64,000 bases of DNA from Fibrobacter sp. UWB11 (GTDB lineage Bacteria > Fibrobacterota > Fibrobacteria > Fibrobacterales > Fibrobacteraceae), in contig NZ_FSRT01000001.1 of assembly GCF_900143015.1 (NCBI RefSeq), positions 1,054,001 to 1,118,000 of the forward strand, read 5' to 3'. A program made the translations under genes and the position numbers. Below, piece after piece: positions 1 through 64,000 of this stretch (its first letter is position 1; the number at the start of each line of letters is the position of its first letter). The notes under the pieces are model-generated. The model did not search any database, was not told where the DNA came from, and saw only the letters and a program-made list of their open reading frames with translations.

Positions 1-17
1 TTTAGCCGAGCTGAATT

Positions 18-368
18 TTACTTATCGCATGTTTTAAAGAAGCAACTGCGAGCGCCTGTGTGGCAAGCGACCTGCGGTCCCTTCATTCGCACCTTGAAAA
101 GCAGTGCGTCAGAATCACAGTCAGCGGCCCATTCGACGACTGTCATCACGTTTCCGCTTGTGTCGCCCTTGTGCCAGTATTCCTTGCGGCTACGGCTCCA
201 GAACACCATTTCGCCACATTCATGTGTGCGGCGGAGTGCTTCTTCGTTCATCCATGCCATCATCAGTACGTCACCTTTGTCGGCATCTTGAACGATTGCC
301 GGTGCGAGTTTTACGCCACCGAATTCCACTTCGAATTTTACTTCTTTGATTAAATCTTCAAATTTCAT
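18..368 (-). CDS. hisI: Phosphoribosyl-AMP cyclohydrolase
   Basis: Opens the ring of phosphoribosyl-AMP in the third step of histidine synthesis, in the cytoplasm. The 116-residue protein is a stand-alone HisI without a fused HisE pyrophosphohydrolase domain. The metal-binding motif is seen as D83-C84-D85-x-D87. The zinc cysteines lie in CHTG (C102, H103) and SCF (C109). The length is normal for the single-domain enzyme. No other his gene is nearby, so it is not in a his operon here. The gap to proA carries an inverted pair of dispersed repeats. Confidence 0.95.
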
Positions 369-397
369 AGTAATTTACTCTTTATTCATCTTGTGTC

Positions 398-494
398 ATT
401 CTGAGCGGACCCTGGAGCCGCAGGCGATAGGGGTAGTCGAAGAATCCAGTGAGTTTTGCTCTGGATCCTTCGGAGCGTTGCTCCTCAGGATGAC
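398..494. repeat. Inverted pair of GTCATyCTGAG-type dispersed repeats
   Basis: The gap between hisI and proA holds two copies of an intergenic repeat in opposite orientation. The left copy runs from GTCATTCTGAGC to GAATCCAG. The right copy, read on the minus strand, runs from GTCATCCTGAGGAGC to GGATCCAG. The two can pair into one long imperfect hairpin. Related copies occur near 1810, 14110, 22577, 38285, 54454 and 58508. Confidence 0.7.
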
Positions 495-505
495 GCGCAT
501 CTGTA

Positions 506-1777
506 TTATCCGCGAACCTGTCCGTTGCCACGGAGAATCCACTTGTAGCTGCAGAGGCTTTCGACGCCCATCGGACCGCGAGCATGGAGCTTGTCGGTGG
601 AAATTCCCACTTCGGCACCGAGACCGTATTCGCCACCGTCTGCAAAGCGCGTGCTGGCGTTCACCATGACGCTGCTGCTATCGACATTTGCAACGAAGTA
701 GTCTTGAACGCTTGCATCTTCTGCAACAACAGCTTCCGTGTGGCGGCTGCTGTTCTTTTCGATGTGGTCGCATGCTTCTTCGACGTTGTCCACGAACTTG
801 ACGCTTGATTTGAGAGCGAGGTATTCGTGATGGTAGTTGCTGTCGTCACCGATGTCCTTGATGCGGCTGTCGTGCGATTGTGCGTCCTTGTTGCCAAAGA
901 GTTCCACGCCGCGATCAGCGAGGCAATCAATGAGTTTCTTGACGTTTGCATCATCGATATGGCGGTCAATGATGACGCATTCCATGGCGTTGCACACGCC
1001 GGTGCGCTGCGTCTTGGCGTTAATCAAGATGTTTACTGCTTTTTCCATGTCTGCGGACTTGTCCACGTACACATGGCAGATGCCGTTGAAGTGCTTGATG
1101 ACAGGAATCTTGCTCTGTTCCACGACTGCGCGGATCAAGCGTTCGCCACCGCGAGGAATCACGAGGTCGAGGCAATCGTTGCGCTGTAAGAGCATGCCCA
1201 CAAGGTCATGGCTCGTTTCGGTCACGAGTTGCACAGCGTCCTTGTCGACGCCATTTTCTTCAAGAGCCTGGTGGAAAATCCCGGCGAGGCACTTTGCGGA
1301 GTTGAGCGATTCTTTTCCGCCACGGAGAATTACGGCATTGCCAGCCTTAAAGCAAAGGCAAGCTCCATCAATCGTCACGTTCGGGCGGCTTTCAAAAATA
1401 AAGAACACAGAACCTATCGGCACGGCAACACGGCTAATCTTGATGCCGTTCTTGAGTTCACGAGATTCAAGAATGCGGCCGAGCGGGTCGGTAAATGCAG
1501 CGATTTCTTCGGCACCCTTAGCCATCGATTCGATGCGGGCGTCGTTCAAAGTCAGGCGATCCATCTTGGAATCGTCGAGTTTGCCGGCGGCGGCTTCGAG
1601 GTCAAGCTTGTTGGCGGCGAGAATTTCCGGCTTCTTTGCACGGAGGATTTCTGCAACACGTGCGAGTACTGCAGCGCGCTTTTCAGCGCTCAATGTACGA
1701 ATTTTCTTGCTCGCGTTCTTTGCGTTGTTGGCGAGCTCATCAGAGTATTTTTCCAAATTAACGTTATTCTGTGTCAT
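506..1777 (-). CDS. proA: Glutamate-5-semialdehyde dehydrogenase (gamma-glutamyl phosphate reductase)
   Basis: NADPH-dependent reduction of gamma-glutamyl phosphate to glutamate semialdehyde, the second step of proline synthesis. The 423-residue length is typical. The catalytic cysteine is C262 in the GVCNAME motif, and the FESRPNVT motif near residue 128 is characteristic of ProA. No proB lies in the window. There is no Shine-Dalgarno sequence. A TATATTTG box ends 5 nt before the ATG, so the transcript may be leaderless. Confidence 0.95.
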   Translation of the reverse strand: MTQNNVNLEKYSDELANNAKNASKKIRTLSAEKRAAVLARVAEILRAKKPEILAANKLDLEAAAGKLDDSKMDRLTLNDARIESMAKGAEEIAAFTDPLGRILESRELKNGIKISRVAVPIGSVFFIFESRPNVTIDGACLCFKAGNAVILRGGKESLNSAKCLAGIFHQALEENGVDKDAVQLVTETSHDLVGMLLQRNDCLDLVIPRGGERLIRAVVEQSKIPVIKHFNGICHVYVDKSADMEKAVNILINAKTQRTGVCNAMECVIIDRHIDDANVKKLIDCLADRGVELFGNKDAQSHDSRIKDIGDDSNYHHEYLALKSSVKFVDNVEEACDHIEKNSSRHTEAVVAEDASVQDYFVANVDSSSVMVNASTRFADGGEYGLGAEVGISTDKLHARGPMGVESLCSYKWILRGNGQVRG

Positions 1778-1782
1778 AAACG

Positions 1783-1790
1783 CAAATATA
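1783..1790 (-). promoter_or_regulatory. Putative -7 element (TATATTTG) of proA
   Basis: Minus-strand TATATTTG matches the Bacteroidota -7 consensus TAnnTTTG and ends 5 nt before the proA ATG. The same arrangement is seen at fabD, dut and metG. No clear -33 TTTG is visible at the usual spacing. Confidence 0.5.
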
Positions 1791-1809
1791 GAAATTTAAT
1801 AAGTGCTGC

Positions 1810-1846
1810 ACTGGATCCTTCGTCCCTTCGGTCCTCAGGATGACGT
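1810..1846 (-). repeat. Dispersed GTCATCCTGAG-GGATCCAGT repeat
   Basis: On the minus strand this reads CGTCATCCTGAGGACC, then an internal GAAGG, then ATCCAGT. It matches the right-hand copy in the hisI-proA gap and lies in the gap between proA and the GH2 gene. Confidence 0.65.
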
Positions 1847-1854
1847 ATTGCAAC

Positions 1855-1881
1855 GAAAAAGTCCCGCACTAGGGCGGGACT
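1855..1881 (-). terminator. Rho-independent terminator of the GH2 gene
   Basis: On the minus strand a GTCCCGC / GCGGGAC stem with a short loop is followed by a run of five T. It lies about 30 nt past the stop codon of the GH2-family gene. Confidence 0.75.
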
Positions 1882-1908
1882 CTCGAATTGGTGATAAAGC
1901 CGAACCAA

Positions 1909-4740
1909 TTACAGCAAGTTCACGATTGCCGTGAACAGCGCATCCGAAAGTGCGTTTGTTTCCAATCCTTCAATCACGCTGAACTGGTTGAACATAATCT
2001 GGCCATTGCCAAACGGCACAAGCTGCAAGTCCACACCCGTCTTGATTTCGCCATCCTTGAGCGTTACAGAACGTGCATAAACCTTTGCTCCAGCGAGCTC
2101 GTTCAACGAAATGCCCGGCATTGCCGATGCAGAGTTGTGGTCGAGAACGCCGTTGCCGCCGAACACAGCGAGGAGCGGGGAATCCTTCGGCAAATAGTGC
2201 AAGCTGAATTCGTTTGCGCCAGTTGTCCAGTGAGCTTCGATGTTGTGTTCGAAGTGATGGCTCTGGTTCAAAAGATCAATATCTTCAGTCGTCATATCAG
2301 AGAGTAGCAGCGTCTTGCCGCCCTTCTTCGTGACTTCGATAATCTTGTCCAAAATTTCATCCGGCCAAGAACTCAAGTTTGCAGTGAAGATAATTTGTTC
2401 GGAACCATCCAATGCGGCGAGCACATCGCTCGATTCGTCATAGTTATCCAAGAAGCAAACCTTGCTCATGGCTTCCTTCACGTCGGCCTGTTCAATGACA
2501 ATCAAGTCTTCCAAGCTGGAGTGGACTTCCTTGCCGTTGTCCTTGAGCGTGAGCTTGATCTTGTACATGCCTGTAGCGCGCGGTGCCATCAACGTGCAAA
2601 TGCCGAGTTGTGTAAGAGTCTTCTTGTCGGCTGGTTCTTCGGGCGTAACCTTTTGCGTGTTCAGCACCTTTTCCTTGCTGTCAAGAAGCGACACTTCGAT
2701 TTCTACATCTTCCAAGCGGCTGTTGTTCAAAAGCGTAAGCTGGAAGCTGACTTCGCTCTGCGGAGTCGCAACATGTTCCAATTCGCTGATGAGCACGCGG
2801 CTCGGGGCCGTGATTTCGCGGGCAAAGTTCTGGATGCCCTTGGACTTTCTGTTTTCGTCGTTGAAACCGCTAAAGTCCGTACCGTTGTCGGCCCACTGGT
2901 CAATGAAGAACCCTGCAATCTGCGGGTTGCTCTGGAATGCCGTAATCTGGTCGTACTTGCTCTTGAGTGCGATGCGGTAAACATCGGCGTTGAACGATTC
3001 GAAGTTCGGCCAAATCGAAAGCTTGCTATCCGTAACGAACGTTTCCACAGACTTGAATTCGTTTTTGATGGCCTTCTGGCTCTTGATGCTACGAGGACCG
3101 GCGATGGTGGTTGCGCGCTTCGGGAACAGCGTGTTGTTCTTGAGCGTCACCAAAACCTTGTTTTCGATATCGTTCAAAACAGGTTCTTCTTCGTCCTGGA
3201 AGTGGCTATCGCCGAGGCCCGTATCCGGAACCATGAGTTCCGTGTCTTCCTTGTCCAACATGTGGGCGAGGTAGTGCGTGTAAGTTGCACTCGGGTTTTC
3301 GCGCGGGTTCACGCGCATTGTCGCGTACTGCGAAATGCGGTCGATAGAAACCGGGATAATCTTACCCGTGTCCTTGTGGAAATTCGCTTCGTTGTCGAGG
3401 TAAATACTGTTGAAGTTGCTGATAGCCGGGCGGCAAGTGTCGATCGGACTAATCGCATTCAAAAGTTTGTTACCGTTTTGGAGCATGAATGTTCCGTTTT
3501 CGGAACCGAGAATCCAGGCTGCGATACATGGATGGTTGTGCTGGTCACGCACCATGTCGTTGATGAGCTTCTTCGTGATTTCGAGACCCTGGGCGGTAGA
3601 ACGCATCGTGTGGATCGGGAATTCCTGGAATACGAAAAGACCAATCTTGTCGCAAATATCAAGAGCCGTGCTGCTGAGCGGAGCGCCGCAAGAACGGATG
3701 ATGTTGAAGCCTGCTGCCTTGACTGCGTTCAAGTCCTTTTCCAAAGCCGGGTTCTGGTCGGTCCAGAGGCCACCTTCGCTCCACTGCTGGTTGTAGCTCA
3801 CGCCCATGAGCTTCACGATGGAATCGTTGATGTAGTAGTCGCCCTTGAGACAATCGAATTTGCGGAAACCGAAAGTCTTTACCACAGGGAAGGTGTATTC
3901 CGGAGCCTTGCCCTTTGCGCCCTTGATTTCGAGCTGCATTTCGATGGCGAACAAGTTCGGATGTTCCGGACTCCAGACGCACTTGTCTCTCTTCCAGTCC
4001 TTGATGCCGAGTAGGAACTTTTGCGTGGCGTTTTCCTTTTCGAGCTTGATGTCCTTGAAGAATTCGTAAACGTCGCCGTTCGGGTTCTTCATGAGGATGC
4101 GGAGGCGGGATTGGTAACCGCGCGGGTTGTTGAAGAATGCTTCAACGGAAACACGTTCCTGGTCCATGTCCGGTTCGACGTGGATATCCGAGATGAAAGC
4201 TGCGTTACCGAGAATCAAATCGACGTGACCGCAGATACCACCATACGGATACTGCGACCAGGGGAGACCCACCGGCATTTCGCCCGGGTGAGCGTAGCGG
4301 TCGTTTGCGCCTTCCTTGCTCTCGCGACCGAAGTCAATGCGGCTGTTCGTTGCACCCATGTTGGCCACGCGGATGCAAAGGATATTTTCTTCGCCGAGCT
4401 TGATTGCCTTTTGAGTCTCAACGACAAAGGACGTGTAGGCACCAAAGTGGTCGCCAAGAAGCTTACCGTTCAGCCAAATAGTTGCATGTGTTGCAATCTT
4501 TTCAAAACGGAGGAAAATACGCTTCGTGACTTGCTTTTCGTCGTCAATCGTGAATCTCTTGAAATAAAAAGCGCAGTCCTGTGCCATCAAAAGCTTGTCA
4601 AATGCTCTTTCCCAAATGTGGGGAACGCTAACAGTCTGTGTCTTTTCAGGATACGTTGCATACCAACGATTGGAGATGCCGGTATCTTCTGTGTCCCAGA
4701 TCATCTGCCAGTCGCCATCAAGGCTAATAATTTTGCTCAT
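1909..4740 (-). CDS. Glycoside hydrolase family 2 protein, active site altered
   Basis: A 943-residue protein with the GH2 order: jelly-roll sugar-binding domain (about 1-200, with the ATIWLNGKLLGDHFGAYTSF motif), immunoglobulin-like domain (about 200-310), TIM barrel (about 310-640) and a C-terminal extension. There is no signal peptide, so it should act in the cytoplasm on imported oligosaccharides (beta-galactoside, glucuronide or mannoside type; the substrate cannot be read). The usual acid/base motif N-E appears as S-E in ILGSENG. I cannot find a clear nucleophile glutamate: the expected strand reads VLVTLKNN. It may be a very divergent or inactive GH2. An AAGGA ribosome site precedes the ATG. 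It stands alone with its own terminator. Confidence 0.8.
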   Translation of the reverse strand: MSKIISLDGDWQMIWDTEDTGISNRWYATYPEKTQTVSVPHIWERAFDKLLMAQDCAFYFKRFTIDDEKQVTKRIFLRFEKIATHATIWLNGKLLGDHFGAYTSFVVETQKAIKLGEENILCIRVANMGATNSRIDFGRESKEGANDRYAHPGEMPVGLPWSQYPYGGICGHVDLILGNAAFISDIHVEPDMDQERVSVEAFFNNPRGYQSRLRILMKNPNGDVYEFFKDIKLEKENATQKFLLGIKDWKRDKCVWSPEHPNLFAIEMQLEIKGAKGKAPEYTFPVVKTFGFRKFDCLKGDYYINDSIVKLMGVSYNQQWSEGGLWTDQNPALEKDLNAVKAAGFNIIRSCGAPLSSTALDICDKIGLFVFQEFPIHTMRSTAQGLEITKKLINDMVRDQHNHPCIAAWILGSENGTFMLQNGNKLLNAISPIDTCRPAISNFNSIYLDNEANFHKDTGKIIPVSIDRISQYATMRVNPRENPSATYTHYLAHMLDKEDTELMVPDTGLGDSHFQDEEEPVLNDIENKVLVTLKNNTLFPKRATTIAGPRSIKSQKAIKNEFKSVETFVTDSKLSIWPNFESFNADVYRIALKSKYDQITAFQSNPQIAGFFIDQWADNGTDFSGFNDENRKSKGIQNFAREITAPSRVLISELEHVATPQSEVSFQLTLLNNSRLEDVEIEVSLLDSKEKVLNTQKVTPEEPADKKTLTQLGICTLMAPRATGMYKIKLTLKDNGKEVHSSLEDLIVIEQADVKEAMSKVCFLDNYDESSDVLAALDGSEQIIFTANLSSWPDEILDKIIEVTKKGGKTLLLSDMTTEDIDLLNQSHHFEHNIEAHWTTGANEFSLHYLPKDSPLLAVFGGNGVLDHNSASAMPGISLNELAGAKVYARSVTLKDGEIKTGVDLQLVPFGNGQIMFNQFSVIEGLETNALSDALFTAIVNLL

Positions 4741-4781
4741 TAAAAGAATCCTTTATAAAATTCCGAAGAAAAGATAGCAAA

Positions 4782-4806
4782 TTAGGGATTAGGGATTAGG
4801 CGCTAG
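4782..4806. repeat. Degenerate ATTAGGG tandem repeat
   Basis: Three near-copies of ATTAGGG run into CGCTAGGGG in the gap upstream of the GH2 gene. Read on the other strand the unit is CCCTAAT. Similar CTAAT-rich short tandems sit in the gaps near 14291 and 60777. Confidence 0.5.
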
Positions 4807-4854
4807 GGGGTGCGAAAGCGTTCAAAAGAGGCGTCTTTACTTCAGAAAATAGTA

Positions 4855-4888
4855 ACAAAAAGAACCGTTCTAGAAAAGAACGATTCTC
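4855..4888 (-). terminator. Terminator after the 224-residue secreted protein
   Basis: On the minus strand a GAATCGTTCT / AGAACGGTTC hairpin is followed by five T. It lies about 30 nt beyond the stop codon at 4914. Confidence 0.65.
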
Positions 4889-4913
4889 GTAAGTTTTTTA
4901 TAAATGAGTCGGA

Positions 4914-5588
4914 TCAATAAACTATTTTTCGCGCTGTATTGTCGCTTTGTTTTTTCCCGATTGCATCTCGGTTGCGCTTTTTTATAACGGCTCCTTTGCG
5001 CATTCGTGTGCTTTTTATGGATGAAGTGTTTGGATATACAAAAAACTCACCTCTAATCTCTTCAGAACTGTCATATCTGCAATCGAATTCAGACCAGATG
5101 TATTGGTAAAGTGCTGAGTATCCTTTTATAAAAATTGAATCAGAGGGCTTAATTTGGAAACTCAATGGAACAAAAATCCACGAAGAATCTAAGGCTTTGG
5201 TCATAGGGGATTCTTTTGAAGATGTTGCTTTAAAGTTGCGTAAAAGAATTCGATGTACGAAAGTTAAAGGCTTGTCATCGGCAATAGAAAGAATCGCTCG
5301 TTTGTAAGAAATTTTTCCATTTTGTAAAACGACTTCTATAATTGCTGAGTCTACTACGGTATCAACAATTCCCGAAATATCGACCGTATGGCTAAGGCTT
5401 GGTTCGTTACTGACATTTGTCGTGTCTGTAGGCTGAGTTTGTAGCTGCATCCCTTTGACATAATCAATTGTATCATGAGTGATAAGGGGGGAACTGTAAT
5501 AACAGTCGTGATGACGAGTCATTGGATCTTGTCCAACTTGAGCAAAACTCAAGGTGACTGTAAATAAAATGATAAACAAAGAACGCAT
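4914..5588 (-). CDS. Secreted protein of unknown function (224 aa)
   Basis: I do not recognise this gene. The first 16 residues (MRSLFIILFTVTLSFA) form a signal peptide, so the product should be exported. The rest is a hydrophilic, serine- and threonine-rich sequence with alternating beta-type stretches, ending in a basic KKRNRDAIGKKQ tail. The gene is AT-rich with many ATA, TTA and AAA codons, unlike hisI or proA. It is divergently transcribed from the CLCA-like gene with about 90 bp between the starts. Both may have arrived together and may share regulation. Confidence 0.6.
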   Translation of the reverse strand: MRSLFIILFTVTLSFAQVGQDPMTRHHDCYYSSPLITHDTIDYVKGMQLQTQPTDTTNVSNEPSLSHTVDISGIVDTVVDSAIIEVVLQNGKISYKRAILSIADDKPLTFVHRILLRNFKATSSKESPMTKALDSSWIFVPLSFQIKPSDSIFIKGYSALYQYIWSEFDCRYDSSEEIRGEFFVYPNTSSIKSTRMRKGAVIKKRNRDAIGKKQSDNTARKIVY

Positions 5589-5678
5589 ATAATCTAAATA
5601 TAATTTTTTTTTGAAAATAAATGAAAAAAAATTTTTGTTTGCAAAATGTATAGGAAATATAATAAATTTGTTCCTATT

Positions 5679-8600
5679 ATGAAATACTTTATCTTTATCT
5701 TATTTGTTTTTTCTGCGGCCTTTGCTGCTGAATCTCCATTTTCTCGTATTAGAATTACCGCTTATGATTCCGACGGAATACCATCGGAAGAAGTCCATGA
5801 CGTTTCTATTTGCCTAGAAAGAAATCCTACAGCGGAAGAAAAACGAAAATATGAGGAAGTGATTGGTTTCTATGCCGATGGCATGTACGAGGCTACAAAT
5901 GGAGCTAACTTTATTGGTAATGTGATTATTTATTCTGGTTCGAAAAATTGTTCAAATACAGATATAGATTGGAATAAATCGGGGCGGTGGCCTGGTGCTT
6001 CTGGTTCTTTTTATCAAGGGTGGGGTGGTATTGGTGTTTCTGATATTTGGTTCGATGGCTATAACCATTATCCCAAAATGGATGATGAAAAGGAAAGATT
6101 TAATTTTGGTATAACTTTAGTCCATGAAACAATGCATTTCCGTTATGGAATAGATGATGACTATTCGAAAACATCTTCTGAAAATTTTGGGGTACGTTTG
6201 ATGGCTGATCCTGCAAAGGAAGTGATTACTGTTTCCCTCTTGAATTTAGATGATGAAAGCATCTATCGCTTTAAAACATGGTTGCTAACAACTTTTTCAA
6301 ATGGAGCCCCTGTGTATTTTTTTCCTATTAAAGATGGACGAGTTCCTGAAGGGCTTGATTTAGGACCTGTTCCTTTGGGACGCGAGAAAGATTTTGGACA
6401 TTTTGTAACGGATTATTTTATAATTGACCAAGTAGACGCTTCGCTTTTGGATAATGGTATTTATTCTTTTAAATTGAAAAAGTCCAATGGAGAACGTGTT
6501 GTTATGAAAGATTCTGGTTTGGATGCTTGGGGCTTTGATCGCCCTGATAATGTTGCTGTTGCTCATTCTTTAATGAATTATCAATATGATGTAGCTACAT
6601 CTTCTATTTGCGATCCATACAATATTCAATGGCAGTGGGCTAATTTAAGCACATCTTTTAACATCAATCCTAGTTCACCTTTAAGCATTTGTTGTAGAGA
6701 TGCGGATGGTAATTTATTGTCTGCATGGGATATTCTGACTCGAAATCCAAAGACTAATTTGGTAAATGGAGTGTATCCGGGTGATGATTTTAGGTATTGG
6801 TATAGGTCGCTTATAAAAAAGAAACCTAAAGAGACGGATGTTTTTAGGACTAAATCATTTTTGATGAATTATGATGAATACACAGGAAAAACTTTAGCTG
6901 GGTATGCAGAGTGGGTGCGTGATGAAACTTGTGGTAATGAAAAAAAATATGATTTGCCTTATATGAAAGTAGAACTTGCTGGTCGATCACCTTCTGAGTA
7001 TCGGACGGAAACTCATAAACATTTGAATATTCAATGGCTAGATGAATCTAAAATGGAAACGATTGTACTTATTGATCGTTCTTCTAGTATGTCTAAAGTT
7101 TTTAAGGATCATCTAGGGAATATTATAAAAAAGAATGAAGGTGGAACGATGAAAAAAATAGATATGGCTCGTATGGCTGCAAAATTTGTTTCTCAGGGAT
7201 TTGTTGATTTATCTTGGACGCCGAGTGCATCTGATGAAACTAAATCAAATGTGTCTGTTGGAGTTTATGCTTTTAATAAAAATCTTTTTGATGTATATGC
7301 AATACAGAAATCTCCTAATTCTGATGATATAGATATGAAAATAGATGGCGTTACGACTAAAGGGGCTACAGCTTTATTTGATGCTGTTTATACTGTTTTG
7401 GATTATTTTTCGGATAATCCTGCAAGTAAAAAAATGCTGTATGTGATTTCTGATGGATTGGATGTGTCTAGTACGCATACTAAGGAAGAGGTAATTCGTC
7501 GCTATAGAAATAAAGATGTTGCGATTCATACTTTTGCATATGGGAATGATGCTGATGTAGAATTACTGTCTTCAATGGCGGCCGAAACAAACGGTTCTTT
7601 TTATGAAGATGATGCTCGATTCCCGTTAAAAATAACAGATGTCGTGTCTACAGCTCTTTCTTCGTTTCCTGATAATGAGCAACTGATGTCTGCTTCTGTT
7701 GCTGCTAATCAAACATCTGCTGAAGTTTATGTTCCGAGCAGGACTAAATATGCTAAGATTTATGGATCCTATAAAGGAACCGCGATTTCTACTCCTGTTG
7801 AAATTATTTCAAAATCGGGAACTGTTTTACCGATGTTGATAAAAAACAATGCGTCTTTGAATGAAAATTATTTCGTGGCGGAAGTCGATTCTATAACATT
7901 GGCAAATTTGTCACAGTCGGTTATTAAAGTGAAAAACAAGTTGGTTGATGAAATAATTGATTTAAGAATTATTGCTACGAATGAATATCATGAACATTCC
8001 TTGAATGTGAAAATGACTCCAATGGGGTCTTTTGAATGGCCTGTTCAAAAATCATTTGTGGCTTCTGTTCGTAAGAATGAATCCTTGCTTGCTGATGTTG
8101 CTTTTTTTGGAAAATTGGTTGATCCAGATGGAGTTGCTCAAACATTTACATTGCGTGATGATGGTAGAAATGGCGATTTTCGTGCGGGTGATGGTATCTA
8201 TTTTGCGACACTTCCGCCTATTAACAAAAATGGCCCTTATCAATGGGAAATTTTTGCTTCAAATAAAAATGGTCGCGCTCATACAACTCGGGTTGGTTCT
8301 TCTTTACCTGCTTCTTATCCGTTTGTTGAAAGGATTGATTATACTCCATTTGAGCTAGTCCGTAATGGTCAATTTGTTGTTCGTGGTTGCTGTAAAGATG
8401 AACCTTCGGAAAAATTGATACAACTTCCGCCGGAGACTCGTGTGAATGCGTTCTTGCAGTCAGGAAGTGATGAAGATCGTTTTGAAATTATCGGAACGCA
8501 GGTGGGGAAAAGTTATTCGTTGCGTTTGAGTTCTATGGATTTGTCTTCTTTTGATAAAATCCAGGTGTATTCGGCTGTGAATAAATCTGTTCCTGTTTAC

Positions 8601-9635
8601 TCTGTTGATGTGAATCAGGGGAATAACAATGGCTATGTTACTATCCCGCTTGCTGCAGAATATGCCTTGCCTGGTTATATTATTAGAGTGATTGGTTCTA
8701 AGTCAAAAGGAGCAAATTATGATTTGCTTTTGCTTGAAAGAAGTTATGCTGAATTTGCTGTTGGTAGGTTTGAATTTGAGGGCGATTGGCATTCTGTAGA
8801 AACGACGGTATCCTTAGATTCTAAGACGAAAAGTGAAGGTATGAAAAGTTTGGTAACTCCTGCAGGTTGGAAGATTGTTGAAAGTAGAAACATATCTTCA
8901 TCGGATTTTGAATTAGTTGGTGAAAAAATGAGTTTGGACGTTTATGTCCCGCTTCATACGCAAAATGTTTATTGGGTTGGCAGCGTTGAATTGTGGATGT
9001 CTGTGCCGTCATCCAATAAGCGGATCCAAATTGGTCAATTGCAGGATATTCAACCCTATTTTGGAAATTGGAAGTCTTATGTGTTTGATGTGCCTGCGCA
9101 GGCTCTTGAACTGCTTGCTGAACCTCATTCAGATATACGTTTTCAAATTGTTTTGAATTCTGCGGATTATATTTGGATAGACAATCTTCGTTTTGCAGGA
9201 ACGATGGCTCCAAATCCGGTTAATAAGTGGATTCCTCTTTGCCCTGAAGATAACGGATGCAATTCAACAAAACCCTTACGATTGCATGTTAATGAGTCTA
9301 TTAGTGTTGTTGCGGAAGGTGACTTGTGGGTTGAAATTGTTGGTTTCCCGAATGATTGGACTCCCGCAAAGGTACATGTTGGCGTTTCTGCTGAGGATGG
9401 TGCTCCGCTGACTGGATATATGACTTTTGAAAGTGAAACGATACCGTTCACTGGCTGGTATTCTGAAAACTCTTTTGATTTCGTTCCAGGTCAGCGTTAT
9501 TTGCTAAAACTATATAATCTTGGTGGTCGTCCGTATAGATTGAGTGCTTGGACAACGGGAGAATTGTTGGGGGTTGCTTCGTTGATTAATCAGAAAAATG
9601 GCTACTATAACATGAATTTTTTGTGCTATAATTGA
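5679..9635 (+). CDS. Secreted CLCA-like protein: zinc metalloprotease domain plus von Willebrand A domain
   Basis: A 1318-residue protein from the ATG at 5679, which begins a good signal peptide (MKYFIFILFVFSAAFAAES). An ATG 33 nt upstream would put charged residues before it. The N-terminal domain has the motif HETMHFRYGIDDDY (H149, E150, H153, D160). This matches the HExxHxRWGVxDEY zinc motif of animal CLCA proteins, which cleave themselves. A vWA domain follows (about 463-650) with a complete MIDAS: DRSSS at D466, GATALFD, and SDG at D592. Next comes the TLRDDG...DGIY motif seen in the CLCA/choice-of-anchor beta-sandwich, then further beta domains including a discoidin/CBM-like region near 1040-1180. 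It is AT-rich compared with its neighbours. The role may be extracellular matrix or surface adhesion with proteolysis; the substrate is unknown. Confidence 0.8.
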   Translation: MKYFIFILFVFSAAFAAESPFSRIRITAYDSDGIPSEEVHDVSICLERNPTAEEKRKYEEVIGFYADGMYEATNGANFIGNVIIYSGSKNCSNTDIDWNKSGRWPGASGSFYQGWGGIGVSDIWFDGYNHYPKMDDEKERFNFGITLVHETMHFRYGIDDDYSKTSSENFGVRLMADPAKEVITVSLLNLDDESIYRFKTWLLTTFSNGAPVYFFPIKDGRVPEGLDLGPVPLGREKDFGHFVTDYFIIDQVDASLLDNGIYSFKLKKSNGERVVMKDSGLDAWGFDRPDNVAVAHSLMNYQYDVATSSICDPYNIQWQWANLSTSFNINPSSPLSICCRDADGNLLSAWDILTRNPKTNLVNGVYPGDDFRYWYRSLIKKKPKETDVFRTKSFLMNYDEYTGKTLAGYAEWVRDETCGNEKKYDLPYMKVELAGRSPSEYRTETHKHLNIQWLDESKMETIVLIDRSSSMSKVFKDHLGNIIKKNEGGTMKKIDMARMAAKFVSQGFVDLSWTPSASDETKSNVSVGVYAFNKNLFDVYAIQKSPNSDDIDMKIDGVTTKGATALFDAVYTVLDYFSDNPASKKMLYVISDGLDVSSTHTKEEVIRRYRNKDVAIHTFAYGNDADVELLSSMAAETNGSFYEDDARFPLKITDVVSTALSSFPDNEQLMSASVAANQTSAEVYVPSRTKYAKIYGSYKGTAISTPVEIISKSGTVLPMLIKNNASLNENYFVAEVDSITLANLSQSVIKVKNKLVDEIIDLRIIATNEYHEHSLNVKMTPMGSFEWPVQKSFVASVRKNESLLADVAFFGKLVDPDGVAQTFTLRDDGRNGDFRAGDGIYFATLPPINKNGPYQWEIFASNKNGRAHTTRVGSSLPASYPFVERIDYTPFELVRNGQFVVRGCCKDEPSEKLIQLPPETRVNAFLQSGSDEDRFEIIGTQVGKSYSLRLSSMDLSSFDKIQVYSAVNKSVPVYSVDVNQGNNNGYVTIPLAAEYALPGYIIRVIGSKSKGANYDLLLLERSYAEFAVGRFEFEGDWHSVETTVSLDSKTKSEGMKSLVTPAGWKIVESRNISSSDFELVGEKMSLDVYVPLHTQNVYWVGSVELWMSVPSSNKRIQIGQLQDIQPYFGNWKSYVFDVPAQALELLAEPHSDIRFQIVLNSADYIWIDNLRFAGTMAPNPVNKWIPLCPEDNGCNSTKPLRLHVNESISVVAEGDLWVEIVGFPNDWTPAKVHVGVSAEDGAPLTGYMTFESETIPFTGWYSENSFDFVPGQRYLLKLYNLGGRPYRLSAWTTGELLGVASLINQKNGYYNMNFLCYN

Positions 9636-9637
9636 TA

Positions 9638-9676
9638 AAATAGGCTTTTAGGGGCTTTTTTAGCCTTTTTTACTCG
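9638..9676 (+). terminator. Possible terminator after the CLCA-like gene
   Basis: AATAGGCT and AGCCTTTTTT can pair around a T-rich loop and are followed by a run of T. The hairpin is weak, but its place directly after the stop codon fits. Confidence 0.45.
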
Positions 9677-9694
9677 TTTTTACCAACAATCCCC

Positions 9695-9725
9695 TTTGAT
9701 TTTCTGTGCACTATTACTAAATTTG
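9695..9725 (+). promoter_or_regulatory. Bacteroidota-type promoter of rplU-rpmA
   Basis: TTTG at 9695-9698 is followed, after exactly 19 nt, by TAAATTTG at 9718-9725. This fits the TTTG-N19-21-TAnnTTTG consensus of Bacteroidota sigma-A promoters. The rplU ATG is 33 nt downstream and has an AAGGA ribosome site. Confidence 0.6.
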
Positions 9726-9758
9726 TGGTCCCAATAGCAACCTAAAAAGGATTACAAA

Positions 9759-10244
9759 ATGTATTCTATTGTTGAAGCAGGTGGTTTCCAGTATAAAGTC
9801 GAGCTCGGCAAGGCCTACAAGCTCCCGTTGATCGACGCCGCTGTTGGTTCTGAACTGGAGCTCAAGTCCGTCCTTCTTTTCTCCGGAAAAGAAGTGCAAG
9901 TCGGCACCCCTGTCCTGAATGATGCTTCTGTCAAGGTCGAAATTCTCGCCCATGGCAAGGAAGACACGATCATCGTGTTCAAGAAGAAGCGTCGTACTCG
10001 TTACGAACGTCGTAACGGTCATCGTCAGGGCTATACCGAGGTGCTCGTCACGGAACTCCGCTCTGGCGCTGAATCTGCAGTCGTAGACCCTCAAGTTATT
10101 ACCCGCAACCGCGCTCGCGTGGCTGCCCTTGCTAAGCAGAAGGCTCAGAACAAGCCGCTCACTCGCAAGGAAAAAATCGCTCAGGGACTTCCGAAGCCGG
10201 CTAAGGTCAAGAAGAACTCTTTGCGTAAGGCTAAGGAGGCTTAA
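9759..10244 (+). CDS. rplU: 50S ribosomal protein L21
   Basis: Large-subunit ribosomal protein that binds 23S rRNA. Residues 1-103 follow the L21 fold, starting MYSIVEAGGFQYKVE and including KKKRRTRYERRNGHRQGYTE. The protein is 161 residues long, about 55 more than the usual 103. The extra C-terminal tail is very basic (KAQNKPLTRKEKIAQG and KKNSLRKAKEA) and is probably a disordered rRNA-binding extension. The gene lies 3 nt before rpmA, the conserved rplU-rpmA pair. Confidence 0.97.
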   Translation: MYSIVEAGGFQYKVELGKAYKLPLIDAAVGSELELKSVLLFSGKEVQVGTPVLNDASVKVEILAHGKEDTIIVFKKKRRTRYERRNGHRQGYTEVLVTELRSGAESAVVDPQVITRNRARVAALAKQKAQNKPLTRKEKIAQGLPKPAKVKKNSLRKAKEA

Positions 10245-10247
10245 TCC

Positions 10248-10508
10248 ATGGCACATAAGAAAGGTCAAGGTTCAGTACGTAACGGCCGCGACAGTAACGC
10301 CAAGTATCTTGGTGTTAAGAAGTATGCGGGCGAAACCGTCAAGGCTGGCAACATCATCGTTCGTCAGCGCGGTTCTCACTTCCACAAGGGCAACAATGTC
10401 GGTATGGGCAAGGACTTTACCTTGTTCTCCCTCATTGATGGCAAGGTGAAGTTCGAACGCCTCGATGCAAAGCGCCAGAAGGTCTCTGTCTATTCTGAAG
10501 AAGCCTAA
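10248..10508 (+). CDS. rpmA: 50S ribosomal protein L27
   Basis: Large-subunit protein near the peptidyl-transferase centre. The 86-residue sequence starts [20 protein letters not shown], typical of L27 without the cleaved N-terminal extension of Firmicutes. It is co-transcribed with rplU and followed by a strong terminator. Confidence 0.97.
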
Positions 10509-10530
10509 TAACTTTGGTTAGCTTTTAAAA

Positions 10531-10559
10531 GCCGGACGCGAGAGCGCCCGGTTTTTTTT
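10531..10559 (+). terminator. Terminator of rplU-rpmA
   Basis: A CCGGaCGC / GCGcCCGG stem with a GAGA loop is followed by eight T, starting 22 nt after the rpmA stop. Confidence 0.9.
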
Positions 10560-10793
10560 ATAAAACAAACTTTATTCTCCGATGATTGTGCTGAATCCTA
10601 CGAGGGCGCGTTTGCTCGGATCCATCTCGATGCTATTTTACCGGGGAATAATCCGGTCGCAATCCACAAATTCCGTGGGGAATCTGCGGTCGTGAGCGTC
10701 GGGCAGAAGATTTGGGAAGTTACAGTTGTCGCCATCAAGAACGATCGCGTTATTTTGCGCGATGAAATTGGAAAGTTTGAGCTGAAGTACTAG
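10560..10793 (+). pseudogene. Possible 5'-truncated gene remnant
   Basis: An open frame without any ATG, GTG or TTG start runs from the rpmA terminator to a TAG at 10793. It encodes about 77 residues that look like a real C-terminus, for example PGNNPVAIHKFRGESAVVSV and KNDRVILRDEIGKFELKY. The pattern (short beta strands, V-I-L-R-D-E) recalls small beta domains of pilus- or secretion-assembly proteins, but I cannot assign a family. It may be the tail of a decayed gene; chance coding is the alternative. Confidence 0.35.
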
Positions 10794-10835
10794 TTTTATT
10801 ATTTGCGTTTTTTCTACATTGTTAGTGTGAATTCT

Positions 10836-13205
10836 ATGCGCTTATTAAAACTTTATTTCTTATCTCTTGTCGCTGTATTTCTCTTCGCCTGCTCCGATGA
10901 CGATGAAGGTCCGGAATACATGTTCGACAGGGAAATTTCGGAATATTCTGTTCTTTACGATTGTGAAACAGGTGGAGCTGATAGCAATTCCTGTTTTAAA
11001 ATCCGTTACCGCTATCCATATCGTCTTGACGATTACGCGGGGCTGTGCCTTTGGTTCGATACGACAATTGTTAACGACACTTCTAAGGCGGTAAGCGATA
11101 AGCAGATTCGGCTTGCTCACGATACCTCAAATGAGGAAACTTATTTCCACGAGTACAAGAAGTCGGGCCGTTATTACGACACAATCGATGTGTCTAAAAT
11201 GGTTGCGCCGTTTATCAAAGACGGTTATGATTCCCTCCAGGTGGCTTTGTTCAGCGAATATACGGATGGGGGCGACCCAGGTGCTGTACAGCGTTTATTT
11301 TTGCATTTTAAGGACAATTTTGACCCTGCGATTGTTGTGCCTGATGATTCTGTTTGGTCCAATGGAGTGTTGCTTTCATGGGATCGCCCCACAGACCAGA
11401 CGAGTTTCCATATGATTGGTGCTGGTTCGGGCAAAATTTACGGATATAATGTCGTTATTTACGCTATTGACCGCCCGGACGAAGATATTCGCGATTTGAA
11501 GGTTTCTGTTCAATCTCCTGCAGGCACTGATTATACGGGTGGCACGATTTACAAGCGCAATGCTCAGATTGTTCATACCAATGATTCCGTGTATGTTAAG
11601 GAACTCGAACGAAACGATAAGGACAAAAATTATCTTCGCCTTGTTGTTTTTGATGGTCAAGGGTATGATGCCTCTAATCCGGTGAAAAACCATTTCCGCA
11701 TGATTATCGAAGGGCTCCGCACGAGGTCCAATACCGATAACTATGAATACAAGGTGGGGTTCTCGTCTTGGGATATCGTTGGCAACCGCAGTGGTTCTCA
11801 AGGGGACGTTCAGGTCGATCCTAAAAACTGGAAAGGGATTATGACGACGGATTCCATTGCTCCGTTAATGCCGAGCAAGATTTTTGTCGAGGAAGATTCT
11901 CTGTTCCCGGGATATGCAAAGTTGGATAGCAATAACCGAGTCCGTATTTATTGGAATCGAAGTGTTGACCCGATTACGTTCAAGCATGGTATTACAATTG
12001 ATTCGGAACTTGTTATTCCGAAGAACTGCCATGTTCACGAATGTTATGAAAAAGTCTCGAAATACATTGTCGAGTATTACAATAAAGTAGACAAGTCTTG
12101 GAAGCGTAATGCTGAAGCCGAGGATCGCTTTGGGGCGCACTATATCAAAGAAGATGATGGAACGTTTAAATTGGATGTCTTGGATACAGGCTCGTTTGTA
12201 GGCGACACAATCCGCAGGGTTGCTCCTGGCGATACGATTATTCTGCGAATTTTGGCTGTAGATAATTCCGGCTATAAATCTGATGCTTTGCTGGATACGG
12301 TGTTTGTTTCGCCGGGTAAGCTCGGTTATGAACTGAAATGCCCAGTTGGCTTTGTGGCTGTTTCTACATCCGACACCACGTCGTTCTGCATGGAGCGATT
12401 AGAACATCAAGATGCAGATGGAAAATTTGTGACAAACGTATTGCATTCCGAAGCTGTTGCTGCATGTGAAGCTATTTCTGCAAGTGGCTTTGAAGTTTCT
12501 CTTTGCCGTGAACGCGATTGGGAACTGGCTTGCTTGTCGGGTGGCTCGCTTTCGTACGGCGTGATTGAAGAAGATGATACCGATGCTTCTGATTATCTCT
12601 TCCGCGTGTGCAATGTGAGCACGAATGATTCTACGATTGCTGCCGATATTGCTAAGCGCGATGCGGGTTGCATGAACCCGATGGGCGTGAGGGATTTACC
12701 GGGCCAGTACCAAGAGTGGGTGATGGGTCGATCCGAAGATACCATTGCCGTTTTGAAGGGCTCTAGCTACAAGATTTTTGAAGGCCTCGATCGCGAGTCT
12801 ATTGCATACTGCACCAACCGTGCCTTCCCGTTCTATACGCGTCCGGCGTACACGCAAGATACGGTGTATCTCTACCGTGAAGGTACGCAGGTCGATACGG
12901 TTTATGCCGCCGATACGACGAGAACGTTGTACAAAATATTGACAAAGAGCGACTTCAAGGATACGCTCCAGTTCTATGATGTCGTTGATTCCAAGGGTAA
13001 GGTTATTGGAACGGATTACTCGCTTTATTCCGAATACCAAAAAGGTGGCAAGACTTGGCTTGACTCTTTAGCGAATGGTCTTACGTACAAACCGTCTCGC
13101 AAGGAACCGGTGTTCCTGACAGGCGAAAAGCGCTATTACCGAGAAGCTTCGTCATTCTACAAATCTCCGACCATTGGCTTCCGCTGCTGCGCATATAAAA
13201 AATAG
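10836..13205 (+). CDS. Outer lipoprotein with formylglycine-generating-enzyme-like (SUMF1) domain
   Basis: The start is taken at the ATG 10836, which gives the lipoprotein signal MRLLKLYFLSLVAVFLFAC with lipobox LFAC and C19; the frame is open for 11 codons upstream. The protein is about 789 residues. An acidic stretch (SDDDEGPEY) follows the lipid cysteine. Beta-sandwich domains probably span about 50-500. The C-terminal third resembles the SUMF1/FGE fold: CPVGFVAV...FCMERLE, an EAVAACEA segment, CRERDWELACLSGG, a GQYQEWVMG motif and a final IGFRCCAYKK. Fibrobacter genomes carry a large paralogous set of such lipoproteins (from memory). The FGE-like domain is likely a binding module; enzymatic activity is not shown. 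Confidence 0.75.
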   Translation: MRLLKLYFLSLVAVFLFACSDDDEGPEYMFDREISEYSVLYDCETGGADSNSCFKIRYRYPYRLDDYAGLCLWFDTTIVNDTSKAVSDKQIRLAHDTSNEETYFHEYKKSGRYYDTIDVSKMVAPFIKDGYDSLQVALFSEYTDGGDPGAVQRLFLHFKDNFDPAIVVPDDSVWSNGVLLSWDRPTDQTSFHMIGAGSGKIYGYNVVIYAIDRPDEDIRDLKVSVQSPAGTDYTGGTIYKRNAQIVHTNDSVYVKELERNDKDKNYLRLVVFDGQGYDASNPVKNHFRMIIEGLRTRSNTDNYEYKVGFSSWDIVGNRSGSQGDVQVDPKNWKGIMTTDSIAPLMPSKIFVEEDSLFPGYAKLDSNNRVRIYWNRSVDPITFKHGITIDSELVIPKNCHVHECYEKVSKYIVEYYNKVDKSWKRNAEAEDRFGAHYIKEDDGTFKLDVLDTGSFVGDTIRRVAPGDTIILRILAVDNSGYKSDALLDTVFVSPGKLGYELKCPVGFVAVSTSDTTSFCMERLEHQDADGKFVTNVLHSEAVAACEAISASGFEVSLCRERDWELACLSGGSLSYGVIEEDDTDASDYLFRVCNVSTNDSTIAADIAKRDAGCMNPMGVRDLPGQYQEWVMGRSEDTIAVLKGSSYKIFEGLDRESIAYCTNRAFPFYTRPAYTQDTVYLYREGTQVDTVYAADTTRTLYKILTKSDFKDTLQFYDVVDSKGKVIGTDYSLYSEYQKGGKTWLDSLANGLTYKPSRKEPVFLTGEKRYYREASSFYKSPTIGFRCCAYKK

Positions 13206-13237
13206 AGCGCGGCCTTTGGCGCAGTTCTATTTACAAT

Positions 13238-13265
13238 GTCATCCCGGCTTTATGCCGGGATCGCC
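13238..13265 (+). repeat. Palindromic GTCATCCCGG-type dispersed repeat
   Basis: GTCATCCCGGC-TTTAT-GCCGGGATCGCC forms a 7-bp stem. It belongs to the second dispersed class, GTCA(T/C)-stem-loop-stem-ATC(T/G)CC, seen also at 20926, 22542, 22620, 43808, 43892 and 56047. Confidence 0.75.
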
Positions 13266-13274
13266 TTTTAAAAA

Positions 13275-14069
13275 ATGAAAGAAATGAATACAGAAGACTT
13301 TTTGAATGTCGCAAAGGACCTTGCTCTTAAAGCGGGCAACCTTTGCCTTGAACTCCAGAACAACCTTGGCGATGTGCGCTACAAATCCGTCAAAGACGTT
13401 GTGACCATTGCCGATGTCAGCAGTGAAAAGCTTATTGTCGAAGGGCTTCGTGCGGCATTTCCGACGCACTCCATCCGCACCGAAGAAGCTGGCATTATCG
13501 AAGGCTCGGACCCGCGCTACCGTTGGATTATCGACCCCGTCGACGGAACGGTGAATTTTAGCCGCGGCATTCCGCTGTGGGGAATTTCGATTGCCTTGCA
13601 TTTTGAAGGCAAACCGCTGGTGGCGGTTGTTAATTTGCCCAAACTCGGTGAACTCTACACCGCAGCAAAAGGCATGGGTGCGTTCATGAATAACAAACAA
13701 ATTCACGTGAGCCGCGAATCTAATGCAACGCATGCCATTGTTTCGAATGGAGACTTTAACGTTGGTGATGCTGCAAAAATTAATGCGCAGAATTCGCACA
13801 ACTTTGCCCGCGAAGCCGAAACGTTCGAACGCGTGAAGTGCTTGGGCTCTGCTGTGATTGAAGGCTGCTTCACGGCCTGCGGCCGCATTGATTGCTTTGT
13901 AATGACCATGAGCTATCCGTGGGACATTGCGGCTATAGCGCTCCTCGTCGAAGAAGCGGGTGGCAAGTCCACGCACATCGATGGCACTCCCATGCAGTTC
14001 GTCGACGCCGAACAGGTTATATTTACCAACGGCCTTTTACACGACACCCTCGTGAAAACTTTGCAATAG
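13275..14069 (+). CDS. Inositol monophosphatase family protein
   Basis: Mg2+-dependent phosphatase of the IMPase/SuhB/CysQ group, 264 residues. Visible motifs are IRTEEAG (metal-binding E, about residue 75), WIIDPVDGTVNF (about 86-97) and PWDIAAIALLVEEAGG near the C-terminus. The substrate may be inositol-1-phosphate, another sugar phosphate or PAP; the sequence does not decide. Two ATG codons (MKEM) are available and the first is used. It is flanked by a palindromic repeat and appears monocistronic. Confidence 0.9.
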   Translation: MKEMNTEDFLNVAKDLALKAGNLCLELQNNLGDVRYKSVKDVVTIADVSSEKLIVEGLRAAFPTHSIRTEEAGIIEGSDPRYRWIIDPVDGTVNFSRGIPLWGISIALHFEGKPLVAVVNLPKLGELYTAAKGMGAFMNNKQIHVSRESNATHAIVSNGDFNVGDAAKINAQNSHNFAREAETFERVKCLGSAVIEGCFTACGRIDCFVMTMSYPWDIAAIALLVEEAGGKSTHIDGTPMQFVDAEQVIFTNGLLHDTLVKTLQ

Positions 14070-14232
14070 GCGCTAGCCGAACCTTTACTGGATTTGACGA
14101 AAAACATTCGTCATCCTGGAGGCACGATGTGCCGATAAGACAACCTCAAAAGGCGAGCGTTGCAGCTATGCTTGCATAGATATAACCGAGCCTAAGAGGT
14201 TGGGGCTTGCCCCATCCATAATTTCTCGTATA

Positions 14233-14267
14233 ACAAAAAAAATCCCGATTCCAACGGAACCGGGATC
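14233..14267 (-). terminator. Terminator of the fabD-carboxyltransferase transcript
   Basis: On the minus strand ATCCCGGTTCC / GGAATCGGGAT around a GTT loop is followed by eight T. Confidence 0.85.
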
Positions 14268-14290
14268 TTTCATTTTCTAACAGTTTTTAG

Positions 14291-14332
14291 CATTGGCCAA
14301 TGACTATTGACCAATGACTAATAACTAATTAC
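14291..14332. repeat. CTAAT-rich degenerate tandem repeat
   Basis: Near-repeats of CCAATGACTA and of ACTAATAACTAAT fill the end of the gap and run up to the stop of the carboxyltransferase gene. A similar string occurs near 60777. Confidence 0.45.
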
Positions 14333-15870
14333 AGCGGAATATTTCCGTGCTTCTTCCAAAGCACAGCCTTCTTCTTGTTCTTCAAGTTTTCGAACGCAGA
14401 AACAAGGCGGTCGCGAACGCTCTTCGGTTCAATGACTTCGTCAATGAATCCGTTGCCAGCGGCAATGTACGGGTTCAAGTACTTTTCTTCGTATTCGTTG
14501 ATGTACTGTTCGCGGAGCTTGGCCGGTTCTGCAGATGCGGCGATTTCCTTTCTGCGGAGAATGTCAACAGCGCCTTCAGCACCCATCACGGCGATTTGTG
14601 CAATCGGGAGGGCGAACACGCAGTCTGCACCGAGGTTCTTGCTGTTCATGGCGATGTATGCGCCACCGTATGCCTTGCGGAGGATGAGGGTCACGCGCGG
14701 CACAGTTGCTTCGGCGTATGCAAAGAGGAGCTTTGCGCCGTGGCGGATAATGCCGTTGTGTTCCTGCTTCGTACCCGGCATGTAACCCGGAACGTCTTCG
14801 AGCGTAAGGATAGGAATGTTGAAGCTGTCGCAGAAGCGGACAAAGCGTGCGGCCTTATCGCTAGCGTCTACGTCCAAAGAACCGGCGAGGTACTTCGGCT
14901 GGTTAGCGACAACGCCAATCACGTTACCGTCGAGGCGGATAAAGCCGATGACGACGTTCTTTGCAAATTCCGGCTGGATTTCGAGGAAGGAATCCTTGTC
15001 GGCGAAGCAGTTGAGCACGTCGCGAACATCATAAGCGCGCTTAAAGTTGTCCGGAATGATTTCTTCGATGTCGGCGGACTTGTCTACGATTGTACCGATC
15101 TGGGCGACAGACTTGTCTGTGTTGCTCTGCGGGAGGTACTTGAGCAAGTTACGCACGCCTTCGAGGCATTCCTTGTCGTCCTTGTACACAAAATGTGCAA
15201 CGCCGGACTTGGAAGAATGAACGCCTGCGCCACCGAGCTGGTCCGGAGTCACGACTTCTGCAGTCACAGCTTTCACGACAGCCGGGCCCGTGATGAACAT
15301 CTGGCTCGTCTTTTCGGTCATGAAGATAAAGTCTGTAATAGCCGGAGAGTAGCAAGCACCACCTGCGCACGGTCCGAGAATCACGGAAATCTGCGGAATC
15401 ACGCCGCTTGCCCAAGTGTTACGGGCAAAAATGCCACTGTAACCGTCGAGGGAGCTAACGCCTTCTTCGATACGTGCGCCACCGCCGTCGTTAATGCTGA
15501 TAAACGGCACCATGGAATCAAGGGCGAGGTCCATCACGTGGCAAATCTTCTTGGCGTGTGCGGAACCGAGAGAACCGCCGCTCACCGTGAAGTCCTGTGA
15601 GCAGGCGTAAACCGGGCGGCCATTGATCTTGCCGTAACCCGTCACGACACCGTCACCGTAAATGCGCTTGGATTCCGGGAGCTCGATGCTCTGGGAAAGG
15701 CGCATGGCGCCGATTTCCTTGAACGTGCCCTTGTCAAAAAGGATTTCAAGGCGTTCACGAGCGGTGAGCTTGCCCTGGGAGTGCTGTTTTTCTACACGAG
15801 CGGCGCCGCCACCGGCCTGTGCCTTGGCGTTGCGTTCGCTCAACTTTTCTAAATACGATTTATCCCACAT
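14329..15870 (-). CDS. Acyl-CoA carboxylase carboxyltransferase subunit (propionyl/acetyl-CoA type)
   Basis: Transfers a carboxyl group between carboxybiotin and a short acyl-CoA. The 513-residue protein has two crotonase-like halves. ARIEEGVSSLDGYSGIF marks the first half, and GAKLLFAYAEATVPRVTLI with GGAYIAMNS marks the second. This is the PccB/MmdA family. It could form propionyl-CoA carboxylase, the methylmalonyl-CoA decarboxylase catalytic subunit or a malonyl-CoA-forming enzyme. No biotin-carrier or biotin-carboxylase gene is in the window. An AGGAA site precedes the ATG. It follows fabD by 20 nt in the same operon, which suggests a link with acyl-chain synthesis. Confidence 0.88.
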   Translation of the reverse strand: MWDKSYLEKLSERNAKAQAGGGAARVEKQHSQGKLTARERLEILFDKGTFKEIGAMRLSQSIELPESKRIYGDGVVTGYGKINGRPVYACSQDFTVSGGSLGSAHAKKICHVMDLALDSMVPFISINDGGGARIEEGVSSLDGYSGIFARNTWASGVIPQISVILGPCAGGACYSPAITDFIFMTEKTSQMFITGPAVVKAVTAEVVTPDQLGGAGVHSSKSGVAHFVYKDDKECLEGVRNLLKYLPQSNTDKSVAQIGTIVDKSADIEEIIPDNFKRAYDVRDVLNCFADKDSFLEIQPEFAKNVVIGFIRLDGNVIGVVANQPKYLAGSLDVDASDKAARFVRFCDSFNIPILTLEDVPGYMPGTKQEHNGIIRHGAKLLFAYAEATVPRVTLILRKAYGGAYIAMNSKNLGADCVFALPIAQIAVMGAEGAVDILRRKEIAASAEPAKLREQYINEYEEKYLNPYIAAGNGFIDEVIEPKSVRDRLVSAFENLKNKKKAVLWKKHGNIPL

Positions 15871-15890
15871 AGTATTCCTGTGTGTAGCGA

Positions 15891-16739
15891 TTACTTTTGA
15901 ATGCGCTTGATAAGGTTGGTAAGGACTTCGCCGGGGCCAAGTTCCTTAAATTCGGTGGCACCGTCTGCAATCATGTTCTTGACCGTCTGTGTCCAACGGA
16001 CGGGGGAGGTGAGCTGAGTGAGCAGGTTAGCCTTAATTTCGTTCGGATCCGTGTGCGGCTTGGCATCTACGTTCTGGTAGACCGGGCAGACCGGAGTCGA
16101 AAATTCAGTTTCTTCGATAGCCTTTGCAAGTTCTGCACGGGCGCTTTCCATGAGCGGGGAGTGGAATGCACCACCGACCTGCAGCGGAACGACGCGCTTC
16201 ACCTTGCCAGTGAGGTAGGCGGCAACTTCGTCAATACCAGCCTTTTCGCCAGAGATAACGACCTGTCCCGGGCTATTGAAGTTTGCCGGAACAACTGCGG
16301 CGTCCTTGACCTGTGCGCAAGCATCTTCGACGAGTTCATCAGAACCGCCGAGAACAGCGGCCATTGTGCCCGGACGGAGTTCGCAAGCCTTCTGCATGGC
16401 TTCGGCACGCTTTGCAACGAGCTTGAGGCCTGCTTCGAACGTAATGGCGCCCGTAGCGGTAAGTGCGGAGAATTCGCCGAGCGAGTGCCCAGCGGCCATA
16501 TCCGGCTTGCCACCTTGGACCTTAGCCATAGCAACAGAGAGCAGGAACACTGCTGGCTGCGTGACTTTCGTCTGCTTGAGGTCTTCTGCGGTGCCGTTGA
16601 ACATTACATCCGTAATGTTGAAGCCGAGAATTTCGTTTGCCTTTAAGAACATCGACTTTACGTCGGCGTTCGACTCGAATAAATCTTTGCCCATTCCTGG
16701 GAACTGAGAGCCCTGACCGGGAAATACGTATGAAATCAT
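15891..16739 (-). CDS. fabD: Malonyl-CoA:ACP transacylase
   Basis: Loads malonyl units onto acyl carrier protein. The 282-residue protein starts MISYVFPGQGSQFPGMG. The nucleophile is S86 in GHSLGEFSAL, and the catalytic histidine is H193 in GGAFHSPLM. It is transcribed away from the ACP/ketosynthase operon, with about 240 bp between the two starts. There is no Shine-Dalgarno sequence. A TAAATTTG box ends 4 nt before the ATG, which suggests a leaderless mRNA. Confidence 0.95.
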   Translation of the reverse strand: MISYVFPGQGSQFPGMGKDLFESNADVKSMFLKANEILGFNITDVMFNGTAEDLKQTKVTQPAVFLLSVAMAKVQGGKPDMAAGHSLGEFSALTATGAITFEAGLKLVAKRAEAMQKACELRPGTMAAVLGGSDELVEDACAQVKDAAVVPANFNSPGQVVISGEKAGIDEVAAYLTGKVKRVVPLQVGGAFHSPLMESARAELAKAIEETEFSTPVCPVYQNVDAKPHTDPNEIKANLLTQLTSPVRWTQTVKNMIADGATEFKELGPGEVLTNLIKRIQK

Positions 16740-16743
16740 GGCT

Positions 16744-16751
16744 CAAATTTA
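16744..16751 (-). promoter_or_regulatory. Putative -7 element (TAAATTTG) of fabD
   Basis: Minus-strand TAAATTTG fits TAnnTTTG and lies 4 nt before the fabD ATG, as at dut. Confidence 0.5.
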
Positions 16752-16764
16752 GTAAATAATATTA

Positions 16765-16790
16765 CTGTAAATGGTATTTATATATTACAG
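16765..16790. promoter_or_regulatory. Inverted repeat CTGTAA-N14-TTACAG between fabD and the ACP gene
   Basis: Perfect 6-bp half-sites separated by 14 nt lie about 25 nt upstream of the fabD start, so they overlap the likely upstream promoter region. This could be the operator of a regulator of the divergent lipid locus. Confidence 0.4.
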
Positions 16791-16939
16791 AAAACATACT
16801 TTTTAAAAAAGTTTACAATGCGCATTTTGCCTTAAACACACTAACTAATATAGGTGTGATAAGTGTTTACCTTTTATCCCTAAAAACTGCATTTTGTACG
16901 TTTTTTGTGAAAACGGCAATTTACGAAAGAATATTTTTC

Positions 16940-16947
16940 TATCTTTG
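16940..16947 (+). promoter_or_regulatory. Putative -7 element (TATCTTTG) of the ACP operon
   Basis: TATCTTTG fits TAnnTTTG and lies 33 nt before the ACP start, leaving a normal leader with a GAGGA ribosome site. No TTTG is seen at the ideal -33 spacing. Confidence 0.45.
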
Positions 16948-16980
16948 TGCTAAAATTTTATCAAAAGAGGATACAATAAT

Positions 16981-17226
16981 ATGGCTAACGAAGAAATCAA
17001 GAGCAAACTCAAGGCATTCTTTATGTCCGATCTCGGTGTAGACGGCGATGTCCTGAATTACGATACTCCGCTTTTCGGCGAAGAAATCGGTCTTGACTCC
17101 GTGGACTCCCTTGAAATCATCTCCTTCGTCGATGATAACTTCGGCGTTTCCATGACTGGCGTTGCTAAGGAAAACTTCCAGAGCATCGATACTATCGCTG
17201 CATTCATTGAAAAGAACAAGGCTTAA
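16981..17226 (+). CDS. Acyl carrier protein
   Basis: An 81-residue acidic four-helix carrier. The phosphopantetheine site is S40 in GLDSVDSLEI. This is not the DSLDTVEL form of standard AcpP. GLDSVD-type motifs are common in carrier proteins of specialised clusters such as aryl-polyene and polyketide loci. It is the first gene of an operon with the KS fusion, FabG, FabZ, an acyltransferase and a patatin. It may still be the main ACP of this organism; no other copy is in the window. Confidence 0.9.
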   Translation: MANEEIKSKLKAFFMSDLGVDGDVLNYDTPLFGEEIGLDSVDSLEIISFVDDNFGVSMTGVAKENFQSIDTIAAFIEKNKA

Positions 17227-17262
17227 TCAAGCCTTTTTATTTGAGTATTGTTTGGAATATCT

Positions 17263-19659
17263 ATGACATCTAATAATTGTCGCTGTGTTGTTTCGGGCCT
17301 TGGCGTTATTTGCGCTGTAGGCAACAATGTTGAAGAAACCTGGAAAAATGCCCTGAATTCCGTCTCCGGTATTCACAAGACCACTTCTCTCGATACCAAG
17401 AACTGCTATGCAGACTTAGCTGCCGAAGTGAACTGTGATACACTCGATGAGATTGAATGTCCGGACGAAAAGGACCGCGCCTCCAAGCTCTGCATCAAGG
17501 CTGCAAAAGAAGCCCTCAATGATGCCGGTCTTGGTGACTTTGCTGATAGTAGCCGTGTAAGCGTCATTATCGGTAGTTGCGTGGGTGGTGTCCTCAGCAT
17601 CGAAAAATACCATTGCGGCGGTAAGGATGCCAACGAAATTCCGAAAATGCCCATTGCTGCAATTGCTTCCCAAGTGGCTGAATCCTGCCATGCGGGTGGC
17701 ATTGTGACAAACGTGGGTAACGCTTGTGCTGCCGGTACGATTTCCATTGCTCTTGCTTGCGACCTTATTCGCGCAGGTAAAGCCGATGTCGTTATCGCTG
17801 GTGGTTCAGACTCCTTTGCTTCTGTTCCGTATTCTGGCTTCCTTTCTCTCCATGCCTTGGACGAAAATGGTTGCTCTCCATTCAATCATTGCAACGGCAT
17901 CACCCTCGGTGAAGGCGCCGGCATTGTGATTGTTGAATCTTTGGAACATGCCGAAAAGCGTAACGCTAAGCGTTACTGCGAAATTCTCGGCGCTGGCGTC
18001 ACAAGCGATGCTCACCACATTACGGCCCCGCGCGAAGATGGCATCTGCCTCCTCGAAGCGATGGACCGCGCTGTCAAGAATTCTGGTATCAAGAAAACGG
18101 ACATCGGTTACCTCAATGCTCATGGTACGGGTACCGGCAAGAACGACAATGCCGAAATCAATGCATTCCACAAGTTCTTTGACGAAGAAAATCCAACCTT
18201 GAGTGTTAGTTCGACCAAGGTGATGACCGGTCACTGCCTCGGTGCCGCGGGTGCAATCGAAGCTGTGTTCAGCATCAAGGCTCTTACGACGAATACCGTT
18301 CTCCCGACGCTCCACTACACTGCCGAAGATTCCGAAGCCCTCAAGGCTAAGGTCGGTCAGATGGACTATGTGCAGAACACTCCGCGTGCAAAAGAACTCG
18401 AATGTGTCATGAGCAACAACGTTGCTTTCGGTGGCACGAACGCAAGTATCGTGTTCAGCAAGAAGCCGGGTGACGTGCAAAGCCAGGTCGCTAAGGATAA
18501 GAAAATCGCTGTAACAGGTGTAGGCATTGTAAGCCCGCTTGGCAACAGCAAAGAAGCATTCCTTGAATCGGTCAAGAACGGCAAGCTCCCGGAATCCGCT
18601 TCCATTTGCTCGACCGTCACGAACGACGATTACAAGGAACTCGGCATCAAGATGGCTTTCTACCGCAAGCTTGATAATCTGGGACAGCTCCAGACTGTTT
18701 CCGGCATGCGCGCCCTCAAGGATGCAAACCTCACAGTCACCGAAGACAACGCAAAACAGATTGGTATCATCGTGGGTACTAGCGAAGGCGGTCTCGGTGC
18801 TACTTATGATTTCCAGGAACTCATCACTGAAGCCGGCAACGCTGGCGGTAGTGCCTTCAAGTTCCCGCACACAGTTTATAATGCCGCTGGTGGTTACCTC
18901 TCGATCCTTTCTGGAATCAAGGGCTACGGCGTCACCATCACGACGGGCCCGCTCTCGGGTCTCGATAGCATCGGCTACTCCATGAACGTTATTCATGACG
19001 GTCAGGAACAGGTCATGATGGCTACGGGTACGGACGAAAATCTCCCGATTATCACGGAATTCTGCCAGAAGCTGAACGTCGCTGCAGATAAGGTTGTGGA
19101 ACCGTATTCCAACTCCAACGGCTTTGTCGTGGGTGATGGCTCTGTTTCGATTATCATCGAAAACGAAGACTATGCCAAGGCTCGCGGTGCTAAGGTTTAC
19201 TGCTACGCTCTCGGTTACGGTAACGGCCGCAAGAACGTGAAGTTTGGCCACATCTCCGGTTCCGACGAAGTTCTCGATATCGCCATTAACGCAGCCCTCA
19301 AGGACGCGGGCGTTTCTGCAAACGAAATTGACGCTGTCTGCGGTTTTGCTAACGGTCTCAAGAAACTTGACGATATTGAAAAGGCTGCATACGCACGCGT
19401 GTTTGGAGATAAGCTTGCTAACCTCCCGCTCTTCCAGGTGAAGGAACGCGTGGGTGAAGGCCGTGCCGCTTCTGCCGCACTTGCTGCAGCCGAAGCTGCT
19501 CTTATGCTCGGTGGCGAACTTACCGAAGAAAACGCCTACTTTGTTGCAAATGACGGTAGCGTTTCCAAGAAGAAGGTCGCAACATCTGGCTTCAAGAAAA
19601 TTTTGGTGACTTCCTTTGCTACGGGCGGTTCTTACAACGCTGTAGTTCTCGGAAAATAA
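17263..19659 (+). CDS. Tandem ketosynthase: active KS fused to a catalytically dead KS (chain-length-factor-like)
   Basis: The ATG at 17263 is preferred over a TTG 15 nt upstream. The 798-residue protein is two FabF-type thiolase-fold domains in one chain. The N-terminal half (about 1-405) keeps the triad C155 (NACAAGT), H287 (NAHGTGTG) and H324 (MTGHCLGAAG). The C-terminal half starts near 412 (KIAVTGVGIVSPLG) and has lost all three residues. The cysteine site reads TTGPLSG, the first histidine loop reads CGFANGLKKLD and the second reads RVGEGRAA. This is the arrangement of KS-alpha and KS-beta (chain-length factor) of type II polyketide synthases, here as one polypeptide. It would condense malonyl-ACP with an acyl chain and may set chain length. 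The product is unknown. Confidence 0.88.
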   Translation: MTSNNCRCVVSGLGVICAVGNNVEETWKNALNSVSGIHKTTSLDTKNCYADLAAEVNCDTLDEIECPDEKDRASKLCIKAAKEALNDAGLGDFADSSRVSVIIGSCVGGVLSIEKYHCGGKDANEIPKMPIAAIASQVAESCHAGGIVTNVGNACAAGTISIALACDLIRAGKADVVIAGGSDSFASVPYSGFLSLHALDENGCSPFNHCNGITLGEGAGIVIVESLEHAEKRNAKRYCEILGAGVTSDAHHITAPREDGICLLEAMDRAVKNSGIKKTDIGYLNAHGTGTGKNDNAEINAFHKFFDEENPTLSVSSTKVMTGHCLGAAGAIEAVFSIKALTTNTVLPTLHYTAEDSEALKAKVGQMDYVQNTPRAKELECVMSNNVAFGGTNASIVFSKKPGDVQSQVAKDKKIAVTGVGIVSPLGNSKEAFLESVKNGKLPESASICSTVTNDDYKELGIKMAFYRKLDNLGQLQTVSGMRALKDANLTVTEDNAKQIGIIVGTSEGGLGATYDFQELITEAGNAGGSAFKFPHTVYNAAGGYLSILSGIKGYGVTITTGPLSGLDSIGYSMNVIHDGQEQVMMATGTDENLPIITEFCQKLNVAADKVVEPYSNSNGFVVGDGSVSIIIENEDYAKARGAKVYCYALGYGNGRKNVKFGHISGSDEVLDIAINAALKDAGVSANEIDAVCGFANGLKKLDDIEKAAYARVFGDKLANLPLFQVKERVGEGRAASAALAAAEAALMLGGELTEENAYFVANDGSVSKKKVATSGFKKILVTSFATGGSYNAVVLGK

Positions 19660-19680
19660 ATTTTTGAAGGAGAATTTATA

Positions 19681-20412
19681 ATGAAAGTTGCAATCGTTAC
19701 TGGTTCTTCTAAGGGGATTGGCAAGGCTTGCGCCTTGCGCCTCGCTCGTGACGGCTACACGGTCGTCGTAAACTATTCTAGCTCTGATGCTGCTGCTCAG
19801 GAAACTTTGGACCAAATCAAGTCCGAAGGTGGCGACGGCATGATTTACAAGGCTAACGTTGCCGTGCTTGCCGAAGTCAAGCAGATGGTTCGCGATGTTT
19901 TCAAGGCTTACGGCCGCATCGACGTTCTCGTGAACAATGCTGGCATCGTCCGCGATGAATACCTCCTCATGATGAACCCGGATACGCTCGATAAGTGCTT
20001 TGACTTGAATGTGAAGGGCTACTTCTACTGCGCACAGCAGGTCGCTGTCAAGATGTACAAGCAGAAGTCTGGCGTTATCATCAACATGTCTTCTGTTTCT
20101 TCTAAATTTGCTCTTGCTGGTCAGGCAGTTTACAGTGCCACGAAGGGCGCCGTGAACTCCTTTACGCAGACGCTCGCCAAGGAACTTGGCGGCTACGGCA
20201 TTCGTGTGAACGCTGTCGCTCCGGGCTTTGTTGCTACCGAAATGATCGAAGCCATTCCGGAAGAAACCCGCAAGGGCTACCTCGAAAAGGTGCCCCTCAA
20301 GCGCTTTGCTTCTGCTGACGAAGTTGCAAACGTTGTTTCTGCTCTCGCTTCTGACCAGTTCGCTTATGTGACAGGTCAGGTCATCGTATTGGATGGAGGT
20401 CTTTCCCTGTGA
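19681..20412 (+). CDS. fabG: 3-oxoacyl-ACP reductase
   Basis: NADPH-dependent short-chain dehydrogenase reducing the ketone made by the KS. The 243-residue protein has the cofactor motif TGSSKGIGKA (7-16), NNAG (85-88) and the catalytic set N110, S138, Y151, K155. It has a GGAGAA ribosome site and starts 21 nt after the KS gene. It overlaps the FabZ start, so the two are probably translationally coupled. Confidence 0.93.
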   Translation: MKVAIVTGSSKGIGKACALRLARDGYTVVVNYSSSDAAAQETLDQIKSEGGDGMIYKANVAVLAEVKQMVRDVFKAYGRIDVLVNNAGIVRDEYLLMMNPDTLDKCFDLNVKGYFYCAQQVAVKMYKQKSGVIINMSSVSSKFALAGQAVYSATKGAVNSFTQTLAKELGGYGIRVNAVAPGFVATEMIEAIPEETRKGYLEKVPLKRFASADEVANVVSALASDQFAYVTGQVIVLDGGLSL

Positions 20413-20855
20413 TGAACATTTTCCAGATCAGCGAAAAGATAGCCCAGCGTCCGCCGTTCCAGATGATTGAAAAGGTCACGGAACTTGTCCCGAACGAATC
20501 TGCTACGGGTATCAAGAACGTTTCTGTGAACGAACCGTACTTCATGGGCCACTTCCCGGGCACTCCGATTATGCCGGGCGTTCTCATTTGCGAAGCTTGC
20601 GCTCAGCTCTGCTCTCTCGTTATCGAGAAACCGGCCGGAGATCTCGAAAAGAACTTGTACGTTCTTTTGAAGATTGACGGATTCAAGTTCGTGAAGCCGG
20701 TAATTCCGGGCGACCAGCTCGAAATCACCGTCAACAAGACGAAGGGTGGTGGTGTTATCGTTGGTTTTGACTGCGTTGTCAAGGTGAACGGCAATGTCCA
20801 CGCCAAGGGCTCTCTTACGTTTACGAGCATTCCCAAGGAAAGTTTGGGCAAGTAG
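20412..20855 (+). CDS. fabZ: 3-hydroxyacyl-ACP dehydratase
   Basis: Hot-dog-fold dehydratase removing water from 3-hydroxyacyl-ACP. The 147-residue protein has the FabZ signature GHFPGTPIMPGVLICEACAQ, with catalytic H47 and E61. ATG 20412 overlaps the fabG stop by one base; a GTG at 20409 is the alternative and sits at a better distance from the GGAGG at 20395. It provides the dehydration step after FabG, so chains can be unsaturated or, with an enoyl reductase from elsewhere, saturated. Confidence 0.92.
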   Translation: MNIFQISEKIAQRPPFQMIEKVTELVPNESATGIKNVSVNEPYFMGHFPGTPIMPGVLICEACAQLCSLVIEKPAGDLEKNLYVLLKIDGFKFVKPVIPGDQLEITVNKTKGGGVIVGFDCVVKVNGNVHAKGSLTFTSIPKESLGK

Positions 20856-20925
20856 TCTAGATGGCTGAGTCATTCCGGCCGGAGCCTGCCCTGAGCGTCG
20901 TCAAAGGGCCGGCGTTGCTTGAAAT

Positions 20926-20953
20926 GTCATGCCCGACTTGTTCGGGCATCTCC
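20926..20953 (+). repeat. Palindromic GTCATGCCCG-type dispersed repeat
   Basis: GTCATGCCCGA-CTTGT-TCGGGCATCTCC forms a 7-8 bp stem. It lies inside the FAS-like operon, between fabZ and the acyltransferase. A GC-rich inverted segment (GCCCTGAGCGTCGTCAAAGGGC) precedes it at about 20887. Confidence 0.75.
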
Positions 20954-20977
20954 TAAAAGCGAAGTATTGCATTGTTG

Positions 20978-21685
20978 ATGATTGAAAAAGCGAAAAATAT
21001 AATTGCTGATTTGTTCTGGAAGTTAGTGCTCCTCGCTGTTGTTTACGGGGTGCGCACTTACTTGTTAGTAGTTTATCGTCCCAAGATGAAGTTCTTAGGG
21101 TCTGTCAAGTCTACTGATTTGAAGCAACCGATGGTGATTATCGCAAACCACACGAGTATGCTTGATCCGTTGATGGTACAGTCCTTGTTTTTCCATAAGC
21201 GCAGTATCGTTGTTGCCAAGGACCAGGTGGAAGACCCGCATTTTAGCTGGGCTTTGAAGCGTTTCAAGAACGTGATTCCTTGCGACCGTTTTAACCTCGA
21301 TACTGAATGGGCGCTCCTTGCCAAGAAGGAACTCGAAAAGGGCAATTCCGTTATTATTTTCCCGGAAGGCAAGTGCCGTTACGATGGCCTCTTGAACGAA
21401 TTCAAGACCGGTTTTGCATTCCTCGCTCGCAGTACGGGTTATCCGGTTCTTTCTCTCGGCATTGATGGTATTTATAAGATTGGTCACCGTACGCAGATTG
21501 TGGTGGACGAACCTGAAACGATTGAACGCGTGAAGGGCATTCCGTCTTCCAAGCATCTCGCCGAACGTAGCGAATATTTCCGCCAGAAGGTCTGGAACTT
21601 GAAGCAAATCGCTTTGGGACAGCAAGGGGCAATTCTCCCTGTCGCTGCTGAAACTCCGGCTGAAATTTCCGAGGAGAGCAAGTAG
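20978..21685 (+). CDS. 1-acylglycerol-3-phosphate acyltransferase-like (PlsC family)
   Basis: A 235-residue membrane-associated acyltransferase that transfers an acyl chain to a lysolipid or another hydroxyl acceptor. The catalytic motif is NHTSMLD (H58, D63) and the phosphate-binding motif is FPEGKCR (from 128). One N-terminal membrane helix spans about residues 14-33. ATG 20978 is used; two TTG codons precede it. It overlaps the patatin start by 1 nt, so they are coupled. PlsC-like genes commonly accompany specialised fatty-acid or polyene loci, where they attach the product to an outer-membrane lipid. Confidence 0.88.
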   Translation: MIEKAKNIIADLFWKLVLLAVVYGVRTYLLVVYRPKMKFLGSVKSTDLKQPMVIIANHTSMLDPLMVQSLFFHKRSIVVAKDQVEDPHFSWALKRFKNVIPCDRFNLDTEWALLAKKELEKGNSVIIFPEGKCRYDGLLNEFKTGFAFLARSTGYPVLSLGIDGIYKIGHRTQIVVDEPETIERVKGIPSSKHLAERSEYFRQKVWNLKQIALGQQGAILPVAAETPAEISEESK

Positions 21686-22533
21686 TGAAAATAGGCTTGG
21701 CTCTAGAGGGTGGGTCGCGTCAGACCATTTTTTCGGCAGGCGTTTTGGACGCTTGGCTCGATGAAGGTGTTTATTTCCCGTATATTTCGGGAGTAAGTGC
21801 TGGTTGCCATGCTGCCATGAACTTTGTCACGCGCCAGCGTGGCCGTTTCCGCTACATTATCCAGCCGACTAAAATTCAGCAGGGTAGGGATAAGGCTCAT
21901 CGCATTTTCGATGGTATCCAGAAGGAATGTTATGCGCTCCATTACAATGCGGCGTATGGCGATATGCCCTTTGATTTTCACCTGTTCTTTGGTTCGGGCG
22001 TGGAATGCGAATTTGGCTTGACGTGCTTGGAAACGGGGCGTTCGGAATTTTTCCAGGAATACATGAGCGAAAAGCGTTTGCTCGATATCGTGAATGCAAG
22101 CAGTGCGCTCCCGATGCTATTCCCGATTGCCCAGATTGACGGCAAGCATTATGCGGATGGCTGCGTGACCTCTCCGATTCCGTACCAGCGCGCCTTTGAA
22201 AAGGGCTGCGACAAGGTCGTTGTGGTCTCGACGCATTACCCCGGCGAAATTGTGACGGACTTCCGCAAGTACCGCGTGATTTTGAACCCGATGTTCAAGC
22301 GCAAGTATCCGGATTTCTTCCGTGCGCTCATGTTGCGTTACAAGCGTTACGAGAAGATGTTTTCCGAGATGGAAAAACTCGAAAAAGCAGGCAAGCTTTT
22401 GATTTTCCGCCCGGAAAAAGAAGTTTGCGACCTCTTTGCTACGGACCGTAATGAGCTTGACGAATCCTATAACATGGGGCTTGAATACGCTAAGCGTCGC
22501 ATGAACGACATCAAAACCTTCATGGAAATTTAA
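21685..22533 (+). CDS. Patatin-like phospholipase/lipid acyl hydrolase
   Basis: A 282-residue member of the patatin family close to the YjjU type. It has the glycine-rich oxyanion loop GLALEGGSRQ, the nucleophile S38 in GVSAGC and the aspartate D158 in ADGC, forming the Ser-Asp dyad. It starts with GTG overlapping the acyltransferase stop by one base. No signal peptide is seen, so it should act on the inner face of the membrane. Its pairing with the acyltransferase suggests acyl-chain exchange on phospholipid. It is the last gene of the operon. Confidence 0.88.
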   Translation: MKIGLALEGGSRQTIFSAGVLDAWLDEGVYFPYISGVSAGCHAAMNFVTRQRGRFRYIIQPTKIQQGRDKAHRIFDGIQKECYALHYNAAYGDMPFDFHLFFGSGVECEFGLTCLETGRSEFFQEYMSEKRLLDIVNASSALPMLFPIAQIDGKHYADGCVTSPIPYQRAFEKGCDKVVVVSTHYPGEIVTDFRKYRVILNPMFKRKYPDFFRALMLRYKRYEKMFSEMEKLEKAGKLLIFRPEKEVCDLFATDRNELDESYNMGLEYAKRRMNDIKTFMEI

Positions 22534-22541
22534 TTAGTAAT

Positions 22542-22572
22542 GTCACCCCGGCCACCGAGCCGGGTATTTTTT
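22542..22572 (+). terminator. Repeat-derived terminator of the lipid operon
   Basis: A GTCACCCCGG-type palindromic repeat with stem CCCGGC / GCCGGG is followed directly by a run of T. It thus doubles as a terminator 9 nt after the patatin stop. Confidence 0.7.
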
Positions 22573-22576
22573 TGCT

Positions 22577-22607
22577 GTCATCCTGGAGCGCAGCGATGGA
22601 ATCCATT
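22577..22607 (+). repeat. Dispersed GTCATCCTGGAGCG...GGAATCCATT repeat
   Basis: A member of the first class: GTCATCCTGGAGCGCAGCGA followed by TGGAATCCATT. It lies between two palindromic repeats of the second class. Confidence 0.65.
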
Positions 22608-22619
22608 ATTTTTTACCTT

Positions 22620-22648
22620 GTCACCCCGGTCTCTGTACCGGGGTCGCC
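22620..22648 (+). repeat. Palindromic GTCACCCCGG-type dispersed repeat
   Basis: GTCACCCCGGT-CTCTGT-ACCGGGGTCGCC forms an 8-bp stem. It is the third repeat in the 385-bp gap between the patatin gene and gdhA. Confidence 0.75.
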
Positions 22649-22717
22649 ATCTCGAATAACAAAAAACATTATTACGAATGTAAAACTTTATTTACTGAAA
22701 ATTGCAAAATGCATAAA

Positions 22718-22815
22718 CTTACAAAAATGTAAGTATTTGCATTGTAGACCCTCGTTTTTTAGCGAAAAAAAGCAATTGTTAAAACTTCTGAAAAACTAAC
22801 TTACAAAAATGTAAG
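22718..22815. promoter_or_regulatory. Two identical operators CTTACA-AAAA-TGTAAG upstream of gdhA
   Basis: The 16-nt inverted repeat CTTACAAAAATGTAAG occurs exactly at 22718-22733 and again at 22800-22815. The spacing is 82 bp, close to eight helical turns, so both sites face the same side of the DNA. The putative -7 element of gdhA (TATCTTTA, 22864-22871) lies about 50 nt downstream. This is the geometry expected of a cooperatively binding dimeric regulator of gdhA, possibly responding to nitrogen. The regulator is not identified. Confidence 0.6.
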
Positions 22816-22897
22816 AAAATGAAGATTTTTGCTCCTTTTTCACTTTTTGGGAGCACCCTTTACTATCTTTACAACCGTTAAAACATTAACAATCTAA

Positions 22898-24268
<1,371 letters not shown>

Positions 24269-24297
24269 TTTCCGAAGGAAATTACCACTCTAAAAAG

Positions 24298-24330
24298 TCC
24301 TCGGTCTCGAAAGAGCCGGGGGCTTTTTTT
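24298..24330 (+). terminator. Terminator of gdhA
   Basis: A CCTCGGTCTC / GAGCCGGGG stem with a GAAA loop and one bulge is followed by seven T. Confidence 0.8.
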
Positions 24331-24360
24331 CTTTAACTGCAGCTTTTTGTCAACTATTTT

Positions 24361-24368
24361 TATATTTG
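24361..24368 (+). promoter_or_regulatory. Putative -7 element (TATATTTG) of dut
   Basis: TATATTTG ends 4 nt before the dut ATG and no ribosome site can fit between. It is the clearest plus-strand case of the leaderless arrangement. Confidence 0.55.
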
Positions 24369-24372
24369 CATC

Positions 24373-24807
24373 ATGATCACGAAGACAATTAAAATTCAGT
24401 ATCTCGATGAATCGATCCCGAAACTCACTTATATCGGCGGCAAATCCGATTGGATTGACCTAGCTGCGGCAGAGACCGTGACGCTGAAGGCGGGGGAGTT
24501 CCGCTTGATTCATCTAGGTGTTGCGATGAAGTTGCCTGAAGGCTACGAGGCACACATTGCTCCCCGTAGTTCCACTTTCAAGAACTTCGGCATTCTACAG
24601 GCGAATTCGGTGGGAGTGGTGGACTCGAGCTACTGTGGCGCGAACGACTGGTGGAAAATGCCTGTGTACGCGACTCGCGATGTTACGATTGAAAAGGGGA
24701 GTCGCATTGCGCAGTTCCGTATTATGGAAATCCAGCCGACGCTTACGTTTGTGGAAGGCGCGCTTGATGGCGCTGATCGTGGTGGCTTTGGCTCAACCGG
24801 AATTTAA
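24373..24807 (+). CDS. dut: dUTP diphosphatase
   Basis: Hydrolyses dUTP to dUMP, keeping uracil out of DNA and feeding dTMP synthesis. The 144-residue trimeric-type enzyme has [12 protein letters not shown] (motif 2), [14 protein letters not shown] (motif 3), [11 protein letters not shown] (motif 4) and DRGGFGSTG (motif 5, the flexible tail). It starts directly behind a TATATTTG box with no Shine-Dalgarno sequence. The 220-bp gap after it contains no gene I can support; a 31-codon ATG frame at 24951 has no ribosome site. Confidence 0.94.
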
Positions 24808-25029
24808 TTCGTTTCCTTTTAGTCGGTTTCTTTCGTAAATATTTTATTTTTGTGATTTTGCAATCCATTGTTTGCAAAATGTGGCACTTATTTGCTTTAG
24901 AAATGCTAGAAAAGTTAACTTTTATACCGGCATTTTTATGGTGTGTGGAAATGGCAAAAGTTAAAAACAGTAGATTGTATGAAGTACTGAATTTGTTGCG
25001 CTTGACAATTCTATGGAAACTACAAAACT

Positions 25030-26010
25030 TTAAGTTTTGGTAGTCTTGCTATTTTTTGTCTTTGGCTTTTTGTCTTGTTTGGGTTTATCCTTGGGGGATA
25101 AATCCTTCAGGAGCATTTTTATAGCTTTTTTGGCTTGCTCGATGCGAGTGTCAATTCGCTTTTGGAATTTGTTTGCAACTTTGTTTGCTCGGCCAAGGAT
25201 TCTGTTTTGCGTAAAATAGCCGATTTCTCTGGAGTCGGCGCAGTGGCTAGACTTTTCACAGACGAGATAGTAGCAGTCTTCGGGGACGACGTAGAATGAA
25301 ATCTTGGAAGAGTCTTTGGCGTTGTACAGTTCGCGCTTGATGCGGATGGGTGTGTTTCCCGGTTCTGCAAGGAATATCTGCAGTTCTACAAGGAAGCGGT
25401 CTTGCCAAGGCATGTAATCGATTTCTTGCAGGCTTACAAGGCGATTTCCGAGTTTGGTGGAGCCTATGCGTTCAAGAGGCATTTCACGATTGCCTTGCCA
25501 AAGGCTCGACTTGATGTAGATTTTTTCGTTCTGCTCGTGCATAAGCGAAATCAGGTAGTCCTGTTCCACATCGTTTAACTTGTTGAAAAAGAGCGTATCG
25601 CCTTTGCGCGGAACATAAATGCTGCGCGTTTCAATAAAGGCGTCTTCGCCATTCCACTTGAAATTGCGGTGAGGCGTATAGACCTTCCCGTTATTCGTGA
25701 TGGTGATGGAATCACCGGGAACGCCCAAAACTCTGCGTACCATATTGTCCTGGTTGCGCATGATGCCCCAAACAAAATCCCCGTCCTTGATATTTTCGGT
25801 GCAGCGGGGGAGCTTGCACATCCACAAAATACCGTGCTTTTTGAATTTGGGGTACAGGGAATTGTCTTGGACTCGAACCGGCTCTATAACGTAATGGCGA
25901 ACACCAATCATGATAGCAAGGACAACACCGAGTATAAAGACCAAGAAAAACACGTGCGCCCTGGAATGGCGTCGTTGTAATGACCTGACTTTACGATCGA
26001 GTGCTGACAT
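25030..26010 (-). CDS. lepB: Signal peptidase I homologue with altered catalytic site
   Basis: A 326-residue S26-family membrane protein. One N-terminal membrane helix spans about 19-41, followed by a periplasmic beta domain. Box B is kept as DNSLYP with the nucleophile serine S51. Box D reads [12 protein letters not shown], so the position of the general-base lysine (K145 in E. coli LepB, IKRAVGLPGD) is R92. In box E the usual GDNR is replaced (CEKSS), while [17 protein letters not shown] is kept. The tail is very basic ([18 protein letters not shown]). It follows lepA by 17 nt, the classical lepA-lepB order. It may be inactive or specialised; another signal peptidase would then be expected elsewhere in the genome. 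Confidence 0.8.
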
Positions 26011-26027
26011 TGCTCTACAAACTACAA

Positions 26028-27848
26028 TTAATCGTTGCCGCCGGTGGAATCGTCGCTGAGCGAAAGCACTGCAAGGAATGCCTTTTGCGGCACTTCCACA
26101 GAGCCGATGCTCTTCATGCGCTTCTTACCTTCCTTCTGCTTTTCGAGGAGCTTGCGCTTACGGGTGATGTCACCGCCGTAGCACTTGGCAAGCACGTCCT
26201 TACGCACTGCCTTCACGGTTGAACGGCTGATAATCTTTCCGCCGATAGCACCCTGGATGGCAACGTCGAACTGTTGGCGCGGAATGAGGTCCTTGAGCTT
26301 TACGCAGATGGCGTTTGCGTAGGTGTTGGCCTTGTCGCGGTGGATAATCACGGAGAAAGCGTCAACCGGGTCGCCGTTCAAGAGAATGTCGAGCTTCACG
26401 AGGTTGTTGCGCTTGTATTCGCTCGGCGTGTAGTCGAGACCTGCGTAACCGCGACTCAGAGACTTGAGGCGGTCATAGAAGTCGAACATGATTTCTGCAA
26501 GCGGAAGGTCGTACTTGAGGATGACCTTCGTTTCGTCGATGTATTCCATGGTCTCGAACGTGCCGCGCTTTTCTTCGCAAAGCGTCATCATGGCGCCGAC
26601 ATATTCCTTCGGCGTAAAGATCTGAGCTTTTACGTATGGTTCTTCGATGTAGTCGTAGCGGCTAGCATCGGGGAGCTTGGACGGGCTTTCGATTTTCACC
26701 ATGGAGCCGTCGCTCATGTAAACGTGGTATTCCACGTTCGGCACGGTCGTGATGATGTCCACGTTGAATTCACGGTCCAAACGTTCCTGCACGATTTCCA
26801 TGTGCAGAAGTCCGAGAAAGCCCGTGCGGAAGCCAAAGCCGAGTGCTTCGGAAGTTTCCGGTTCCCAGCAAAGTGCGGAGTCGTTCAGGCGGAGCTTTTC
26901 GAGGGCTTCGCGCAAATCTTTGTAGTCTTCCGGGTCGATGGGGTAGATACCCGAGTAAATCATCGGGAGCACGTCCTTGTAACCCGGGAGCGGTTCTGCG
27001 GCAGGGTTTGCTGCATCCGTGAGCGTATCACCGATTTTCACGTCGCTGATGGTCTTGACGTTTGCAAGCACGTAACCGACCATGCCTTCGGTGAGTTCCG
27101 GGCGCGGATCGCGGCGCATGCTGAATGTACCGACTTCGGTCACCACATATTCGCCGCCTGTCTTCATCATGCGAATCTTCATGCCCGCCTTGAGCGTGCC
27201 TTCGACAATGCGGATGTAGTTGATCACGCCACGGTAGGAATCGTAAACGGAGTCAAAGATTAGAGCCTTGAGCGGCTTGCCAGCATCACCCTTCGGGGCT
27301 GGGATTTCGTCGACAATCTTGTCGAGCACCTGTTCTACGTTGAGGCCCGTCTTTGCAGAAATGCGCGGAATCTGGTCCGGATCGTAGCCGAGCAAATCGC
27401 CCACAAGTTGTGCTACGTGGTCGGGCTGTGCACCCGGAAGGTCTACTTTGTTCAAAACCGGGATGATCGTAAGATCGTTTTCAATGGCGAGGTAGAGGTT
27501 CGAAAGCGTCTGTGCTTCGATGCCTTGGCTAGCATCCACCACGAGGATGGCGCCTTCGCAAGCGGCGAGGGAACGGCTGACTTCGTAAGTGAAGTCCACA
27601 TGCCCCGGGGTGTCGATCATGTTCAAGATGTATTCTTCGCCGTCCTTTTCGTAAACCATGCGGATGGCGTGAGCTTTAATCGTAATGCCGCGTTCGCGTT
27701 CCAGGTCCATGTCGTCCAGGAGCTGGTTCATCATTTCGTTTTTGGAGACCGTCTTGGTCAATTCAATCATTCTGTCGGCCAAGGTGGATTTGCCGTGATC
27801 GATGTGGGCGATAATACTAAAATTGCGAATATTGTTGTTTTGCGGCAT
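26028..27848 (-). CDS. lepA: Elongation factor 4 (LepA GTPase)
   Basis: A ribosome-binding GTPase that acts on stalled or mistranslocated ribosomes. The 606-residue protein has G1 [13 protein letters not shown] (near 14), G3 DTPGHVDF, G4 NKVD, and the LepA-specific C-terminus ending in [20 protein letters not shown]. The length is standard. A TATATTTA element (27874-27881) lies 25 nt upstream. It is the first gene of lepA-lepB. Confidence 0.97.
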
Positions 27849-27987
27849 ATTAAGATGTTGAAGAGTTTTTGCGTAAATATAGAAATCTTGTGCCTGTTTA
27901 TTGGTACTCGCTGTGAACCCTTTAAAAAAAAACTATATTCTAGTTGAACAATTTGTTCTTTTAGAACGATAACAACGGAAGATTGCT

Positions 27988-28512
27988 TTGTTTAAAAAGT
28001 TCATTATTTGCAGTGCTTTGTGCCTTGCCGCAAACGCTTTTGCCGCGGGTAAAGTTTTTAACAAGGATTATACGGGGACGACCCAGATTCTTGCCCTGAT
28101 TAAAACTCATGAAGGGGTAATTGAGGTGGACCTGAATTTCAAGGCGGCACCCAATACCGTAGCCAACTTTATTGATCTCGCCAATTCTGGTTTTTACAAC
28201 GGGCTTGTTTTTCACCGTGTCATCCAGGGATTCATGATCCAGGGTGGTGACCCGAATGGCGATGGAACGGGCGGTCCCGGTTACACCATCGACGATGAAA
28301 AGAATGATCTCAAGCATGAAACCGGCGTGATTTCGATGGCAAACAGAGGCCCGAATACCGGTGGCTCGCAATTTTTCATTACGCACCTGCCGCAGCCGCA
28401 TTTGGACGGCAAGCACACGGTGTTTGGCAAGGTCATTAAAGGACACGACGTCGTATGCCGCATTGACCCGAATGATCCGATTTTGAACATTACAATTGTG
28501 GAAAAGAAGTAA
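27988..28512 (+). CDS. Secreted peptidyl-prolyl cis-trans isomerase (cyclophilin)
   Basis: Catalyses proline isomerisation during protein folding, probably in the periplasm. The 174-residue sequence starts with a signal peptide ([21 protein letters not shown]). The cyclophilin core includes [35 protein letters not shown] (with the catalytic arginine in FHR), [10 protein letters not shown] and HTVFGKV. No ATG is available in front of the signal peptide. The start is TTG 27988 with a GGAAG site 6 nt before it. It ends 2 nt before the next gene, so the two form an operon. Confidence 0.9.
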
Positions 28513-28514
28513 AT

Positions 28515-29609
28515 ATGAGTTCCAAAAAAGCGACATCTAAAGCGCCTGCAAAGGCGAGTGCTTCTGAAAAGAAATCTGCTCCGGCTAAGAAGCCTGCTGC
28601 CAAGGCTGCTGTTCCGGCAAAAAAGGCTCCGGCGAAGGCTGCACCTGCTAAGGCTCCCGCCAAGCCTGCTCCAGCCAAGAAGCCTGCTGCTAAGGCTGCT
28701 CCCGCTCCGGCCAAAAAAGCTCCGGCAAAGGCAGCTCCTGCTAAGGCTGCTCCGGCCAAGAAGCCCGTCGCAAAGAAGGAAGTTCCTGCTAAAAAGGAAC
28801 CTGTTAAAGCGGTAAAGGCGGCTCCGGCTCCTGAAAAAAAGCCGGCTGCAAAATCTGTTGCCGAAACTTCCAAGAAACCCGCTCCGGCAAAAAAGGTTGA
28901 ACCGGCAGTCGTGGCTAAGGCTCCGGCAACTCCCAAGAAGGCTCCCGAAAAAGAAGTTGCAAAGGAAGTCGAAAAGAAAGTCGTGAAGGAACCTGTTAAG
29001 GAAGTTGTTGAAAAAGCAGCTGAAAAGGCTCCTGAAAAAGTTTCTGAAAAACCGAAAGTTGATGCTCCCGAGAAAGTTGAAGTGAAGAAGGCATCTGTGA
29101 AGTCTGATTATCCGTATGCAGTTTTGCTTGAAGGCGGCAAGAAGCCTTGCAAGTTCATCATGTTTGTTGAAATTGATGAACAGGAAGAACGCGCCAACAA
29201 GAAAAAGGTTACTTCTGAAATGAAGAACCTCGAAAAGAAGCCGACTTCTGCAATCCGCCACAAGATTTCTCTTGCTGAAGAAACGCAGGAAGAATTGACG
29301 GAACGTATCTTGAAGGAACTTGAAGAACAGAATGCCGCATTCACGCGTGAGGCTGCAACGCAAATTTGTACGCGTTGCAACAAGAATCTCGTGTCTCCAG
29401 AATTCTGGGTCGATAAGCATCTCGGCTATTGCGAAGAATGTGCAGCTATTTTGCACTTGGGTCAGTCCAAGGAAGCCCGCAAGGTGGAATACCAGTTGGG
29501 CGCAATGGGCGGTGACTCTCTCGACGAAGTGGAGGACGATGATATCGAAGGACCGGACGCAGCAGCTTTGAAGGAAGCTGAAGAAGAACTCGCCGATTTC
29601 GACGATTAA
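28515..29609 (+). CDS. Histone-H1-like PAKKA-repeat tail fused to a DksA/TraR-type zinc finger
   Basis: A 364-residue protein. Residues about 5-195 are low-complexity Ala/Lys/Pro repeats (such as KKPAAKAAPAPAKKAPAKAA), turning to Glu/Lys/Val-rich in the second half. This resembles histone-H1/Hc1-like tails and is likely disordered and DNA-binding. The C-terminal part has a probable helical hairpin (about 225-280) and a C4 zinc finger: C285-x2-C288-x17-C306-x2-C309, the exact DksA spacing. An acidic tail (DEVEDDDIEGPDAAA) ends it. It may act on RNA polymerase or on the nucleoid. The GC-biased repeats create long false open frames on the other strand. Confidence 0.82.
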   Translation: MSSKKATSKAPAKASASEKKSAPAKKPAAKAAVPAKKAPAKAAPAKAPAKPAPAKKPAAKAAPAPAKKAPAKAAPAKAAPAKKPVAKKEVPAKKEPVKAVKAAPAPEKKPAAKSVAETSKKPAPAKKVEPAVVAKAPATPKKAPEKEVAKEVEKKVVKEPVKEVVEKAAEKAPEKVSEKPKVDAPEKVEVKKASVKSDYPYAVLLEGGKKPCKFIMFVEIDEQEERANKKKVTSEMKNLEKKPTSAIRHKISLAEETQEELTERILKELEEQNAAFTREAATQICTRCNKNLVSPEFWVDKHLGYCEECAAILHLGQSKEARKVEYQLGAMGGDSLDEVEDDDIEGPDAAALKEAEEELADFDD

Positions 29610-29636
29610 TTTGTCTCCACGACCTGTCATTCTAAA

Positions 29637-29670
29637 TAAAAAAGCCGAGGCGTTGAACCTCGGTTTTTAT
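29637..29670. terminator. Bidirectional terminator between the DksA-like gene and lexA
   Basis: CCGAGG / CCTCGG with a 7-nt loop has A-runs on the left and T-runs on the right, so it can serve both converging genes. Confidence 0.8.
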
Positions 29671-29699
29671 TTTTGTCTTTCTGGATTAATTTAAATAAA

Positions 29700-30353
29700 T
29701 TAATTAACCTTTCTCATCACGCCGATGACGCGGCCTGCAATTGAAAAGTCTTTTTTATTGTTCACAATAATCGGCTTGTACTTCGGGTTTGCCGGACGTA
29801 GTTCAACATGATCTGCGCTCGGGTGGTAGTACTTGACCGTTGCTTCGTTATCGATCTGTGCAACAACAATTTCGCCAAGATCGGCAGTCTTTTGCTGACG
29901 AGCGAAAATCAAGTCGCCATCGAAAATACCGGCGTTGATCATGGAGTCACCCTTGACGCGCAGCGCGAAAACATCGCTACGGCAGGCGAGGAAGTCTCTA
30001 TCAATCGTAACAGTGCCTTCGAGATTCTGTACGGCAAGAATCGGCGTACCAGCGGCAACTCGACCGACAATTGGAATCTCAATTGTATTGCTTGCAACTT
30101 CCTTGTTAGATTCTTTATCGTCGCTTAAAATTTCGATACCGCGGCTGAGGCGCGGAGAGCGGTTGATGTAACCTTTCTTGATGAGGGCTGCGAGAATGGA
30201 ACGCACACCGTTCGTAGAAGAAATATCGAAGTGGTTGCCGATTTCGCGAACCGTTGGCGGCATGTGGTTTTCCTTAGAATACTTCTTAATGTATTCGTAG
30301 ATTTCCTCTTGTCTGGCCGTCATTTCTTTGCGTTTTTCGTTGTTGTTTTCCAT
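29700..30353 (-). CDS. lexA: LexA repressor
   Basis: SOS-response repressor that cleaves itself when stimulated by RecA. The start is the ATG at 30353, after a GAGAGG ribosome site, giving 217 residues; an open frame continues 22 codons upstream without support. The winged-helix domain (about 11-75) has [20 protein letters not shown]. The cleavage bond is A101-G102 (RVAAGTP), and the dyad is S137 (GDSMIN) and K174 (ATVKYY). A LexA box lies upstream at 30405-30418, so it is autoregulated. Confidence 0.95.
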
Positions 30354-30404
30354 TTTTTGCCTCTCGTCATAAAGGGTTCTGGAATTTATACAATATAAAT
30401 ATAA

Positions 30405-30418
30405 TGCACAACTGGGCA
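30405..30418 (-). promoter_or_regulatory. LexA box
   Basis: Minus-strand TGCCCAGTTGTGCA fits TGC-N-C-N4-GTGCA, the operator reported for Fibrobacter succinogenes LexA, recalled from the literature. It is 52 nt upstream of the lexA start. It differs from the E. coli CTGT-N8-ACAG and the Bacillus GAAC-N4-GTTC boxes. Confidence 0.85.
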
Positions 30419-30519
30419 ATTGTCAATATTTTCAGTGCACAAAAGTGAAGTTTTTATGAAAAAATTTGTTATAGATGAAATTTTTTAGTCGTTTTGTTCA
30501 TATTTACAGCAATCTTTGC

Positions 30520-30527
30520 TATATTTG
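30520..30527 (+). promoter_or_regulatory. Putative -7 element (TATATTTG) of tRNA-Pro
   Basis: TATATTTG lies 9 nt before the first base of the tRNA. Because tRNA transcripts start close to the mature 5' end, this supports reading TAnnTTTG as the promoter -7 box in this genome. Confidence 0.55.
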
Positions 30528-30536
30528 CATGCACTT

Positions 30537-30610
30537 CGGGGTGTAGCTCAGCCTGGTAGAGCGTCTGCTTTGGGAGCAGAATGTCGTCAGTTCGAATCTG
30601 GCTACCCCGA
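30537..30610 (+). tRNA. tRNA-Pro (anticodon UGG)
   Basis: A 74-nt cloverleaf. The acceptor strand is CGGGGTG pairing with TACCCCG plus discriminator A. The D arm starts GCTCAGCCTGGTAGAGC. The anticodon loop is TTTGGGA between TCTGC and GCAGA, giving anticodon TGG. The T arm contains GTTCGAATC. CCA is not encoded. Confidence 0.95.
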
Positions 30611-30830
30611 TACACAAAGAGCCGCCCCGCAGGGGTGGCTCTTTGTGTATTTGGTGGGGTGCCAGAGGAACTGACGAAGTCAGTTCGACAAAATCCGCCA
30701 ATGTTTGAACGGAGAGAAAACGAATGGCGGATTTTGCGCTGCACGCGTGCGTGCAGCCCGTAGGGCTCGAGCCACTCGGCGTAGCCGAATAGGGGCGAGA
30801 GCAATCTGGCTACCCCGATGCTCAATCGGG
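30610..30830. repeat. Array of consecutive perfect hairpins downstream of tRNA-Pro
   Basis: Back-to-back inverted repeats are seen at 30610-30650 (about 18-bp stem, ATACACAAAGAGCC outer part), 30669-30687 (GAACTGAC-GAA-GTCAGTTC), 30690-30735 (AAAATCCGCCA / TGGCGGATTTT), 30739-30758 (GCTGCACGC-GT-GCGTGCAGC), 30776-30788 (TCGGC-GTA-GCCGA) and about 30815-30830 (CCCGA / TCGGG). Near 30802 the string CAATCTGGCTACCCCGAT repeats the 3' end of the tRNA. No protein gene is supported here. It could be a structured RNA, a tRNA-derived repeat or the trace of an integration event. Confidence 0.6.
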
Positions 30831-30872
30831 AAGCCAGCGCAGCCAATCTGACTACTCCGCGCATTTTTTAGT

Positions 30873-30911
30873 AAAAAAATCTCCGCAACACTAGTGTTAC
30901 GGAGATTTTTG
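30873..30911. terminator. Bidirectional terminator after the hairpin array
   Basis: AAAAATCTCCG / CGGAGATTTTT encloses the palindrome AACACTAGTGTT, with A and T runs on either side. Confidence 0.75.
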
Positions 30912-31017
30912 TTGTTTGGGGGATATGTCCCTAATATAACTATTCAATATAAATAAGAAATTGCTTTTTACTTTACTAAATGATATGACTGTATCAATTG
31001 TATTTATTCGAGTTTCT

Positions 31018-31692
31018 TCATTCTTTTCTCAAAAAATATCTATCCGTAGGGAAATAATCTATAAGAAATGACCCTTGATAAACAGTATAATATTCAGTTC
31101 CGGTATGCGCGGCCATATAAGTGCGTTTGCTTACTGTTATGCTCGATTTGCTGCTGAAAATAAGGTCGTAATGCATCCCAGATCTCGATGTCCATGTATC
31201 TTTGTCGATAAGGATTTCTTTTTGGAGTGTCGGCTTTTGCGTGAATCTTGCTGGGATTTCGATAACTTGCGGGATAGAAACTCCAATGGCGAGTAATACT
31301 AGAATAACAAATTCAAAAATGAATTTGTTTAAAGTTGGTTCTTTGTTGTCTTTTCTTGGAGGCAATACTTTAAAGATATGTAAAATAATGCCCAAACCAA
31401 AGCTTATAAAGAAGGCTAATGAAATTCTAAGTAATGTACTGTATTGCTCTCGTTCTACGAGCTTGTTCAAAAAAGTTTCGTCGATGAAATATCCGAGATG
31501 GAACGAATTTGTTTTTGCTTTTAGAAAGAAAAATGCTATAATGAAACAAGCCTCTAGTATGAATAAAATAATTAGTGCCTTCTTTCTTAGTGAATTTTTG
31601 GGGGCGGGATTTATCGTCCCTTCTTCGGAGGGTGGGAGAGGTTGACTCTCCATCATCATTGCTTTTCTGCGTCTTTTGGCTGCTCTGGACAT
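31018..31692 (-). CDS. Membrane protein of unknown function (224 aa)
   Basis: Not recognised. A basic N-terminus (MSRAAKRRRKAMM) precedes three membrane helices at about 33-55, 86-110 and 127-150. A soluble C-terminal domain of about 70 residues should lie outside the cytoplasm. The gene is AT-rich. It lies downstream of, and in the same direction as, the CotH gene, but a terminator separates them. Confidence 0.6.
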   Translation of the reverse strand: MSRAAKRRRKAMMMESQPLPPSEEGTINPAPKNSLRKKALIILFILEACFIIAFFFLKAKTNSFHLGYFIDETFLNKLVEREQYSTLLRISLAFFISFGLGIILHIFKVLPPRKDNKEPTLNKFIFEFVILVLLAIGVSIPQVIEIPARFTQKPTLQKEILIDKDTWTSRSGMHYDLIFSSKSSITVSKRTYMAAHTGTEYYTVYQGSFLIDYFPTDRYFLRKE

Positions 31693-31703
31693 GCTCTTAA
31701 TAT

Positions 31704-31733
31704 AAAAAATCCCCGCATTACTTATTTGCGGGG
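31704..31733 (-). terminator. Terminator of the CotH-family gene
   Basis: Minus-strand CCCCGCA / TGCGGGG hairpin followed by six T, about 25 nt after the stop at 31756. It ends just upstream of the next start. Confidence 0.8.
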
Positions 31734-31755
31734 AGGAGAATAGAATATAAATATT

Positions 31756-34068
31756 TTATTTGAACTGTGCTGTGATGGTCAAGCCTTCTCTTGGTGTAAC
31801 CTTGTGCGGATTTTCGGTGGAACCATCAGACCATCCCGTGAATACTGCACCAGAGCTTGCCACTGCAGTCAACAACAACTCGTTATTGTTGAAGAACTTG
31901 CATTGGTAATTGTTGTTCGGAAGTTTCATGTTGTCTACAAGAACGGAACCATTTCCACTTGCGCCAATTGTTACAGAAACTTCGTTTTCGAGGTCAAAAC
32001 GTTCGACCATTTCTTTCTTGATGGTTTCGCTGCGATTCTTGGCGTAAGCAATCAAGTTGTTTCCGTTCGGATCCCACTTGAAGTTTGCCTGGTTACGTGG
32101 CCAGCGCTGTTCGTCACGTTGCTGTTCCGAAGAGGGAATAGTGGCCATCATGGATTGTACGGTCTTTTGCACTTTTTCGTATGTCAAGTAGCTGTTCAAC
32201 AAAATGCAAGCGTTGTTGATGAAGAGTCGCTTGAAGTCTGGGTTGTTGAGAAGTTTGCTGAGCATGGTGCCGGGGCCTGCGCTTGCGCCACCTCCGCCAA
32301 AACCGCCAAAGCCTCCAAATCCGCCTCCACCGAAGCCGCCCCACATGCCTCCTTGGTTGCCCTGATTGCCTTGGTTTCCTGTAGAGTTCTGCTTTGCGCC
32401 GAGCACCCAATCGAACATGTTCTGGTTGTCGACATCGAAACCGCTAATGCCCGGCGAAAATCCGAAACCGTGGTCGGTATCGAAAGCGACGAACTTGAAC
32501 GGATGACCATTGCCACCCCAGGCGCGCACATTGTTGGTGGGCCAGTCGCCATTGTGGAAATACATTTCGGCGAACATGTATTGTGCAAAACTGTTCACAT
32601 TGAGCTTAGTCTTTACTTGCTCATATTGAGCGTTGTTCTCGCCTGCATAATTTGCGCTGCTGATTTCGTTGTAAAGCTGCTGGTATTCCGTTGTAGAAGC
32701 GCCGTTGGTGCCGCTAGCTTCCAGTCCTGTTCCCGTAATCTTTATCATGTTGATGGACTTGGAATCAATGCCGTAATTTGTTTCGACAAAGTTTCTGTTG
32801 AGGCGTTCGCGCATGTCGTGAATGCCGAAGTATTCGCCGTTGTAGAACACAACCACTTGGCGGCTGCGCTGGTAATCAACATCGGTGCCTTCTAAAAGGG
32901 CTGTCATCATGGCATCGCCAACATAGTCGCTCCAGAAACGGTTACCGTTGTTGCGCAAGTTGAATGCCTTGAATTTTTTTGCATCAGAGCGTGTCTTGAA
33001 CAAGGAATATTTGAGGACCTTGTCTCCGTAGATGTCGTTGTCCATCTTAATCGCAACGCTCTTTTTGGGCTTGTAACGACTCCAATTTCCGATGATGGAA
33101 ATACCTGCGTCAATTTCCCAAGCTTTGCTCTTGGATGAACTTCCGTTTTCGAAATATTCTACGTGAGCGGGGAGTTCGTCGTCGCGCCAAAAGTTTGCGC
33201 CCTTGCAGGGTTCTGTGCATTTCGGGTTGTTGTTGTCGGTTACGTTGCTCCCTCCGCCACCCATGTTGCCCCAATTGCCCATACCCCCCGCGGCACCGCC
33301 AACATTACCAGTTGCATAGAGTCCGTCTGTGGAATCGAACATGTCGTGATGATTAACGGTTATGGCAACGACTGGCATCGAAACGCTTTCATTGATGAAA
33401 TATGTTTGCGTTGTCGTGTCGATGGCTTGTCCGTTTACGAATTCAGAACAGCGTATAACTGTGTTTTCGGTAAGCGTTTTTGCTTCTGTAATTTGCTCGG
33501 ATTGTTGAGTCGGGAAGGATCCGTCAAAAGTACAGCGGATTTCACCACCTTTTTGCGGGGTAAGCGGATTGATGGTGAGGTTGGAATAGAATCCTGCTGC
33601 CGGGAGGAAACTGTCCTTGGGCTTGTGATTATCGTCGTAATCTTTTAGCCCGCTAGAAGATGATGCGACAATTGCTGTAGAAGAGCTGCTTGCTACAGAA
33701 GCATACGAAATAGCATAGGAACTAGATGAAAATGCTGGAAGCTGGGCTATTACCGAACTGCTTGCTGGTGCAATTGCTGAACTTGAAATTGTGACAAGCG
33801 AGGAAGAACTGTTAGAAGCTTTATCGCTAGATGATTCCGAATTCGATGGAAATTGCGAGGATTCGTTGGATTGAACTTTGGATGAAGAAGATTTTATTGC
33901 CGGAGTAGATGAATTCGAATCGTTGTGATTACTTTGCTCGGCAGATGAAGACGTTTCTTCACTGATTTGAGGAATATCGTTGAACGGAGCCGCCGCATTG
34001 TCATCGGTGCAACCGCAAAAGTACACACTCGCAAAAGCGAGAGACCAAACCACGAGTTTTTTTTGCAT
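31756..34068 (-). CDS. CotH kinase family lipoprotein
   Basis: A 770-residue surface lipoprotein. The signal ends at C20 (or C18) in VYFCGC. A long Ser-rich linker (about 35-150, with many SSSS runs) follows. A chitobiase-like beta domain with CTFDGSFPTQQS lies at about 165-230. The CotH domain (about 235-680) has GEYFGIHDMRERLNRNF and FVAFDTDHGFGF, whose aspartates match the metal-binding DxD of CotH protein kinases. A glycine-rich insert (GGFGGGGFGGFGGFGGGG) splits the CotH domain. A C-terminal beta domain has VFTGWSDGSTENPHKVT, as in bacterial surface repeats. The role is likely extracellular phosphorylation or cell-surface attachment. Confidence 0.85.
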   Translation of the reverse strand: MQKKLVVWSLAFASVYFCGCTDDNAAAPFNDIPQISEETSSSAEQSNHNDSNSSTPAIKSSSSKVQSNESSQFPSNSESSSDKASNSSSSLVTISSSAIAPASSSVIAQLPAFSSSSYAISYASVASSSSTAIVASSSSGLKDYDDNHKPKDSFLPAAGFYSNLTINPLTPQKGGEIRCTFDGSFPTQQSEQITEAKTLTENTVIRCSEFVNGQAIDTTTQTYFINESVSMPVVAITVNHHDMFDSTDGLYATGNVGGAAGGMGNWGNMGGGGSNVTDNNNPKCTEPCKGANFWRDDELPAHVEYFENGSSSKSKAWEIDAGISIIGNWSRYKPKKSVAIKMDNDIYGDKVLKYSLFKTRSDAKKFKAFNLRNNGNRFWSDYVGDAMMTALLEGTDVDYQRSRQVVVFYNGEYFGIHDMRERLNRNFVETNYGIDSKSINMIKITGTGLEASGTNGASTTEYQQLYNEISSANYAGENNAQYEQVKTKLNVNSFAQYMFAEMYFHNGDWPTNNVRAWGGNGHPFKFVAFDTDHGFGFSPGISGFDVDNQNMFDWVLGAKQNSTGNQGNQGNQGGMWGGFGGGGFGGFGGFGGGGASAGPGTMLSKLLNNPDFKRLFINNACILLNSYLTYEKVQKTVQSMMATIPSSEQQRDEQRWPRNQANFKWDPNGNNLIAYAKNRSETIKKEMVERFDLENEVSVTIGASGNGSVLVDNMKLPNNNYQCKFFNNNELLLTAVASSGAVFTGWSDGSTENPHKVTPREGLTITAQFK

Positions 34069-34212
34069 ATCTCATCCCTTAAAAACTCTAAACCCACACG
34101 TATATATTAAGAATATATAGCGGTTTTCTATATATAGGATGGATTTTATTGTTTTTTTTTCTTAAGTGTTGTGAAAATAGTGATGTTTGTTAAATCGGTT
34201 GATACGAAATAG

Positions 34213-34243
34213 CACAAAAAAATGTTCCGTGCTTACGGAACAC
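34213..34243 (-). terminator. Terminator of the methyltransferase gene
   Basis: TGTTCCGT / ACGGAACA with a 4-nt loop, followed on the minus strand by seven T. Confidence 0.8.
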
Positions 34244-34280
34244 TTTCAAAAATGTGATAATACAATGTTTGCAGAAATTT

Positions 34281-35117
34281 TTACTTGTGCATGAAGAAGA
34301 CTGTGGCGTGGTCGCCGTAGCCTTTTTTATTTGCCTCGGCCATTTTTTTATCGATATCGATGATTTCGCTTTTGGTGAAATATTTGAATATTTCTTTCGG
34401 GTCCTGTTTCCAGAATGTGATCCCCTTGGTGTACAAATAACTCCTCAAAATGGCGGAATTGTTGGAGTCGAAAATCATCTGCACAATCTTGAAACCATGC
34501 TGGTTTGCGAGAAGTTTTAAGCTGTTGATGGAGTGCAAAAAGATATGGCGGGGAGCGTCGAGCTGGTACCAGTTCTCTTTGTATTTTTCAAACGCAATAT
34601 TGGGGTAGATGGGGAGAGTCATCTTGATGGTTCCGTCATTTGCCAAAAGGCGCTTGAGGCTGTCCATGGTTTCGTGCGGATCGGTCATGTGCTCGAACGA
34701 ATCGTTGAGCATGATGACGTCGTATTCGCCCGTCATTTCGTGGACTGTCTTCTTGAAAATTTGAACTCCGTTTTCGTACGAGATGTCGTTCTCGATAAAC
34801 GGATCGCAACCGGTGAGGCTCTCGATTCCTGATGTTGCCGCCATGCTGCAGAGCAATGCGCCTGCGCCACAACCCACGTCGAGTACGCGCTTGTTGTACT
34901 GCGTCTTTGCGCGGGTGACCGTGTCGGCGGGTTTGTTGTAGCTGTAATAATTGGGGCCGTAGTATTCGCTCAAGTTTTCGGGAACGCTATCGATTTGCAA
35001 ACACTTGCAGTGCGGGCATTCAAAGTATTCAAAACGACCTGCGTTTAAATACATCATTTCCTTTGCAAAGTAAGATTTTGCTTCGGATGTTTCGCCACAA
35101 ATTCTGCAAGTTTTCAT
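34281..35117 (-). CDS. SAM-dependent methyltransferase with N-terminal zinc ribbon
   Basis: A 278-residue class I methyltransferase. The N-terminus has two CxxC pairs (CRICG and CPHCKC), a zinc ribbon typical of methyltransferases acting on sugar nucleotides or glycans. The SAM motif is RVLDVGCGAGALL (about 93-105). A motif II-like MLNDSFEHM follows, and a C-terminal hydrophobic domain ends it. The acceptor is unknown. A TATTTTTG element (35153-35160) lies 35 nt upstream. It is not next to other glycan genes. Confidence 0.82.
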   Translation of the reverse strand: MKTCRICGETSEAKSYFAKEMMYLNAGRFEYFECPHCKCLQIDSVPENLSEYYGPNYYSYNKPADTVTRAKTQYNKRVLDVGCGAGALLCSMAATSGIESLTGCDPFIENDISYENGVQIFKKTVHEMTGEYDVIMLNDSFEHMTDPHETMDSLKRLLANDGTIKMTLPIYPNIAFEKYKENWYQLDAPRHIFLHSINSLKLLANQHGFKIVQMIFDSNNSAILRSYLYTKGITFWKQDPKEIFKYFTKSEIIDIDKKMAEANKKGYGDHATVFFMHK

Positions 35118-35165
35118 AAAAGCTCCAAAAAGCGAGTCGATAGTTCGCTTTGCAAAAATAGAAAT

Positions 35166-35693
35166 TTAAAAAGCAAAAAGACCGTAAATTATGAGCCCAA
35201 AGCCGATAAAGTCAAGAATGCCTGTAATGCGTTTAAATTCTTTTGGGTGATCTTTTCTTGTTCTGATGACGGTAAATTCTTTTAAGCACAGTCTTATTTG
35301 GCCATCAAATGTACAGCCTATTACAAATGTTAAAAATCCTAGTCCGCTTATAATAAAGTTAAAAGATGTGTATTGCTTTGTCTGATTATCGAAAAAGCAG
35401 AAGCCCGCAAAGATTAAGGTTATGCCAATGACTTTAAATACAATAGAGCCTGGCGTCATTCTGTTTTGATATTTTTCATTGAGACTTTGTGTATACTGTG
35501 GCAATGGCAAAATGTCATCTTTGTTGCCGGTGAGTTCGATTATGCGTTTTTCGACAATTCGGATCCGTTCTGGAGAATCATCTGCCTGAAATGCATGATC
35601 GCGAATTTGGCTTAAAATATCGTGGAGCTCCTCGACAGGGAGCTCACGAATCTTGCGTTCGTAATCTTTGAGATATTCCTTAGAAAACGCCAT
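35166..35693 (-). CDS. Small membrane protein of unknown function (175 aa)
   Basis: The start is taken at the ATG 35693 (MAFSKEYLKDYERK). The first 65 residues are a charged helical region (KIRELPVEELHDILSQIRDH). Four hydrophobic helices follow at about 85-170, arranged as two pairs. No family is recognised. It follows the alpha-E gene, but a hairpin lies between them. Confidence 0.55.
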   Translation of the reverse strand: MAFSKEYLKDYERKIRELPVEELHDILSQIRDHAFQADDSPERIRIVEKRIIELTGNKDDILPLPQYTQSLNEKYQNRMTPGSIVFKVIGITLIFAGFCFFDNQTKQYTSFNFIISGLGFLTFVIGCTFDGQIRLCLKEFTVIRTRKDHPKEFKRITGILDFIGFGLIIYGLFAF

Positions 35694-35712
35694 GTATGTA
35701 ATATACAAAAGA

Positions 35713-35737
35713 AATGGCGGGCCTAAACCCGCCATTG
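35713..35737. terminator. Hairpin terminator between the alpha-E gene and the next gene
   Basis: ATGGCGGG-CCTAAA-CCCGCCAT, followed on the minus strand by TTCTTTT. It lies 30 nt past the end of the ATP-grasp cluster. Confidence 0.6.
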
Positions 35738-35766
35738 TGACTTTTACTGAGTGAAAATGGAAATTT

Positions 35767-36696
35767 TTAACAAAAGAAATCTTTCCAAATTTGATTGCCG
35801 AGTTCGTTTAGACGAATCTGGACTTTTTCGATATGTTCGTGAAGCCCCTGATCGATAATTTCTTCGATAGTGGTAAAGGCGATGTCGGAACGCAGCTTTC
35901 CCAAAAGGCGGATGGATTCCGCCTTGCTTTTGACTGGGTAGGCGATGTTCTTAAGGCACTGCTCCGCTTTTTCAAGGCAGTAGCGCAAGGAACGCGGAAA
36001 GTCTTCGGAGAGCAGGAGAAATTCCGCGACGTTGTGCGGTGTCACATTCGAATTGCGGCGGTGGAACATTTCGTACGCACCGACGCTCTTGAGAACGGCG
36101 TTCCACTGCACCGTATCGAGCGCCATGCCCACCATGCTCACGTCCGGGAGCAAGATGTAGTACTTGACATCCAGAATGCGCGAAGTCTGGTCGGCGCGTT
36201 CGAGCAATGTGCCGAGATGCGTGAAGTTCCAGGCGACATCGTGGTTCATCGTCCCCTGAATAATGCCTGCGGTGAGCTGGCTGAATTCCTTGACGCTGTT
36301 GTAAAAGGCGTGCGGACCAGCCAATGCTTCTTTAGGCATTTCGGGGTCGTTTAGTTTCAAGTAAAACTGGTTGATGGCAATCCACAGTTCCGAAGAAATT
36401 CTTTCGCGGACGCAGCGGGCGTTTTCACGGGCGGCCCCGACGCACGAAATGATGCTGTTCGGATTTTCCTTGTCGAACGTCAGGAACATGAGCGCGTTTT
36501 CAATGGAAACATGCGCGTATTTTTTGAAGAAGTCATCGGCATTGCCGGCAATTTGAATCACCGGTTCCCAAGGGCGTTCTTCACCGGGCAAGTCTAGTTG
36601 CAGCTGGAGGTTCACATCGATGCTTCGCGCAACGTTCTCGGCACGTTCAATATAGCGGGCAAGCCAATAAATGGAATTTGCGACTCTACTTAACAT
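35767..36696 (-). CDS. Alpha-E domain protein (DUF403)
   Basis: A 309-residue all-helical protein. It starts MLSRVANSIYWLARYIERAENVAR, the typical alpha-E signature, and includes RENARCVRERISSELW. Alpha-E proteins occur beside circularly permuted ATP-grasp enzymes and transglutaminases in loci predicted to make or attach short peptides; their biochemical role is not settled. An AGGAAG site precedes the ATG. It follows the ATP-grasp gene by 24 nt, so they form an operon. Confidence 0.92.
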   Translation of the reverse strand: MLSRVANSIYWLARYIERAENVARSIDVNLQLQLDLPGEERPWEPVIQIAGNADDFFKKYAHVSIENALMFLTFDKENPNSIISCVGAARENARCVRERISSELWIAINQFYLKLNDPEMPKEALAGPHAFYNSVKEFSQLTAGIIQGTMNHDVAWNFTHLGTLLERADQTSRILDVKYYILLPDVSMVGMALDTVQWNAVLKSVGAYEMFHRRNSNVTPHNVAEFLLLSEDFPRSLRYCLEKAEQCLKNIAYPVKSKAESIRLLGKLRSDIAFTTIEEIIDQGLHEHIEKVQIRLNELGNQIWKDFFC

Positions 36697-36720
36697 ATTG
36701 TACTTCCTACTTCTAAATTC

Positions 36721-38214
36721 CTATTGTTGTTGCTGTTGTTGTTCCATCCAGAGTTTAGCTTGTCCGAGTTCCGGAGCCTTTTCGTTTTCGGCAATGACCC
36801 AAGTGTCCTTGCATCCGCCGCCCTGTGAACTGTTCACCACGATGGAACCCTTGCGGAGCGCCACACGAGTGAGGCCGCCAGGGAGGATGTAAGTCTCTCG
36901 CCCTTGCACAATGTAGGGGCGCAAATCCACATGGCGACCTTCGAAACCGCCGTCGACAATGCATGGCACGCGGCTGAGCGAAATCATGGGCTGCGCAATG
37001 TAGTTACGCGGGTTCGCGATAATCTTGCTCTTGAACGCTTCGCATTCCTCCTTGGTAGATTTGGGACCGACGAGCATGCCGTAGCCACCGGATTCGCTGG
37101 CGGCCTTAACGACCATGTTTTCGATGTGGTCCAACACATGCTGCATGTGCTTCGGGTTCTCGCAGACAAATGTCGGCACGTTCGGGATGATCGCCTCTTC
37201 GCCGAGATAGTACTTGATAATCTGCGGCACATAGGTGTAAATCGCCTTGTCGTCAGCGACGCCGCAACCGGGCGCATTCGCAAGCGCTACGTTACCAGCC
37301 TTGTATGCTTCAATCAGTCCGGGCACGCCGAGGCAAGAATCCGGGCGGAAAACCTTCGGATCCAAGAATTCATCATCGACACGGCGGTAAATCACGTGAA
37401 CCTGCTTGAGGCCGCGTGTCGTACGTGCATAGACCTTCTTGTCCTGCACGACGAGGTCGTCTCCGGTCACGAGGTCCACGCCCATCTGCTGGGCCAAATA
37501 GGAATGTTCGTAGTAAGCCGAGTTGTAGATGCCGGGAGTCAACACCACGACCTTAGGCGATGCTGTAGAATCTGCCAAGTATTCCAGCGCGTGGCGCAGA
37601 CGAGTGCAATATTCGTCTACGGGGCGAATGGAACAGTTGGAGAATACCTGCGGGAATGTTCTCTTGAGAATCTGGCGGTTCTGCAACACGTACGAGACTC
37701 CACTCGGGCAACGCATGTTGTCTTCAAGTACGTAGAATGTGCCGTCGGTATCGCGCACAAGGTCTGTGCCTGTAATGTGCGCCCAGATTCCCTTGGGCGG
37801 CACAAAGCCTTCCATCTGCGCTCTGTAAGCGGTGCAGGTGTTGATGAGGCTTTCAGGGACGACCTTGTCTCGCAAAATCTTGCGATCGTTGTAGATGTCC
37901 GTCAAAAAGCAGTTCAGCGCTTCTGTACGCTGTTTGAGGCCCGCTTCGAGGTGCTTCCAGTCGGCTGCGCTTACAATACGCGGGATAACGTCAAAGGGGA
38001 TGATTTTGTCCTTACCGTCCTTGTTGCCGTAAACCGCGAATGTAATTCCGTTATCGTAAAATGCGGATTCTGCAATGGTTTGGCGGCGTTGCAGTTCTCC
38101 TTCGGGAAGCTCGTTGATTTTCGTAAACAACGGCTCTGCGGCCGGGCGGGGTGTCCCATCCGGTAAGCAAAGCTCATCGTAAAAGCCTTCGGTGTCGTAA
38201 TTTCCAAATCGCAT
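36721..38214 (-). CDS. Circularly permuted ATP-grasp protein (DUF404/DUF407)
   Basis: A 497-residue predicted ATP-dependent carboxylate-amine or peptide ligase. Visible family motifs are ITFAVYGNKDGKDKIIPFDV, RDTDGTFYVLEDNMRCPSGV (the metal/ATP E-x-N) and YGMLVGPKS. The extreme C-terminus is a run of six glutamines encoded by CAG/CAA repeats, which could vary in length. An AAGGA site precedes the ATG. It heads the pair with the alpha-E gene. A fused paralogue lies at 39214-41622. Confidence 0.92.
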   Translation of the reverse strand: MRFGNYDTEGFYDELCLPDGTPRPAAEPLFTKINELPEGELQRRQTIAESAFYDNGITFAVYGNKDGKDKIIPFDVIPRIVSAADWKHLEAGLKQRTEALNCFLTDIYNDRKILRDKVVPESLINTCTAYRAQMEGFVPPKGIWAHITGTDLVRDTDGTFYVLEDNMRCPSGVSYVLQNRQILKRTFPQVFSNCSIRPVDEYCTRLRHALEYLADSTASPKVVVLTPGIYNSAYYEHSYLAQQMGVDLVTGDDLVVQDKKVYARTTRGLKQVHVIYRRVDDEFLDPKVFRPDSCLGVPGLIEAYKAGNVALANAPGCGVADDKAIYTYVPQIIKYYLGEEAIIPNVPTFVCENPKHMQHVLDHIENMVVKAASESGGYGMLVGPKSTKEECEAFKSKIIANPRNYIAQPMISLSRVPCIVDGGFEGRHVDLRPYIVQGRETYILPGGLTRVALRKGSIVVNSSQGGGCKDTWVIAENEKAPELGQAKLWMEQQQQQQ

Positions 38215-38255
38215 GTTTTGTTTCCTTATGCTTTTATGTTAAATGTTTCCTTGCA

Positions 38256-38317
38256 GTCACCCCGTCCAGTCATCCTCGAAGCCGTCATCCTGGAGCCGAA
38301 GGCGATAGGATCCATTG
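38256..38317 (+). repeat. Composite of dispersed repeats between transglutaminase and ATP-grasp genes
   Basis: Fragments starting GTCACCCCGTCC, GTCATCCTCGAAGCC and GTCATCCTGGAGCCG follow one another and end in GGATCCATTG. It is a nested or partially duplicated set of the two dispersed repeat classes. Confidence 0.6.
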
Positions 38318-38333
38318 TTTCTTGTAGTCTCAC

Positions 38334-39212
38334 TTATTCCTTTATGTCCACGTTTACGGACGCTTTCAAGGTGTGCTCGCCACCTCCGGTGATGACGCCC
38401 TTTAACGGGCTCACGTCCCCGAAGTCTCTACCCCAGGCGAGTATAATGTGCTCGTTACCTCCAAGCACATTGTTGGTGGGGTCCAGTTCTACCCAGCCGT
38501 GGCTGGGAATGTAAGTGCTGACCCAGGCGTGGGTCGCGTCGGCCCCGACAAGCTTGGGCTGCCCTTCGCAAGGGTGCGTGCGGAGGTAGCCGCTCACATA
38601 ACGGCATGGCAAATGCAGTGAACGTAGACAGCCGATCATCAGGTGTGCAAAGTCCTGGCAGACGCCTTTTCGCCCGCGTAAGATTTCCTGCGGTTGCGCC
38701 CCGATTCTCGTCGCTCCCGGTGTGTACTTGCAATCCGTGTAGATTCGCGTCATCAGCTCGTAGGCGGCGTCAAAAATGGGGCGACCTTGCTCAAAGCTTT
38801 CGAGCGCGTAATTGCGGACCGATTCGTCAAACTTCGCGAAAGGAGAGGCATAGGCGTACATCGCGGCGTCTAGCGTCTCGTCGCTTGTCGGGCGTTCCAA
38901 AAGTTTTGCGACATCTTCCCATTTCATCGTTTCACCTTGTTTAGGCGGTTCTTCTCCCTGAACATCTACAATGCCGGTCGTCTTGAATCTAAAGTGCGTG
39001 TGTTCCTGCTCGATGCTGAATGCCAACACCCTGTTCCCGAAAATGTCGATGCGTTCTTGCTGAATTGTCGGGTTGGGTTCCACTTCGATGCTGTGGCTGA
39101 GCCAGTTCTGTCGACTGACTGTTCGCGGGAGCATGTGGGCGAGGTGGTTGCTGTAAAGAACGGGGAGGCGGTAATCATAAACGGTCTCGTGGTCAACTTG
39201 ATAAATGGGCAT
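38334..39212 (-). CDS. Transglutaminase-like cysteine protease family protein
   Basis: A 292-residue protein. The N-terminal beta domain (about 1-90, MPIYQVDHETVYDYRLPV) is the bacterial transglutaminase-like N-terminal domain. The catalytic core has C185 (RKGVCQDFAHLM), H228 (ATHAWVSTY) and D244 (ELDPTNN), a complete triad. Such proteins probably hydrolyse or cross-link amide bonds. The ATG is one base after the stop of the upstream fusion gene, so the two are translationally coupled. No signal peptide is seen. Confidence 0.92.
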   Translation of the reverse strand: MPIYQVDHETVYDYRLPVLYSNHLAHMLPRTVSRQNWLSHSIEVEPNPTIQQERIDIFGNRVLAFSIEQEHTHFRFKTTGIVDVQGEEPPKQGETMKWEDVAKLLERPTSDETLDAAMYAYASPFAKFDESVRNYALESFEQGRPIFDAAYELMTRIYTDCKYTPGATRIGAQPQEILRGRKGVCQDFAHLMIGCLRSLHLPCRYVSGYLRTHPCEGQPKLVGADATHAWVSTYIPSHGWVELDPTNNVLGGNEHIILAWGRDFGDVSPLKGVITGGGEHTLKASVNVDIKE

Positions 39213-39213
39213 C

Positions 39214-41622
39214 TTAAACCTCCGACACATCCGTGGTTGTCGCGTGGAAAACTCCTGCGCGAGGGGCGTGGCTTAAGTAGAGTCTGTTTACGATTTCGGC
39301 AATCCGTTCAATGGAGTTTATCTGTGTCTCTACAAGTTTTATGAGGTTCTCCCTTTTGTTATCAACTGTTTCTGCAAGTTGTTCAATGTTCGCGAGGCGG
39401 AGTTCAGCGAGTACGCGCATCAGTTCACGGTCGAGCGGCGAGAATGTCGCTTCGCTCTGGTCGTTGCCGGGCAAGTGCTTTGCGGCTTTCCGCAATTTTG
39501 CCACCTGGTAGGCGACGCTTCGCGGGTTGGATTCGTCCGACAATAGCAAATCGATGACGGGGACAACTTGCAAACGGCCTCCATAGCGGCGGTGGTATGT
39601 CATGAGTCCGTCGCCGATTTCAAGCACCGCTTGCAATAAGCGCAAGTTCGTCATCTCGTCGGTAGGGGCTGTGTACAGCAGACTTTTGACCAGTAGCAAG
39701 GTGCGGATGGCGCACTCGATTTCACGACCGAGTTCCAAAAAGCGCCATTCGTGGCCGCGCGTCATGGAATCTGCTGCAAGCCCGGCCACCGCAGCGCTGT
39801 CCGACAGGACCTCCTTTAGGTAGGGCAACAGCGCTGCCGCACCTGTTCCTGCCGGTACTTCTGCAATGCCAAAACCGTTCAGATAAAGCCATAAATCCTC
39901 CGAAATGCGGTCGCGCAACTGCATGCCGAGTTCTCGAATTTCCGTCAGCACGCATTGCATGCCGTTCTTGTTGTCCTTGCGCAAAATAAAGTAACGGAGT
40001 GCGTTTTCGGGATCTTGCGCAAGCCTCGACTGCGTTTCATCAGTAAGCCCGGCCTTCAGTATCCACGGCAGTTCCGGCATGTCCATCCAGGATTCGTCCG
40101 AAAGCCTCACCGCGATACCTCTTGCGATACGCGCCATCATGTTCGAAGCCGACAATGCTCGCCCCAGCCGGAACAGGTTCTCGGCCGCACGGCTAGGCAA
40201 ATCGCCTCCAGCTCTCGACGGCGTAATCGCCTGACTTGCTGGAGCGAGCAAAGAAAAGTTCGCCACAGGATTTTCCGAAAGCACCCAAATGTCTTTTTCT
40301 CCAAGTCCGTTGTCCAAAATCCCGAGGCCGCCTGGCATCACCGATGTTTCCTTTGCCGTGTTGACAGCAAAGAACCGCATTAGCGAAGGCTCCGGAGTAA
40401 AATCCCCATGGTATGCGTAAACGGTCGAAACCTCCATCGATCTTTCTGCCACCCATTGCTCGGGCGCATTTTCGACCGCTTGCAACAACGCAAGCTGTGC
40501 TGTTGTTGTCATGGTCGCGTAAGTCTTGGGTTCAGCCTCCTTGAAACTTCCTTCGTCGCGGAAAGCTTTCTTGAAAATCCATTTTTCTGGTTCCGCCAAC
40601 ACGCGTTCTGCATCGGCTGCGTTCCCAAGCCAAAGCGTTTCTACATCGCGCAATAGCAGTTCTTCGCCCAAAAGCTCGCGGCAAATCTCCGGCAAAAACG
40701 GCTTGAACACGGGCGTTTCCAAAACACCTGTCCCGAGAAAGTTCGCTATCGCGACATTCCCTGCGCGGACGGAACTGATTAAGCCCACGGCCCCTTCGCC
40801 ACTGTCAATTCGTAGTTCCAGCGGGTCGCACATACCGTCTTCCACTCGGCGGAATATGGTCCCAATCTTCTTGAGGCCCATAAGCGTTTTCATGTACACC
40901 TGCATGTTGCGAATCGCGAGGTCATCGTTTTCGACAAGCGGGATTCCCAGGTAACGGGCAATTACTGCGTCTTCTGCGCGACGCGGATTGTCCGGACTCG
41001 ATGCCAAAAGTACCACCTTGCTGGTTTCACCTTCACCTCCTATGTTCTTGTGCATGGCGTCTAGGCCATCCATCAGCTTCTTGAAAAATCCTGCTAACCG
41101 TTCCGTTTGCATGCTGCGGAAAAGTTCTGGGAATGCACGGCTCACGCCAATGCGGTTCTCTAGCGCACGTCCCAAGCCATCGGGTACTTGCAAATGGTCC
41201 GATACCGCCACGAAATTTCCGTCTTTGAGCCTTGCCACATCGGTGGATGTCAAGTTCACAAAAACATCGCCAACCGGGTGCACTTTCCATACAACCTGCA
41301 AAAAATCCGGGTTCGCAAACAATAGCGCGGCGGGCAACTTGCCTTTTTTCCAAAGACTTTGTTCGCCATAAATGTCTTTTGCGAGTGCGTTAAAAAGCCT
41401 AGCCCTTTGCGCCACACCCGCTTCTAGCGTTTTCCATTCTTCGGCCGTAATCACGAGAGGGATGGGGTCTGTGCCCTTGTGGTTGCCTCCCATACTCGAC
41501 GAAAGATCGTTCTCGTCAAGAACGTTATGCAAACGCCTGCAGCGGTGCTCGAACTCCACTTTCGATAATGCCGAAATGGATTTGATAAAAGTATCTTCTG
41601 TCTCTACACATTCCATGTTCAT
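39214..41622 (-). CDS. Fused circularly permuted ATP-grasp and alpha-E protein
   Basis: An 802-residue fusion. The N-terminal part (about 1-475) is an ATP-grasp domain related to the 497-residue protein downstream (DPIPLVITAEEWKTLEAG, LKDGNFVAVSDHLQVPDGLG), but its E-x-N motif reads V-S-D-H-L, so it looks more diverged. The C-terminal part (about 480-790) is an alpha-E domain (ENLFRLGRALSASNMMARIA), then a helical region ending near RIAEIVNRLYL. It is the first gene of the cluster. The split pair downstream carries the same two domains, so the locus has both architectures. Confidence 0.88.
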   Translation of the reverse strand: MNMECVETEDTFIKSISALSKVEFEHRCRRLHNVLDENDLSSSMGGNHKGTDPIPLVITAEEWKTLEAGVAQRARLFNALAKDIYGEQSLWKKGKLPAALLFANPDFLQVVWKVHPVGDVFVNLTSTDVARLKDGNFVAVSDHLQVPDGLGRALENRIGVSRAFPELFRSMQTERLAGFFKKLMDGLDAMHKNIGGEGETSKVVLLASSPDNPRRAEDAVIARYLGIPLVENDDLAIRNMQVYMKTLMGLKKIGTIFRRVEDGMCDPLELRIDSGEGAVGLISSVRAGNVAIANFLGTGVLETPVFKPFLPEICRELLGEELLLRDVETLWLGNAADAERVLAEPEKWIFKKAFRDEGSFKEAEPKTYATMTTTAQLALLQAVENAPEQWVAERSMEVSTVYAYHGDFTPEPSLMRFFAVNTAKETSVMPGGLGILDNGLGEKDIWVLSENPVANFSLLAPASQAITPSRAGGDLPSRAAENLFRLGRALSASNMMARIARGIAVRLSDESWMDMPELPWILKAGLTDETQSRLAQDPENALRYFILRKDNKNGMQCVLTEIRELGMQLRDRISEDLWLYLNGFGIAEVPAGTGAAALLPYLKEVLSDSAAVAGLAADSMTRGHEWRFLELGREIECAIRTLLLVKSLLYTAPTDEMTNLRLLQAVLEIGDGLMTYHRRYGGRLQVVPVIDLLLSDESNPRSVAYQVAKLRKAAKHLPGNDQSEATFSPLDRELMRVLAELRLANIEQLAETVDNKRENLIKLVETQINSIERIAEIVNRLYLSHAPRAGVFHATTTDVSEV

Positions 41623-41892
41623 TTAGTCGCAAAAAATGTGCCAAGGCTTATATAGGCTTAAAACGCGTGTTTTTATAATCTATCTATTACATTTCTTGTG
41701 GATATTACAGAAATTGTTATGTAAAAGTGCATTCCATTATTTGTATAATTGATGGTTTTGTATTTGCCAAAACCCCAAAATCGCCCTAAAAATGCTCTCC
41801 AGAGCCATATTTCTTTCAAAATTTGGCTTTTTTACGTTAAAAATACTCTTTGGCACGATTTTTGCAAAACATTGGCGGAGACATTTAAAATT

Positions 41893-43533
41893 ATGAATAC
41901 TGCTGAAGTTTTGATCAAGTCCTTAGAAAGTGAAGGCGTCAAGTACATTTTTGGAATCCCTGGTGAAGAAACTTTGGAATTGATGGAAGCGATAAAAAAA
42001 TCGTCAATCAAGTTTATTACGGTGCGTCATGAACAGGGTGCCGCTTTTATGGCTGATGTCTATGGCCGTTTGACGGGGAAGGCGGGCGTCTGCCTTTCGA
42101 CTCTTGGCCCTGGCGCTACAAACCTTGTTACAGGTGTTGCCGATGCGAACTCCGATGGTGCTCCGCTGATTGCAATTACGGGGCAGGTGGGTACAGAGCG
42201 TATGCACTTGACGAGCCATCAATATTTGGATTTGGTGAACATGTTTACGCCGATTACCAAGCGCAGTAAGCAGGTTGTTCGCCCGGATACGGTGAACGAG
42301 ATTGTTCGTATTGCTTTCAAGTATGCTGAAATGGAAAAGCCTGGTGCGTGCCACATTGACTTGCCTTGCAATATTGCCGCAATGGACGTAGAAGGCGAGG
42401 TGGCTCAAATGCCGTTAAAGCACCATCGCGAAAATACGGTGTATGCAAGCACCGATGCGATTCTTGCTGCGGGTGGTGTATTTGCAACGGCAAAGCATCC
42501 GGTGATTCTTGTGGGGCATTCCGCCGTCCGTAACCATGCTTCTGAGGCGCTAAGCGCGTTTGCTTGTTCCTCGAAGATTCCCGTGGTGTGTACCATGATG
42601 GCTAAAGGCGTAGTGTCTTGCGATAACAAGTATTTCATGGGGTGCATCGGAATGCCGCAAAGGGATTTTCCGAACATCGTCATGGAACAAGCGGATCTCG
42701 TGATTGCTGTGGGGTATGATGTCGTGGAATATGCGCCCGCCAAGTGGAACCCGAATGGTGACAAGATGATTATCCACATTGACGAAACGCCGAACCATGT
42801 GAACAAATTCTATCAGCCCGACGAAGAAATCATTGGTGATATTTCTGCATCCTTGGATGCTCTTAGCAGCGTTTGTCCTAACACTTGGGAACCCGAATGG
42901 GCTTTGCAAATTCGCCAGATGATGAATGCCGATCATTCGCGTTACGATCATGACACGACTTTCCCGCCGACACCGCAAAAGGTGTTGCATGACATCCGTT
43001 TGGTCATGGATGAAGATGATATCTTGATTTCGGATGTGGGTGCACACAAGATGTGGATTGCTCGTCAGTACAATTGTTACCATCCGAATACTTGCATTAT
43101 CTCTAATGGCTTTGCCACGATGGGTATTGCTGTGCCCGGGGCGATTGCGGCTAAACTTCTGAATCCAAAGAAGAAAGTCTTGGCTGTAACGGGTGATGGT
43201 GGCTTTATGATGAACAGCCAGGAACTTGAAACGGCTTACCGCGAACACATCCCGTTCGTGACACTTATCTTCACCGATGGTGGTTACGGCCTCATCAAGT
43301 GGAAACAGGAAGAACGCTATGGCGATAGTTTTGCAGTGAAATTCACGAACCCGGATTACGTCAAGTACGCCGAATCCATGCATCTGAAGGGCTACCGCAT
43401 CGAACGCACCGAAGATTTGCCTCGTACGTTGAGAGAGGCGTTCCGTCAGAATGTACCGAGCATAATCGAATGTCCGGTGGATTATTCTGCGAACATGGAA
43501 CTCTCGCAATATTTGAAAAACTTGAACATATAG
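41893..43533 (+). CDS. Thiamine-diphosphate enzyme, acetolactate-synthase-like
   Basis: The ATG 41893 follows a GGAGA site; the open frame continues upstream without support. The 546-residue protein resembles catabolic acetolactate synthase (AlsS): catalytic E47 in RHEQGAAFMAD, a central domain, and the ThDP/Mg motif starting GDGGFMMNSQELETA with TDGGYG. It would condense two pyruvates to 2-acetolactate. No regulatory subunit (ilvN) or decarboxylase is adjacent, which fits the catabolic type. Other family members (oxalyl-CoA decarboxylase, sulphoacetaldehyde acetyltransferase) are less likely. A small ORF with a strong ribosome site follows directly. Confidence 0.85.
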   Translation: MNTAEVLIKSLESEGVKYIFGIPGEETLELMEAIKKSSIKFITVRHEQGAAFMADVYGRLTGKAGVCLSTLGPGATNLVTGVADANSDGAPLIAITGQVGTERMHLTSHQYLDLVNMFTPITKRSKQVVRPDTVNEIVRIAFKYAEMEKPGACHIDLPCNIAAMDVEGEVAQMPLKHHRENTVYASTDAILAAGGVFATAKHPVILVGHSAVRNHASEALSAFACSSKIPVVCTMMAKGVVSCDNKYFMGCIGMPQRDFPNIVMEQADLVIAVGYDVVEYAPAKWNPNGDKMIIHIDETPNHVNKFYQPDEEIIGDISASLDALSSVCPNTWEPEWALQIRQMMNADHSRYDHDTTFPPTPQKVLHDIRLVMDEDDILISDVGAHKMWIARQYNCYHPNTCIISNGFATMGIAVPGAIAAKLLNPKKKVLAVTGDGGFMMNSQELETAYREHIPFVTLIFTDGGYGLIKWKQEERYGDSFAVKFTNPDYVKYAESMHLKGYRIERTEDLPRTLREAFRQNVPSIIECPVDYSANMELSQYLKNLNI

Positions 43534-43542
43534 GAGAACGAC

Positions 43543-43716
43543 ATGGGATACATCAATAGCCTATTCACGGGGCAATCGGAATCATTCGGTGTAGCCGTAT
43601 CCGAATCCTCCCGCCTGCTATCTATCGACAGTATTTCAGGGCATCCCGTCGTTTACCGCCATCTTAAACCTTGCGGTAATGTTGAAGAACATAAACAGCA
43701 GAAAGAGAATTTATAA
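43543..43716 (+). CDS. Small ORF (57 aa) directly downstream of the acetolactate-synthase-like gene
   Basis: A TAGGAGAACGAC ribosome site overlaps the stop of the upstream gene, and an ATG follows at ideal spacing. The frame encodes 57 residues beginning MGYINSLFTGQSESFGVAVS and ending HKQQKENL. I recognise no family and see no membrane helix. It is followed by a terminator 22 nt after its stop. The strong ribosome site and position argue for translation; a chance frame is the alternative. Confidence 0.5.
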   Translation: MGYINSLFTGQSESFGVAVSESSRLLSIDSISGHPVVYRHLKPCGNVEEHKQQKENL

Positions 43717-43737
43717 ATAAGACTCCTCCACTCCACA

Positions 43738-43779
43738 TAAAAAAGAACCGCCGGTAGCAATACCGACGGTTCTTTTCCA
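43738..43779. terminator. Bidirectional terminator
   Basis: AAGAACCGCCGGTA / TACCGACGGTTCTT with a GCAA loop has A and T runs outside. It closes the acetolactate-synthase transcript. Confidence 0.8.
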
Positions 43780-43807
43780 ATTTAAATATCGCGACTTTCG
43801 CGAACGT

Positions 43808-43836
43808 GTCATTCCCGCCACCGAGCGGGAATCTCC
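43808..43836 (+). repeat. Palindromic GTCATTCCCGC-type dispersed repeat
   Basis: GTCATTCCCGC-CACCGA-GCGGGAATCTCC. It forms an inverted pair with the copy at 43892, and a GGCGGG-TCGAAA-CCCGCC hairpin lies between them. Confidence 0.75.
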
Positions 43837-43891
43837 ATTCATACAAAAATGGCGGGTCGAAACCCGCCGTTTTCAAAAGCTTTAGTGAAAG

Positions 43892-43919
43892 GGAGATGCC
43901 CGATTAAATCGGGCATGAC
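43892..43919 (-). repeat. Palindromic GTCATGCCCGA-type dispersed repeat
   Basis: On the minus strand it reads GTCATGCCCGA-TTTAA-TCGGGCATCTCC. It lies just after the end of aspS. Confidence 0.75.
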
Positions 43920-43927
43920 AACCTCAA

Positions 43928-45721
43928 TTACTTTTTCTCGTTACCCTTAGGCATCTGCACGGAAATATGGATGTCCTGCAGCTGCTGGAGGTCCACTTCA
44001 CTCGGGCACTGGTCCATCGGGCTAGAAGCGCTCGTGTTCTTCGGGAATGCGATGTAGTCACGGATAGATTCTTCACCTTCCATAGTAGCAACAACGCGGT
44101 CGAGACCGAAAGCCAAACCACCGTGCGGAGGAGCTCCGTACTTGAATGCATCGACGAAGAATCCGAACTTGGTCTTCACCTGTTCTTCGGAGAGACCGAG
44201 CAGGCGGAACACCTTTTCCTGAACTTCCGGGTTGTGAATACGGATAGAACCACCACCGATTTCCACGCCGTTAAGAACAAGGTCATAAGCTTCGGCGTTG
44301 CAATCCTTGAGGTTGCCGCTGAGCATCATGTCCAGGTGTTCCGGAAGCGGGTTCGTGAACGGGTGGTGCATTGCCATGTAACGGCCTTCCGTGTCGCTGT
44401 ATTCGAACATCGGGAATTCGGTAATCCACACAAATTCACGCTTCTTCGGATCGCGGAGACCCTTGATACGGGCGACTTCCAAGCGGAGCTGACCCATAGC
44501 CGTAGCAGCAATCTTTTCCGGACCTGCGATGAAGAACATCATGTCGCCGCACTTAGCGCCAACAGCGTCGCGGAGTTCGTTAAGTTGTTCGGTCGTGAAG
44601 AACTTGCCAACCTGAGTTTCAACTTCGTCATTTTCCTTGACGCGCATCCACACGAGGCCCTTGGAACCGTACTTGGCAACGTAAGCCGTGAGTTCGTCGA
44701 TCTGCTTACGAGTAAAGTCAACGCAACCCTTAGCAGCGATACCGCGGATCTTGCCACCAGCGGCAACGCAGTTCTTGAACACGCCAAAGTTGGACTTTGC
44801 ACCGATTTCAGACACATCGTGGATTTCGAGGTCGAAGCGGAGGTCCGGCTTATCGGAACCGTACTTGAGCATAGCTTCTGCCCACTTCATACGGCGGATG
44901 TGGCGCGGCGGTTCGAAGTTCCAAACCTTGCCCAAAACTTCAGTCACGAACTTGTCGAACATTTCCATGACTTCGTCCTGGTTGACGAAGGACATTTCAA
45001 CGTCGATCTGCGTGAATTCCGGCTGACGGTCAGCGCGGAGGTCTTCGTCGCGGAAGCACTTGGCGATCTGGAAGTAGCGGTCCATGCCTGCAATCATCAA
45101 GAGCTGCTTGTACTGCTGCGGAGACTGCGGAAGGGCGTAGAACTTGCCCGGGTTCACGCGGGACGGCACGAGGTAGTCACGTGCGCCTTCCGGAGTGGAC
45201 TTGCAAAGGCACGGGGTTTCGATGTTTTCAAAACCGTTGGCGTAGAAGAAGTCGTACACGGCCTTGAGGAAGCGGCTCTTGAGGAGGAGCTTCTTCTGGA
45301 TCCACGGACGGCGGAGGTCCAGGTAGCGGTACTGCAAGCGGAGGTCGTCGTTTTCCTTGCATTCTTCGTTCGGGTCGTTAATGGCCAAGGGAGAAGTGAG
45401 GGCGGCGTTCAAAATTTCGAGCTTGTCAGCCTTGACTTCGATTTCACCCGTAGCGAGCTTTTCGTTCGTGTTGCCTTCTTCGCGGGCGTAGACCTTACCA
45501 GTCACGTAAATAACGTATTCGTTACGGAGCTGTTCGGCAGTCTTCAAAACATCGGCATTGTAATCCGGATTGAAAACGATCTGGGTCTTGCCATACTTGT
45601 CGCGGAGGTCAACGAAAATCACACCACCATGGTCACGGCGGCGATCCACCCAACCGGCGAGTGTTACGATCTGGCCAACATCTTCCTTGCGAAGCTGGCC
45701 GCAGTTATGTGTACGTTTCAT
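43928..45721 (-). CDS. aspS: Aspartyl-tRNA synthetase
   Basis: Charges tRNA-Asp; class II synthetase of 597 residues, the bacterial long form. The start is ATG 45721 (MKRTHNCGQLRKEDVG) after an AAGGA site. The N-terminal OB-fold binds the anticodon (GWVDRRRDHGGVIFVDLRD). The catalytic domain has motif 2 (FRDEDLRADRQPEFTQIDVE), the bacterial GAD insertion (about 300-410) and motif 3 (GLAFGLDRVVATM). A TATATTTT element (45753-45760) lies 31 nt upstream. Confidence 0.96.
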   Translation of the reverse strand: MKRTHNCGQLRKEDVGQIVTLAGWVDRRRDHGGVIFVDLRDKYGKTQIVFNPDYNADVLKTAEQLRNEYVIYVTGKVYAREEGNTNEKLATGEIEVKADKLEILNAALTSPLAINDPNEECKENDDLRLQYRYLDLRRPWIQKKLLLKSRFLKAVYDFFYANGFENIETPCLCKSTPEGARDYLVPSRVNPGKFYALPQSPQQYKQLLMIAGMDRYFQIAKCFRDEDLRADRQPEFTQIDVEMSFVNQDEVMEMFDKFVTEVLGKVWNFEPPRHIRRMKWAEAMLKYGSDKPDLRFDLEIHDVSEIGAKSNFGVFKNCVAAGGKIRGIAAKGCVDFTRKQIDELTAYVAKYGSKGLVWMRVKENDEVETQVGKFFTTEQLNELRDAVGAKCGDMMFFIAGPEKIAATAMGQLRLEVARIKGLRDPKKREFVWITEFPMFEYSDTEGRYMAMHHPFTNPLPEHLDMMLSGNLKDCNAEAYDLVLNGVEIGGGSIRIHNPEVQEKVFRLLGLSEEQVKTKFGFFVDAFKYGAPPHGGLAFGLDRVVATMEGEESIRDYIAFPKNTSASSPMDQCPSEVDLQQLQDIHISVQMPKGNEKK

Positions 45722-45826
45722 GGTTGTATCCTTGAAGATAATTTTTCGGGCGAAAATATAGCATTTTTTATAGGAAAACAACCATCAAATAATATATTGA
45801 GTATTGAATAACGTTTGAATTTCGCT

Positions 45827-46411
45827 TTACATGAACTTCGCTGCGATTTTATATTCAACACTGTATCTGCGATACTTCCCGCGCAAGTAGTACACTACAG
45901 TAGGCTTTGTTGTCCCGTCCGAGAGTTTGGCTATCCCGTAATACGCGTTGCCATTGTGTCTATTGATGTCTACTCCCGTGCATTTGATGGGAGCTTGCTT
46001 TAGTTCTTTTACGTTAAGATCTGCCAAAGCCTCGTCTTGTATCCAGCCGTATTTGTCGGTTGTGTAACCTGAGATGATGGCGGCTATAATTCCGGCACAG
46101 ACTAATGTTACGCCCGTGGCGCGCAAATGTTGTTTGTCGTGTTTGCCTTCGGTTCCTTTGAAAAAATTGGAACATTGCTTAAATAGCAGGTACATGGCGG
46201 ATATTACGATTATGGAAGACAAGCCCGCTTCTGCAGTTTTCATCAAACGAAAATCGATGTATACGTGGTTCCATACGGGCCTAATGAAAATGGCGATTGC
46301 TACGATGTAAATGACGGATAAAATGAGGGGCCCAGCAGGGTTTTTCTTGAAATTTTCGCAGCATTCTTTTGCTTCTTGAATCTTTTCTGCTTCGCTTTTT
46401 TCTTTGCGCAT
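45827..46411 (-). CDS. Membrane protein of unknown function (194 aa)
   Basis: Not recognised. A lysine-rich N-terminus (MRKEKSEAEKIQEAKECCENF) is followed by three membrane helices at about 28-48, 60-80 and 98-115. A C-terminal outside domain of about 75 residues is rich in tyrosine and lysine and ends YRRYSVEYKIAAKFM. A good AAGGAA ribosome site precedes the ATG. It stands alone between aspS and the ATPase operon. Confidence 0.6.
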   Translation of the reverse strand: MRKEKSEAEKIQEAKECCENFKKNPAGPLILSVIYIVAIAIFIRPVWNHVYIDFRLMKTAEAGLSSIIVISAMYLLFKQCSNFFKGTEGKHDKQHLRATGVTLVCAGIIAAIISGYTTDKYGWIQDEALADLNVKELKQAPIKCTGVDINRHNGNAYYGIAKLSDGTTKPTVVYYLRGKYRRYSVEYKIAAKFM

Positions 46412-46664
46412 GTAAATTCCTTTTGGAGTATATAAGATACGATTTTATTTCCAATTTTGTAAAGCGTTTTCCATTTTTTGGAGCCGTTTTCCACCTTTTG
46501 TCGCTCCTTTTGGTCTTTTTATCCTCCAATTTTGCAAGTAAACAATATTTTCGCAATTTTTTGTCGATTTTCTTGTCTTTTTCGAATTTTTGCTAGTATA
46601 TTCTTTTCTGTGTTTAACGAAAATGCCCTATTTGGGGGTGTTTTTGCTCAATTTGGAGAACTAA

Positions 46665-47267
46665 ATGGCAGAAGATTTGCAAGCCCTTATGGAACGCATC
46701 CAGAAGGATGCTGTCGAAAAGGCAGAACTCGCAGCAAATGAAATTATTTCTAAGGCAAAGGACAAGGCCGCCGAAATTGTCAGGGCCGCCGAAGACGAAG
46801 CCAAAGTTAAACTCGAAAATGCCGACAAGGAAGCTCAAGCATTTACAGAACGTAGCGAACGTACCTTGGAACAGTCCGCCCGCGATTTGCTCCTCTCGGT
46901 AGGCAAGAATCTCGAAAAAATGATTCTTGATCTTCTCAATCTCCAAGTTGAAAAATCTCTTGATGAATCGACTGTGAAGAACATGCTTCTCACGGTGGCA
47001 AAGAGCTACACTTCCGATATCGAAATCGATTTTTCCGAAGCCGATGCCAAGGCTCTTTCTAGCTTTGTCATGGGTGAATTTGCAAAACAGCTCAAGGCTG
47101 GTGTAAAGGTCGAAAGCGATAAGGGCGTCAAGTTTGGCTTCCGCGTTAAGCTCGATGGCGGCAAGGTCAGCCACGAATTCACCGAAGCTGCAATGGCTGA
47201 ATCCCTTTCTGCTTTGCTCAGACCGCAACTTTCTAAGATTGTAAACAAGGCCGCCCAGGGCAAATAA
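46665..47267 (+). CDS. atpE: V-type ATPase subunit E
   Basis: Peripheral stalk subunit of the rotary V/A-type ATPase. The 200-residue protein has a long N-terminal helix (MAEDLQALMERIQKDAVEKA..., about 1-85) and a C-terminal mixed domain, the usual subunit E layout. It is the first gene of an eight-gene operon. About 250 AT-rich bases upstream hold no gene. Confidence 0.88.
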   Translation: MAEDLQALMERIQKDAVEKAELAANEIISKAKDKAAEIVRAAEDEAKVKLENADKEAQAFTERSERTLEQSARDLLLSVGKNLEKMILDLLNLQVEKSLDESTVKNMLLTVAKSYTSDIEIDFSEADAKALSSFVMGEFAKQLKAGVKVESDKGVKFGFRVKLDGGKVSHEFTEAAMAESLSALLRPQLSKIVNKAAQGK

Positions 47268-47276
47268 GGCGGTCCA

Positions 47277-47813
47277 ATGAGCAGTCCAGCATATTTGATG
47301 GCATCGCTTCCGATGCTTGAACTGGGCGACGTTCCGCCCCTTAGCATGGCCGAGTTCCGTGGCCGTTGCGAAGGTGTGCTGGATGCCCCAGAACTCGAAG
47401 CGCTCGACGCTCTCTTAGCGGGCGAGGAGTGCGATGATGAATTTGTTCGGGAATATCAGTCCCGTGAAACCCAGATGAGAAACGTTTCCGGAAGGCTCCG
47501 CGCTCAGGCGTGGGGCCCTGAAGTGCGTTTTGCGGAACGCTCTTTTTCTGGTTATGACGTCACCTTTGCAAAAATGATCCAGGACGCGTTCATGAAGGCC
47601 AGTCCGATGGAAAAGGAACAGGATATCGACCGCGCCCGTTTCTGGCTCGTTGATTCCCTTGCCGGTGTGGGCGAGGGGACAGTCAAGCATGTTTATGCCT
47701 ACGCTATCAAGCTTAGAATTTGTGAGCGTTGGGCTCGCTTGAACGAAATTGCGGGCGACAAAGCCGTCATCAATGTTATTAATGCTAACGATCCTGCGTT
47801 TAAGCAGGAATGA
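47277..47813 (+). CDS. V-ATPase-associated protein (DUF2764-like)
   Basis: A 178-residue helical protein found in this position in bacterial V-ATPase operons of the chlamydial/Bacteroidota kind. It starts MSSPAYLMASLPMLELGDVP and includes VEGTVKH-like VGEGTVKHVYAYAIKLRICERW. The operon has no subunit C or F, so this protein may take over part of the subunit C role as socket between stalk and rotor; that is inference. It lies 9 nt after atpE and ends 17 nt before the atpA start. Confidence 0.8.
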   Translation: MSSPAYLMASLPMLELGDVPPLSMAEFRGRCEGVLDAPELEALDALLAGEECDDEFVREYQSRETQMRNVSGRLRAQAWGPEVRFAERSFSGYDVTFAKMIQDAFMKASPMEKEQDIDRARFWLVDSLAGVGEGTVKHVYAYAIKLRICERWARLNEIAGDKAVINVINANDPAFKQE

Positions 47814-47830
47814 TTGGAGGTCCATTTTCA

Positions 47831-49588
47831 ATGGCTAGTATCGGAAAAATAACCGGCGTCAACGGAAACTTGATTCGTGTAAAGTTCGAAAGCGCCGTTT
47901 CCCAGAACGAAGTGGCTTATGCAAAGCTTGTTTCGAAGAACAATGAAGGTAAGGCTGAAATCATTCCTCTCAAGAGCGAAGTGATTCGTATTCGTGGTGA
48001 TTACGCTGAACTCCAGGTATTCGAAGATACGACTGGCCTCAAGGCTGGCGACGAAGTCGAATTTACCGGAGAACTTCTTTCTGTTGAACTTGGCCCAGGC
48101 CTCCTCACTCAAGTGTTTGACGGTCTTCAGAACCCGCTGCCGAAGCTAGCTGACGAATGTGGCTTTTTCTTGCAGCGCGGTAAGTACTTGAAGGCTCTCC
48201 CGCGCGATACCAAGTGGGCTTTTACGCCAGTCGCTAAAGTGGGCGATGTGGTTGTTGCCGGTGATACTATCGGTACGGTTCCCGAAGGTGTTTTTGCACA
48301 CCGCATCATGGTGCCGTTCAAGCTCCTTGGCAAGTGGACTGTTGATTATATCACTCCGGCTGGTGACCGTGTTGTCGAAGATGTGGTTGCCAAGCTCAAA
48401 AACGATAAGGGCGAATCTGTTGACGTGACGATGGTGCAGACCTGGCCGGTGAAGATGCCTATCAAGGCTTATGAAGAACGCCTCCGCCCGTCCAAGCCGC
48501 TTACCATGCAGCAGCGCATTATCGATACGTTCTTCCCTGTGATGCAGGGCGGTACGTTCTGTACGCCGGGTCCATTCGGTGCCGGTAAGACCGTGCTCCA
48601 GCAGCTCATGAGCCGTTATGCCGACGTGGACATCGTGATTTTGGCCGCTTGCGGTGAACGTGCTGGTGAAGTGGTGGAAACCCTTCGCGAATTCCCGGAA
48701 TTGATTGACCCGCGTACGGGCAAGTCCTTGATGGAACGTACGCTTATCATTTGTAATACTTCTTCGATGCCGGTGGCTGCTCGTGAAGCTTCCGTTTATA
48801 CCGGCGTGACGCTTGCTGAATACTACCGTCAGATGGGCCTCAACGTGCTCTTGCTTGCTGACTCTACTTCTCGTTGGGCTCAGGCTCTGCGTGAAATGAG
48901 TGGCCGTTTGGAAGAAATTCCGGGCGAAGAAGCATTCCCGGCTTACCTAGAATCTGTGATTGCATCGTTCTACGAACGTGGTGGCGTTGTCCGTCTCAAG
49001 GACGGTTCGACCGGTTCTGTAACGATTTGCGGTTCCGTTTCTCCGGCAGGTGGTAACTTCGAAGAACCGGTGACCCAGGCAACCCTTAAGGTGGTGGGCG
49101 CATTCCTCGGCCTTAGCCGTGAACGTTCTGACCAACGCCGCTTCCCGGCTATCCATCCGCTTGATTCTTGGTCTAAGTACGAAGGCATTATCGATTCGAA
49201 GAAAGTGGCCGAAGCTCGCACCATTCTCGCAAACGGCGTGGATGTGAACAACATGATGAAGGTTGTGGGCGAAGAAGGTACTTCCATCGAAGACTTTATT
49301 GTTTATTTGAAATCCGAATACTTGGATGCAGTTTATCTGCAGCAGGACGCTTATAATGAAATCGACGCCGCTTGCTCTGCAGATCGTCAGAAGTACGTGT
49401 TCGATAGAATTTATACCATCCTTAAGACTCCGATGACATTTGCCGAAAAGGATGTTGCTCGTACGTTCTTCCTCAAGCTTACGCAGGCTACCAAGGACTG
49501 GAACCGCGTGGCATTTGACAGCCAGGAATTCAAGGATCTCGAATCCAGTATCTTTGCTTCCGTGAAGGAGGTTTCTCTCAATGCATAA
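47831..49588 (+). CDS. atpA: V-type ATPase subunit A (catalytic)
   Basis: Nucleotide-binding catalytic subunit. ATG 47831 follows a GGAGG site, giving 585 residues. The P-loop is [12 protein letters not shown] (near 245), followed by [31 protein letters not shown] (Walker B region) and the [12 protein letters not shown] segment. The protein also has the bulge domain insertion (about 115-195) specific to subunit A. It overlaps atpB by 8 nt. Confidence 0.96.
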
Positions 49589-50882
49589 TGTTGCTTACCA
49601 TCGTATTGAACGCATTGCCGGTTCTGTGATTACTTTGAGAGCCGAAGGCGTTGCTAACCAGGAACTCGCTCAGGTTACAAGTTCTTTCGGTACATCCCTT
49701 GCTCGTGTTATCCGCATCGACGGTGACCTCGTGGACTTGCAGGTGTTCGCTGGTGCTCGTGGTATTTCTACTGATTCCGAAGTGCGATTCCTTGGCGAAC
49801 CGATGAAGGTTCCGTACAGTGAAGCCTTGCTTGGCCGCGTGTTTAACGGTGCAGGAAAGCCGCGTGATAACGGTCCGGAAGTCGATGGCGAACGTATTAC
49901 GATTGGCGGCCCGTCTGTGAACCCGGCAAGACGTATCATCCCGAAGACGATGGTGCGTACGGGTATCCCGATGATTGACGTGTTCAACACGCTCGTGGTT
50001 TCGCAGAAGCTCCCGATTTTCTCGATTGCAGGTGAACCCTACAACGAACTTTTGGCACGTATCGCCTTGCAGGCTGAAGTCGACGTGATTATTCTCGGTG
50101 GCATGGGCCTCAAGCACGATGACTACCTCTACCTCAAGGATTACCTCGAAAAGAACGGTGCTCTTTCCCGTACGGTGATGTTCATGCATACCGCATCTGA
50201 CCCGATTGTGGAATGCTTGCTCGTTCCGGATGCATCTTTGGCTGTTGCTGAAAAGTTTGCAACCGAAGGCAAGAACGTGCTTGTGCTCCTCACGGACATG
50301 ACGAACTTTGCCGACGCCATGAAGGAAATCGCTATTACGATGGAACAGATTCCGTCTAACCGTGGTTATCCTGGCGACCTTTACTCTCAGCTCGCAAGCC
50401 GTTACGAAAAGGCTGTGGACTTTAGCGATGCTGGTTCTATCACGATTTTGGCTGTGACCACCATGCCGGGCGACGACGTGACGCACCCGGTTCCGGACAA
50501 CACCGGTTATATTACCGAAGGTCAGTTCTACTTGCGCAAGGGCCGTATCGAACCGTTCGGTTCTTTGAGCCGCTTGAAGCAGCAGGTGAACGGTAAGACT
50601 CGTAGCGACCATCGTACCATCATGAACACCATGATTCAGTTGTACGCAAGCTACAAGGAAACCTTGGAAAAGCAGTCCATGGGCTTCAACATGAGTAACT
50701 GGGACCAGAAACTCTTGAAGTACGGTGTGCGCTTCGAAAAGGAAATGATGGACCTTTCCGTGAACATCCCTCTAGAAAAGGCTTTGGACCTTGGCTGGGA
50801 AATTCTTGCCGACTGCTTCACTCCTGAAGAAACCGGTATCCCGACCAAGATGATCAACGAATACTGGCCGAAGAAGTGGTAA
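49581..50882 (+). CDS. atpB: V-type ATPase subunit B (regulatory)
   Basis: Non-catalytic nucleotide-binding subunit of the hexamer, 433 residues. It lacks a P-loop: the corresponding site reads [33 protein letters not shown] and [15 protein letters not shown] are typical of subunit B. The start lies inside the end of atpA with a GGAGG ribosome site. Confidence 0.96.
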
Positions 50883-50883
50883 T

Positions 50884-51516
50884 ATGGCTAAGGTCAAGTT
50901 AACTAAAAACGCCCTCAAGGCGGAACGTGACGCGTTGAAGCGCTTCCAGCGCTATCTGCCGACGTTGCTTTTGAAGAAGCAACAGTTGCAGATGGAAATG
51001 CGTACGCTCCAGGAGAAGGTGATGGCGAAACGCGAAGAAGAGGATAAGCTCCGCAAGAGCATGGCTTCGTGGATTTCGCTTTTTGCCGAACCCATTGAGT
51101 GGGATAAGTATCTCTCGGTGAAGAGCGTCGAACAGGGCGAAGGTAACATCGCCGGTGTGCGCATCCCGACGTTTAGCGGCGTTGAGTTCAACGTGAACAT
51201 TCCGGATTTCTTTACGACTCCGGTGTGGCTCGACGATGGTATCCGTAGCTTGCAAGGTCTCATTTCCTTGCGCTTGGAACGCCGCGTGCTCGAAAAACAG
51301 TACGAACTTCTTTCCAAGGAACTCCGTACCACAAGCCAGCGCGTGAACCTGTTCGAAAAGGTCAAGATTCCCGAGTCTAAGGATAACATCCGTAAAATCA
51401 ATATTTTCTTGGGTGACCAGCAGACAAGCGGTGTGGCCCGTAGTAAGCTTGCCAAGGGCAAGGCTACGGCTAAGGCGCTTGCGCTTGATGCCCAGAGTAA
51501 GGAGGTTGCCGCATGA
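50884..51516 (+). CDS. atpD: V-type ATPase subunit D (central stalk)
   Basis: Rotor shaft subunit, 210 residues, two long antiparallel helices: an N-terminal basic one (KLTKNALKAERDALKRFQRYLPTLLLKKQQL) and a C-terminal one ending near VNLFEKVKIPESKDNIRKI. It starts directly after atpB and overlaps atpI by 4 nt (ATGA). Confidence 0.93.
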   Translation: MAKVKLTKNALKAERDALKRFQRYLPTLLLKKQQLQMEMRTLQEKVMAKREEEDKLRKSMASWISLFAEPIEWDKYLSVKSVEQGEGNIAGVRIPTFSGVEFNVNIPDFFTTPVWLDDGIRSLQGLISLRLERRVLEKQYELLSKELRTTSQRVNLFEKVKIPESKDNIRKINIFLGDQQTSGVARSKLAKGKATAKALALDAQSKEVAA

Positions 51517-53444
51517 TTACTCCTATGAAGAAGGTGACCATTCTTACGCTTGCAAGCCATAAGGAAGAAACTCTTAAGGCTCTGCGCGAAATGGAGATTA
51601 TCCATTTGACTCCGCTCCAGAACGCTGTTGGTGTTTCTGTGAACGGGGCGAAGGGTGCTGTAGCTCGCGTGCAGAAGGCAATGGAAGTTGTTCCTGACAA
51701 ACTCCGTAAAGGTGTAACGCCTGCGGAAAAAGGCGCAAGTGGTGTAACGCTTGTCGAAGAAATCCAGTCGCTTATTTCGGAAAAGAAAAATGCCGAAATT
51801 CAGCTGGAACAGGCCGGAGAAGAACTTGCAAAGCTCGGTGCATTTGAAAACCTTGATCCAAGAACCGTGAAGGAACTTGCTGAAAAGGGCATTTTTGTGC
51901 GCCTCTATCTTGCTGATACTTCGAAAGATCCTTTTGAAGTCGATGGCGAATGTGCTTACAAGCATGTCTTTGCCAAGGATGAGAATGGCTCATATATTGC
52001 AGTAATCAATAAGGGCGATGCACCTGCCAAGGTGACGGGTTCGTTTACCGAAATTGCGATGCCTCTCAAGTCTCTCGAAGAATATCGACAGATTGAAGAA
52101 GAAGCTAAGACGACGATTTCGGCTGTCGATGAACGTTTTGCTCAGCTTGCTTCTGTGAAGGACGAACTTGAATCGCGCCTTTTGGAAGTGACGGACCGTT
52201 ACAATCTCGTTGAAGCTTCTGCAAGCATGCTCCAGAATAAGGAAATCGCAGCCCTCCAAGGGTTCTGCCCGGAGCCGCGTATTGCCGAAATCAAGGCCGC
52301 CGCAAAGGCGAACGGCTGGGGCATCCGCGTTGAAGACCCGACGGACGAAGACAACATCCCGACACTTCTCGGCTACAACAAGCTTTCGCGCCCGATGCAG
52401 TGCCTCTATGACATCATTGGCATTGCGCCTGGCTACAATGAAGTTGACGTGAGCTCTGTGTTCCTCTGCTTCTTTAGCATTTTCTTTGCGATGATTGTGG
52501 GCGATATGGCGTACGGCCTGTTGTTCCTCGGTATTGCTATTTTTGCTCGCACGAAAATGCCGAAGGCAAGTAGTGCCGGATTCCACTTTGTGTATTTGAT
52601 GAGCTGGGCGACTATCATCTGGGGCGCCATCAATGCAAACTTCCTCGGACTGACTCCGGAACTTGCAGGGTGGAGCTACTACCTCGATATCGCTAACTAT
52701 AACTTTTTACCGGAAGGCGTGCGCAATGTGCTTTACTGGATTCGCAGCTCTGCTCCGACGGATCCGACGCGCTTTGAAGCATACAAACAGTTCTGCGAGA
52801 CGTTTACGTTCTTGCCCGCTAGCTTTGTGCCGAAGGTGGCAGGGGCATCCCAGATGCAGCATATCCAGCTGTTCTGCTTCTGCATTGCCGTTGTGCATTT
52901 GAGTATCGCTCATGCGTGGAATGTCGTTGTGCGCCTCAAGCGCAAGTCTTCGACGTTCATGGCGCAGGTGGGCTGGCTCATGGGCGCTTGGGTCATGTTC
53001 TTCCTTGCATGCAACATGGTGCTTGGAATTGACATGCCGAAGTTCGTCATCCCGATGTTCATCGTGGAAGTCGTGCTTCTCGTGCTCTTTACGGTGCCGC
53101 CTAGCCGCCTCAAACAGGACTTCATCAGCATTCCGATGCTCGTGCTCGACATCGTGAACAGCTTCACCGATGTCATCAGCTATATCCGTCTGTTTGCTGT
53201 GGGTATGTCTGGTGCCGCAATCGCAGAAGCGTTCAATGACATGCTTTCGCCGCTGTTTGGCTCTGCCGTGGGTGTTGCCGGTGCAGCTCTAGTTCTTTTG
53301 GGCGTTCATGGTCTGAACATTGCTCTTGCCGTGATGGGCGTTGCAGTGCATGCCGTACGTCTTAACACACTCGAATTTTCAAATGGACTTGGCCTTGAGT
53401 GGAGTGGCTTTGCCTTTACTCCTTTCGCCAAGCAAAAAAATTAA
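51513..53444 (+). CDS. atpI: V-type ATPase subunit I (membrane stator, a-subunit)
   Basis: Membrane subunit forming the ion half-channels, 643 residues. The N-terminal cytoplasmic domain (about 1-310) is coiled. About seven to eight membrane helices follow, starting around SSVFLCFFSIFFAMIVGDMAYG. The essential arginine region is near VISYIRLFAVGMSGAAIAEAFND. The C-terminus ends in the typical LEWSGFAFTPFAK motif. Confidence 0.94.
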   Translation: MITPMKKVTILTLASHKEETLKALREMEIIHLTPLQNAVGVSVNGAKGAVARVQKAMEVVPDKLRKGVTPAEKGASGVTLVEEIQSLISEKKNAEIQLEQAGEELAKLGAFENLDPRTVKELAEKGIFVRLYLADTSKDPFEVDGECAYKHVFAKDENGSYIAVINKGDAPAKVTGSFTEIAMPLKSLEEYRQIEEEAKTTISAVDERFAQLASVKDELESRLLEVTDRYNLVEASASMLQNKEIAALQGFCPEPRIAEIKAAAKANGWGIRVEDPTDEDNIPTLLGYNKLSRPMQCLYDIIGIAPGYNEVDVSSVFLCFFSIFFAMIVGDMAYGLLFLGIAIFARTKMPKASSAGFHFVYLMSWATIIWGAINANFLGLTPELAGWSYYLDIANYNFLPEGVRNVLYWIRSSAPTDPTRFEAYKQFCETFTFLPASFVPKVAGASQMQHIQLFCFCIAVVHLSIAHAWNVVVRLKRKSSTFMAQVGWLMGAWVMFFLACNMVLGIDMPKFVIPMFIVEVVLLVLFTVPPSRLKQDFISIPMLVLDIVNSFTDVISYIRLFAVGMSGAAIAEAFNDMLSPLFGSAVGVAGAALVLLGVHGLNIALAVMGVAVHAVRLNTLEFSNGLGLEWSGFAFTPFAKQKN

Positions 53445-53483
53445 ACCAAGGGTTAAATCCCGCTACTTAATGAGGATAATATA

Positions 53484-53942
53484 ATGGAACCGAATACAAT
53501 GGTGACTCTCGCTAAAATGGGTGCTGCAGCTGCGCTTGGCATTGCGGCTATGGGCTCTGCCCTTGGTTGCGGAACGGCTGGTATGTCTGCTATCACGATG
53601 TGGAAGAAGGCTTACGCTCAGGGTAAGTCTGCTCTCTTTACACTCCTCGTGTTCGTTGGTGCCCCGATTTCCCAGACGATTTACGGCATGCTTCTTATGA
53701 ACTTTATCTTGGATGCTGCAAAGGCAAGTGACTTTACGAACTGGGGCGGTTGCCTCGGTGCTGGTATCTTCGGTGGCCTCGGCATGATGGCTTCTGCTTG
53801 GTACCAGGGCAAGTCTGCTGCTGTGGCTTGCGATGCTCTCGGTGAAACCGGCAAGGGCATGGTGAACTACTTGATGGTTCTCGGTATCGTCGAAACCGTC
53901 GCTTTGTTCGTGCTCGTGTTCTCCATGATGGTGCTTCATTAA
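53484..53942 (+). CDS. atpK: V-type ATPase subunit K, copy 1 (proteolipid)
   Basis: Membrane rotor subunit, 152 residues, four helices formed by two fused hairpins. The second hairpin has the ion-binding glutamate E137 (GIVETVALF); the first has no carboxylate but keeps S63-Q64 in PISQTIYG. In Enterococcus NtpK the equivalent Thr-Gln and Glu bind Na+, so sodium transport is possible but not shown. A second copy follows. Confidence 0.93.
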   Translation: MEPNTMVTLAKMGAAAALGIAAMGSALGCGTAGMSAITMWKKAYAQGKSALFTLLVFVGAPISQTIYGMLLMNFILDAAKASDFTNWGGCLGAGIFGGLGMMASAWYQGKSAAVACDALGETGKGMVNYLMVLGIVETVALFVLVFSMMVLH

Positions 53943-53960
53943 TCCAGTGAGGTAGCACGT

Positions 53961-54416
53961 ATGGATCAAACACAATTTCTGACGCTCGCAAAACTCGGTG
54001 CGGTGGCGGCTCTTGGCCTTGCTGCCGTGGGTTCTGCGCTGGGCTGCGGGACTGCCGGCATGGCGGCCATCGGAGCTTGGAAAAAGGCGTATCTCAAGGG
54101 TAAAAACGCGCTATTTACGCTGCTCATTTTCGTGGGCGCTCCGATTGCGCAGACGATTTACGGCATGCTCCTGATGATGTTCATCTTGAACAAGTCGCAG
54201 GCTGCTCCGGGCAACTGGGCTGCTTACCTTGGCGTAGGCATCTTCGGTGGCATCGGCATGATGGCTAGCGCTTGGTACGTGGGCAAGTCCGCTGCTGACG
54301 CTTGCAACGCTCTTGGCGAAACAGGCAAGGGTCTCGTGAACTACCTCATGGTGCTCGGCGTGGGCGAAACCGTCGCGCTGTTCGTCATGGTGTTCTCGAT
54401 GATGCTTGTGTCGTAG
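53961..54416 (+). CDS. atpK: V-type ATPase subunit K, copy 2 (proteolipid)
   Basis: A 151-residue paralogue of the preceding gene with the same layout: Q64 in PIAQTIYG and E136 in GVGETVALF. The serine before the glutamine is alanine here, so the two K subunits differ at a likely ion-binding position. Tandem K genes suggest a mixed rotor ring or condition-specific use. It is the last gene of the operon. Confidence 0.92.
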   Translation: MDQTQFLTLAKLGAVAALGLAAVGSALGCGTAGMAAIGAWKKAYLKGKNALFTLLIFVGAPIAQTIYGMLLMMFILNKSQAAPGNWAAYLGVGIFGGIGMMASAWYVGKSAADACNALGETGKGLVNYLMVLGVGETVALFVMVFSMMLVS

Positions 54417-54453
54417 CCTGGTTACGAGTAGGTTGTAGGAAGTGCACGGCAAC

Positions 54454-54480
54454 GTCATTGCGAGCACAGCGAAGCAATCT
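54454..54480 (+). repeat. GTCATTGCGAGCACAGCGAAGCAATCT repeat
   Basis: GTCATTGCGAG...GAAGCAATCT resembles the common GTCATTGCGAGGA-GCAATC repeat of other bacteria and forms an imperfect stem (ATTGC / GCAAT). It is a variant of the first dispersed class. Confidence 0.6.
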
Positions 54481-54498
54481 ACTTGAACGTTCTAAAAC

Positions 54499-54529
54499 AA
54501 AAAGACTGCTTAACGGCAGTCTTTTTTTG
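54499..54529 (+). terminator. Terminator of the V-ATPase operon
   Basis: AAAGACTGC-TTAAC-GGCAGTCTTT followed by further T. Confidence 0.85.
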
Positions 54530-54598
54530 TTGTTAAAAGGCGCACAAAATCACTAATTTTATTTGTCATTTTCATATTTCTTTAAGTATATTAAAAGC

Positions 54599-55621
54599 AT
54601 GCAAAACGATTCTATTCAAATTTCTCCGAGTATTCATGAGTACCTTTTGACTCATGGTTATACTGAAAATTTTTCTGTGACTCCCATTGCCGGTGCCGGT
54701 TCTGGAAGGCGTTATTTCCGTATTGCCGATGGCGAACGTAAGAGTGTCTTGCAGGTTAGTGCCGAGGTTAATGACGATTTCAAGCATTTTGTCGAATATT
54801 CCAAGACTTTCAGGGAATATGGTTTGCCGGTTCCGCGCGTTTATTGTGTCGATGAAGCGACATGCCAAGTATTGCAAGAAGATTTGGGCAAACGTAGCCT
54901 TTTGGACGAAGCGTACCCGAACGGGAGCAATGTGCTTTCGGGGAGTGTCCGCATTTTGTATCCGGAAGTGATTGATGCACTTATCCAGTGGCAAAATGCA
55001 AGCCATCAGCTGTTCAGCCACCATACTGAAATTTGGCTGCGTCGCTTTGATTTTGCGGCTCTTAAGTGGGAAACTGATTACTTTACTGAAAATTATCTAA
55101 AGCTCTACAAGGGAATCGAAGAGATTCCGGAGTCGGTGCGAAACTTCTATTCGTTGGTGGCGGTTTCTGTTGAAGCTCAGACGAAGGTCTTGATGCACCG
55201 CGATTTTCAGAGCCAGAATATCATGATTCGCCCGAATTCCGAAGTGGCTTTCGTTGATTTCCAAGGTGCTCGCCGCGGTTCCATGTTCTATGATATCGCA
55301 TCGCTCTTGTGGGATCCGTATGTTAGCCTTCCGCTTCCGATGATCAAGGATTTCTTTGAATATTGGCGCGGCCTGTATCGCGGAACTCGAATTTATACGA
55401 AGGACGATGCTTGGGAAGGCTTTGTGCATGCTAGCTTGCAGCGCTTGATGCAGGCTCTTGGTGCTTATTGCTTCCTCTCGAAGGTGAAGAAGATTGATAA
55501 GTTCGAACAGTACATTGAACCGGGCAAGGCTCAGCTCCGTGTGCTGTTTGGCGAATTCAAGCAGATTGCCAAGGCTACTGACCCTGAAGTGTTCAAGTTC
55601 ATGGATTGGGCCTTGCAGTAA
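54599..55621 (+). CDS. AmgK-like sugar kinase (aminoglycoside phosphotransferase fold)
   Basis: A 340-residue kinase of the APH fold. The catalytic loop is HRDFQSQN (H200, D202) and the metal motif is VDFQG (D220), which fits AmgK, the anomeric N-acetylmuramate/N-acetylglucosamine kinase of cell-wall recycling. The start is ATG 54599; a TTG 36 nt upstream is less likely. The partner MurU nucleotidyltransferase is not adjacent. It overlaps the EIIA gene by one base. Confidence 0.78.
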   Translation: MQNDSIQISPSIHEYLLTHGYTENFSVTPIAGAGSGRRYFRIADGERKSVLQVSAEVNDDFKHFVEYSKTFREYGLPVPRVYCVDEATCQVLQEDLGKRSLLDEAYPNGSNVLSGSVRILYPEVIDALIQWQNASHQLFSHHTEIWLRRFDFAALKWETDYFTENYLKLYKGIEEIPESVRNFYSLVAVSVEAQTKVLMHRDFQSQNIMIRPNSEVAFVDFQGARRGSMFYDIASLLWDPYVSLPLPMIKDFFEYWRGLYRGTRIYTKDDAWEGFVHASLQRLMQALGAYCFLSKVKKIDKFEQYIEPGKAQLRVLFGEFKQIAKATDPEVFKFMDWALQ

Positions 55622-56043
55622 TGGCTCCGATATATACGCGTATTTACGCACAGCCGGTTGAATTCAACCGAGCTCTGGGTTACGCTTACGACGCTCTTGT
55701 GAATGGTCCTTATAAGTTTGACGCCATGTCGACTTGGAAGGGCCTTTCGGAGCGTGTTGCTCAGGGCATTTATATGGGGCAGGGGCTGTTGCTCCCGCAT
55801 ACACGCGTTTCTGGTTTGCAGGGGCCGCTAATGGCTTTTGTCGTTGCGAAAGAAGGCATTACGGGAATTAAAACTCGTAATGAAGAACTTGCGCAGTTTA
55901 TGTGCGTGCTCCTTTCACCTGCGGAATCAGCAATGGCGCATACGGTTGCGATTGCAAATGTGGCAAAGCTTCTGTTGAATCCCGAGTGGAAAGAAAAAGT
56001 CCTCGCCGCAACTGACGAGGAAATGTTGAAAAAAATGTTTTAA
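55621..56043 (+). CDS. PTS EIIA type-2 domain protein (PtsN-like)
   Basis: A 140-residue single-domain EIIA of the fructose/nitrogen type. The phosphoacceptor is H60 in GLLLPHTRV. Stand-alone EIIA-Ntr proteins regulate transport or nitrogen-linked processes by phosphorylation rather than carry sugar. The ATG overlaps the kinase stop (TAATG), so the two are coupled. No EIIB/EIIC or HPr gene is nearby. Confidence 0.85.
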   Translation: MAPIYTRIYAQPVEFNRALGYAYDALVNGPYKFDAMSTWKGLSERVAQGIYMGQGLLLPHTRVSGLQGPLMAFVVAKEGITGIKTRNEELAQFMCVLLSPAESAMAHTVAIANVAKLLLNPEWKEKVLAATDEEMLKKMF

Positions 56044-56046
56044 GAT

Positions 56047-56074
56047 GGAGATGCCCGCTCAAGGCGGGCATGAC
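56047..56074 (-). repeat. Palindromic GTCATGCCCGC-type dispersed repeat
   Basis: On the minus strand GTCATGCCCGC-CTTGA-GCGGGCATCTCC, immediately after the EIIA stop and before the converging Wzi-like gene. Confidence 0.75.
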
Positions 56075-56081
56075 AAAAACA

Positions 56082-57521
56082 TCACCATTGGAGGCTACCG
56101 ACGGCGTAAGTGCGGTAGCCTTTATAGTCTCCGAAGAAACGGGTGTAGCTGCATCTGAAGCTGAACCAGTCCCATGGAGTTGCTGCTAAATCAAAACCGA
56201 GTTCCTTGTAACGCACGGTTGTTTTTTTGCTGAGGAACTTCTTGTCCATATCGCTTTCTGGCGTATGGAGGTCATTGATGTGCCCGCCGAAGGCGGTGTC
56301 TTTGGCGACAGCGCCAAAGAAGAGCGTTGCCTTGAGGAAATCGTAGGTGGCGCTGACTTCGGTGTGGATTTCTTGGCTGTTCGGGCCGAGGTCGCTACCG
56401 AGGCTTTGGGCGTAGCTTGCATAAGTGTAGCCGCGTCCTTTGTGGTGCGTATAGACCCAAGGCTCAATTCGTGTGTATTCGAACATCCAGCCTAGATTTG
56501 CGGGGCCGATAACGATATTGTCGCGGGCAACGCCAAGTGTTGTTGCCCATTTGTTGCCCCACCAGGAATCATCGAACATGCTTGTCGGGGATTTCATGTC
56601 GTCCCACAAGAGTTCTGCGTAGAATTCCCAATTCGGTAACGTCTTGACGCTCAAGTCAAATGCAAGCGAGATATTGTCTTGGTCGCCCTGCAAGTGTTCC
56701 TGGAAAACGTAGGGAATGAACGGAATGACGTAGGCCCATTCGAATTCGCGGCCCGTACTATCGCTGTCGGGGTTTGGATTGGAACCTGCCGCTTCGATTG
56801 TTGTGCCGTAAAGCGAGGTTTCGGAAATGCCGAACTGAATGTCTTTGGGAAGATTCAAGTTGAGGCGATGGGCATGGAAATATTTGCCGAAGTTTTTCTT
56901 TTCGTAGATTTTGGCGGCGTACTGCGTATATTCAATCGGCCCAAGTGTAAATTGGTAACCGAAGTACGGTGTGGGGGCTGCATCGGGAATGCGACTAGAA
57001 CTGTCTTGCCATGGACGGTAGATGTTGCGTTCGCCTCGCAGAATCACATGATTACGGCGGGCGGGGCCCCATTCGAGGTAGTCAAATCCAGCGAGGAGTT
57101 CTACGGGCTTAAGACTGTAACTTACGTTTGCTCCGAACAAATCCCATGTACGTTTTTTTTCGCTTTGCTTGTTGTAGGGGAGGCCTTCGTCTGGGTTGTA
57201 GTAGTTAAAGTTGATGTAGCGGTTTGTATAGTCCGTATTGACTTTAACGCGTGCATCGAAGTGGAAGGCTTCCGTGAATTTTCCATTGGCAAAAAGGCGT
57301 ATGGACGTGGAATTGTCATAATGCGTTTTTGCTTTCGAAAGATTCGTTACAACAACGGAATCCAAGAGCTGCGCGTTGATGGTAAGCTCTTTTTCGTGCG
57401 AGGAGTCTGCAAATGTGATGTGACGTGGCATATCGACCGAATGTGTCGGGCTTGCCCAGCTATCAAGAGTTGACCCGAAGATAAGGCTAAGGGCGATTGC
57501 CGATTTTTGCCACGTTTGCAT
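56082..57521 (-). CDS. Outer-membrane beta-barrel protein, Wzi (capsule assembly)-like
   Basis: A 479-residue protein with a signal peptide ending near SWASP. The rest is alternating amphipathic beta strands, and the C-terminus ends in tryptophan (AVGSLQW), as expected for an outer-membrane barrel. The segment DYLEWGPARRNHVIL resembles the W-G-P-G-N motif of Wzi-family capsule-attachment barrels. It could anchor a surface polysaccharide. It is preceded by an AAGGAAG site and follows the MauE-like gene by 2 nt. Confidence 0.7.
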   Translation of the reverse strand: MQTWQKSAIALSLIFGSTLDSWASPTHSVDMPRHITFADSSHEKELTINAQLLDSVVVTNLSKAKTHYDNSTSIRLFANGKFTEAFHFDARVKVNTDYTNRYINFNYYNPDEGLPYNKQSEKKRTWDLFGANVSYSLKPVELLAGFDYLEWGPARRNHVILRGERNIYRPWQDSSSRIPDAAPTPYFGYQFTLGPIEYTQYAAKIYEKKNFGKYFHAHRLNLNLPKDIQFGISETSLYGTTIEAAGSNPNPDSDSTGREFEWAYVIPFIPYVFQEHLQGDQDNISLAFDLSVKTLPNWEFYAELLWDDMKSPTSMFDDSWWGNKWATTLGVARDNIVIGPANLGWMFEYTRIEPWVYTHHKGRGYTYASYAQSLGSDLGPNSQEIHTEVSATYDFLKATLFFGAVAKDTAFGGHINDLHTPESDMDKKFLSKKTTVRYKELGFDLAATPWDWFSFRCSYTRFFGDYKGYRTYAVGSLQW

Positions 57522-57523
57522 GA

Positions 57524-58249
57524 CTAGGCTTCCTTATTGTCTTTTTTCCAAATACCGATGATGCTCTTGTTTTTGCGGAATGCAAGCCAGAGGGTCGGCC
57601 AAATGAGAATCAGGTCGCGGATGAGGCTTGTCCAAGCTTCTGCTTTATCGTGGGCGTTGCCGTCTTGAAGTTCAAAGCAACCGCACGTGATGCCGAGATC
57701 GTTCCACAAGGCCCAGGCAAGTGCGATAATGAAGCTTACAAACATCCAGAAAATGGCGAATGCCGATTCCTTCACAAATGGCGATACAATCATTGCAAGG
57801 CCAAACCAGAATTCAAATTGCGGATATACAAGCGAAAAGAAATTGTTCACGAAGTCCAAGTGCAGTGCCGAGAAGAATTGATACTGCGCTACGAGCGTTG
57901 CAAACTGGTGTGGGTCCTGGATTTTGAAGATGGAGGCAAAGATGAACATGCCGCCAATGCCTATGCGGCAGAGCGTTTCGAGTGCGCGTGTGGAAAAGTC
58001 TTTTTGAATCTTGAGAGCGGGGACTATCAAAGCGCATGCGATAGCGACTGCACCAACGCCTACATGGATGTTGTAGCGGTAAGCCTTTGGCCAAATATCG
58101 AGGAGCCAATCTTGATCGGTGAATGTAAGGATGGTTTCGGGGAAGCTGATTTCTGCAACACCGACTGCGACAAGGAATGTGGCTATGAGAAGGAGAACGC
58201 CTGCAATAATCGTTCGCTTGAGATTAGCTTTTTCAAAACATGCAATCAT
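57524..58249 (-). CDS. MauE/DoxX-like membrane protein
   Basis: A 241-residue integral membrane protein with six or so helices. The central part (CRIGIGGMFIFASIFKIQDPHQFA) is the DoxX/MauE signature. A CGC motif in LGITCGCFELQ lies at the end of a helix, as in MauE-type redox-associated proteins. It may supply electrons for disulphide handling outside the membrane, but the partner is not identified. An AAGGAGC site precedes the ATG. Confidence 0.75.
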   Translation of the reverse strand: MIACFEKANLKRTIIAGVLLLIATFLVAVGVAEISFPETILTFTDQDWLLDIWPKAYRYNIHVGVGAVAIACALIVPALKIQKDFSTRALETLCRIGIGGMFIFASIFKIQDPHQFATLVAQYQFFSALHLDFVNNFFSLVYPQFEFWFGLAMIVSPFVKESAFAIFWMFVSFIIALAWALWNDLGITCGCFELQDGNAHDKAEAWTSLIRDLILIWPTLWLAFRKNKSIIGIWKKDNKEA

Positions 58250-58258
58250 GGTCGCTCC

Positions 58259-58453
58259 TTACAAAATGTTTGCCGGTTTTTCGAGAATTTCTTGAGAGCC
58301 AATCCAATCGACGGACTTGGAATCTTCGACTCGAATGTTGTTGATGATGGCAAGAGCGATGCTAAATGCTGCAATGCCGAGCAGGACAATCCAATTTAAG
58401 GACTTGAGGTAGGCGAGGGTGTTTTTCTTGATTTTTTGAATGAATTCTTTCAT
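58259..58453 (-). CDS. Small membrane protein (64 aa)
   Basis: ATG 58453 is used instead of a TTG nine bases upstream. A basic N-terminus (MKEFIQKIKKNTLAYLKS) precedes one membrane helix (LNWIVLLGIAAFSIALAII) and a short outside tail (VDWIGSQEILEKPANIL). It ends 9 nt before the MauE-like gene and leads the three-gene operon with the Wzi-like barrel. The family is not known. Confidence 0.6.
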   Translation of the reverse strand: MKEFIQKIKKNTLAYLKSLNWIVLLGIAAFSIALAIINNIRVEDSKSVDWIGSQEILEKPANIL

Positions 58454-58507
58454 GCTGTTCAATATACAAAAATAAATGATTCTTTATTTGAGGCTTTTCT
58501 CCTTCTC

Positions 58508-58536
58508 GTCATCCTGAACGAATGTGAAGGATCCTG
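58508..58536 (+). repeat. Dispersed GTCATCCTGAACG...GGATCCTG repeat
   Basis: GTCATCCTGAACGAATGTGA followed by AGGATCCTG, a member of the first class. Confidence 0.6.
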
Positions 58537-58550
58537 TTAAATTGGATAAT

Positions 58551-58577
58551 AGAAAAAAGCCCTGCTAAAGCAGGGCA
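58551..58577 (-). terminator. Terminator of metG
   Basis: Minus-strand GCCCTGC-TTTA-GCAGGGC followed by six T. Confidence 0.85.
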
Positions 58578-58613
58578 TTTAACATTAGTTGCTCTGTGAG
58601 CCGAGCGGTCTTT

Positions 58614-60686
58614 TTAGTGTATTCCATTACCGTCAGCGACGTCGCAGGTCACAGCCTTGCCGTTCACTTCGAGAGCGATTTCGCCGCAGAACACTGCGCC
58701 ACCCTTTGCAGTGAGGGCAATCTTTTCGAAGTCCTTCACCTTGAGTTCGCGTGGTTCGCTCGGAGCTACACCCTTGAACAAGGCGCGGTCACCCGGCTTG
58801 GCGTCGGCAGGGACGCTCACGAGTCTGCACTTGTGCGTTTCCGGTTCGAGGTCACCCGCAAAGAGCATACCCTGGCTCATGATGCCACGGAGAGCGTTCG
58901 GCTTAAGGTTTGCGAACAAGAGAATCTTGCGATCCTTGAGTTCTTCGGCCTTGTAGCTGCTCTTGAGGCCACTGCAGATGGTACGCGGTTCGCCTTCGCC
59001 TGCGTCAACCTTGAGAACGTACAAACTATTTGCATCCGGATGGTCGGCAACTTCGACAATCTGTGCCACGCGGAGGTCCATTGCTGCCGGAACGTCAGCT
59101 GCCATGAGCGGCTTGTTCTGCTTCGGCTTGGCCTGCTGTTGCGGCTGCTTCTTGACATCTTCTTCGATACGCGGGAAGAGCGGCTTGCCTTCACCGAACT
59201 GTTCGCCACCCTTGAGAATGCCCCATACGAGGTCGTTCTGGTCGGTGAACTTGCTGCCAATCATGGCGAGACCTTCTTCGCTCTTGCCCGGGATGACCGG
59301 CCAGAGCATGCTCAAAGAAAGGCGCACGGCTTCAGCAGAAACATAAAGCACGGTGGCGAGTTCGTCCTTGGCGTTCGGATCCTTGGCGAGCTTCCACGGA
59401 GCCTTGATTTCGAGGTAGCGGTTCACGCTGCGGACAAGCGTCATGATTTCTTCGACGACCTGAGAAAGCTTGACTTGCGGAATCCATTCCATCACGTTCG
59501 TGCGGACGCGGTTTGCGATGGTGATGACTTCATTGGCGGCATCATCGAGTGCGGTCGGAGCCGGGAGCTTGCCTTCGAAGTTCGTGAGAACCAAACGGTG
59601 TACACGGTTCAAGACGTTGCCGAGGTCGTTAGCGAGGTCGCTGTTGATGCGGCGGACAAAGCCTTCGTGCGTGAAGTTGGCGTCTTGACCGACGACCATT
59701 TCGCGAGCGAGGAAGTAGCGGAAAGCATCAATGCCGTACTTTTCCATGTAGTCCATCGGATTCACGACGTTACCTGCGGACTTACTCATCTTTTCGCCAC
59801 CGTTCACGAGCCACCAGCCGTGGGCGAGGATGTGCTGCGGAAGCGGAATGTCGAGCGCCATGAGCATGGTCGGCCAATAGACGCTATGGGTTGTCAAAAT
59901 GTCCTTGCCGATGAGGTGGTAGGTGGCAGGCCAAATCGGCGTGCCGTCGGCATAAGTCTTGTGGAAGGCGGTCGAGGCGCTTACGTAGTTGAGGAGAGCA
60001 TCGAACCAAACATACGTCACGTAGTCCGGGTCGAACGGCAGCGGAATGCCCCAGCTGAGGCGGATCTTCGGACGGCTGATGCAAAGGTCGTTCAGCGGCT
60101 GGCGAAGGAACCCGCGGATTTCGTTCCAGCGGTAGTCCGGCACAATCCAGTCCTTGTGGCTTTCCAGGAAGTCAATTAACTTTTGCTGGTAAGAACCCAT
60201 CTTGAAGAAGTAGTTCTTTTCCTTGAGCCATTCCACCGGGCGGTGGCTGATGGGGTCGCACTTGTTTTCGTCGAGTTCGTCTTCGCTGAAGAAGCGTTCT
60301 TCGCCGACGGAGTACCAACCTTCGTATTCCTTGGAGTAAATTTCACCCTTGTCCCAGAGCTTCTGCAGACATTCCTGCACGTAAGCCTTGTGTTCCGGCA
60401 TCGTGGTGCGGATGAAGAAATCATTGCTGATTCCCATCTTTTTCCAAAGGTCTTCGAAGCGGTGGTAGTATTCGTCTACATGTTCCTGCGGAGTCACGCC
60501 ACGCTTGGCGGCAGCGCGTTGCACCTTCTGGCCGTGTTCGTCCGTGCCGGTCAAAAAGAATGTCTGGTAGCCGATAATCTTGTGGAAGCGCGTGAGGATA
60601 TCTGCGAGTACGGTGGTGTAAGAATGCCCGATATGCGGGGCATCATTGACATAATAAATCGGAGTGGTGACGTAAAAATTTTTCAT
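58614..60686 (-). CDS. metG: Methionyl-tRNA synthetase with C-terminal tRNA-binding domain
   Basis: Charges initiator and elongator tRNA-Met; class I synthetase of 690 residues. The start is ATG 60686 (MKNFYVTTPIYYVNDAP). HIGH is at 19-22 (PHIGH) and KMSKS is present in GGEKMSKSAGN. A linker rich in Gln/Pro/Lys (KKQPQQQAKPKQNKPL) joins the EMAP/Trbp111-type OB-fold (MDLRVAQIVEVADHPDAN to the end). There is no ribosome site. A TATATTTG box ends 5 nt before the ATG. Confidence 0.95.
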   Translation of the reverse strand: MKNFYVTTPIYYVNDAPHIGHSYTTVLADILTRFHKIIGYQTFFLTGTDEHGQKVQRAAAKRGVTPQEHVDEYYHRFEDLWKKMGISNDFFIRTTMPEHKAYVQECLQKLWDKGEIYSKEYEGWYSVGEERFFSEDELDENKCDPISHRPVEWLKEKNYFFKMGSYQQKLIDFLESHKDWIVPDYRWNEIRGFLRQPLNDLCISRPKIRLSWGIPLPFDPDYVTYVWFDALLNYVSASTAFHKTYADGTPIWPATYHLIGKDILTTHSVYWPTMLMALDIPLPQHILAHGWWLVNGGEKMSKSAGNVVNPMDYMEKYGIDAFRYFLAREMVVGQDANFTHEGFVRRINSDLANDLGNVLNRVHRLVLTNFEGKLPAPTALDDAANEVITIANRVRTNVMEWIPQVKLSQVVEEIMTLVRSVNRYLEIKAPWKLAKDPNAKDELATVLYVSAEAVRLSLSMLWPVIPGKSEEGLAMIGSKFTDQNDLVWGILKGGEQFGEGKPLFPRIEEDVKKQPQQQAKPKQNKPLMAADVPAAMDLRVAQIVEVADHPDANSLYVLKVDAGEGEPRTICSGLKSSYKAEELKDRKILLFANLKPNALRGIMSQGMLFAGDLEPETHKCRLVSVPADAKPGDRALFKGVAPSEPRELKVKDFEKIALTAKGGAVFCGEIALEVNGKAVTCDVADGNGIH

Positions 60687-60691
60687 GGCTA

Positions 60692-60699
60692 CAAATATA
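60692..60699 (-). promoter_or_regulatory. Putative -7 element (TATATTTG) of metG
   Basis: Minus-strand TATATTTG, 5 nt before the metG ATG, the same geometry as at proA. Confidence 0.5.
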
Positions 60700-60776
60700 G
60701 AAAATAGACGATAGATGGGGAGTCTTTGCGAACACGAAGTTCGCGGCAATGTCATATAAACGTGTCTTTTTTGCAT

Positions 60777-60812
60777 CTCTAATAACTAATGACTATTAAC
60801 TAGTAACTCAAT
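60777..60812. repeat. CTAAT-rich degenerate tandem repeat
   Basis: TAATAACTAATGACTATTAACTAGTAACT-type sequence between metG and the nitroreductase gene, similar to the string at 14291-14332. Confidence 0.45.
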
Positions 60813-60847
60813 TTGCTTATATTATTGCTATAAAACCGGAGGTATTT

Positions 60848-61369
60848 ATGTCTTTTATTGAACTTGCCAAAAATCGTTTTAGTTGCCGTGCTTTTGCCGA
60901 ACGTGCTGTGGAACCCGAGAAACTTATGATGGTGCTTGAGGCTGGGCGAATTGCACCGACTGCCGTGAATGGCCAACCGGTGATAGTGAAGGTGCTTGAA
61001 TCACCTGAAGCTCTTAAGAAAATTCGCGGTGTTACGCGTATGGCCTATAATGCCCCCGTTGTAATTATGGTTTGCTATGACGATACCAAAGTCTATTCTC
61101 CGACAACCTACATGGATGATTTCAAGAGTGGTATCATGGACTCGAGTATTGTTGCCACTTCGATGATGATGCAGGCTACCGATCTCGGGCTTGCAACGCT
61201 TTGGGCTCGCGGATTCAGCGCTGCTCACATTGAACATGAATTTGGATTCCCCGAAAATATCAAGCTGGCATGTCTTTTGGACGTTGGCTATGCTGATCCT
61301 GTGAACGGTGTTCCTTCGCCGCGCCATGAATTACGCAAGCCGATGAATGAGTTTGCCGAAGAAATGTAG
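60848..61369 (+). CDS. Nitroreductase family protein
   Basis: A 173-residue FMN-dependent oxidoreductase. It starts MSFIELAKNRFSCRAFAERAVE, with the FMN phosphate-binding R-x-S-x-R-x-F motif and the RIAPTAVNGQP segment. TDLGLATLWARGF is the second family motif. The substrate is unknown. A GGAGG site 6 nt before the ATG predicts strong translation. Monocistronic. Confidence 0.9.
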   Translation: MSFIELAKNRFSCRAFAERAVEPEKLMMVLEAGRIAPTAVNGQPVIVKVLESPEALKKIRGVTRMAYNAPVVIMVCYDDTKVYSPTTYMDDFKSGIMDSSIVATSMMMQATDLGLATLWARGFSAAHIEHEFGFPENIKLACLLDVGYADPVNGVPSPRHELRKPMNEFAEEM

Positions 61370-61472
61370 CGCGTTATTCGTTAAATTATTTTGATTGGAA
61401 ATCTTAGAGCATCATTTAGGCAAAGTTTTTTTTTATTTTGCTTAGGTTGCTTTGGATTTCCTTTTTTTTGTT

Positions 61473-62675
61473 ATGAATTTGTTTGCTCGAATCTTGTTTT
61501 TGGCGTTTTGCTCGCTTTGCTTTGCTGGCGCTGCTCCGTCTAGTGTGAATGATACCGTGTCCGTTTCTCCGGCAAAGCTGGATTCGATTGTTGCGGGAAG
61601 AAATTTAGTGTATCAGTCGCTCAAAAAAGGCGATAACAATAGCGCTCTTGAAGCAGCCGCTTCGTTAAGGGCTATGTCTCCGGTTCCTGAATTTGCGTTG
61701 GATGATTTGGAACTGATGGAAATTTATTTGATGACGGATCAATTTGATTCTGCCATGGTGATGTGGGGGCGAATTTACAGTACCGCATTGGAAGAAGTCC
61801 GTTATTCGTATGTTAGCGATTCCTTGTTGGCGCATTTAAACGGGAACTATAACTTTCTTATTGATAAAACTTTCAAAGCCGATTCAAATAAAGTTAAATC
61901 TCTTTTTGATCGTGCAATAAAAAACATTGTTTCTCGTGAAAATCGTGATTTAGCGCTAATTATAAAGGATGTAGTTCCTGAATACTCTCTAAACAGTAAG
62001 TTTAGTGCGACTCATTATTATGGTTGCAATCGAGATGATGATTGCGGTAAGGTGGATGCTTACACGAATCGGAAATCCGGGATGTATGTTCGAGTTATTG
62101 GTGGGTATTTAGAATGCAATTTAGATACGACTCGTCTTGATTCAGTTATTTTGCAATTGGAAAAATTCAAGAGCGATTATCCAGAATCTGAATTTATTCC
62201 TTGGATTCAAAAGTTATTGGAATGGCGGACTTCTCAGCGCAAATCTTTTGTGCATCGTTCGAACTATTATAATGAGCGGTTATATACCGGTGGTATTGGC
62301 ATTGAAGCATGGGGTTCTATTCGTTCGATGTTGGTTGGTGTGCCGATTCAATTTGGGCGCGTTGCCTTTGATTTTCTACTTGGCGGGATTGATCATTATG
62401 GAGGAACTTTTTTAGCGACTGTTGGGGTGGATGTTTTTGAAACCAAACGGTTTAAGGTGGTTCCTTTTGTGGGTGGGAAAAATCCCTTTGTTGCCGGGGT
62501 CCAGTTTGAATATCGTCCGTGGATATTCCCCTGTAGCGCAAATGGGATTGGAGAATACATCTCCTTTAAATTCAGGTACATGGCTATGTATGGAAAAGTA
62601 AAAACGGAAGATGGAGCAAAGAAGAAAGAATTCCATAATGGCTTTTTTCTTGGCGTGGGCATGCATGTTTGGTAG
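61473..62675 (+). CDS. Secreted protein of unknown function, C-terminal barrel-like
   Basis: ATG 61473 begins a signal peptide (MNLFARILFLAFCSLCFAGAAP), giving 400 residues. The first 230 residues are helical and resemble tetratricopeptide-type repeats (ALEAAASLRAMSPVPEFALDD). The last 120 are beta-rich, and the C-terminus ends in tryptophan (FLGVGMHVW), like an outer-membrane barrel strand. The gene is AT-rich, like the CLCA-like gene. No family is recognised. Confidence 0.6.
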   Translation: MNLFARILFLAFCSLCFAGAAPSSVNDTVSVSPAKLDSIVAGRNLVYQSLKKGDNNSALEAAASLRAMSPVPEFALDDLELMEIYLMTDQFDSAMVMWGRIYSTALEEVRYSYVSDSLLAHLNGNYNFLIDKTFKADSNKVKSLFDRAIKNIVSRENRDLALIIKDVVPEYSLNSKFSATHYYGCNRDDDCGKVDAYTNRKSGMYVRVIGGYLECNLDTTRLDSVILQLEKFKSDYPESEFIPWIQKLLEWRTSQRKSFVHRSNYYNERLYTGGIGIEAWGSIRSMLVGVPIQFGRVAFDFLLGGIDHYGGTFLATVGVDVFETKRFKVVPFVGGKNPFVAGVQFEYRPWIFPCSANGIGEYISFKFRYMAMYGKVKTEDGAKKKEFHNGFFLGVGMHVW

Positions 62676-62696
62676 CTCGTTGCAAATCAGTTTTTC

Positions 62697-62704
62697 TACA
62701 TTTG
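62697..62704 (+). promoter_or_regulatory. Putative -7 element (TACATTTG) of purB
   Basis: TACATTTG fits TAnnTTTG and lies 30 nt before the purB ATG. Confidence 0.4.
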
Positions 62705-62734
62705 GCGTTGTAAAACTTAAAAAAGGATAGAATC

Positions 62735-64000
62735 ATGCGTGATCAATTCGAAAGCCCGCTTATCAAGCGTTATGCTAGCAAGGAAATGAGTTTCATCTTC
62801 AGCCCGCAGTACAAGTTCCAGACTTGGCGCAAGCTGTGGATTTACCTCGCCGAATCCGAAATGGAACTCGGCCTCCCGATTACGCAGGAGCAGGTGGACG
62901 AACTGAAGGCCCACGAAAAGGACATCAACTTTGAAGTCGCCGAAGAAGAAGAAAAGCGCCGCCGCCACGACGTGATGAGCCACGTCTATGCTTACGGCGT
63001 GCAGTGCCCGAAGGCTAAGGGCATTATCCACCTCGGTGCAACGTCTGCATTCGTGGGGGACAACACCGACCTTATCCAGATGCAGCAGGCCATGATTCTC
63101 GTGCGCAAGCGTCTTTGCCGCGTGATGGACAAGCTTTCCAAGTTTGCTATGGAATACAAGGACATGGCTCAGCTCGGTGCAACACACTTCCAGGCTGCCC
63201 AGCTCACGACCGTCGGTAAGCGCGCTTGCCTCTGGCTCCAGGACATGCTCATCGACCTCGAAGAATTGAACTTCCTCATTGAAGTGCTTCCGTTCCGCGG
63301 CGTGAAGGGTACGACCGGTACGCAGGCTAGCTTCATGGACCTGTTCAACGGCGACGAAGAAAAGATTATGGAACTCGACCGCCGCGTGACCGCCAAGGCT
63401 GGCTTCAAGCGCGTGCTCACCATCACCGGTCAGACTTACACTCGTAAGTGGGACAACCGCGTGAACCAGGTGCTCAGCTCCATCGCTCAGAGTTTGCACA
63501 AGTTCGCTACCGACATGCGCCTTATGCAGGGCGTGAAGGAAGTCGAAGAACCGTTCGAAAAGACTCAGATTGGTTCCTCTGCCATGGCTTACAAGCGTAA
63601 CCCGATGCGCAGCGAACGCATTTGCTCCCTCGCTCGTTTTGTGATGGCTCAGGTCAACAGCACCGCCTTCACGCAGGCAACGCAGTGGTTCGAACGTACG
63701 CTCGATGACAGTGCAAACAAGCGCTTGGCAATTCCTGAAGCATTCCTTGCCATGGATGCCATGCTCATCATCGCCGAAAACGTCACGAACGGTCTCGTCG
63801 TTTATCCGAAGGTTATCGAAAAGCGCATCATGGCAGAACTTCCGTTCATGGCTACCGAAAACATCATCATGGAAGGCGTGAAGAATGGTGGCGACCGTCA
63901 GGAACTCCACGAAGAAATCCGTGTGATGTCCATGGAAGCAGGCAAGGTCGTGAAGGAACAGGGCAAGGATAATGATTTGCTCGAACGCGTTCTCAAGAAC
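62735..64000 (+). CDS. purB: Adenylosuccinate lyase (3' end cut by the window edge)
   Basis: Fumarase-superfamily lyase acting twice in purine synthesis (SAICAR to AICAR, and adenylosuccinate to AMP). From ATG 62735, after an AAAGGA site, 422 codons are visible with no stop; the end lies outside the window. The signature [15 protein letters not shown] (residues about 282-296) is complete, as are the N-terminal [11 protein letters not shown] and the TTGTQASF segment. Codon use is that of a highly expressed gene. Confidence 0.95.

Follow-up and report, generated by a model that had tools for sequence, protein, structure and literature searches.

The condensing enzymes closest to the one described here pair an active ketosynthase (KS) with a catalytically dead KS-fold partner, the chain-length factor (CLF). 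In PfaC, the two lie in a single chain and form a pseudo-dimer (PDB entry 6riw), although PfaC itself is a part, with dehydratase (DH) domains, of the megasynthases that produce polyunsaturated fatty acids (PUFA). These megasynthases have tandem acyl carrier proteins (ACPs) and the enoyl reductase PfaD. Working alongside type II fatty acid synthase (FAS II), they form a second route of lipid synthesis whose product goes to phospholipid (PMC8174602). In the HR type II polyketide synthases (PKSs), exemplified by the ishigamide KS (6kxd) and the aryl-polyene ApeO-ApeC, and in the 9s5h pair, the KS and its dead partner are separate chains that work with a ketoreductase (KR), a DH, and an ACP. The FabF enzyme, in contrast, is a homodimer with no dead partner. 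The catalogue of type II PKSs mentions neither Fibrobacter nor Treponema (PMC10132072), and no paper describing the operon reported below was found among the open-access papers searched. All its parts fall into fold families already known, but neither its fused KS-CLF, nor its spread among gut phyla, nor its possible role as a sole FAS, nor the flavoprotein inherited with it was found described in the literature searched.

The window analyzed here, a 64,000-nucleotide stretch of the genome of Fibrobacter sp. UWB11, contains six co-directional open reading frames (ORFs) between positions 16981 and 22533, each of which matches its family in profile searches (Table 1). The inventory that an earlier note had read from this DNA, an ACP, a KS fused to a dead KS, FabG, FabZ, a PlsC-type acyltransferase, and a patatin, opposite fabD and an acyl-CoA carboxyltransferase, was thus recovered in full. 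The genome has five PP-binding matches, this ACP among them, and the ACPs that accompany the fused KS elsewhere are 43% to 100% identical to it. The alignment makes ATG 17263 the likely start of the fused KS, rather than TTG 17248, the mechanical ORF start. The carboxyltransferase is a probable source of malonyl-CoA. FabD also adjoins the operon in Clostridia and in locus L153, which has the same set of genes; still, FabD and the carboxyltransferase were rejected as strict operon members, as most of those Fibrobacter in which the operon has other flanks have neither gene close by.

Table 1. Features of the operon and its divergent neighbors, in window coordinates
Feature	Position	Strand	Basis
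Dedicated ACP, GLDSVD attachment motif	16981..17226	+	PF00550
KS half of the fused protein	17263..18475	+	PF00109/PF02801; Cys160/His292/His329 kept (P0002 numbering)
Dead-KS half, CLF-like	18476..19659	+	Cys/His/His replaced by Pro/Phe/Glu; fold
FabG-type 3-ketoacyl-ACP reductase	19681..20412	+	Family matches
FabZ-type 3-hydroxyacyl-ACP dehydratase	20412..20855	+	NF000582 above cutoff
PlsC-type lysophospholipid acyltransferase, NHX4D motif	20978..21685	+	PF01553
Patatin-like lipase/acyl hydrolase (GXSXG) with DUF6363	21685..22533	+	PF01734, PF19890
Strong terminator-like hairpin 3' of the patatin gene, at the operon end	22547..22564	+	Consensus match only
FabD, adjacent, divergent	15891..16739	-	TIGR00128 above cutoff
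Biotin-dependent carboxyltransferase, mmdA type	14329..15870	-	Family matches; L153 has a copy ahead of the operon (54% identical)

The fused KS is encoded by a single ORF of 798 to 803 codons with two PF00109/PF02801 stretches. In the combined alignment, the catalytic Cys/His/His residues are kept in 40 of 40 KS halves, with one residue unreadable. In the 41 second halves, the Cys is replaced by Ala, Pro, or a few other residues, the first His by Phe (in one case, Met), and the second His by Glu. The AlphaFold model (pLDDT 91.1, pTM 0.94) was built from an alignment of 43 sequences, 16 close homologs having given a pLDDT of 44.6. Its best PDB match across both halves is the PfaC didomain 6riw (TM score of 0.79 by query length, 18% identity), and the next one, FabF, covers one half only. 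At the sequence level, the KS half scores highest with FabF (B. subtilis 4ls5 and others, E value of 1.8e-75, 38 to 40% identity), the VIA-align rows spanning that half only. The replaced residues bear out that the second KS is dead, and by its modeled fold the protein is a KS-CLF didomain, here as a free-standing type II enzyme. The union of the two halves in one chain, which the earlier note had singled out, is not new, since PfaC is a solved enzyme of that kind; the variant here is a stand-alone one-chain KS-CLF, ∼800 aa long, beside discrete FabG, FabZ, and ACP.

The genome of the host (3.76 Mb in 9 contigs, 100% complete and 1% contaminated) encodes a separate set of fatty acid synthesis enzymes. 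Its ketoacyl-synthase domain matches number six: the two fused halves, two in an aryl-polyene cluster, and two FabF-like KSs. The genome-wide count proposed in the earlier note further revealed one FabV (C2:42902), a plsX-fabG-ACP-rnc cluster that provides another FabG and AcpP, and a second FabZ (C1:1488231). No match to the FabH domain PF08541 was found in the genome, FabK-type enoyl-ACP reductases (ENRs) gave only weak matches below the cutoff, and a search for FabI-type ENRs yielded five SDRs, of which those examined were FabG-like or other SDRs. FabD is the sole malonyl-CoA:ACP transacylase of the genome, so the copy beside the operon must also serve the main pathway.

The fused KS is present in 24 of 35 Fibrobacteraceae genomes (78 to 100% identity over the full length), and no other family sampled in the phylum has it. 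Among the cultured carriers is F. intestinalis ATCC 43854 (locus L121). FabH is missing in most Fibrobacteraceae and present in most of those other families. Replacement of FabH by the fused KS in Fibrobacter was considered and rejected, given that 8 of the 11 family genomes without the fused KS also lack FabH. Valerate and isobutyrate are required by F. succinogenes and end up, elongated, in its lipids; this requirement would follow from the loss of FabH if exogenous short acids serve as primers.

Could the operon nevertheless be the primary fatty acid synthase of the organism? Its elongation set is complete except for an ENR, the FabD next to it is the only one in the genome, and the fused KS is the sole KS seen in some Mollicutes and Clostridia (see below). 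However, other elongating KSs exist in this genome, along with FabV, AcpP, and the second FabZ, and close relatives live without the operon, so the fused KS is neither the sole nor the main elongating KS in Fibrobacter, and the primary role is very improbable there. Initiation by FabH, expected of a primary FAS II, is seen neither in the genome nor near the operons discussed below. The earlier note, which had tied a primary role to the absence of any other elongating KS, had favored a specialized product, and the specialized synthase is what the Fibrobacter data support; its alternative of a main fatty acid operon fails for Fibrobacter but may apply to several gut Mollicutes and Clostridia.

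The CLF half was used to scan 84,980 genomes. Of the 143 relatives that emerged, the best 80 were examined as loci. These 80 come from Fibrobacter, Treponema/Spirochaetia, Clostridia (Lachnospiraceae, Ruminococcus, Christensenella, and others), and Mollicutes (Anaeroplasma, Acholeplasmatales). Where the contig extends far enough, nearly all relatives have a fused protein of ∼790 to 820 aa that is 53 to 81% identical to the one in the window; it is accompanied by FabG and FabZ in 78 of the 80 loci and by an ACP in 76, with FabH near none of them. The same operon with ACP, FabG, and FabZ occurs in Spirochaetota, Bacillota, and Mycoplasmatota. Beyond this core, the loci of Clostridia often include FabD, AccA/AccD, and PlsX, those of Mollicutes have AccB/C/D/A, and PlsC and patatin are the additions in Treponema and Fibrobacter.

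In the KS tree, the fused KS halves and the CLF halves each form a clade with 100/100 support. Both clades are distinct from FabF (a separate clade, 98/97), from the ishigamide/9s5h-type KSs, and from the aryl-polyene KSs. The Fibrobacter proteins group beside those from rumen Treponema, and Bacillota and Mycoplasmatota belong to the same 100/100 clade. Such grouping of sequences indicates horizontal transfer of the operon, apparently as a mobile gene set.

Twenty-four carrier genomes were searched with a composite probe for FabF, FabH, FabV, FabI, FabK, and the flavoprotein described below; the FabI and FabK probe sequences were approximate, and the FabK probe worked, finding 48 to 58% identical proteins in other genomes. 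The Lachnospiraceae carriers have complete FabF/FabK/FabH sets, and the Treponema carriers have FabF and FabV, with FabH missing. In 8 of the 24 genomes (G086, G088, G089, G091, G092, G093, G101, and G102), all of them metagenome assemblies of undeclared completeness, the fused protein was the sole ketosynthase seen, its KS half running off the contig in G088. No FabH, FabI, FabK, or FabV was found in these eight, the matches listed, down to an E value of ∼1e-14, all being the fused protein itself, the adjoining FabG, or an Isf-type flavoprotein. The operon may thus be the main FAS of several gut Mollicutes and Clostridia.

Outside Fibrobacter, 34 of 43 loci have, close to the fused KS gene and in the same orientation, a gene for a flavoprotein of 240 to 265 aa from the FMN_red/Flavodoxin_2 families (PF03358/PF02525), often directly after FabZ. 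Nearly all of these operon-linked proteins have the motif CxxCxxCx7C; a flavodoxin-fold FMN reductase with such a compact Cys motif resembles the Isf/NADPH-dependent FMN reductases, and the assignment to the Isf type is a predicted one; going by the motif, the protein may bind FMN and a 4Fe-4S cluster. The matches to NCBIfam models are weak, far below the cutoff. The flavoprotein gene directly follows the patatin gene in several Fibrobacter, and in the genome studied here its homolog is unlinked (C3:93712-94461, outside the window). Across 81 genomes of the phylum, those with the flavoprotein at 78 to 100% identity are precisely the 24 with the fused KS, the other 57 showing matches of at most ∼30%, a raw count in which kinship was not corrected for. 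Adjacency in three other phyla provides independent support for the link between the flavoprotein and the operon. In one Treponema metagenome-assembled genome, no copy adjoins the operon, and a different contig carries one of the Fibrobacter type (77% identical), which may be contamination.

To our knowledge, no enoyl-ACP reductase belongs to the FMN_red/Flavodoxin_2 family, and no member of the Isf/NADPH-dependent FMN reductase family takes part in fatty acid synthesis. The Isf-type flavoprotein also fits none of the ENR classes in one review (PMC9260719). It may be a new chain-reducing enzyme, the dedicated reductase of the operon. The earlier note had argued that, with no enoyl reductase or FabH present, chains left unreduced at the enoyl step would give a polyene. 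The premise holds for the operon and, as to FabH, for the whole genome; for the enoyl reductase it does not extend to the genome, given FabV and the unlinked co-inherited flavoprotein there. The conclusion does not stand as worded: a dedicated reductase may have been overlooked, because in most other phyla the flavoprotein gene lies beside the operon and, in this one, it is present in exactly the fused-KS genomes. A saturated chain, a partly unsaturated one, and a polyene are all conceivable products.

The link to lipid acyltransferases proposed earlier is borne out by the recurrence of PlsC/patatin or PlsX with the operon across phyla. In various genomes, the operon is adjoined by PlsC/patatin, PlsX, an Mla/MCE lipid transporter, or an Omp85-like barrel. 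In some Fibrobacter, the flavoprotein gene is followed by genes for STAS-MlaE, an ABC ATPase, MlaD, and an auxiliary lipoprotein, and the ACP gene is preceded by those for an Omp85-like barrel and a thioesterase; these neighbors would be consistent with an envelope-bound lipid. Acylation specific to lipopolysaccharide was rejected, as Mollicutes and Clostridia carry the operon. In one rumen Treponema (locus L139, positions 10882-11916), the PlsC-type acyltransferase of the operon is fused to a lecithin retinol acyltransferase (LRAT)-like domain.

Taken together, the operon probably encodes a compact, horizontally spread, self-priming secondary type II acyl synthase that feeds membrane lipids and uses the flavoprotein as its own reductase, an assignment that we favor with some reserve. 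Under this scheme, the carboxyltransferase would provide malonyl-CoA, and the shared FabD would load the dedicated ACP. The one-chain KS-CLF, which in the model folds as an internal pseudo-heterodimer, would condense with its first half and shape the tunnel with its dead half. It would start chains itself: self-priming has been proposed for KS-CLF enzymes in general and is suggested here by the lack of FabH in the genome and beside any copy of the operon. Each round would include reduction by FabG and dehydration by FabZ, with the flavoprotein predicted to reduce an acyl-ACP intermediate, most likely enoyl- or polyenoyl-ACP. The PlsC-type enzyme (PlsX in Clostridia) would then place the acyl chain on a membrane lipid or glycerolipid, and the patatin could trim or remodel it. 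Against this scheme, the flavoprotein comes from a family with no enoyl-ACP reductase known to us, its NCBIfam matches are weak, it is unlinked in genomes of the window type, and its co-occurrence with the fused KS in the phylum is a raw count. FabV could act in trans as the enoyl reductase in Fibrobacter, and ordinary turnover of phospholipids could be the task of the patatin and PlsC.

A broader proposal can be made only tentatively. In what would be a new FAS architecture, the fused KS-CLF would replace both FabF and FabH, and the Isf-like flavodoxin-fold flavoprotein would replace the enoyl-ACP reductase. Several gut Mollicutes and Clostridia would have this system as their only FAS, and Treponema, Lachnospiraceae, and Fibrobacter would have received it as a secondary synthase. 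Should the synthase work as outlined here, widespread gut anaerobes would build their membrane chains by an undescribed synthase, a FabH-free one-chain KS-CLF, and the flavoprotein would be a candidate for a new class of enoyl-ACP reductase. Such a synthase would also account for how fatty acids could be made in those gut Mollicutes and Clostridia in which FabF, FabH, FabI, FabK, and FabV were not found, and could mean a new lipid class in rumen fiber degraders and a narrow target. The operon is also small and made up of discrete proteins, which suits it to work on the control that a dead KS subunit exerts over the start and the length of chains.

The main rivals of a secondary synthase with its own reductase concern the product. 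If the product is a polyene, the flavoprotein would serve in tailoring, redox protection, or something unrelated; the operon does combine KS-CLF, KR, DH, and ACP with no recognized enoyl reductase, and the fused KS has the same CAAG active-site motif as 6kxd and 9s5h_B. However, the fused KS falls outside the ishigamide/9s5h clade, and its role as the sole KS seen in eight gut Firmicutes/Mollicutes genomes means that it may make ordinary membrane chains there. Unlike the aryl-polyene cluster of the same genome, moreover, the operon has no genes for activation of aromatic or other starters, and it does have PlsC/patatin and, in places, the flavoprotein. We therefore regard the polyene as unlikely. 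Still less probable is a PUFA synthase in dissociated, type II form, whose KS-CLF, KR, DH, flavin reductase, ACP, and transacylase would be separate proteins that make a methylene-interrupted polyunsaturated chain for membrane phospholipids. It draws on the secondary role of PUFA synthases noted above, on the KS-CLF didomain being the closest fold, and on an enzyme complement that equals PfaA-D in discrete form, but the identity to 6riw is 18%, there is one FabZ with no tandem FabA-type dehydratase/isomerase and a single ACP in place of tandem ones, no PfaD-type gene occurs in the operon, and the flavoprotein, by its Pfam families, is not PfaD-like.

Kinship with the aryl-polyene clusters, a comparison that the earlier note had suggested, found no support. 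The genome has a true aryl-polyene cluster elsewhere (G000:C1, ∼1193 to 1209 kb, locus L016), with an ammonia lyase, an AMP ligase/ApeI-like protein, MMPL, ApeP, and a short KS, and its KSs belong to other clades; the ammonia lyase, AMP ligase, MMPL exporter, and two ACPs typical of such clusters are absent from the operon. Also absent are the radical SAM and CrtI-like desaturase genes of the ladderane and polyunsaturated-hydrocarbon clusters of Kuenenia and Desulfotalea.

Elsewhere in the phylum, deep-branching members do have radical SAM and CrtI-like genes beside other pairs of KSs. Two of these members (L089, positions 10357-14112, and L090, positions 5589-9380) encode proteins of ∼1,250 aa in which B12-binding and radical SAM domains (Pfam, L089) are fused to a KS-CLF; both adjoin a second KS-CLF of 760 to 777 aa, FabG, and FabD. 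Locus L080 (positions 3370-10289) encodes an unfused KS and CLF, two CrtI-like amine oxidases, and an LpxL-type acyltransferase, a set that recalls the Kuenenia and Desulfotalea clusters (PMC2649909).

Two noncoding elements were noted in the operon. Between the ACP and fused KS genes, a hairpin is followed by a short T-rich stretch (positions 17218-17235, a consensus match only), an arrangement that may allow the ACP to be made in excess. A GC-rich palindromic intergenic element (ATGCCCGACTTGTTCGGGCATCTC-like) occurs in the window in three copies, far above chance, at positions 20929-20952, 43893-43916, and 56048-56071; the first of these separates FabZ and PlsC.
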